A stretch of DNA of 34,253 bases from Verrucomicrobiota bacterium (GTDB lineage: Bacteria; Verrucomicrobiota; Verrucomicrobiia; Limisphaerales; UBA1096): positions 1-34,253 of the forward strand of contig JASLKL010000009.1 of the NCBI GenBank assembly GCA_030747605.1. The letters run 5' to 3'. A program made the position numbers and the translations under genes. The notes under the pieces are model-generated. The model was not told the origin of the DNA and did no database searches. It saw nothing but the letters and a program-made list of their open reading frames with translations. Positions 1 to 34,253 of this stretch are shown here, in pieces; position 1 is the stretch's first letter; the number at the start of each line of letters is the position of its first letter.

Positions 1-2
1 GT

Positions 3-2078
3 GTGGTTAAATTAACAGACAAGCGATTTGCATTGCCCAACGATGAAGATCATGTGGTGGGGCGTATCATAATGAATCGGCGTGGAGGAGGTAGAGTTAT
101 TACTACTGATGTTGATAAGTCAGCTATAGAGATTGCACCGAATTCTGCTTCAACAGCAATGCATAATGATCGAGTACTCGTTCTAGTTGATCGAAAAATA
201 CCCGCTTTTCGAACAGTGGGTAAGGCGGACAGGTTTAAGTCACGACTGCGAGGTAAAGTCGTTAAAATATTGGAGAGAGCGAGAACGCAAGTTGTTGGGA
301 CATTAGATAAATCTCGCCAGCTTTGGTTTGTTATTCCGAATGATCCTCGTATATCTCACGATATTTATCTGCCTAGTTTTCGCCAAAAAGGTAAAATCAA
401 AGCCAGGCGAGGGGACAAGGTTGTCGTTGAAATTACTGAGTGGCCTTCGAGGCATAATGCGCCGGAAGGGAAGCTCGTCGAGGTTTTAGGAGGTTCGGGT
501 AAGTTAGGAGTAGATGTTGAGTCTATCATCCGACAATATGAGATAACTTCAAAGTTTCCAGCTAAGGTTTTATCAGAAGCTAAAAGTTTTGGAGTGAAAG
601 TTGTAGATCGCGACTTGAAGGGGCGCTTGGATTGTCGCGATGATATGGTGGTTACGATCGATCCAATTGATGCTCGTGATTTTGATGATGCGATTTCAGT
701 TCAGCGAATAGTTGGTCGGCGTTGGAAGGTGTGGGTGCATATTGCGGACGTCTCCCACTATGTTCCACCCAAGAGCGCCTTGGATCAAGAGGCTCGGCGT
801 CGCGGCAATTCAACCTATCTTATAGATAGGGTTATTCCAATGTTGCCGGAGGCTTTAAGTAATGAATTGTGTTCTCTAAAGCCCAATGTCGATAGGCTTG
901 CTCGTAGTGTTGAATTTATTCTTACAGATAGCGGGAAGATTGAGAAGGTTGGATTTCATTCAACCGTTATTTGTTCTAAGCATCGTTATGCATATGAGGA
1001 GGCGCTGTCTATTCTGCAACGTCCAGCTAAGAATGATAAAGAGCGGATGATTCATTATGCTAATAGGCTTGCGCAGAAACTAAGACAGGTTCGTTTTCGA
1101 TCTGGTGCTCTTAATCTGGATATGCCTGAGCGCAAGGTGTTACTGGATACAAAAGGGAAGGTGAAAGAGGTTAGGCGTGTTGAGAATGATATTTCTCACC
1201 AGCTGATTGAGGAGTTTATGCTTCTGGCCAATGAGGCGGTCGCGAAAGAGATTAAGCGACGCAAGTTAAAAGCTTTGCATCGTATACATGAGGCGCCAGA
1301 CCATGAAAAACTAGATGCTCTTCGTGCTCAGGCAATGTTAATGGGCTTGCGTGCGGGGAATCTTGCGGATCAAAAACAGGCAGGAAAATTTTTGGCTAGT
1401 CTGAAAGGTCATCCGCTCGAGGATGTTTTTCGAGTTGGATATCTTCGTTGTATGAAGCGTGCTTGTTACTCGACACATTCCGTAGGGCACTATGGTTTGG
1501 CAAAAAAAGATTATGTTCATTTCACATCACCTATTCGCCGCTATGCGGATCTAATTGTGCACCGTGTAGTGTATCAAAGTAGGAAGCATCAAGATTCATT
1601 GCTTGAGGAGGTTGCAGATCATATTTCTCTGACTGAACGTAATTCTTCTGATGCAGAGTTTGATAGTAAACTCGTTAAGCTTCTTGCCCATCTACAGTGT
1701 CAGCTTGATCGAGGAAATCCGGAAACGTACTCGGGGCTAGTTACTGAAGTGAGGAGTATCGGTGCGATGATTGATATAGTCGAACTTGGTATAAAAGGGC
1801 TTGTTAAACGCTTTAGTATGACGGATGACCATTACCGCTATGTGCCGGAACGTGGAAGATTAGTGGGACGGTTGAATGGTAACGAGATATCACCTGGTTA
1901 TTTGATGAAGGTTCAGGTCGATGAAGTGAATTTGCATAAGAAGCAGGCTGATTTTCGCATGATTAAGGGGAGGAAATCCAAAGCTAAATCCAAGGCGAAG
2001 CAGAATTCTCGCCAAAGATTTTCCACTAGTAAAAAAAATAAATTAAGACAGCCCGAAAACAAGAGAAAGCGAAAATGA
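3..2078 (+). CDS. rnr: Ribonuclease R / VacB family 3'-5' exoribonuclease (probably 5'-truncated by the window edge)
   Basis: RNB catalytic motif region 'TIDPIDARDFDDAISV', 'VHIADVSHYV', 'HYGLAKKDYVHFTSPIRRYADLIVHR', S1-like C-terminus and Lys/Arg-rich tail. The ORF starts at the window edge with GTG and likely continues upstream. Confidence 0.93.
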   Translation: MVKLTDKRFALPNDEDHVVGRIIMNRRGGGRVITTDVDKSAIEIAPNSASTAMHNDRVLVLVDRKIPAFRTVGKADRFKSRLRGKVVKILERARTQVVGTLDKSRQLWFVIPNDPRISHDIYLPSFRQKGKIKARRGDKVVVEITEWPSRHNAPEGKLVEVLGGSGKLGVDVESIIRQYEITSKFPAKVLSEAKSFGVKVVDRDLKGRLDCRDDMVVTIDPIDARDFDDAISVQRIVGRRWKVWVHIADVSHYVPPKSALDQEARRRGNSTYLIDRVIPMLPEALSNELCSLKPNVDRLARSVEFILTDSGKIEKVGFHSTVICSKHRYAYEEALSILQRPAKNDKERMIHYANRLAQKLRQVRFRSGALNLDMPERKVLLDTKGKVKEVRRVENDISHQLIEEFMLLANEAVAKEIKRRKLKALHRIHEAPDHEKLDALRAQAMLMGLRAGNLADQKQAGKFLASLKGHPLEDVFRVGYLRCMKRACYSTHSVGHYGLAKKDYVHFTSPIRRYADLIVHRVVYQSRKHQDSLLEEVADHISLTERNSSDAEFDSKLVKLLAHLQCQLDRGNPETYSGLVTEVRSIGAMIDIVELGIKGLVKRFSMTDDHYRYVPERGRLVGRLNGNEISPGYLMKVQVDEVNLHKKQADFRMIKGRKSKAKSKAKQNSRQRFSTSKKNKLRQPENKRKRK

Positions 2079-5000
2079 AACGCAGCTTGAATAATGGGTT
2101 GATAATTATCTTGGTTCTAATTGGTCTTGGCGGTTTTGTGTGTTTTGAAGTTAAAAAAAATCCAAATGGTAAGCCAACCTTAGTTCAAAGAACGGATCAA
2201 TCCTCAACCCCTGTTTCAGTTCGAAGTGAATTTGCAAGCAATTCGGATTTCAAGCTTAGAAAGTCTTCTCGAGTGGAGTCTGGTAGTTTAGTTAAAGCGA
2301 TTGATAAGGGTCAGAAGCTGCGGTTAAAATTGGCAGGCCGAGAACCTCTTGATTTTGCTTTTCGTGATTTCCCTCTTTTTACTCGAGATTATAAAACTTC
2401 AATTGGAAGAACTTCATTGCTCGATTCGAAAATCCGTGTGTTTGAAGGTCTGGCGGCAGGTCAGATTGGAGAAGTGCATAGAGCCTCGTTGGTTCTCGTT
2501 GGAGATTCTCTAGCAGGTATTATTACCATGGCTGATGGTTCATTAGTTGAATTACGGGGGACTGATAGACGGTCACTATTGGCATTAAATAGAGAGATTG
2601 GTCAGACAGAGTTGATATGTGTTAGCGATCCTCGGAACGGGCAGTCTCACACTATGTCTTTTGATTCGGAAATTGTATTGCCAGATTGGTCTTCGGCTTC
2701 ATCGGTCTCAATCGATCCAGTCGACGAGTTTACTATGTTGGCCAGTTCAGGCATCGATCCTGTAACTGGCGCGCAGACGTTAGTATTGAATGCTCCAGCT
2801 AATCCACCACGATATGAGGCTTCGTTGAAAGTGGCAACGACTATCGTGGTGCTCGATAAGTCAGCTACTGGTGTAAATACGAAAAATAATCTTACTAAAA
2901 TTACTAGTCAATATCTTGCATTGATGGCGAATGTAGCGGCGATTTATGAAAACCAGTTAGGCATTAGATTGTTGGTGCAAGAAATGATTCTGACACCTGA
3001 TTCTTCTGATTATGAAGACGTGCCGTACGATGATAATGGAGAAACTTTAAAAGAGTTTGCTAGCTGGATTCAGCGTTGGCGGCCGGAATCAACTTACGGT
3101 CAGTCGGCTGCGATTAGATTTGGTGCAGGTTTAAGCGGAGGCACCTTGGGGATTGCCTATTTAAATTCTATTCATACTAGAAATGGTGTTGGAGTTTTGA
3201 GAGCTGGGTTTGGCTGGGCGCTTCCAAGTCATGAAATGGGGCATATGTTTGGCTCAGATCATTCACTAGGAGGCGTTATGAATGCTCAATATAACAACTC
3301 TACTAGGACGTTTTTTAAAGATATCGAAGGGCAGCAAGTCACAGCGGCTAAACAAATCCACGGTCAATCAAGCAGCCGTTTAAGTGGTCCATCTATAATG
3401 CGTAATCCAGTCGAAATGCCATTTGCAAATGATGATGTTGTTTGGTGTGCTATGGGGGAGGAAATTAGGTGCAACATTCTGTCCAACGATATGAAGCAAG
3501 TTTATCGAGGGCAGAAAAATAATCTAACATTGGCAGAGGTTGGGCAAGTGACGCCTCGCTACGCAGGTTCGGTTTCTTTAGAGGATGAGTTTGTCGTTTT
3601 TAAGCCTTCGAGTGATTTCAAGGGGACTGCGTGGTTTAGTTACAGTGTGCAGGGTGATGCGGGAAGAGGATGGCTGCACAAGGGCGATGTGGCCGTTGTT
3701 GTAGGTGATCTCGGGAGTGATTTCTACGAGATGGATTTGGCAGTAGGGCAGGCTAAGACACTTAAATTACCTGGAGATGGTGTGATATCTCAGTTGCGAT
3801 TTCCAAAACAGGCCACAATGCATGAAAGCACTAGTGACTCTGGTGTCTATATTATACGAGTGAATGCAGATGCCGACGGCAGTGATAGGATTCAGTATAG
3901 GGCGGGGAATATACGGCAGACTTTAAAGATTAATTACATCAAATATTTGCCAGTAGCTGAGCCTGATCATTTTACCCTTAGTGCAGGTGAAACATTGCAT
4001 TTCAATCCATTAGTCAACGATTGGGCTGTAGGCTTGAGAGGTTCTTACAAGACCGAGCCAGTTATCGCTGTGGGAACTAGTGGTGAAGGAAAAATTGGAC
4101 AGGATTTTTTGCCTGATGGATTTAGATTGGTAAGTGCGCGATCCAAAGCCACAAGCATTGGAGCCTTAACTGTGCACCGATCTCCGATTGTGAGAAATGG
4201 CCGCCGTCGTAATGACCCCAATGGGTTGCTTAGTTTTAAGGCAAAGGAGAATGCCACAGGATCAGGTGTTGTCGAATACACGATTGAGGATGCTATTGGG
4301 CAACGTTCTAATGGTTTTATAACCATTAGCATATCAGGGCAGATAGATGTTTACCTGGATTCAAGAAGCTATGCTAGAGGCTGGGTTCCACATAGTGGTC
4401 AAAATGATGAAAAATGGACGCAAATCGAATTTAATGATGCTCGTTGGAAACGAGGTCGTAATGGAGCCGGTTATGAGCGCAGTTCCGGTTATCAGTCCCT
4501 GATTAGTTCCATGCTTAACTTTAGGGCGACAATGTATGACAAGAACGAGTCGCTTTATCTTCGATATTCATTTGATGTGGATCAATCTGCAGTGGTTGAT
4601 AAGTTAATGTTACGTATGAAATTTGATGATGGTTTTATTGCTTATCTAAATGGCAATCGAGTTGCCTCGGCTAATGCGCCGTTAAATGCTAGATGGAATT
4701 CTGGTGCAACTGCGTTGCATGATGATCAGTTGGCGCTTGAGTTTCAGTCGTTTGATATCTCGTCTCATAAGAATCACCTGCGTAATGGGAAAAATGTTTT
4801 ATCAATACATGGATTAAATTTTGGGACTACCAGCTCAGACATGCTAATTTTATCTGAGTTAGTTTATTCAATTGAAAAGGACTCAGAGTTGGTTATGCCG
4901 TTTTGCGATCCGCCCTCCGAGCGAACAGCTGAGTCGATCATGCTAAATGGGCGCCTTAGTAAGAGTAGCTCAAAGGTGGACGTTTATTTTGTTTGGGGCA

Positions 5001-6217
5001 AAGCCGATGGAGGACCTGAGAAGGACAACTGGGATCGACATGAGCAGATTAAGCCAAATATTGAGGGGGAATATCGTTATTTAGTTGATGGGTTACCTGC
5101 AGGAGAAGTCTTGTATTACAGACTTTATCTTAATGGAGTGAATGGTCTCATATGGTCGAAGGATACTCAAAAGACATCGACTTTAGCTAAAGGGGTCTTA
5201 GTGGCCAGGCCGGATGAGTTTAATATTTTAATGGATGAAGAGTTACACCTTGCTAATCTAGACGAAGGAGTTTTAGCAAATGATGTTAGTATTACTGAGG
5301 ATACTAATCCGATCCCATTGACTCAGCCATCACATGGAAACTTAATCTTTAATACTAATGGTTCGTTTTCTTATTTTCCGAAGAAAGGGTTTATTGGTGT
5401 AGATTACTTCCTCTATAGATTGGATGACGCTGCAAACACACATAATAGTGGAGCATTGCAAAAAACAATTGTGTCTGTTGGTGACGATTGGAGTTATTAC
5501 GATAAATCTACTGCCCCTAATCGAAATTGGCTGAATAATTCCTTTGACGATAGCGACTGGCCTCGTGGCCGAGGGTTGTTGGGGTATGGCAATGGTAACG
5601 AGGTTACAGAAATTAGCTTTGGGACTAACCCTGATCGAAAAAACGTAACTGCTTATTTTAGGCAAGCATTCCAAATTATTGATAAGGCACTTATTGACAA
5701 AGTAATTTTTAAACTTTTGAGAGATGATGCCGCCGCAATTTACTTGAATGGGAGGGAGATTTATCGAGATAAAAACTTATCCAAAACAGCTAGGCATACT
5801 ACTATGGCCTCGAGCTCAATTGTTGATGAAACAGCTTATGCTGTCTTTGAGCTGGACGGTAGTTTCTTGTCTGAAGGTAATAATGTAATTGCTGCAGAAG
5901 TGCATCAAGCTAGTCGCTCTAGCTCAGATTTGAGTTTTGCTCTTTTTGGTCAGGCTTATCTCATTTCTGGCAACCGAGTAACCATAAACGTTAATTCGAG
6001 TCAAAAAAATAGATTAAATTTAATCTATAACGTTACAGAAAATCAAATTGAGGTCAGTTTTTTGCCTAAAGCAGCAAAAAGCTATATTTTGGAGATTTCT
6101 GAAGATCTTATTAATTGGGATGAGATAAAAATAATTAATGGGAGTGATGGTAAATTGAAATTTATTAATAAAATCGATTTTACTGAGCAAACGCGTTTTT
6201 TCCGATTGAAGGAATAG
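2075..6217 (+). CDS. Large secreted multidomain protein with metzincin-type metalloprotease motif, Ig/cadherin-like segments and duplicated jelly-roll-like domains
   Basis: N-terminal hydrophobic signal/anchor (LIIILVLIGLGGFVCF). HExxHxxGxxH motif 'HEMGHMFGSDH' (about nt 3230-3262) followed by a Met-turn-like 'GPSIMRNP'. 'GVLANDV...HGNLIFNTNGSFSYFPKKGFIGVDYFLYRLDD' resembles bacterial Ig/cadherin-like repeats. C-terminus 'SYILEISEDLINWDEI...FFRLKE'. The ATG overlaps the rnr stop (ATGA). Confidence 0.8.
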   Translation: MKRSLNNGLIIILVLIGLGGFVCFEVKKNPNGKPTLVQRTDQSSTPVSVRSEFASNSDFKLRKSSRVESGSLVKAIDKGQKLRLKLAGREPLDFAFRDFPLFTRDYKTSIGRTSLLDSKIRVFEGLAAGQIGEVHRASLVLVGDSLAGIITMADGSLVELRGTDRRSLLALNREIGQTELICVSDPRNGQSHTMSFDSEIVLPDWSSASSVSIDPVDEFTMLASSGIDPVTGAQTLVLNAPANPPRYEASLKVATTIVVLDKSATGVNTKNNLTKITSQYLALMANVAAIYENQLGIRLLVQEMILTPDSSDYEDVPYDDNGETLKEFASWIQRWRPESTYGQSAAIRFGAGLSGGTLGIAYLNSIHTRNGVGVLRAGFGWALPSHEMGHMFGSDHSLGGVMNAQYNNSTRTFFKDIEGQQVTAAKQIHGQSSSRLSGPSIMRNPVEMPFANDDVVWCAMGEEIRCNILSNDMKQVYRGQKNNLTLAEVGQVTPRYAGSVSLEDEFVVFKPSSDFKGTAWFSYSVQGDAGRGWLHKGDVAVVVGDLGSDFYEMDLAVGQAKTLKLPGDGVISQLRFPKQATMHESTSDSGVYIIRVNADADGSDRIQYRAGNIRQTLKINYIKYLPVAEPDHFTLSAGETLHFNPLVNDWAVGLRGSYKTEPVIAVGTSGEGKIGQDFLPDGFRLVSARSKATSIGALTVHRSPIVRNGRRRNDPNGLLSFKAKENATGSGVVEYTIEDAIGQRSNGFITISISGQIDVYLDSRSYARGWVPHSGQNDEKWTQIEFNDARWKRGRNGAGYERSSGYQSLISSMLNFRATMYDKNESLYLRYSFDVDQSAVVDKLMLRMKFDDGFIAYLNGNRVASANAPLNARWNSGATALHDDQLALEFQSFDISSHKNHLRNGKNVLSIHGLNFGTTSSDMLILSELVYSIEKDSELVMPFCDPPSERTAESIMLNGRLSKSSSKVDVYFVWGKADGGPEKDNWDRHEQIKPNIEGEYRYLVDGLPAGEVLYYRLYLNGVNGLIWSKDTQKTSTLAKGVLVARPDEFNILMDEELHLANLDEGVLANDVSITEDTNPIPLTQPSHGNLIFNTNGSFSYFPKKGFIGVDYFLYRLDDAANTHNSGALQKTIVSVGDDWSYYDKSTAPNRNWLNNSFDDSDWPRGRGLLGYGNGNEVTEISFGTNPDRKNVTAYFRQAFQIIDKALIDKVIFKLLRDDAAAIYLNGREIYRDKNLSKTARHTTMASSSIVDETAYAVFELDGSFLSEGNNVIAAEVHQASRSSSDLSFALFGQAYLISGNRVTINVNSSQKNRLNLIYNVTENQIEVSFLPKAAKSYILEISEDLINWDEIKIINGSDGKLKFINKIDFTEQTRFFRLKE

Positions 6218-6264
6218 ATTTAATTCTAAATTCCTTAGTTTTTGTCACCTATTGTTGCATAAAT

Positions 6265-6294
6265 GCGACTTTGTGAAATTTTTCACAAAATCGC
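6265..6294. promoter_or_regulatory. Candidate Rex (redox-sensing repressor) operator upstream of nuoB
   Basis: 30-nt near-perfect palindrome gcgactttgtgaaatttttcacaaaatcgc. Its core at 6271-6288, TTGTGAA-ATTT-TTCACAA, matches the known Rex consensus TTGTGAAnnnnTTCACAA. It lies about 60 bp upstream of the nuoB ATG. Confidence 0.7.
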
Positions 6295-6348
6295 TTTCAA
6301 GTAATCCAGTTGGGTTGTACTTTTGTGTTGGAGAGGTGAATTATTGTT

Positions 6349-6876
6349 ATGAACGCAACTGAAATCGGTTATAATTCAAAAATCGAGGGTAATGTTGTAC
6401 ATACTCGCCTCGACAACGCTATCAGCTGGTTCAGGAAGAATTCAATTTGGCCAATGCCAATGGGGTTGGCATGTTGCGGGATTGAGCTGATGGCTGTTGG
6501 CGCTAGTCGCTATGATATTTCTAGATTTGGTTCGGAAGTAATGCGTTTTTCGCCACGTCAATCTGATGTGATGATCGTGGCCGGCACGGTAACTTATAAG
6601 ATGGCTATCGCAGTACGGCGTATTTATGAGCAGATGCCAGAACCGAAGTGGGTTATTGCCATGGGAGCATGTGCCTCGAGTGGAGGCATGTATCGCAGCT
6701 ATGCTACATTGCAAGGAGTAGATCGAATTTTACCAGTAGATGTTTATGTTAGCGGGTGCCCACCGCGTCCAGAGGCTCTACTTGAAGCATTAATGAAGCT
6801 GCAGGGTAAGATTTCAAAAGAGCCGCATATTAAAGATAAGAAACCGGCGCGAGATCGAGGTTTGGTCTTGTCTTGA
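6349..6876 (+). CDS. nuoB: NADH-quinone oxidoreductase subunit B
   Basis: '[14 protein letters not shown]', 'GTVTYKMA', '[11 protein letters not shown]', '[22 protein letters not shown]'; first gene of the nuo operon. Confidence 0.98.
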
Positions 6877-6883
6877 GATTTAA

Positions 6884-7459
6884 ATGACAGCTAAGCAACT
6901 AGCGAAAAAAATTCAACGTCAGTTCAAAGAGATGATATCCGATGCGATTGAGTTTCGAGGTGAGTTGACAGTTGAGGTTTTAGATGCAAATCAGATTTTG
7001 GAAGTTTGTCGTTATGCTAAAGAGCAATTAGATTTCGATTATCTAGTTGATTTATGTTCTATAGATAACGACGACGAGGCGCCTCGCTGGACTGTCGTCT
7101 ATCATATATATAGTTATAAATATTTTCAGCATCTCCGTTTGAAAGTTAGTGTCGGTGAGGAGGAATCCAAGCTTCCTTCGGTAACTTCAGTTTGGCGTGC
7201 AGCCAATTGGCATGAGCGTGAAGCGTTCGACATGATGGGAATAGATTTTGTTGGGCATCCGGATATGCGTCGTATTTTGATGTGGGAGGGTTATCCATAT
7301 CACCCTTTGAGGAAGGATTTCCCTCTGGCGGGTAAACCTAGTGAAATGCCGGATGTGGCTTTTACCGATCCTGTTCCGCTTGAAGGGGGTCCATTTGTTA
7401 CAACCCCAGGAAACAAAGATTCAGCAGGCAGGGAGCCTCGAGTGAGGAATCCAGAATAA
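6884..7459 (+). CDS. nuoC: NADH-quinone oxidoreductase subunit C
   Basis: 'WHEREAFDMMGIDFVGHPDMRRILMWEGYPYHPLRKDFPLAG' is a 30-kDa subunit signature; located between nuoB and nuoD. Confidence 0.97.
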   Translation: MTAKQLAKKIQRQFKEMISDAIEFRGELTVEVLDANQILEVCRYAKEQLDFDYLVDLCSIDNDDEAPRWTVVYHIYSYKYFQHLRLKVSVGEEESKLPSVTSVWRAANWHEREAFDMMGIDFVGHPDMRRILMWEGYPYHPLRKDFPLAGKPSEMPDVAFTDPVPLEGGPFVTTPGNKDSAGREPRVRNPE

Positions 7460-7464
7460 TTATT

Positions 7465-8715
7465 TTGCCAGAAGTAAAGAACATAGAAGTTTCTGAATCT
7501 GCTATTCGTTCAGCTGAGGCTCTTGATGAATTGCAGGATCTGCAGGGGGAAAAGATGACCCTCAATATGGGGCCGTCTCATCCTGCTACACACGGTGTTT
7601 TGCGTTTGTCCTTAGAACTTGACGGAGAAATTATTTCTAAGGCTGATCCGGAAATTGGTTATCTTCATCGTGGCGATGAAAAGATTGCCGAGAATATGAC
7701 TTACAACCAATTTATTCCGTACACTGATAGGTTGGATTACCTTGCTCCTTTAGCGAATAATGTCGCTTATGCACTTGCGGTGGAGAAGTTGCTTGGTGTT
7801 GATAATGAACTTCCTGAGCGTTGTCAGTATATACGGGTAATATGTTGCGAGTTGGCCCGTGTATCTGCTCATTTGCTAGGGTTGGGGGCTTTTGCAATGG
7901 ATGTAGGAGCACTCACTGTTTTTCTGCATACTTTTAATGAGAGGGAAAAAGTTTACAATCTGATTGAAGCGCTTACCGGTGCTAGATTCACTACGACATA
8001 TACACGAATTGGAGGGCTTTCACGTGACTTGCCCGAGGGTTGGACTGATGAATTAAGTAAGTTTACCAAAGAGGTGAGCGAGGCAATTGAAGAAGCGGAC
8101 AAGCTGCTGACTCGTAACAAAATATTCATCGATCGCACTAAGGGTGTGGGCATTATAACGCGTGAGGAAGCGATCGACTTTGGGTTAACAGGCCCTAACC
8201 TTCGAGGAAGCAACATCGAGTATGATCTTCGTAAGGCTCATCCTTATTTAGTTTATGATCAATTAGATTTTGATATTCCTTATGGTGAGGTTGGTGATTG
8301 CTATGACCGATATCTGATTCGAATGGAAGAGATGCGGCAGAGTGTGCGAATTCTTGATCAATGCATTGCTAAATTGCCAAATGGACCAGTAAATTTAGAT
8401 GATGGGAAAATTGTTCTGCCGCATAAACAAAAAGTACTCTCTAGTATGGAGGAATTGATCCATCAATTTATGTTAGTAACTCAGGGGCAGAATGCTCCTG
8501 CTGGAGAAGTTTATTTTGGTGCCGAGAATCCAAAAGGAGAACTCGGGTTTTATATTTTTAGTAAAGGCGGCGGCGTGCCTCATCGCATGAAGATTCGTGC
8601 ACCTTCTTTTGTTAATCTAAGCATACTAAGTCATATGTTACCTGGTCATATGATGAGTGATATTGTTGCTATACTTGGTTCTCTTGATTTTGTGATGGGG
8701 GAATGTGATAGATGA
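7465..8715 (+). CDS. nuoD: NADH-quinone oxidoreductase subunit D (start uncertain: TTG at 7465 or ATG at 7555)
   Basis: 'MTLNMGPSHPATHGVLRLSLELDGE', 'GYLHRGDEKIAE', 'LPGHMMSDIVAILGSLDFVMGECDR'. The internal ATG at 7555 has a strong SD (cagggggaaaag) and gives the canonical NuoD N-terminus. Confidence 0.97.
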   Translation: MPEVKNIEVSESAIRSAEALDELQDLQGEKMTLNMGPSHPATHGVLRLSLELDGEIISKADPEIGYLHRGDEKIAENMTYNQFIPYTDRLDYLAPLANNVAYALAVEKLLGVDNELPERCQYIRVICCELARVSAHLLGLGAFAMDVGALTVFLHTFNEREKVYNLIEALTGARFTTTYTRIGGLSRDLPEGWTDELSKFTKEVSEAIEEADKLLTRNKIFIDRTKGVGIITREEAIDFGLTGPNLRGSNIEYDLRKAHPYLVYDQLDFDIPYGEVGDCYDRYLIRMEEMRQSVRILDQCIAKLPNGPVNLDDGKIVLPHKQKVLSSMEELIHQFMLVTQGQNAPAGEVYFGAENPKGELGFYIFSKGGGVPHRMKIRAPSFVNLSILSHMLPGHMMSDIVAILGSLDFVMGECDR

Positions 8716-9200
8716 GCTTTGAAGCTTCCAAAACACTTGAGCGTGAGGTTGATAAGCTGGTGAAGAGCTATCCGCAAAAACGTAGTGCTTCCTTAATGGT
8801 GCTACATGCTATTCAAGAAGAGTTTGGTTATATTTCAAGGGATGCAGAGCTTTGGGCTGCAGAGAAATTGGATTTGAAACCTATAAATATTCATGAGCTT
8901 GTGACGTTTTATCCAATGCTTCGAGATCATGATCCTGGCAAAACTGTAGTGCGTGTGTGTCGAACCTTAAGTTGTGCCTTGGCGGGGAGTCATAAGTTGC
9001 ATGGCCATATCTGTGAAAAGCTGGGACTTGATAAAGGGGGGGAGGGGTTGCAGAGAACAAGAGATGGAAAGTTTGGGGTGGAATTTGCCGAGTGCCTAGC
9101 AAGTTGTGGAACTGGTCCCGTGATTATGTGTAATGATGATTTTTATGAGGGTGTCTCGAGTGAAGATGTAGAAAAGATTTTAAAGGAATACGACGGATGA
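8712..9200 (+). CDS. nuoE: NADH-quinone oxidoreductase subunit E
   Basis: Thioredoxin-like [2Fe-2S] protein: 'VRVCRTLSCALAGS...FAECLASCGTGPVIMCND'; ATGA overlap with nuoD. Confidence 0.96.
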   Translation: MSFEASKTLEREVDKLVKSYPQKRSASLMVLHAIQEEFGYISRDAELWAAEKLDLKPINIHELVTFYPMLRDHDPGKTVVRVCRTLSCALAGSHKLHGHICEKLGLDKGGEGLQRTRDGKFGVEFAECLASCGTGPVIMCNDDFYEGVSSEDVEKILKEYDG

Positions 9201-9203
9201 AGA

Positions 9204-9277
9204 TGGTTGCCGAACTAGGATTCGAACCTAGACATACGGTGTCAGAGACCGCTGTGCTACCGTTACACCATTCGGCA
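9204..9277 (-). tRNA. tRNA-Gln (anticodon CUG), with encoded CCA
   Basis: Minus strand reads TGCCGAA TG GTGTAACGGTAGCACA GCGGT CTCTGAC ACCGT ATGT CTAGG TTCGAAT CCTAG TTCGGCA A CCA. The 7-bp acceptor stem, anticodon stem (one G-U), loop CT-CTG-AC and T-arm GG-TTCGAAT-CC all fold canonically. Confidence 0.95.
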
Positions 9278-9331
9278 GAATGCGCTGCGCGATAGAGATA
9301 GATTTAAGACTTAGAGTCAAGGCGAAATCAG

Positions 9332-10735
9332 ATGCCTAGTGAATATAAACTTGTTTTGAAACACGTCGATAAGACGGGTTACACAAATGGTATAGAGTGT
9401 TACCAAAAGCATGGTGGCTATAAAACCATGAAGAAGGTTTTCAAAATCAAGGCTAAGAAAACCAAGGAGGGTGTAAGCACCCCTCAAGAAGTTATTCGCA
9501 AGGAAGTGCTTGTATCCGGATTAAGAGGGCGAGGTGGAGCAGGTTTTTCGGCTGGCATGAAATGGAGCTTTGTGAATCGTAATTCTGGTAAGCCGATCTA
9601 TCTGATATGTAATGCTGATGAATCTGAGCCAGGAACATTTAAAGATCGTCAGATTATATACAAGGATCCTCATCAGCTTATCGAAGGCATGGTGATTTCC
9701 TGTTATGCCAATGATGTTAATCTCGCTTATATCTATATTAGAGGCGAGTTCCCCGAAGGTGCAAAAATACTAAACCAAGCTATAAATGAAGCCCGTAAAG
9801 CTGGATATTTGGGTAAAGGGATTTGCGGGACTAAATTTAATTTGGATATTCATGTTCACCGAGGAGCTGGAGCTTATATTTGTGGTGAGGAAACCGGACT
9901 GATTGAGTCTTTGGAAGGTAAGCGTCCTTATCCACGTATTAAGCCACCTTACTTTCCGGCCGTGCTAGGTCTTTATATGTGTCCGACCATCGTTAATAAT
10001 GTGGAAACTCTATGTAATGTGCGGCATGTAATGGAAATGGGTGGTGAGGCTTATGCTGCTCTGGGTACCCCGGGTAATACGGGTACTAGAATTGTTAGCT
10101 TAAGCGGTCAGGTGAAGCGTCCAGGGTATTATGAAATTGAAGTAGGAAAAGCTACTTTAGGTGATTTGATTTTTGGTAGAGAATTTGGTCAGGGGATGCT
10201 TGACGGTCGCAAACTTCAGGCAATTATACCGGGTGGTTCATCTTCTAAAGTATTTCGTGAGGGAGAGTCTTTCAAAATTAAAACTAAAGACAAGGCAGGG
10301 AAAGACGTCGAAAAGAAAATTGATTTGTTAGAAATTCCTTACGATTTTGACACGTTGATGAAATGTGGGTCAATGTCCGGATCGAGTGCAATAATTGTAA
10401 TTGATGATTCCGTTGATATAGTTGAGGCACTCGGAAATTTATCGGATTTTTATGCGCATGAAAGTTGCGGGCAGTGCACACCGTGCCGCGAAGGTTCTTT
10501 ATGGATGTCAAAGGCGCTTAAACGGATGAGGAGTGGGCAAGCTCGTAAGGCAGATGCAGATTATTTGAAACACATTGCTCATAACATTCAAGGAAGGACG
10601 ATTTGTGCATTTGGTGAAGCCTGTGCTTGGCCTGTATTGAGTTTTGTAGATAAGTTCAGAGATAAATTTGAGGAACGTGGAGCTACGGATGAAGCCCGTT
10701 CTGCTAAGCAGGAAAACAAGGGAGGAGTGGATTAA
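9332..10735 (+). CDS. nuoF: NADH-quinone oxidoreductase subunit F
   Basis: 'SGLRGRGGAGFSAGMKWSF', 'YLICNADESEPGTFKDR', 'GAGAYICGEETGLIESLEGKRPYPRIKPPYFP', 'ESCGQCTPCREGS'. Confidence 0.98.
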   Translation: MPSEYKLVLKHVDKTGYTNGIECYQKHGGYKTMKKVFKIKAKKTKEGVSTPQEVIRKEVLVSGLRGRGGAGFSAGMKWSFVNRNSGKPIYLICNADESEPGTFKDRQIIYKDPHQLIEGMVISCYANDVNLAYIYIRGEFPEGAKILNQAINEARKAGYLGKGICGTKFNLDIHVHRGAGAYICGEETGLIESLEGKRPYPRIKPPYFPAVLGLYMCPTIVNNVETLCNVRHVMEMGGEAYAALGTPGNTGTRIVSLSGQVKRPGYYEIEVGKATLGDLIFGREFGQGMLDGRKLQAIIPGGSSSKVFREGESFKIKTKDKAGKDVEKKIDLLEIPYDFDTLMKCGSMSGSSAIIVIDDSVDIVEALGNLSDFYAHESCGQCTPCREGSLWMSKALKRMRSGQARKADADYLKHIAHNIQGRTICAFGEACAWPVLSFVDKFRDKFEERGATDEARSAKQENKGGVD

Positions 10736-10736
10736 T

Positions 10737-12428
10737 ATGGCAGCGAAGGATATATCTATTGAGACCGTTACTGTGAAAGTGGACGGTCGATCTGTTGAAG
10801 TGCCACGCATGATGCTCAACTGGGAAGGGAATCTAGAGCCGACCACGGTTTTGCAGGCATGCAAACTTGCAGGTATTGAGATCCCACATTATTGCTATCA
10901 TCCAAAATTGCCAGTTGTAGGCAATTGTCGCATGTGTCTGGTTCATGTTGGGTCACCAGGTCGTCCTGGTCCTGATGGCAAGTCTCCAGTAAATGAAGAT
11001 GGCACAACAAAAATTTTCCCAATGCAATTGCCGTATGAGCCTCAGACTCCCCGTGGGGTGATTGGATGTGCGACGACTATAGTGCCTGACATGGAGATTT
11101 ATGCCAGTAGCCCTGAGACAAAAGAGATGCGTGAGTCAGTTCTTGAGTCGTTACTTATTAACCATCCTTTAGACTGTTCGATTTGTGATCAGGCTGGTGA
11201 GTGCAAGTTGCAGGAGTATTCTTATGATCATGGTCAGGCCGAGAGTGGGTTTGAGGAGTTTAAAGTTCATAAGCCCAAGGCGGTGGATCTTGGGCCTCGA
11301 ATCACTCTTGATGCAGAGCGGTGCATTTTGTGCACTCGCTGTATTCGTTTTACCAAAGATATTGTAGGTGATGATGCCCTAGGGATAGTTAACCGTGGTG
11401 GCTATAATACAATTTCGACTTTTCCAGGTGAGTCATTTAATAATAATTACACGCTCAACACTGTTGATATATGCCCTGTTGGAGCACTGACATCTGACGA
11501 TTTTCGTTTTCAGATGCGTGTTTGGTTCCTTAAGGAAACCAAGAGCATATGCACTGATTGCGGTTCAGGTTGCAATGTGATGATAGGTTCAAGAGAAAAT
11601 AAAATGTATCGCTATGAGCCACGTCAAAATGATGCAGTTAATGGGCATTGGATGTGCGATTCTGGTCGATTAAATTATAAGTGGATTGGCAGAGAAGATC
11701 GTTTATCGAGTATTACAGATGTGAAAGGTAAAACTAGTTGGCCGATTGCGTTAAAGAATATTTCAGATCACTTGTCGAATGCTGATAAGGGCTCAGTAGC
11801 TATTGTTGCTTCTGCTCGTCAGACGAATGAGGAATTACATCTTCTGAGTAAGCTTGCAAAACACTTTGATGCCATCACGGATTCTATTCCAAGAAAAGGA
11901 AAGGCAGATCATCTTATGATGATTGAGGATCGCAATACCAATACGACAGGGGCTCAACTTATTGGTGTTACTAGCAAGCGAGTTGGTTCAAAGCTTTCAA
12001 TAATCAAAAAGGGAATTGAGTCCGGTAAAGTGAAGACTTTGATTGTTTTTGGTGAGGATGTAACGAAGCATGGTATAGATGCTAAATTGTTAGAGAAGGT
12101 TACATTGATCGTAAGCGATATATTACCTAACGAAACTACTAAGATTGCAGATTTTTTATTGCCTGGATGTGCTCATGCTGAAAAGAGAGGAACCTTTACA
12201 AATGTCAAAGGCCGAGTTCAAAAATTTATGAAAGCCTTGGAGCCGCCGGGTGATGCATTGTCGGAATGGGAGTTTTTACATGAGCTAGCGCATAATGTTA
12301 CAGGTCTAGATGGCTTTAAGACGATTGAGGGTTTGTTTAATCATATGGCGGGTGAAGTTAAGGCTTTCAAGGATGCTGAATTAACTTGGGCCAAATTAGG
12401 TGATCATGGTCTAGATGTGGAATTATAA
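10737..12428 (+). CDS. nuoG: NADH-quinone oxidoreductase subunit G (short, about 563 aa)
   Basis: [2Fe-2S] 'CYHPKLPVVGNCRMC', 'HPLDCSICDQAGECKLQEYSYDHG', 'CILCTRCIRF...CPVGALT', and C-x2-C-x3-C-x27-C. The ORF track starts at 10668, but an ATG with upstream SD (ggagg) at 10737, just after the nuoF stop, is the more likely start. Confidence 0.96.
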   Translation: MAAKDISIETVTVKVDGRSVEVPRMMLNWEGNLEPTTVLQACKLAGIEIPHYCYHPKLPVVGNCRMCLVHVGSPGRPGPDGKSPVNEDGTTKIFPMQLPYEPQTPRGVIGCATTIVPDMEIYASSPETKEMRESVLESLLINHPLDCSICDQAGECKLQEYSYDHGQAESGFEEFKVHKPKAVDLGPRITLDAERCILCTRCIRFTKDIVGDDALGIVNRGGYNTISTFPGESFNNNYTLNTVDICPVGALTSDDFRFQMRVWFLKETKSICTDCGSGCNVMIGSRENKMYRYEPRQNDAVNGHWMCDSGRLNYKWIGREDRLSSITDVKGKTSWPIALKNISDHLSNADKGSVAIVASARQTNEELHLLSKLAKHFDAITDSIPRKGKADHLMMIEDRNTNTTGAQLIGVTSKRVGSKLSIIKKGIESGKVKTLIVFGEDVTKHGIDAKLLEKVTLIVSDILPNETTKIADFLLPGCAHAEKRGTFTNVKGRVQKFMKALEPPGDALSEWEFLHELAHNVTGLDGFKTIEGLFNHMAGEVKAFKDAELTWAKLGDHGLDVEL

Positions 12429-13576
12429 TGTTAAATTTTGTAACAGAAATTTTTTCCAGTTATCCATGGTTGATAGTATTGGTTAAGGTGTTGGGGGTTT
12501 TCGCTGTAATTATGCCAATGGTTGCCTATTCTGTAATGGCAGAGCGTCGTATTTCTGCATTAATACAGGATAGGATCGGCCCGAATCGTGTCGGCATTCC
12601 GTTTACAAGAGTTAAATTATTAGGTTTGGGGCAGCCGCTGGCTGACGGTTTGAAATCTTTTTTGAAAGAAGACTTTACGCCTGCTTATGTTAAGCGAATC
12701 TTTTTCTGGCTGGCTCCAGCTGTAGCAATGATCCCATCGTTTGTCGTCTTTGCTGTTATTCCGTTTGGCTCCTTCTTGGGAGCGCAAAAAATGGTGATTG
12801 CTGATTTAAACGTGGGAATATTGTTTACCTTCGGAATTGTATCGCTTGGGGTGTATGGAATCGTTTTGGCTGGATATGCATCCAATTCAAAGTATCCCTT
12901 TTTAGGAGGTATTCGTTCGAGTGCTCAAATGATATCCTATGAGATTGCTATGGGTATGGCAGTAGTTCCGGTTTTTATGCTTGCAGCTGATTCTGCATGG
13001 CAGAGTAATTTGACGGGCACATGGAAAGGATATTTGGACGGAGTTGGGTTATTAAATCTTTCGAGTGTGATTGCCTATCAGAGTGATAGTTTTTTTAGTT
13101 GGATGATCTTCAAACAGCCAATCGCCTTCTGTATCTTTTTGGTTGCGATTTTTGCAGAAACAAATCGATTACCATTTGACATGCCGGAGTCTGAAACAGA
13201 GTTAGTGGCGGGTTATAATACCGAATATAGCTCGATGCGGTTTGCTCTTTTTTTTATGGGTGAATATGCAGCTATGATCGCTGGGTCTGCTCTAATGGTA
13301 GTGTTATTTTGTGGTGGATGGACCTTGCCTCTTGGAGCGACTTTAGATCCTAATGGATATTTTAGCACCCCGGCTGACGGGATTATTCAGGGGGTTTTGC
13401 ATATGGTAGTGTTCATAATGAAGATCGCTGTGTTCTTAGTGTTGATGATCTGGATTCGTTGGATGTTGCCTCGTTTTAGGTACGACCAACTCATGAACAT
13501 TGGCTGGAAGCGATTTCTGCCTGTGAGCTTGGCAAATATTATACTGACAGCAATTGTTTTATGGGCGACTGCATAA
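12428..13576 (+). CDS. nuoH: NADH-quinone oxidoreductase subunit H
   Basis: 'ERRISALIQDRIGPNRVG', 'GLGQPLADGLKSFLKEDFTP', 'ETNRLPFDMPESETELVAGYNTEYSSM'; TAATG overlap with nuoG. Confidence 0.98.
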   Translation: MLNFVTEIFSSYPWLIVLVKVLGVFAVIMPMVAYSVMAERRISALIQDRIGPNRVGIPFTRVKLLGLGQPLADGLKSFLKEDFTPAYVKRIFFWLAPAVAMIPSFVVFAVIPFGSFLGAQKMVIADLNVGILFTFGIVSLGVYGIVLAGYASNSKYPFLGGIRSSAQMISYEIAMGMAVVPVFMLAADSAWQSNLTGTWKGYLDGVGLLNLSSVIAYQSDSFFSWMIFKQPIAFCIFLVAIFAETNRLPFDMPESETELVAGYNTEYSSMRFALFFMGEYAAMIAGSALMVVLFCGGWTLPLGATLDPNGYFSTPADGIIQGVLHMVVFIMKIAVFLVLMIWIRWMLPRFRYDQLMNIGWKRFLPVSLANIILTAIVLWATA

Positions 13577-13586
13577 GTAATAAGGT

Positions 13587-14201
13587 ATGAAAGTAGAACG
13601 TGCAAAATTAACATGGTTCGAGCGGCTTTATATTCCGTCAATATTGAATGGGTTCAAGGTGACCTTACGCCATTTTTTTTCATGGAAACGTTCAAAGGTT
13701 TATGGTGATAAACAGTCAAGCTACTCTGCAAAGTTGACCATGCAGTATCCTGAAGAGAAATGGCCTGTACCTGATGGTTATAGGGGGGCTCCATATCTAG
13801 TAAAAGATGAAGACGCAAATACCAAGTGTGTTTCTTGTCAGCTCTGCGAGTTTGTCTGCCCTCCTAAAGCCATTCGAATAACACCGCCTGGGCAGAGTGG
13901 GGAAGCAGATAGAGAGGGTGCGGAGAAGATGCCTAAGGAATTTGATATTAATATGCTCAGGTGTATCTACTGTGGTTTTTGTCAGGAAGTTTGCCCTGAG
14001 GAGGCGATATATTTACTTAAGGACTATGCAATTACTGGTGAAAATCGAGAAGAATTGATATTTAATAAGGAAAAGTTGCTTTCACTTGGAGGGGAAGACA
14101 AGCGTGCTTATGCGCATCATACACAGGATGGTGTGACTGAAGGTATTAAAAAATGGGAGAAAAAAACACAAGAAGCAAAAGATCAGCCTGCCTTTCACTA
14201 A
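13587..14201 (+). CDS. nuoI: NADH-quinone oxidoreductase subunit I
   Basis: Two 4Fe-4S motifs: 'CVSCQLCEFVCPPKAI' and 'CIYCGFCQEVCPEEAI'. Confidence 0.97.
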   Translation: MKVERAKLTWFERLYIPSILNGFKVTLRHFFSWKRSKVYGDKQSSYSAKLTMQYPEEKWPVPDGYRGAPYLVKDEDANTKCVSCQLCEFVCPPKAIRITPPGQSGEADREGAEKMPKEFDINMLRCIYCGFCQEVCPEEAIYLLKDYAITGENREELIFNKEKLLSLGGEDKRAYAHHTQDGVTEGIKKWEKKTQEAKDQPAFH

Positions 14202-14212
14202 TGTTATAATAA

Positions 14213-14788
14213 ATGGAAACGATCTTGTTTAATCTATTTGCTGCCTTGGCAGTGCTGAGTGCATTGTTAGTAGTCGTGAACCCTTTGAGTCGTAATCCGG
14301 TCACTAGTGCGATGTTTCTTGTTACCACAATGATTTCCATTTCTGGGTTGTTTGTTTTGTTAAATGCCTACTTTCTGGCGGCTGTTCAAATTCTAGTTTA
14401 CGCAGGAGCAGTTATGGTTCTCTTCTTGTTTGTTATTATGTTGTTAGATGTGGAAGAAACTGCCCGTAGAAAGTTACGTGTAGTAAGTTTGACCATGGGA
14501 TTACTTTCAGTTGCTGCATTGTTTGGTGTATATAAAAGTTCACTTGAAACAACGTACGAAAAGGATTTAGGTAGTTTTGAAATAGATGGTTTTCGGTCAG
14601 AACATTTCGAATCAGTTAGTTCGATTGGAGAGAAAGAAAGTTTTGTTACTGTTGGTAGTACTCAGGCTCTGGGCCAAGAACTGTTTAGTAGTGTTAATGG
14701 TTTTATTTTGCCGTTTGAAATTGTCTCTATTCTTCTTCTTGTTGCAATGATAGGAGTGATATTGTTGAGTAAAAAAGAGTTAAAATGA
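14213..14788 (+). CDS. nuoJ: NADH-quinone oxidoreductase subunit J
   Basis: '[53 protein letters not shown]'. Confidence 0.96.
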
Positions 14789-15093
14789 TTGAGCCGACAT
14801 TGAGTCATTATTTACTGGTAAGTGGAGCGCTATTTTCGATTGGCCTACTTGGGGTAATAGTACGTCGTAATCTTTTAATTATCTATATGTCCTTAGAATT
14901 AATGCTCAATTCAGCAAACGTAGCATTGGTGGCAATGTCTAGGTTCAATGGTAATTTGGATGGTCAGGTTATGGTTTTCTTTATTATCACAGTTGCTGCT
15001 GCTGAAGTTGCTGTGGGATTGGCATTGATTGTTGCTTTGTACCGAAAACGTCAAACCACTGAAGTGGAGGATTTGGCATCAATGAAATTATAA
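14785..15093 (+). CDS. nuoK: NADH-quinone oxidoreductase subunit K
   Basis: '[44 protein letters not shown]'; ATGA overlap with nuoJ. Confidence 0.97.
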
Positions 15094-15094
15094 T

Positions 15095-16903
15095 ATGGAA
15101 CTAGCTGCTTGGTTAATCCTTTTATTACCCCTGATATCTTCGGGCCTGATTGGTATTGGTGCTTTTCGTTCGAAGCCCGTGAGTGCCGGGTTTTCCATTG
15201 GCGCAGTAACGGGTTCCTTTTTGTTGTCATTGGTTATGGTTGCTAACGTAGAAACTTTACATACAAGTGTTAACTGGTTGGCAATTGAAGGTCTTAAATT
15301 TGATATTGGTTTGCAAATCGACACATTAAGTAAACTGATGCTTTGTGTTGTTACTGGAATAGGTAGTTTAATACATATCTTTTCGCTCGGTTACATGAAG
15401 GATGATAGAGATTTTTCTCGTTATTTCGGATTTCTGAGTTTGTTCATATTTTCAATGTTGGGAATTGTCTTAGCGGATAATTTTGTAATGATGTTTATTT
15501 TTTGGGAACTCGTAGGTGTTTCGAGTTATTTACTTATTGGCTTTTGGTTTGAAAAACCAAGCGCTGCTGATGCAGCTAAGAAAGCATTCCTCACAAATCG
15601 AGTAGGTGATTTTGGGTTCTTGATAGGGATACTAATGGTTTGGATGCTTTTTCAGACGGTTAGCTTTTCTGAATTACAGCTTAATGATCAAAAAGAAGGG
15701 GCTTTGATTCTTTCAGGCTTAGCAGGCTTTCTTATTTTTTGTGGTGCAATGGGTAAGTCAGCTCAGGCTCCTTTGCATGTTTGGTTGCCGGATGCTATGG
15801 AAGGCCCAACTCCAGTAAGTGCGCTAATACATGCAGCAACTATGGTTGCAGCTGGTGTATATATGTTGTGTCGTGTGTTTTTTCTTATTCAAGGCACATG
15901 GGCCATGGAGGTAATCGCTTGGATAGGTGGAGTGACGGCTTTGATGGCTGCTCTGATGGCAGTGCAGCAGGATGATATTAAACGGATCCTCGCCTATTCC
16001 ACACTGTCTCAACTGGGATATATGGTGATGGTGGTTGGTTTGGGAGGAGATCAAGATGATCACTATTTAATCACAGGAGTGGCAGGTACCGATGCCGCTA
16101 TGTTTCATTTAACTACTCATGCTTTTTTTAAAGCTATGTTATTTCTTGGAGCTGGTTCAGTTATTTATGCGTGTCATCACGAACAAGACATCTGGAAAAT
16201 GGGTGGGTTGCGTTTTCGAATGCCAAAAACATATTGGACATTTCTAATCGGCACATTGGCACTTTGTGGGGTTCCTTTATTTAGTGGCTTTTTTAGTAAG
16301 GAGGCAATTTTGGTTGTAGCTTTTAAAGAGAGTATGCCTCTTTTCTTAATTGCTGTTGTGGTTGCCGTATTAACTACTTTTTATATGACTCGATTGTTCA
16401 TTGTTGCTTTTACTGGAGATGCTCGATCGGAACATGCAATGCATGCGAAAGAGAGTCCGAATGTAATGACTCTTCCTCTTTTATTTCTTGCTGTGCCATC
16501 TGTATTTGCAGGTTACTTTAATATGCATGAACCAGATCCAATAATTCTTTTTGCATCTGTGATTGCAGTTGTGTTTGGAGCTCTAATGGCTAGAGCATTA
16601 TATCAGAATGTTGATAAAGACCCGCTCCCAGCAAAACTTGGTATTGTTGCTAAAGCGATGAATAAACGGTTTTGGTTTGATGAATTGTATCAATGGCTTA
16701 TTGAAAATGTGCAGGAGAACTTGGCTAGGATCGCAGATATTGCTGATCGTTGGATAATTTCCGGGTTATTGGTACGAGGCGTTCATGGTTCAACAGAACT
16801 GGCCGGACGCCTATTAAGATTGGCTCAAACAGGAAATTTGCAGACATATGCATTTTGGTTTACTGCGGGATTGGTTGCGGTACTGATTTTTGCATTAAGT
16901 TAG
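15095..16903 (+). CDS. nuoL: NADH-quinone oxidoreductase subunit L
   Basis: Antiporter-like subunit: 'FWELVGVSSYLLIGFWFEKPSAADAAKKAFLTNRVGDFGFLIG', 'PLHVWLPDAMEGPTPVSALIHAATMVAAGVYM', 'DDIKRILAYSTLSQLGYM'. Confidence 0.98.
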   Translation: MELAAWLILLLPLISSGLIGIGAFRSKPVSAGFSIGAVTGSFLLSLVMVANVETLHTSVNWLAIEGLKFDIGLQIDTLSKLMLCVVTGIGSLIHIFSLGYMKDDRDFSRYFGFLSLFIFSMLGIVLADNFVMMFIFWELVGVSSYLLIGFWFEKPSAADAAKKAFLTNRVGDFGFLIGILMVWMLFQTVSFSELQLNDQKEGALILSGLAGFLIFCGAMGKSAQAPLHVWLPDAMEGPTPVSALIHAATMVAAGVYMLCRVFFLIQGTWAMEVIAWIGGVTALMAALMAVQQDDIKRILAYSTLSQLGYMVMVVGLGGDQDDHYLITGVAGTDAAMFHLTTHAFFKAMLFLGAGSVIYACHHEQDIWKMGGLRFRMPKTYWTFLIGTLALCGVPLFSGFFSKEAILVVAFKESMPLFLIAVVVAVLTTFYMTRLFIVAFTGDARSEHAMHAKESPNVMTLPLLFLAVPSVFAGYFNMHEPDPIILFASVIAVVFGALMARALYQNVDKDPLPAKLGIVAKAMNKRFWFDELYQWLIENVQENLARIADIADRWIISGLLVRGVHGSTELAGRLLRLAQTGNLQTYAFWFTAGLVAVLIFALS

Positions 16904-16909
16904 AACAGA

Positions 16910-18424
16910 ATGAACTATCTCTTTTTCATAGTGATACTGCCATTACTGGCAAGTTTGGTTATTAGCTTCATTCCTGGAAGTCAGGTTAAAGCCATTCGCA
17001 ATGTAAGTTTAGGAGTGTCTGGCTTGTCCGCGATACTTTCATTGGTGGCCTTTTGCACTTTTCAAGTTGATGGTGGATTGCAATTTGAAACAAAGTGGGT
17101 TTGGGTTGAGAGTCTCGGGTTGAATTTCCATTTGGGTGCAGATGGAATCAACATTGGAATTATTTTTATGGGTGCAGTTGTGTCATTTGCTGCTGTGTGT
17201 TGCGCTGATGATATTACGTATAGATTTAAGGAATTTTATATTTTGCTGAACATTATGATAGGTGGTGTTCTTGGGGCATTCGCTTCAATGGATTTGTTTT
17301 TCTTTTATTTCTTCCACGAACTCGCCTTGGTGCCAACTTTTATAATGATAGGAGTCTGGGGCAGGGGACAGAACCGGAATTACGCTGCTTACAAAATTAC
17401 ATTGTATCTGAGTTTAGGGGCATTACTTGCCTTAATTGGTTTAATAGGTGTTTATGTTCAGGCAGGTGCTGACTCATTTAGCATTCCTGATTTGATCGCT
17501 AAGGTTAAGGCTCAGCCAATTAATGAGTCTGCACAGCAATGGATATTCCCTCTTTTAATGTTTGGTTTTGGAATTCTGGTTTCACTCTGGCCATTTCATA
17601 CTTGGGCTCCACTCGGTTACGGTACTGCCCCGACTGCGACGGCTATGTTACATGCGGGTGTCCTTAAAAAATTTGGACTATATGGTTTAATTCGTGTTGC
17701 TATACCTATGGCTCCAATTGGGGCTCAATTTTGGCTAGGTATTCTTGCATGGCTGGCATTAGCTAATCTGCTTTTCTGTGGTTTGGTGGCTGTAAGGCAA
17801 AGAGACTTAAACCTTTTAATTGGTAATTCAAGTGTTGCTCATATGGGTTTTATATTTTTGGGAATTGCTAGCCTGAATATCATAGGACTGACGGGTGCAG
17901 TCCTAGTCATGATTGCCCATGGATTACTGGCTGCATTAGCTTTTGGTGTGAGTGGGCATTTGTATCAGCAAAATGGTTCGCTTGATATGTCTCAGATGGG
18001 GGGATTACTTCGTAAAATGCCTTTGGCTGGGACTGCCTTGCTTATGGCAATGATGGCCGGGTGCGGGCTTCCGGGGTTTGCTAATTTTGCTGGAGAGATA
18101 ACTATCTTTTTTGCGGCTTGGTCTGCGGGGTTTAAAGTAATAACTGTCATTGCGGCTTGGAGTGCACTAGTGGTAGGTGGTTTATATATGCTCAGGGCCA
18201 TCCGCAATATTTTGCACGGTGCACAACCTGATGTTTGGAAAAAGACAAGAGATTCAAGCCCCTTGCCTACAACTGCATTCGGTTTGTTGTTGGCATTACT
18301 CTTAGTTTTTGGTTTCGCACCTGGTCTTCTGACCAAAGGGATCGAATTAGAAGTTAAAAAAATTGTGTATTTGGTTAAGCCTGAAATAAATGAGGCTAAG
18401 CAGTTGAGTGTAGTGGCAAAATGA
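16910..18424 (+). CDS. nuoM: NADH-quinone oxidoreductase subunit M
   Basis: 'FFFYFFHELALVPTFIMIGVWG', 'WPFHTWAPLGYGTAPTATAMLHAGVLKKFGLYGLIR'; position after nuoL. Confidence 0.96.
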   Translation: MNYLFFIVILPLLASLVISFIPGSQVKAIRNVSLGVSGLSAILSLVAFCTFQVDGGLQFETKWVWVESLGLNFHLGADGINIGIIFMGAVVSFAAVCCADDITYRFKEFYILLNIMIGGVLGAFASMDLFFFYFFHELALVPTFIMIGVWGRGQNRNYAAYKITLYLSLGALLALIGLIGVYVQAGADSFSIPDLIAKVKAQPINESAQQWIFPLLMFGFGILVSLWPFHTWAPLGYGTAPTATAMLHAGVLKKFGLYGLIRVAIPMAPIGAQFWLGILAWLALANLLFCGLVAVRQRDLNLLIGNSSVAHMGFIFLGIASLNIIGLTGAVLVMIAHGLLAALAFGVSGHLYQQNGSLDMSQMGGLLRKMPLAGTALLMAMMAGCGLPGFANFAGEITIFFAAWSAGFKVITVIAAWSALVVGGLYMLRAIRNILHGAQPDVWKKTRDSSPLPTTAFGLLLALLLVFGFAPGLLTKGIELEVKKIVYLVKPEINEAKQLSVVAK

Positions 18425-18430
18425 TACGTT

Positions 18431-19909
18431 ATGAGTGAACAATTAAAATTTGTGCAGCTTGAAATGATGGTTGTAGCTCTGGGCTTAATTGTCTTGATTG
18501 CCGACCTAGTAATGCCTCCTTCAAAACGGCGTCTTATTGGGCATCTCTCTGCAGTAGCTCTTGGGCTGATTTTTCTTTTTAGTCTGCGTGATAGTTATGT
18601 TGGTTTAATAAACGAGAGTACAGACTTATTTTTTAACTCGCGTTATAAAATTGATGGTCTAGCTATATTTTTTAAGAGGTTCTTTATATTAGCAGCAATA
18701 TTCGTGTTAATATTCGCTGTGGATTTTGCAGACAGGATTCGATCTGGGATTTCAGAATACTATGCATTTATTATTTTTGCATTAGCGGGGATGATGTTTG
18801 CAGCTTCGGCGAACGATTTTAGTATGCTGTTTGTCTCAATCGAATTAATTACAGTTACATTTTACATTCTCGTTAGTTACCAACGACATCGATTGCAATC
18901 TCTTGAAGCTGGTGTAAAGTACTTGATCCTTGGCGCGGTTTCTTCTGCCTTTATGATATATGGAATTGCGCTTGTTTTTGGGGAGGCTGGAAGTTTGAAG
19001 TTTGAAGACATAAACGCCAAGCAGTCAGAATTACTTGGCAGTAAGGTGTTCCTTTTTGGCATGTTATTTTTATTTGCAGGATTGGCATTTAAGATTTCTG
19101 CGTTTCCATTCCAGGTTTGGGCGCCGGATGTTTATCAAGGGGCGCCTACCCCTACTACGGCGTTTTTGTCGCTTGGATCAAAAGCTGCAGGTTTTGTTCT
19201 TTTGATTAGGTTACTTGTTTTTACTATTCCTGATTTAACTCGGGAATGGACAGTTCTATTGATTGGCATTTCTGCTGTAACGATTCTTTATGGGAATCTT
19301 TGTGCATTGCCACAGCGTAACCTTAAGCGGCTTTTGGCATATTCGGGCATTGCAAATGCTGGATATTTGCTTATGGGCATTGTTGCCCAGTCTGAAGATG
19401 GTACAGCAGCAATTCTTTATTATTTAGCTGGTTACCTGTTTGCACTGATGACTGTATTTCTAATAATTAATTTAATTACTAAAGAGGGCGAAGGGGAGGA
19501 TATATCTTGTTTGGAAAACTTAAACAAACGTTCGCCTTTTCTTGCTGCTGCAATGACTTTAGCCGCAATCTCTCTAGCCGGCATACCTCCACTAGCAGGT
19601 TTTTTTGGTAAATTTTTATTGATTAAATCAGTTGCTGTTGAGGCCTTTGGTAACACTGGTTATTTTGTTTTACTCGCAGTAGCAGTCTTTGGTGTTGTGA
19701 TATCTATTTATTATTATTTTGGAATTGTTCGAGCAATTTTTTGGAATCATAAAGCCGATGATAAAACTCCTATTTTTGTTGTGGTCCCAATTCGTTTTGC
19801 ACTGATTTGTTGTTTTGCCGGAATGCTTTATCTCGGGCTGCTTCCAAATAAACCGATGAAGTGGGTTGAATCAGCAGCCGTTTCGTTAATTAAAACAACA
19901 GCAGAATGA
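18431..19909 (+). CDS. nuoN: NADH-quinone oxidoreductase subunit N
   Basis: 'FKISAFPFQVWAPDVYQGAPTPTTAFLSLGSKAAGF', 'RNLKRLLAYSGIANAGYLLMG'; last nuo gene. Confidence 0.96.
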   Translation: MSEQLKFVQLEMMVVALGLIVLIADLVMPPSKRRLIGHLSAVALGLIFLFSLRDSYVGLINESTDLFFNSRYKIDGLAIFFKRFFILAAIFVLIFAVDFADRIRSGISEYYAFIIFALAGMMFAASANDFSMLFVSIELITVTFYILVSYQRHRLQSLEAGVKYLILGAVSSAFMIYGIALVFGEAGSLKFEDINAKQSELLGSKVFLFGMLFLFAGLAFKISAFPFQVWAPDVYQGAPTPTTAFLSLGSKAAGFVLLIRLLVFTIPDLTREWTVLLIGISAVTILYGNLCALPQRNLKRLLAYSGIANAGYLLMGIVAQSEDGTAAILYYLAGYLFALMTVFLIINLITKEGEGEDISCLENLNKRSPFLAAAMTLAAISLAGIPPLAGFFGKFLLIKSVAVEAFGNTGYFVLLAVAVFGVVISIYYYFGIVRAIFWNHKADDKTPIFVVVPIRFALICCFAGMLYLGLLPNKPMKWVESAAVSLIKTTAE

Positions 19910-19986
19910 GTCTTTAATAATTTCATATTAAGATCTCAATCAGCTCTATTTTTCATATTTGTATAAATAATAAAATTATATTATAT

Positions 19987-20243
19987 TTACATTCCTGAAG
20001 CAGCCCCAGCTCCAGTTATGACCATTGCAATTACGGCAACAGAAATAGATTCAAGCATTTTTAAAAAATCTTTTCCAGCTACATCCCATCTCATAGCAAC
20101 GTAGACAATCATTGAGATTCCAAGAAGAAGGCTAGCAATTCCCCATCCTATGTTTTCTTTGAAATTATGGATTAATATTCGAATGTTGAATATTACTGCT
20201 GCCAGAAGCCTCCTGCCATTAGTATCATTCCTAGTATTGCCAT
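19987..20243 (-). pseudogene. Frameshifted small two-TM membrane protein (not in the ORF track)
   Basis: Minus strand: ATG at 20243 encodes MAILGMILMAGGFWQQ* (stop 20193-20195). A -1 shift at about 20202 joins it to an open frame reading AAVIFNIRILIHNFKENIGWGIASLLLGISMIVYVAMRWDVAGKDFLKMLESISVAVIAMVITGAGAASGM* (stop 19987-19989). The fused product is a coherent two-TM protein. Confidence 0.55.
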
Positions 20244-20352
20244 AATCGTAATTATTTACGGGTTGAAAAATAAGTTTTATATATATTTTTTGTTAATAAT
20301 AATTCAGAAACCTAATAAATTTTCGTATTAATTACGGTAATAAATTAATTTC

Positions 20353-20367
20353 ACCGCTTAAAGCGGT
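20353..20367 (-). terminator. Possible terminator hairpin downstream of the aldolase gene
   Basis: Perfect palindrome accgctt-a-aagcggt about 35 bp past the aldolase stop. It is followed on the minus strand by gaaattaattt, a weak T tract. Confidence 0.4.
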
Positions 20368-20400
20368 ATAATATCTTTGATAGAGAATATTGAAGTGCTT

Positions 20401-21384
20401 CTAAACGTCTGCTGTGCAGGCGTCGTAGAAGTCGAGGAACTTATTTTTGTCTTCTGTGTCGCGGATGCGCATTGCCGCTCTTGGATGCTGATTCAAAATA
20501 CCCGTAACCACATATGGTACTAACGCTCCCCACTCTTTGGTTCGTCGTAATGGCATTATGTGATCTTGTAGTAACTTGAAAATAGGCCTTAAGTCGAATT
20601 TTGGGTTTTTGAGAAAGCCTAAGAGCAGTTCCATTGGGCAGTTCCCGGCACCTCGGCCAAGGCCTAACATGGTGGCATCGATACGATTTGCGCCCTGAAT
20701 TATTGCTTCAATGGTATTTGCAAATGCTAACTGCATATTGTTGTGTGTATGTATTCCAACTTCCTTGCCGGTTGCTTTAGCCATTGCGACATATTTTTTC
20801 ACTAATGCCCGAATCTGCTCGTGATAAAGAGCGCCGTAACTATCGACAACTACAACTGTCTCAACTGGAGTCTCAGCCAGTGTTTCCAAAGCTTTGTCTA
20901 TTTCGGAATCAGCCACAGTGCTAATAGCCATAATATTGCAACAGGTTTCGTATCCTTTGTCATGAGCGTCCTTAATCATATCTACCGCAGTCGGAATTTG
21001 ATGTGCATAAGTAGCTACACGGATGCAATTAAGCACGCTTTGATCGAAAGGTAGGATGTCAGTTTTATAATCTGTTTTGCCTGCATCAGCCATGGCAGTA
21101 AGTTTCAGAGGACTATCGTTTTCCTCAACAATACGCCTAATGTCCTCTTCGTCACAAAATTTCCAATCGCCAAAATCGGCTCTTACAAATTGATCCTTAG
21201 AAGCCTTATATCCCAATTCCATATAGTCGATTCCTGATTCAATACAGGTGTCATATACTGCTTTAACAAAGTTATCCTCAAATTGGTGTGCGTTGATCAA
21301 TCCGCCATCTCGGACGGTGCAGTCCAATACTTTAATCTCAGGGCGAAATGTTACCCAGGGTGCATTTTCTTTTGGTTCACTCAT
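20401..21384 (-). CDS. HMGL-like / DRE-TIM metallolyase (4-hydroxy-2-oxovalerate aldolase-like), substrate unknown
   Basis: 'VLDCTVRDGGLINAHQFED' (DxxxRDGG), 'VVVVDSYGALY', 'GIHTHNNMQLAFANTIEAIIQGANRIDATMLGLGRGAGNCPMELLL'. Confidence 0.85.
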   Translation of the reverse strand: MSEPKENAPWVTFRPEIKVLDCTVRDGGLINAHQFEDNFVKAVYDTCIESGIDYMELGYKASKDQFVRADFGDWKFCDEEDIRRIVEENDSPLKLTAMADAGKTDYKTDILPFDQSVLNCIRVATYAHQIPTAVDMIKDAHDKGYETCCNIMAISTVADSEIDKALETLAETPVETVVVVDSYGALYHEQIRALVKKYVAMAKATGKEVGIHTHNNMQLAFANTIEAIIQGANRIDATMLGLGRGAGNCPMELLLGFLKNPKFDLRPIFKLLQDHIMPLRRTKEWGALVPYVVTGILNQHPRAAMRIRDTEDKNKFLDFYDACTADV

Positions 21385-21541
21385 GATGTTCTCTTTCTTG
21401 TCTGTATTTAGTGCGAAAATAGGTTAGTCCGTTCGTGTACACACTTGCTGTCAGGCGAAAAGGGCGGCAAATGTCTTAAAAATGAGGGCAAAAGGAAAGA
21501 GCTAAAAACAGAAAAAGTGTTTTTTTTATCCTGTGGCTAGT

Positions 21542-23143
21542 TTATTTGGCATAAATAGCATTGATCGGGTGTATGTCGAGTATGTTTGGGGAGATGCCGC
21601 CAATTCGATCCGGGTGGTAAATGTTGATACCTACATAAAAGAATAAAGGGAAGATTGGCAATTCTTTGTTTATCAAAATATTCTCTGCTTTTTGAAAAAG
21701 TTCGTATCGTTTGATGGAATCGGTAGTCGTATTTGCTGTTCTAATAATTTGGTCATACTGGTTACTTTTCCAGCCAGTCCTATTGTTGCCGTTTTGGCTC
21801 ATGAACATATCTAGGAATGTGTTTGGGTCATTATAATCGCCAATCCAGCTGCTTCTGGAAATATGATAATCAAGTGCACTTTGTGACGCGAGGTAAACTT
21901 TGTTTTCAGCTTGGCGAAGCTTAATTTTTATCCCCAGATTTTCTTTCCACATCCTTTGTAGTTCAACTGCAATATTACGGTTGAGTTCACTTGAGTTAAA
22001 TAGATATTCGAAATTAGTAGGGAAGCCTTTTCCGTCTGGAAAACCGGCCTCGGCGATAAGCTCTTTTGCTAGTTGTATGTCATGGTTTTGGCCTGTGGGA
22101 GAAATGTATTTACCTGTTCCTGGTGGGACAAAGTGGTTAGCCATGCGCTCGCCACCTTTAGTGTATTTTTCGACTATCTTTCTCTTGTTAATAGATAAGG
22201 ATAAAGCCTTGCGTACGCGACTATCGTCTAGAGGTTTCTGTGTCGTGTTAAATCGTAAGAAGTAGCTACCTAAAAAATCGAATTTATGAAATGTAGGCCT
22301 AGTGCTAAGTGCATCAATTAGTTCTGATGGAATAAGGCTTTTATCCCAAATCACATCAGCCTGATTTGCCTCAAAAAGGTTTATTGCGGTTGATGGGGAT
22401 TCGACGGGAAGAAAATCGACTGTGCTATTTTTAGTATTCGATGCGTCCCAATAATTTTCATTTTTAATTAGGCGAATGCGATCGCGAACATTCCAAAAAT
22501 CGAGCTTATGCGAACCACTAACTGGAAGTGGTTTGCTAAAGCACCATTGATCTCCGTATTGCTCTATGGTTTTTTCGGGGACTACGGCTAGTGTCCAGAA
22601 TGCGCACAACTCGAGGAAGAATGGGGTGGGGCCGGTTAATTCTACACGAACAGTTTTTGCGTCTACAGCTGTTACCCCTAGGAGGGTTAGATCTTTAATT
22701 TTCCCGCTGTTTATTGCTTCAGCATTATTTATGTAAAAAAGCATTCCTGCATAATCGCTAGCGGTAAGAGGATTAACGGCGCGCCTCCAGGAATATACTA
22801 CATCCTGAGATGTAATTGGCTCTCCAGTTGACCATCGGATGTTTTCGCGAAGGTTGAAAGTGTAAGTGGTTCCCTTGTTTGAAATATTCCAGTCTTTTGC
22901 TAAGGCAGGTTCTGCTTGAGCTGTTACAGAGTTAAAGCGTGTGAGTCCTTCAAACATCGCAGAGACAATTCTGCCGTCCGCTTGGCTGGTTATGATTGCA
23001 GGGTCCAGTGCCTCAGGGTCGGGGCCATTAATGACTGTGAAGTCCGCCTTGTTATGCTGCTGAAAGCAGCCGGATTGAGTTAATAGTAATAAGCACAAAA
23101 AAAGTGTCCCCGTAAAATGTGCAGGAACACTTTTGAAAGTCAT
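21542..23143 (-). CDS. Extracellular solute-binding protein family 5 (OppA-like peptide-binding lipoprotein)
   Basis: Lipobox-like 'LLLTQSGCFQQ'; 'PEALDPAIITSQADGRIVSAMFEGLTRF', 'DVVYSWRRAVNPLTASDYAGML', 'LFQKAENILINKELPIFPLFFY'. Confidence 0.92.
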   Translation of the reverse strand: MTFKSVPAHFTGTLFLCLLLLTQSGCFQQHNKADFTVINGPDPEALDPAIITSQADGRIVSAMFEGLTRFNSVTAQAEPALAKDWNISNKGTTYTFNLRENIRWSTGEPITSQDVVYSWRRAVNPLTASDYAGMLFYINNAEAINSGKIKDLTLLGVTAVDAKTVRVELTGPTPFFLELCAFWTLAVVPEKTIEQYGDQWCFSKPLPVSGSHKLDFWNVRDRIRLIKNENYWDASNTKNSTVDFLPVESPSTAINLFEANQADVIWDKSLIPSELIDALSTRPTFHKFDFLGSYFLRFNTTQKPLDDSRVRKALSLSINKRKIVEKYTKGGERMANHFVPPGTGKYISPTGQNHDIQLAKELIAEAGFPDGKGFPTNFEYLFNSSELNRNIAVELQRMWKENLGIKIKLRQAENKVYLASQSALDYHISRSSWIGDYNDPNTFLDMFMSQNGNNRTGWKSNQYDQIIRTANTTTDSIKRYELFQKAENILINKELPIFPLFFYVGINIYHPDRIGGISPNILDIHPINAIYAK

Positions 23144-23156
23144 AATAGACCTCCGC

Positions 23157-23594
23157 TTATTTGTTTCCTTCGCCTTCTACCGGCTTTTCAGAAGGTGCGG
23201 GATCTGCGGCGGTATTTGAAGGTGTTGGTGTTTCGGTTGTGCTCGAAGGTTCAGTAATAGTGGCATTAGGAATAATAGTGCTGCTGGCACCGTTGACGCT
23301 ATTAGTGCTGGTAATTGATTGCGCTCCTAATCGGCCACTAACTAAGTTCTTGCCGCCAGAGTTGCTGATGACGGCTAACACCATGCAAAGTCCAAGGAAT
23401 AAACTAGCAGAAAATTTTGTAATTCGGGTGAGCATATTTCCTGCTCCTGCTCCCAGTGCCATGTCCAGTGCTCCTCCACCAAAAGCTAGGCCGGACCCTG
23501 ATTCTTTTTTAGGTAGTTGAATCAGAATTAGAAAGACCAGAAAGAAACAGTTTAGGACAAGTATCCATGTTAAAAGAGTAATGAGGATATTCAT
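23157..23594 (-). CDS. secG: Preprotein translocase subunit SecG
   Basis: 'FLVFLILIQLPKKESGSGLAFGGGALDMALGAGAGNMLTRITKFSASLFLGLCM', located after tpiA. Confidence 0.9.
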   Translation of the reverse strand: MNILITLLTWILVLNCFFLVFLILIQLPKKESGSGLAFGGGALDMALGAGAGNMLTRITKFSASLFLGLCMVLAVISNSGGKNLVSGRLGAQSITSTNSVNGASSTIIPNATITEPSSTTETPTPSNTAADPAPSEKPVEGEGNK

Positions 23595-23606
23595 GATTTA
23601 GGTTAG

Positions 23607-24371
23607 TTAAATAGAGTTATTAATTAGTTCAGAAAAGCTTCTCAAATCTAGTGATGCGCCGCCTACGAGTGCGCCGTCTACATCCTTTTGGCTCATTAGT
23701 TCTCTGGCATTATCAGGTTTGACGCTGCCGCCGTATTGGATGCGAACTGTACTAGCTGTTTCGGTATTAAAAATTTCCGATAATAAATTTCGAATGAAAG
23801 CATGAACTTCCTGTGCTTGCTCCGCAGTAGCTGTTTTTCCTGTGCCAATAGCCCAAACTGGCTCGTAGGCGATAACAGTGCCGAGCATTTGCTCTTCGGT
23901 CAAGCCCTCCAAGCTGCCTCGAATTTGAGTATTCACAATGTCTTCGGTTTTACCTGCTTCGCGTTCGTCTAGCTGTTCCCCAACACATACGATTGGTTTA
24001 AGGCCTGCTTCGTGTGCGGTCTTAGACTTGGCGGAGATTAGTTCATTTGATTCACGCTGATATTCGCGGCGTTCGGAGTGACCGAGAATGACATATTTCG
24101 TAGAAAACTCTTTCAGCATTCCAGCGGCAATTTCACCTGTGTGCGCGCCGTAATTATTTTGACTCATGTTTTGGGCACCCAGTCGAATGTTCGAATCGAT
24201 GATGGATTTGGAGACTTCACTTAATGCTGTGAAAGGTGGGCAGATAGCAATATCTACCTCCTTGATATCTTTAAGTTCCCGAACCAATCCGTTGGCTAAG
24301 TCTATAGACTCACTCACGGTTTTGTTCATCTTCCAGTTACCTGCGATGATTAGTTTGCGTTCTTTATCCAT
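23607..24371 (-). CDS. tpiA: Triosephosphate isomerase
   Basis: '[10 protein letters not shown]', '[10 protein letters not shown]', '[17 protein letters not shown]', '[12 protein letters not shown]', '[10 protein letters not shown]'. Confidence 0.98.
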
Positions 24372-24379
24372 TCTAAAAA

Positions 24380-25612
24380 TTATTTTTCGGAAAGTGCTGC
24401 TACACCTGGAAGCTCCTTGCCTTCAAGAAATTCAAGGCTTGCTCCACCTCCGGTACTCATGAAGCTGACCTGACCACCAAGGCCGGCTTTGTTTAATGCC
24501 TTAACACTGTCGCCTCCTCCAATAATGCTTTTCGCACCAGAAGCAGTTGATTCACAAACGGAACGAGCTACGGAGAATGTTCCTTCCGAAAAGCGTTGAT
24601 CCTCGAAAATACCCATAGGCCCATTCCATAAGATTGTTTTTGCTTCTTTGATCACCTTACTGAAAACCTCGATTGATTTAGGACCAATATCAACACCTTC
24701 CATATCGTCTGGTATATTTTCATTATCGTTTACGTGATGGTCTCCAAAAGAAAATTTACCATCAATCTCGATAGGTTTCGCTACGATATTATCTGTTGGT
24801 ATAAGGAACTGTACATTGCGTTCTTTAGCCTTATCAAGCGCGGCTTGTGCAACGTCAATTTTATCTCGTTCAACTAGCGATTTTCCAACATTAAGCCCCT
24901 TAGCAAGCTTGAAAGTATAAGCCATTGCTCCACCTATCAAAACAGTGTCAGCCTTTTCTAGTAGTCGATCGATCACCTTTATCTTGTCCGATACTTTGGC
25001 TCCGCCAAGAATCACCACGAATGGTCCTTGAGGAGATTCAAGTTCTTCTCCAAGAAACTGTAATTCGCGATTCATTAATAGTCCGGCAGCACATTGGCCG
25101 CCACGTGAAGCTATAACACTAGCAACACCAGTGGTCGAAGCATGGGCTCGGTGTGCAGCTCCAAAAGCGTCATTCAAATAAATATTGGCATGAGCAGCGA
25201 GCTGTTTTGCAAAACCTAAATCATTCGCTTCTTCTTCAGCATGATAGCGAACATTCTCCAATAACAGTAGATCTCCATTTCTAAGTTTGCTGACTGCTTC
25301 GGTTGCGGTGTCTCCAACACATTGATCACAGAAACTAACATTTTTTCCAATGATTTCAGTTAGCTTTTCGGCAATAGGGCGAAGGCTTAAAGAAGGTACT
25401 CTCTTACCTTTGGGGCGACCTAGATGGGCCGTTAGAATAATTTTTGCACCCTTATCGATTGCCGTCTTAAGAGTTGGCAGTGTTGCCTGAATACGTGTGT
25501 CATCATTTATAACCATCTTTTCGCCCTGTTCTGCCATGGGCACATTGTAGTCTACGCGAATGAGCAGGTGCTTGCCCTGTAGTTCTAAATCGTTGATGGT
25601 GAGTTTTGCCAT
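24380..25612 (-). CDS. pgk: Phosphoglycerate kinase
   Basis: '[11 protein letters not shown]', 'AHLGRPKG', '[13 protein letters not shown]', '[12 protein letters not shown]', '[11 protein letters not shown]', '[11 protein letters not shown]', '[20 protein letters not shown]'. Confidence 0.98.
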
Positions 25613-25805
25613 TTATCCCCCAAAAAAGGGCGCGAAATCATACCGGCGACAACTTTAGTGTCAACGGTTATGTCGGTTAAAATCCTTATTTTAAGGCTTT
25701 TTATTACATCTTAGAGAGAGGGGGGTGAGGTGATGGTTTTTTCTATGTTATGTGAAGAGTAAGTTCACTTAGTTATAATATAATTAATTCGGTCTTGTTA
25801 CTTGA

Positions 25806-25895
25806 ACAAATGTGAATCAATTGGCTGAGAAACTTCGGGTGTATAAAGACAATTTTTATGCTGCTTAAGATGCGCTATAAGTTGTTCACATTTGT
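25806..25895. repeat. Separated inverted repeat upstream of carA
   Basis: ACAAATGTGAA at 25806-25816 and its exact reverse complement TTCACATTTGT at 25885-25895, in the pgk/carA divergent intergenic region. Confidence 0.6.
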
Positions 25896-25929
25896 GTAAC
25901 GCGCTTGCCGATTTGGTGTTCTCTATTTA

Positions 25930-27120
25930 GTGTCTTTCCCGATGTCTGGATTGGGGCCTAAAGCTATACTTGCGCTCGAGGATGGGACTGTATTCAAAGG
26001 TCAAGCGTTTGGAGCAACTGCATCTGTTGCGGGAGAGGTGTGTTTTAACACTTCGATGACGGGCTATCAGGAAATTCTCACAGATCCTTCCTACAAGGGG
26101 CAGATTGTTACTATGACTTATCCGTTAATTGGTAATTATGGTGTTAATGATCAAGATGTAGAGTCGTATCAAACGCATGCCAGTGGATTTGTTGTTCGCG
26201 AGCTTTCTCCTGTTGTAAGTAACTATCGCTCAGACTGCTCACTTCATGAGTATATGAGTAGCAATAGTATTCCTGGAATACAGGGCATAGATACTCGTGC
26301 CTTGACAAAAAAGCTTCGTGTTCGAGGAGCTATGAACGGATATTTGACTGCCTGTGCTGATGTTTCTGCTGAAGAAGCTTTGGATAAAGCTAGGAACTGG
26401 CCTGGGTTGATTGGAGTGGATTTTGTGAAGGAGGTGACCCACAAGTCTGCTTTCGAATGGGATAAAGAGGATAAGATTAGTCCAGCATTCCGATTGCCTT
26501 ATGGCCCAACTGAATTGGATGGGCGTGTCCAGCGGGAGGTTTTGCCTGATGCAGAGATTCCAATTGTTGCTTATGATTTTGGCATCAAATACAACATTTT
26601 AAGAATGTTGAGGCAGCACGGTTTCAAGGTGGTAGTTTTACCTGCAAGCACCTCGTCTGAAGAAGCTTTAAAACATAAGCCTGCTGGGGTCTTTTTATCC
26701 AATGGTCCAGGTGATCCATCGGCGGTGACTTACGCTGCGCAGGCGGTTGCCGAATTGATTCAAAAAGGTTTACCTACGTTTGGTATTTGTTTGGGGCACC
26801 AAATACTTAGTCTGGCTATGGGAGGGAAGACTAGTAAACTGAAATTTGGTCACCGTGGAGCTAATCAACCAGTAAAGGATTTGGATACAGGACGAGTAGA
26901 AATCACCTCGCAAAACCACGGATTTACAGTTGATGCAGATTCATTGCCGAGTGAAGTCACTGTGAATCGGATAAATCTTAACGATCAAACAGTCGAGGGA
27001 TTACGGCATAAAAATAAACCAGTATTTTGCGTTCAATATCATCCTGAAGCTTCCCCAGGGCCTCACGATTCAAGTAATTTGTTTAATGAATTTCGACAGC
27101 TTGTCGAAAAGCATGCTTAA
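25930..27120 (+). CDS. carA: Carbamoyl-phosphate synthase small subunit (GTG start at 25930 or ATG at 25942)
   Basis: '[15 protein letters not shown]', '[33 protein letters not shown]', '[15 protein letters not shown]', '[32 protein letters not shown]', '[16 protein letters not shown]'. Confidence 0.98.
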
Positions 27121-27140
27121 TTTCTCTAAGGCTAGACATA

Positions 27141-27168
27141 AAAAAAGCAGGGTAGGGAGCCCTGCTTT
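27141..27168 (-). terminator. Rho-independent terminator of the rplI operon, possibly bidirectional with carA
   Basis: Minus strand AAAGCAGGG-CTCCCTA-CCCTGCTTTTTTT: 9-bp stem followed by a T tract. Located between convergent carA and rplI. Confidence 0.85.
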
Positions 27169-27189
27169 AAATAATAATAAAATAAGTTT

Positions 27190-27708
27190 CTAAGCTGCGT
27201 TTTCTTTTCCCTCTTCTGTCTTGACTTCATTGGCAGGACTTTCTGGAAGAGGGTTACTGCTTTCGACTCTAACTTTAAGAGTTGTGCTAACATCAGAATG
27301 GAGACGAACTTCGACATCGTGATCACCTATAGAGCGAATAGGCTCTTCGATATGAAGTTTTTTTCGTTCGATTTTAACATCAAATTGTTGTTTAAGCTGC
27401 TCAACGATATTTGATGGAGTAACAGATCCGTACATTTTTCCGTTATCACCTGTCTTCGCTTTTATAATGAGCATTAAATGTTTGAAGCCTGCTGCCAGTT
27501 CCTTGGCATCTTTTGCTTCTTGTAATTCCCGTTCCTGCCTTTGTTTGCGAAGTGCTGCTAGGTGGCGTTCATTGCCTTGTGTAAGCGGAATAGCTAGGCC
27601 TTGTGGGAGTAGGTAATTGCGTGCGAAGCCAGTAGCGACATTGACTTGATCAGATTCAGCACCTAGTCCTTCTACGTTTTTGATTAAAATTACGTTGGTC
27701 TTTGCCAT
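27190..27708 (-). CDS. rplI: 50S ribosomal protein L9
   Basis: 'VILIKNVEGLGAESDQVNVATGFARNYLLPQGLAIP'. Confidence 0.97.
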   Translation of the reverse strand: MAKTNVILIKNVEGLGAESDQVNVATGFARNYLLPQGLAIPLTQGNERHLAALRKQRQERELQEAKDAKELAAGFKHLMLIIKAKTGDNGKMYGSVTPSNIVEQLKQQFDVKIERKKLHIEEPIRSIGDHDVEVRLHSDVSTTLKVRVESSNPLPESPANEVKTEEGKENAA

Positions 27709-27735
27709 GTTTATTTTGTTTATTAATGAGTTGAT

Positions 27736-28176
27736 TTAAAATGGAACATCGTCGTCCGATGGGCCATCTTCAAATGGTGGTACTTCTGAAGTTGGAGGCG
27801 GGGCGGATGACTGAGGAGCGTTTGCGCTACCACCAGTTTGTCCTCCTCCTCCGACAAAAGAAAATTTCTCAAGAATTACCCCAAGCTTACTTCGGTTTTG
27901 GCCTGTGTTCTTGTCTTCCCACTGGTCTAGCTTAAGACGTCCTTCAACTAATATAGGGCGCCCTTTTTGCATGTATTGGCCTAGAGTCTCTGCTTGTTTG
28001 CCAAAAGCATCCACATCCACGAACGTGGTTTCATCCTGCTGTTGTCCATCAGCGTTTCGCCAGGTACGGTTCACAGCTAACCCCAATTTTGCAACAGCAG
28101 TTCCTTTGGGGGTATAGCGTAACTCTGGATCCCTTGTAAGGTTTCCCATGAGTATAACTTTATTAAAACTGGCCAT
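27736..28176 (-). CDS. ssb: Single-stranded DNA-binding protein
   Basis: 'FNKVILMGNLTRDPELRYTPKGTAVAKLGLAVNR', acidic C-terminal tip 'DDDVPF'. Confidence 0.97.
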   Translation of the reverse strand: MASFNKVILMGNLTRDPELRYTPKGTAVAKLGLAVNRTWRNADGQQQDETTFVDVDAFGKQAETLGQYMQKGRPILVEGRLKLDQWEDKNTGQNRSKLGVILEKFSFVGGGGQTGGSANAPQSSAPPPTSEVPPFEDGPSDDDVPF

Positions 28177-28218
28177 ATGGAGAGCTTAATGCAGTGTGCG
28201 GATTAAAATCAACTGTCT

Positions 28219-28506
28219 TTAGTCCTGTTTAGTGATGAAAACTCTGAAGATATCTTTGATTTTTAGTAATCGCTTTTTGAGATCTCCGGTATTCTCTGGG
28301 ACAACTTCGAATTCTACCTCAATGTAATAGCCATTTGGGTTTTTTCGATTAGCTACGCGGGAAAACTCTTTAAGGCCATCTGCATTAAACTCGCCAGCTT
28401 TGCCCCCGCTAGAGTCAATTTCAGCTGTGATTAGGTTCTGTAGTTCCTCAACGGTGTTTTCACGTCCCGTTTCTTTAAGGATGATCGTTCCTTCGTATTT
28501 CGTCAT
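28219..28506 (-). CDS. rpsF: 30S ribosomal protein S6
   Basis: Small S6-like protein 'YEGTIILKETGRENTVEELQNLI...NGYYIEVEFEV' between pth and ssb. Confidence 0.88.
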   Translation of the reverse strand: MTKYEGTIILKETGRENTVEELQNLITAEIDSSGGKAGEFNADGLKEFSRVANRKNPNGYYIEVEFEVVPENTGDLKKRLLKIKDIFRVFITKQD

Positions 28507-28517
28507 CTGTTTCTTCT

Positions 28518-29108
28518 TTATTTGTTGGGGAAAAGATCCCCGTTGTAATTATTCATGGCCATTTGTAGGCCTTGGTTTATCCAGCAACTAAGCTGATTGC
28601 TGGCGGTTTCAATTACCGTTTCTACTCGATCCATTTCATCTTGACTAAACTGACCTAGTACAAATCCTGAAACTTCTTGTTTGCGGTCAGGACGCCCGAT
28701 TCCAATCCTTAATCTAGGAAAGGAGCAGGTTCCTAAGCATTCACTTATAGATTCAAGTCCGCGGTGACCTCCGTTTCCTCCGTCAGGTCTCATTCGTAGC
28801 GAGCCTAACGGTAAGTCCAAGTCATCCACTACAACCATAACCCGTTCGGCATGGATCTTATAATATCCAGCCAATGGTGCTACAGTTTTTCCGCTCAGGT
28901 TCATGTACTTTTGAGGCTTGGTGAGGAGAATGCTTTTTCCATCCTGATCACCTCTAGCCAAATGCGTGGTGAATTTTTTGTTCACCTGCCAATCAAAACT
29001 AAAATGCTTGGCTAAACGTTCAATTGTCATGAACCCGATATTGTGTCGGGTGTTGGCATATTCCTTACCAGGATTGCCTAATCCCACAATAAGGAAATTT
29101 TCTTCCAT
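28518..29108 (-). CDS. pth: Peptidyl-tRNA hydrolase
   Basis: 'LIVGLGNPGKEYANTRHNIGFM', 'KPQKYMNLSGKTV', 'VVVDDLDLPLGSLRMRPDGGNGGHRGLESI'. Confidence 0.98.
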   Translation of the reverse strand: MEENFLIVGLGNPGKEYANTRHNIGFMTIERLAKHFSFDWQVNKKFTTHLARGDQDGKSILLTKPQKYMNLSGKTVAPLAGYYKIHAERVMVVVDDLDLPLGSLRMRPDGGNGGHRGLESISECLGTCSFPRLRIGIGRPDRKQEVSGFVLGQFSQDEMDRVETVIETASNQLSCWINQGLQMAMNNYNGDLFPNK

Positions 29109-29163
29109 AAATGGGCCATCTCAAAGAACAAAACGAATCATCTAATTCGTTGTTCGAACAAAA

Positions 29164-29835
29164 TCAATCTTCCTTCTTTTCTTCAGGTTTATTTTCTTCG
29201 GAGGCAGCATCTTTACTGTCAGCAGCTTCCGTGGTGCTCTCTCCTTCGGTTTCTTCGGCTTTAGCAGTAATGCGTGAAGCGGCTACAGCGACTACTCGAC
29301 TCTTAGGGTCGCCTACGGTGGTGACTCCTTCAGGTAGTGTTACTGAATTAAGAAGAATACCTTCTCCAACCTGTAAGTGGCTTGTGTCTATCTCAATTTT
29401 TTCAGGGATATCCAGCGCTTTGCCTCTAAGGGTTAAATTATGCGACATCGTCTGCAAGATACCACCCACTTTGACTCCCTCTGGTGTGCCAGTGGTGTGA
29501 AGGGGTATTTTTGCTGTTATAACGCTATCCTCGGTTAAGCGGCGAAAATCAGCATGAATACATAGATTTGAAATAGGGTGCTTCTGTAAATCCTGTACCA
29601 AAGCCATACTTTTAGTGCCGTTAAGATCCAGCTCTACTAGAAAATTCTTTGCCTCAGTTGACTTGATAGCCTTCTCGAATTGGGTGGATTCCAATTCAAT
29701 ATTTGAGGGGTCTCCATTACCGTATAGAGTGCCAGGTATACGACCGGAATTACGGAGTTTTTTACTTCCAGTTGTCTTAATTAATTCTCGCTCGTTGGCG
29801 GCTAAAGAGATCGCTTTCATTTTATAACTATACAA
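29164..29835 (-). CDS. rplY: 50S ribosomal protein L25/general stress protein Ctc
   Basis: 'GSKKLRNSGRIPGTLYGNG', 'LVQDLQKHPISNLCIHADFRRL', acidic C-terminal tail; between pth and prs. Confidence 0.94.
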   Translation of the reverse strand: MYSYKMKAISLAANERELIKTTGSKKLRNSGRIPGTLYGNGDPSNIELESTQFEKAIKSTEAKNFLVELDLNGTKSMALVQDLQKHPISNLCIHADFRRLTEDSVITAKIPLHTTGTPEGVKVGGILQTMSHNLTLRGKALDIPEKIEIDTSHLQVGEGILLNSVTLPEGVTTVGDPKSRVVAVAASRITAKAEETEGESTTEAADSKDAASEENKPEEKKED

Positions 29836-29865
29836 ACAAAATCAACAAAGGTTTCCCGGAAAGTC

Positions 29866-30810
29866 TCAGGTGGTGCGTGCTCCCTTAAACCGAAACAGTG
29901 AGTTAACTGAGGAGTTATTGTGAATTCTCTGTATTGCTTCGCCTAGTAAATTGGCAACAGACAGTGTTGTCACGTTAAGCCCCTCAATTTCGGGGCGGGG
30001 CACAGTATCAGTTGTTATCAGTTCGTCAATACAAGAATTTTTTAGGCGTTCGATGCCTAAATCATTGAGAATTGCATGAGAAACACATGCTCGGATGCTC
30101 TCTGCTCCTTGAGCTTTTAGAATTGCAGCTGCGTTGACAAGGGTGCCCGCTGTTTCGGTAATATCATCCACTAAAAGGGCACGTTTTCCTTCAATTTCTC
30201 CAATAATACCAACTGATTCGGTGTCAGTGGCGCTTGTTCGTCGCTTCGCTACTATAGCCAAATCAGCATTAAGCATTTCAGAATATGCATGTGCCATTTT
30301 CAATCCACCTACATCTGGACTAACAACTACTAAGTCGTTGTGTTTGCTGTACTTAAGATAGTCAAAGATAACAGGAGATGCATAGAGATGGTCTACGGGG
30401 ATATCAAAAAAACCCTGAATCTGCTGAGCGTGTAAATCCATGGTTAGGATTCGATTTGCCCCAGCTGCTACTAATAGGTTGGCTACCAATTTGGCTGAGA
30501 TAGGGACTCGAGGTTGGTCTTTTCTGTCCTGTCGAGCGTATCCATAAAATGGCATAACTGCAGTAATTCGATCGGCACTAGCCCTTCTCAGAGCATCAAT
30601 AATAATGAATAGCTCCATCAGGTGATGATTAGTCGGGGGGCAGGAAGACTGTAAAACGAACACGTCCTCTCCACGGACATTCTCCTCAATTTTTGCAAAT
30701 GTTTCCCCGTCTGGAAAGGCCTTGAGCATAATTTTTCCTGGCTCGATGCCTATTGTGTTACAAATAGAATCAGCTAAGGGTTGATTTGAATTACCAGCGA
30801 ATATTTTCAC
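29866..30810 (-). CDS. prs: Ribose-phosphate pyrophosphokinase
   Basis: 'FPDGETFAKIEENVRGEDVFVLQS', 'MPFYGYARQDRKDQPRVPISAKLVANLL', 'MDLHAQQIQGFFDIPVDHLYA', 'VSPDVGGLKMA', 'ALLVDDITETAGTL'. Confidence 0.97.
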   Translation of the reverse strand: MKIFAGNSNQPLADSICNTIGIEPGKIMLKAFPDGETFAKIEENVRGEDVFVLQSSCPPTNHHLMELFIIIDALRRASADRITAVMPFYGYARQDRKDQPRVPISAKLVANLLVAAGANRILTMDLHAQQIQGFFDIPVDHLYASPVIFDYLKYSKHNDLVVVSPDVGGLKMAHAYSEMLNADLAIVAKRRTSATDTESVGIIGEIEGKRALLVDDITETAGTLVNAAAILKAQGAESIRACVSHAILNDLGIERLKNSCIDELITTDTVPRPEIEGLNVTTLSVANLLGEAIQRIHNNSSVNSLFRFKGARTT

Positions 30811-30960
30811 TTCGTTTCAGTATTGGTTTGGGAAACTAAATTCTATTGCTTGGAATTCCGCAATAGGTGGAAAAAAGTAACAATTAAGCATCACCAATCA
30901 AGCGCATTCAGACAAAATAGATTATTTTTTATGATATTAAACAATGTGATTAGAGGAATA

Positions 30961-31965
30961 TTAGAATTGTTCAAGGAATCGCTTATCGTTTTCATAAAAG
31001 AGTCGAATATCATTGATGCCATAACGAATCATTGCAATACGTTCAATACCAAAGCCAAATGCCCAACCACTCCATTCCTCCGGATCGTATCCGACATTTT
31101 CAAATACTTTTGGGTGTACCATGCCGCATCCTGCTATTTCGAGCCATTCTTTCCCCATTTTGCGAACAAGTGGGCTACTAAAGTCGATTTCCAAACTTGG
31201 TTCAGTATAAGAAAAATAATGTGGTCGAAAGCGGAGTTTTACTTCTTTGCCTAGTAGCTCCTTGAATACAAATTCTACGGTGCCTTTCAAGTCGCTTACT
31301 GTCACGTTTTTGTCGATATATAGGCCTTCGATTTGATGGAATGTCGGGTTATGAGTAGCATCAGCCGTATCTCGTCGATAAACGCGCCCAGGTACGATGA
31401 TTCTTATAGGGGGAGGCATTTTCTCCATTGCTCGAATTTGTACTGACGAAGTGTGAGTACGGAGTAATGGGCGATCTTTAGTATTAATGTAAAATGTATC
31501 CTGAGTATCTCGTGCGGGGTGATCGGCTGGAGTGTTTAATGCATCAAAGCAATAGTATTCAGACTCGATTTCTGGTCCATCAGCGACCGCAAAACCAATT
31601 TTCCGAAAGCTTTTAACAATATCCGCTGTTACTTTAGTGAGTGGATGCTTTTTGCCGAGAGGTCGTCGGCGCCCTGGGGAGGTGAAATCAGTAGCTTGCT
31701 TTGGGGAATCTGCTGCTGCTTCTAATTCTTCTCGGCGTTGATTTAGTGTTTTGGTCAGTTCTGACTTAACTAAATTGATGGCTTTGCCTGCAGCGGGTCG
31801 TTCCTCTTTTGAGAGGCTGCCCATTTGTTTTAGTAAAGCAGTGAACTGCCCATTGGTTCCGAAGTATTGAATTCGGACATCTTCCAAATTATTCAAGCTT
31901 TCGGCAGTCTGTAGGGCTTCGAGCGCAGCAGCCTTAATAGGCTCAATTTGGTCGGTGAATGCCAT
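30961..31965 (-). CDS. pheS: Phenylalanyl-tRNA synthetase alpha subunit
   Basis: 'SPGRRRPLGKKHPLTKV', 'DTFYI', 'LLRTHTSSVQIRAME', 'PGRVYRRDTADATHNPTFHQIEGL', 'GFGIERIAMIRYGINDIRLFYENDKRFLEQF'. Confidence 0.98.
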   Translation of the reverse strand: MAFTDQIEPIKAAALEALQTAESLNNLEDVRIQYFGTNGQFTALLKQMGSLSKEERPAAGKAINLVKSELTKTLNQRREELEAAADSPKQATDFTSPGRRRPLGKKHPLTKVTADIVKSFRKIGFAVADGPEIESEYYCFDALNTPADHPARDTQDTFYINTKDRPLLRTHTSSVQIRAMEKMPPPIRIIVPGRVYRRDTADATHNPTFHQIEGLYIDKNVTVSDLKGTVEFVFKELLGKEVKLRFRPHYFSYTEPSLEIDFSSPLVRKMGKEWLEIAGCGMVHPKVFENVGYDPEEWSGWAFGFGIERIAMIRYGINDIRLFYENDKRFLEQF

Positions 31966-31971
31966 TTAAAT

Positions 31972-32005
31972 AAATAAAAAACGAGCGACCATTTAAGGTC
32001 GCTCG
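31972..32005 (-). terminator. Rho-independent terminator between rplT and pheS
   Basis: Minus strand CGAGCGACC-TTAAAT-GGTCGCTCG followed by TTTTTTATTTATT; 9-bp GC-rich stem and U tract. Confidence 0.9.
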
Positions 32006-32031
32006 AAGAAAAAGTCAAACTTGCTTGTTGT

Positions 32032-32394
32032 TTAGCCTTTGGCTTCTAGTGCGCTCTTAGCGGTATTTACTAGTTCCCCGAATGCAGTTGAATCAGTTGC
32101 TGCTAAATCGGCCAACACCTTTCGGTTGACATCGACTTTGGCCGCTTTGAGTCCTTCTATGAATCTACTGTAAGTTATACCAGCTTCGCGTGCTGCAGCG
32201 TTGATTCGAAGGTTCCAAAGGCCACGAAATGTGCGCTTCTTATTTTTTCGGTCTCGATAGGCGTATTGTTGACCATGTTCGAGGGCATCCTTGGCATAAC
32301 GATAGAGTTTGGATCGGCGAAGCCGAAATCCTTTAGCGGCCTCTAGTGTGCGTTTGCGACGTTTGCGGGATGCGGCTGCGTTTGTGGCTCTCAT
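32032..32394 (-). CDS. rplT: 50S ribosomal protein L20
   Basis: 'RKRRKRTLEAAKGFRLRRSKLYRYAKDALEHGQQYAYRDRKNKKRTFRGLWNLRINAAAREAGITYSRFI'. Confidence 0.98.
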   Translation of the reverse strand: MRATNAAASRKRRKRTLEAAKGFRLRRSKLYRYAKDALEHGQQYAYRDRKNKKRTFRGLWNLRINAAAREAGITYSRFIEGLKAAKVDVNRKVLADLAATDSTAFGELVNTAKSALEAKG

Positions 32395-32417
32395 TTATCT
32401 AGAATATAAAACAGTAA

Positions 32418-32630
32418 TCAGTGGGAAAACGGGAGATTTTCCAATACTCGGGAGTAGTCCGTCTTGTCAACTAAAGCAGAAGTCCCCAATTTACGACGAC
32501 GTTTAGCATTTTTGCTAGCTAACAGATGTCGCTTTCCCGGGCGGCTACGTACAATTTTACCCGAACCGGTAATTTTAAAACGCTTTGCTACCGCTTTGCG
32601 TGTTTTGATTGATTTTGGTTTGCTTTGCAT
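32418..32630 (-). CDS. rpmI: 50S ribosomal protein L35
   Basis: 'KSIKTRKAVAKRFKITGSGKIVRSRPGKRHLLASKNAKRRRKLG'; immediately upstream of rplT. Confidence 0.97.
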   Translation of the reverse strand: MQSKPKSIKTRKAVAKRFKITGSGKIVRSRPGKRHLLASKNAKRRRKLGTSALVDKTDYSRVLENLPFSH

Positions 32631-32778
32631 CTGTTATCATCCCTTTCCCCCCGAAAAGGCCGGGAAAAGTATTCAAATGATATCATTGAATCAAGCCATT
32701 TTCCTCTATATTATCAATTTTTTGTTGTGGAGTCTGCTTTGTAGAGCAGCTAAGAATACGTCCTGTTTTATATTATCA

Positions 32779-34035
32779 ATGAATAAAAAAGAGATTTTAC
32801 TAGTAACTGCACTAGGTTTAGGCCTTTTTTCAGGCAAAGCGGCAGATGAGGTTATCTTTGAGGATGCCAATTTTTCTAAGGAAGGTTGGAGTAATTATAG
32901 AGATATTGGAGACGGTTGGGAGGTGCGATCTCGTGATTTTGGAGAATTAGTTCAAGGAGTTGTTCAGGAGGTTACCGTTAAGGGATCTGGTGGAATTTTC
33001 TTGAGTTCCAAAACTGATAGCTTTGTTAGTGTTTTTCGGAGTGATGGGACTATTTATGCTATTCGCAGCAGAGATGGCAATCAATCATCAATTGGACAAG
33101 TTGAAGTTGATGGCAAAGTTGATTTAAGGGTTGGTTTCGATGGGGCATTTTTTATTTACGAGTATCGAAATACAGACAAATGGCTTCGACTTGGTAAGTC
33201 CGACATCGTTGGATTGGTCTCATATAAGTGTGGAATTTCAACAAATAGTCGCGCTGACGGTATGGGCAATTATCGAGTAATAAAACTCGAGTCGTTGCAG
33301 GGTGTTCGTTTTGGTTACACTAATACACCAAAGATCCCTGGTACTCCTTGGGTGGTGCATGACCCATTCCGTCCTCAGCCGCATCAGATTGATCCCGGAA
33401 CTATTTCTCCGAGAAACAATCCTGGGACGCCTCCTTCGGATGCGATTGTACTTTTTGATGGATCCAATCTTGATGCATGGGAGAATAATAAGGGAGGCGC
33501 TCCAAAATGGGTTTTAGGCGATGGTTATTTCGAGTGCATGAAGAAATCGGGTACTATTCGGTCAAAGCAAAAGTTTGGTAGTGTGCAACTCCACATTGAG
33601 TGGGCGGCGCCTTCTGAAGTTAAAGGTAGTAGTCAAGGCAGGGGGAATTCTGGTGTTTTTCTGGCTGGTCTGTATGAGGTGCAAGTACAGGATAATTACG
33701 ACAATCTTACTTATCCTGACGGTCAAGCTAGCTCACTGTATGGATTTCGGCCTCCGCGTGTTAATGTTACTCGCCCTCCAGGAGAATGGCAGGCGTATGA
33801 TATTATTTTTGAGATGCCAGAATTTAAAGATGGTAAGCTCTTGAAAAAAGCTAAGATCACAGTGTTGCATAATGGGGTAGTTACCCAACATGGTGTTGAG
33901 ATACCGGGCATTTTAGGTCACAAAAAAACCCAGCCTTATCGAGAACATGGTCCAGGTCATATTCAGTTACAGGATCATGGCAACCCGGTTCGATATCGCA
34001 ATATCTGGGTTCGAGAGTTAAAGGCGATTCAATAG
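32779..34035 (+). CDS. Secreted DUF1080 (3-keto-disaccharide hydrolase-like) domain protein
   Basis: Signal peptide 'MNKKEILLVTALGLGLFSGKAADE' supports a start at 32779; the ORF-track start at 32464 overlaps rpmI. C-terminal 'IVLFDGSNLDAWENNKGGAPKWVLGDGYFECM...FGSVQLHIEWAAP...GNSGVFLAGLYEVQVQDNYDN...HIQLQDHGNPVRYRNIWVREL' is DUF1080-like. Confidence 0.88.
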   Translation: MNKKEILLVTALGLGLFSGKAADEVIFEDANFSKEGWSNYRDIGDGWEVRSRDFGELVQGVVQEVTVKGSGGIFLSSKTDSFVSVFRSDGTIYAIRSRDGNQSSIGQVEVDGKVDLRVGFDGAFFIYEYRNTDKWLRLGKSDIVGLVSYKCGISTNSRADGMGNYRVIKLESLQGVRFGYTNTPKIPGTPWVVHDPFRPQPHQIDPGTISPRNNPGTPPSDAIVLFDGSNLDAWENNKGGAPKWVLGDGYFECMKKSGTIRSKQKFGSVQLHIEWAAPSEVKGSSQGRGNSGVFLAGLYEVQVQDNYDNLTYPDGQASSLYGFRPPRVNVTRPPGEWQAYDIIFEMPEFKDGKLLKKAKITVLHNGVVTQHGVEIPGILGHKKTQPYREHGPGHIQLQDHGNPVRYRNIWVRELKAIQ

Positions 34036-34037
34036 TT

Positions 34038-34253
34038 GTGGTTGATGAGAATCTGAAAGAAGTTTCTTTAGCCCTTGGGTTGGGTGATTTCAAACGTCAT
34101 ATTTTTCTCTGTGCGGATCAAAGCAACCCTAAGTGTTGCTCCAGAGAAACAGGACTGGAGTCTTGGGCTTTTTTGAAGAAACGACTTAAAGAGCTTGGTT
34201 TAGTTGGGGGTTGCCCTGAGGTTTATCGGTCTAAGGTTAATTGTCTTCGTGTT
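34038..34253 (+). CDS. [2Fe-2S] thioredoxin-like ferredoxin, 3'-truncated by the window end
   Basis: My translation from GTG 34038: VVDENLKEVSLALGLGDFKRHIFLCADQSNPKCCSRETGLESWAFLKKRLKELGLVGGCPEVYRSKVNCLRV. 'HIFLCADQxxPKCCS...KVNCLRV' is typical of (2Fe-2S) ferredoxin-domain proteins. Confidence 0.75.
   Translation, partial: MVDENLKEVSLALGLGDFKRHIFLCADQSNPKCCSRETGLESWAFLKKRLKELGLVGGCPEVYRSKVNCLRV

Follow-up and report, generated by a model that had tools for sequence, protein, structure and literature searches.

How does the operon for respiratory complex I come to hold a tRNA gene that faces it, and how are the nuo genes beyond that tRNA expressed? The question was raised by the window, the whole 34,253-nucleotide stretch of DNA analyzed here, in which thirteen genes (nuoB-C-D-E-F-G-H-I-J-K-L-M-N; 6349..19909) all lie on the plus strand and a minus-strand tRNA gene parts nuoE (8712..9200) from nuoF (9332..10735). 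No nuoA was found within the cluster, and the operon begins with nuoB. Elsewhere in the window, RNase R is adjoined by a 1380-aa protein (2075-6217) whose match to a tandem-95-type repeat falls below the curated cut-off.

An antisense tRNA-Gln(CUG) gene between nuoE and nuoF

The minus-strand segment 9204-9277 was identified by ARAGORN as tRNA-Gln with anticodon ctg and scored 65.9 bits with Rfam RF00005 (cut-off 29; E 2.3e-12). The gene is 74 nt long including an encoded CCA, which reads as TGG on the plus strand at 9204-9206, and has a canonical-size cloverleaf and a coherent anticodon. The first-pass annotation had described a canonical, CCA-encoding tRNA-Gln(CUG), antisense to a 13-gene nuo operon, with its 3' CCA end 3 nt from the nuoE stop codon (TGA, 9198-9200), and every part of this description was borne out; neither ARAGORN nor RF00005 gave a pseudo-tRNA. 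No second tRNA-Gln was found among the tRNAs of the window's source MAG (2.53 Mb, 74% complete), so that the antisense gene is the only tRNA-Gln found in that assembly; Gln(TTG) is located elsewhere in more complete relatives of the MAG. A chance origin of the tRNA is excluded by its covariation and its conservation across an order, and the gene is predicted, as part of the best explanation given below, to be a functional, single-site gene whose transcript would be matured and charged.

Antisense orientation alone was rejected as an oddity because four other tRNAs of genome G000 likewise lie antisense between co-directional ORFs, as judged by a rough ORF rule. A tRNA-Thr of the window's genome (L007) is also antisense, at distances of 13 and 94 nt to two co-directional ORFs.

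Covariation in relatives revealed which strand is under selection. Among 17 distinct tRNA sequences, 99.2% of stem cells were paired and 45 stem cells had changed on both sides, values that were matched by none of 500 shuffles; 8 pairs had changes on both sides. A nuo mRNA read through the junction would carry the complement of the tRNA, and this complement had been proposed to fold as a cloverleaf in its own right. The plus strand can indeed fold (-23.2 kcal/mol, z -2.38), but no structure is kept there and the substitutions favor the tRNA strand only: a strand test on 34 distinct sequences counted 45 G-U and no A-C, where 34 of the 45 G-U represent one invariant D-stem pair and the remaining 11 agree in direction. 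An A-C in the tRNA would be a G-U on the nuo mRNA; since it was never seen, pairing is kept on the tRNA strand. It is very improbable that the complement is a selected RNA element of the nuo mRNA, such as a processing site or an attenuator, and the antisense cloverleaf was rejected as one: its fold follows from complementarity to the tRNA, and each G-U of the tRNA is an A-C mismatch on the mRNA. The same counts separate the locus from the mitochondrial antisense ("mirror") tRNAs proposed in PMC2907346, which it resembles in having a tRNA complement within a long transcript; unlike mirror tRNAs, the complement strand gave no sign of being kept as a structure or as a tRNA.

Conservation and probable origin of the arrangement

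The nuoE-nuoF junction was compared in 144 Limisphaerales genomes that were at least 90% complete and represented about 48 families. In 128 of the 144, among which the window's own genome is counted, a tRNA-Gln immediately upstream of nuoF was found on the same contig and the opposite strand. The arrangement was also present on short contigs with a nuoF fragment in four more genomes (G021, G089, G104, and G149), which brought the total to 132. Five genomes (G126, G142, G143, G056, and G116) were left undecided, with a contig end near nuoF or a partial NuoF. The arrangement is thus conserved in 132 of 133 decidable genomes, and in a set of 40 relatives the tRNA was present at every retrieved nuoF locus with upstream DNA. 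A NuoF scan of named genomes placed the nearest named relatives in Verrucomicrobiota subdivision 3 (Limisphaerales, Pedosphaera), where an antisense tRNA-Gln(ctg) was found in all 11 subdivision 3-type loci with upstream DNA (L054-L062, L102, and L103; L063 was cut off at a contig end). No antisense tRNA was found at nuoF in 68 loci from other Verrucomicrobiota orders and other phyla. A literature search of limited scope, in which absence is not proof, found no description of a tRNA between nuoE and nuoF or of antisense tRNA genes inside bacterial operons.

Other tRNA genes of the order differ in how stable their placement is. The best-shared neighbor family was common to 2 of 22 tRNA-Phe loci and to 4 of 18 tRNA-Gln(TTG) loci in Limisphaerales; tRNA-Gln(CTG) had nuoF as its neighbor in 30 of 30 loci and nuoE in 29. 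The neighbors of tRNA-Trp, which we take to be tuf, secE, and nusG, were common to 27 of 27 Limisphaerales loci. The order tuf - tRNA-Trp - secE - nusG is like the nuo locus in that a tRNA is locked between protein genes across the order, but tRNA-Trp is co-directional with its neighbors and tRNA-Gln(CUG) is antisense. The stability of placement of tRNA-Gln(CTG) is owed partly to the operon itself. Small tRNA arrays, with Gln ttg, Gln ctg, or Leu gag close by, were observed in genomes of family f48 (L208, L209, and L210), possibly on mobile elements.

The one real exception was G050, in which nuoE and nuoF are 41 nt apart with no tRNA between them and tRNA-Gln(ctg) is located elsewhere in the genome. 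The NuoF tree placed G050 as the sister lineage of the remaining 40 members of the order (87/64 support, 83% of bootstrap trees), a basal position that is moderately supported and that comes from one MAG, the only sampled member of its family, which makes the evidence for an empty site thin. Outgroup nuoE-nuoF junctions had no tRNA and measured mostly 0-50 nt where nuoE was located upstream; outgroup tRNA-Gln(ctg), where found, was solitary and adjoined unrelated genes. The G050 junction looks like, and likely is, the pre-insertion state. Because the lone exception with an empty junction is sister to all others, the simplest history suggested by these sequences would be one insertion after the G050 lineage split off.

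Six genomes (G093, G099, G106, G112, G124, and G135) contained no orthologue of this NuoF; three of them were without any NuoD and three had only a second, about 48%-identical NuoD. Gln(CTG) was missing from all six and Gln(TTG) was still present in five. Thus, tRNA-Gln(CTG) and this complex I operon are absent together in six of six cases, to which assembly gaps could contribute.

Promoter motif of the tRNA gene and layout of the junction

The 54-nt gap between the tRNA and nuoF (9278..9331; the commonest gap in relatives is 47-64 nt) contains the motif of a promoter for the tRNA on the tRNA's own strand. The -35 element TTGACT lies at 9315..9320 on the minus strand, with TTGAC starting 43 nt upstream of the tRNA 5' end. 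All 81 distinct loci have a minus-strand TTGAC that starts 39-45 nt upstream of the tRNA, against about 1.3 loci expected after shuffling, and 75 have the full TTGACT near this position. The order consensus is TTGAC, a 16-nt spacer and then TAnnTT. In the window, the position profile over the 81 loci and the sequence place a probable -10 region at 9291..9300 on the minus strand, where the match is weaker and the spacing is unclear in the window's genus.

The gap between the tRNA and nuoF has grown to 189-464 nt in some loci. In these enlarged gaps TTGAC keeps its distance to the tRNA and not to nuoF, and the element therefore belongs to the tRNA; the same observation rejects the -35 motif as a nuoF ribosome-binding signal read on the other strand. 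The gap is seldom shorter than 47 nt, with a minimum of 44 nt, which is just the room the tRNA promoter requires. The same -35 was found at several other tRNAs of the window's genome; in relatives, the consensus -35 was present at none of 16 Gln(TTG) genes and at only one of 22 Phe genes, and the relocated tRNA-Gln(ctg) gene of G050 is without it. For these reasons the -35 and -10 elements are read as a normal, sigma-70-type tRNA promoter of unusually constant sequence, which is presumably used in the cell. Our guess is that this constancy offsets head-on traffic.

The nuoE side of the tRNA is looser than the nuoF side, with a spacing of 1 to about 730 nt in relatives. Five loci (L044, L172, L147, L154, and L180) contain toxin-antitoxin-like cassettes of 609-732 nt between nuoE and the tRNA, assigned by eye as PIN/VapC-like or as nucleotidyltransferase-like plus a small ORF. 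At many loci the nuoE stop codon overlaps with a start codon, and some frames stop 1-3 nt before nuoF. A conserved small ORF that crosses the antisense tRNA and couples nuoE to nuoF is unproven and probably incidental, because families differ in the frames they have and the long frames lie within lineage-specific inserts. A Shine-Dalgarno-like 4-mer precedes nuoF in 24 of 81 loci. Several other nuo genes of the window are also without a clear Shine-Dalgarno sequence, and this signal was set aside as uninformative for nuoF.

Expression of nuoF-N and retention of the tRNA gene

The reading that we consider probable is that a functional, single-site tRNA gene with its own promoter was inserted once at the nuoE-nuoF junction and was locked in by packing, and that nuoF-N is transcribed mostly by read-through. 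The insertion would date to an ancestor shared by nearly all Limisphaerales and would have gone into a short junction, against the direction of the operon. The tRNA 3' end often abuts the nuoE stop codon and the tRNA promoter fills the gap to the nuoF start, so that the tRNA could leave only by precise excision or along with the operon. The tRNA would be retained because the site is tightly packed, and packing, not regulation, is the cheapest account of its retention. Read-through of the antisense tRNA is the most likely source of nuoF-N transcripts because no conserved nuoF promoter was seen in the compact gap. The gene, its promoter motif, its conservation, the likely empty site and the co-loss with nuo are observations, and we infer read-through, use of the tRNA promoter and the reason for retention.

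Read-through would not be needed if nuoBCDE ended at or near the tRNA and nuoF-N formed a second transcription unit with its own promoter, with little head-on traffic between them. Two units are a possible but minority explanation. An independent promoter after 9280 had been named earlier as the observation that would make nuoF onward a separate operon; neither a conserved nor a consensus nuoF promoter was seen in the compact gap, a search of 8700-9800 in the window gave no plus-strand sigma-70-like site, and the conserved signals of compact loci (47-64 nt) belong to the opposite-strand promoter of the tRNA. In family f11, however, the nuoF unit is separate from nuoBCDE: in the complete genome G088 (L244 and L245) the cluster breaks precisely at the boundary of nuoE and the tRNA, with nuoBCDE 266 kb from nuoF-N and the tRNA still beside nuoF, and G030 of the same family has no nuoE upstream of the tRNA. 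The nuoF unit can therefore be expressed without nuoBCDE, and not all lineages require read-through from nuoE. The longer gaps of some relatives also leave room for a nuoF promoter. Against separate units, the gene that lies upstream of the tRNA in f11 is once more oriented like nuoF. The suggestion of the first-pass annotation that the tRNA is exposed to head-on transcription stands in part: a tRNA promoter motif does face the operon, but such exposure is expected only if nuoF is reached by read-through.

Regulatory coupling, as in an excludon or a strict noncontiguous operon, would offer another reason for retention. Firing of the tRNA promoter, stronger at fast growth, would lower nuoF-N expression because RNA polymerases collide or because RNase III cuts the paired RNAs; alternatively, nuo transcription would limit tRNA-Gln(CUG). 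Coupling would account for order-wide retention while tRNA-Phe and tRNA-Gln(TTG) moved freely and for a consensus -35 that is present in every locus but nearly missing from the genes of those two tRNAs. Nonetheless, we regard coupling as unlikely. Packing in a conserved operon can account for retention, nothing is conserved beyond a normal tRNA promoter, and the -35 is shared by several tRNAs of the same genome. In addition, tRNAs fold quickly and make poor pairing partners. A speculative and rather improbable proposal is that the Limisphaerales tRNA promoter would slow expression of nuoF-N in a growth-rate-dependent way (or that the reverse would hold), making the locus a respiratory excludon with a tRNA partner that selection has kept since early in the order.

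The precedent for coupling is the noncontiguous operon menE-menC-MW1733-ytkD-MW1731 of S. aureus (Saenz-Lahoya et al., 2019), where collision and RNase III cleavage couple both sides (reviewed in PMC7154746). The nuo locus is like a noncontiguous operon or excludon in that co-directional genes of the same function are parted by an opposite-strand gene with its own promoter motif, and transcription from both sides would overlap fully at the opposing gene. In the type example the opposing gene makes an mRNA that doubles as an antisense RNA; here it is a tRNA. The layout here is also fixed across an order, and co-transcription and reciprocal regulation are hypotheses for it. The nuo locus is therefore classed as having a similar layout, and not as a member of the noncontiguous operons, because a tRNA takes the opposing position and any coupling would be hypothetical.

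When an operon and a strongly transcribed tRNA gene meet head-on, interference between them is expected. A whole order that keeps a head-on operon/tRNA pair is a good natural test of head-on transcription, and the likely empty-site relative together with several co-loss lineages allows clean comparisons on transcriptional interference, read-through and the integrity of operons. As a rare genomic insertion common to nearly all Limisphaerales, the antisense tRNA-Gln(CUG) gene is a clear marker of the clade.
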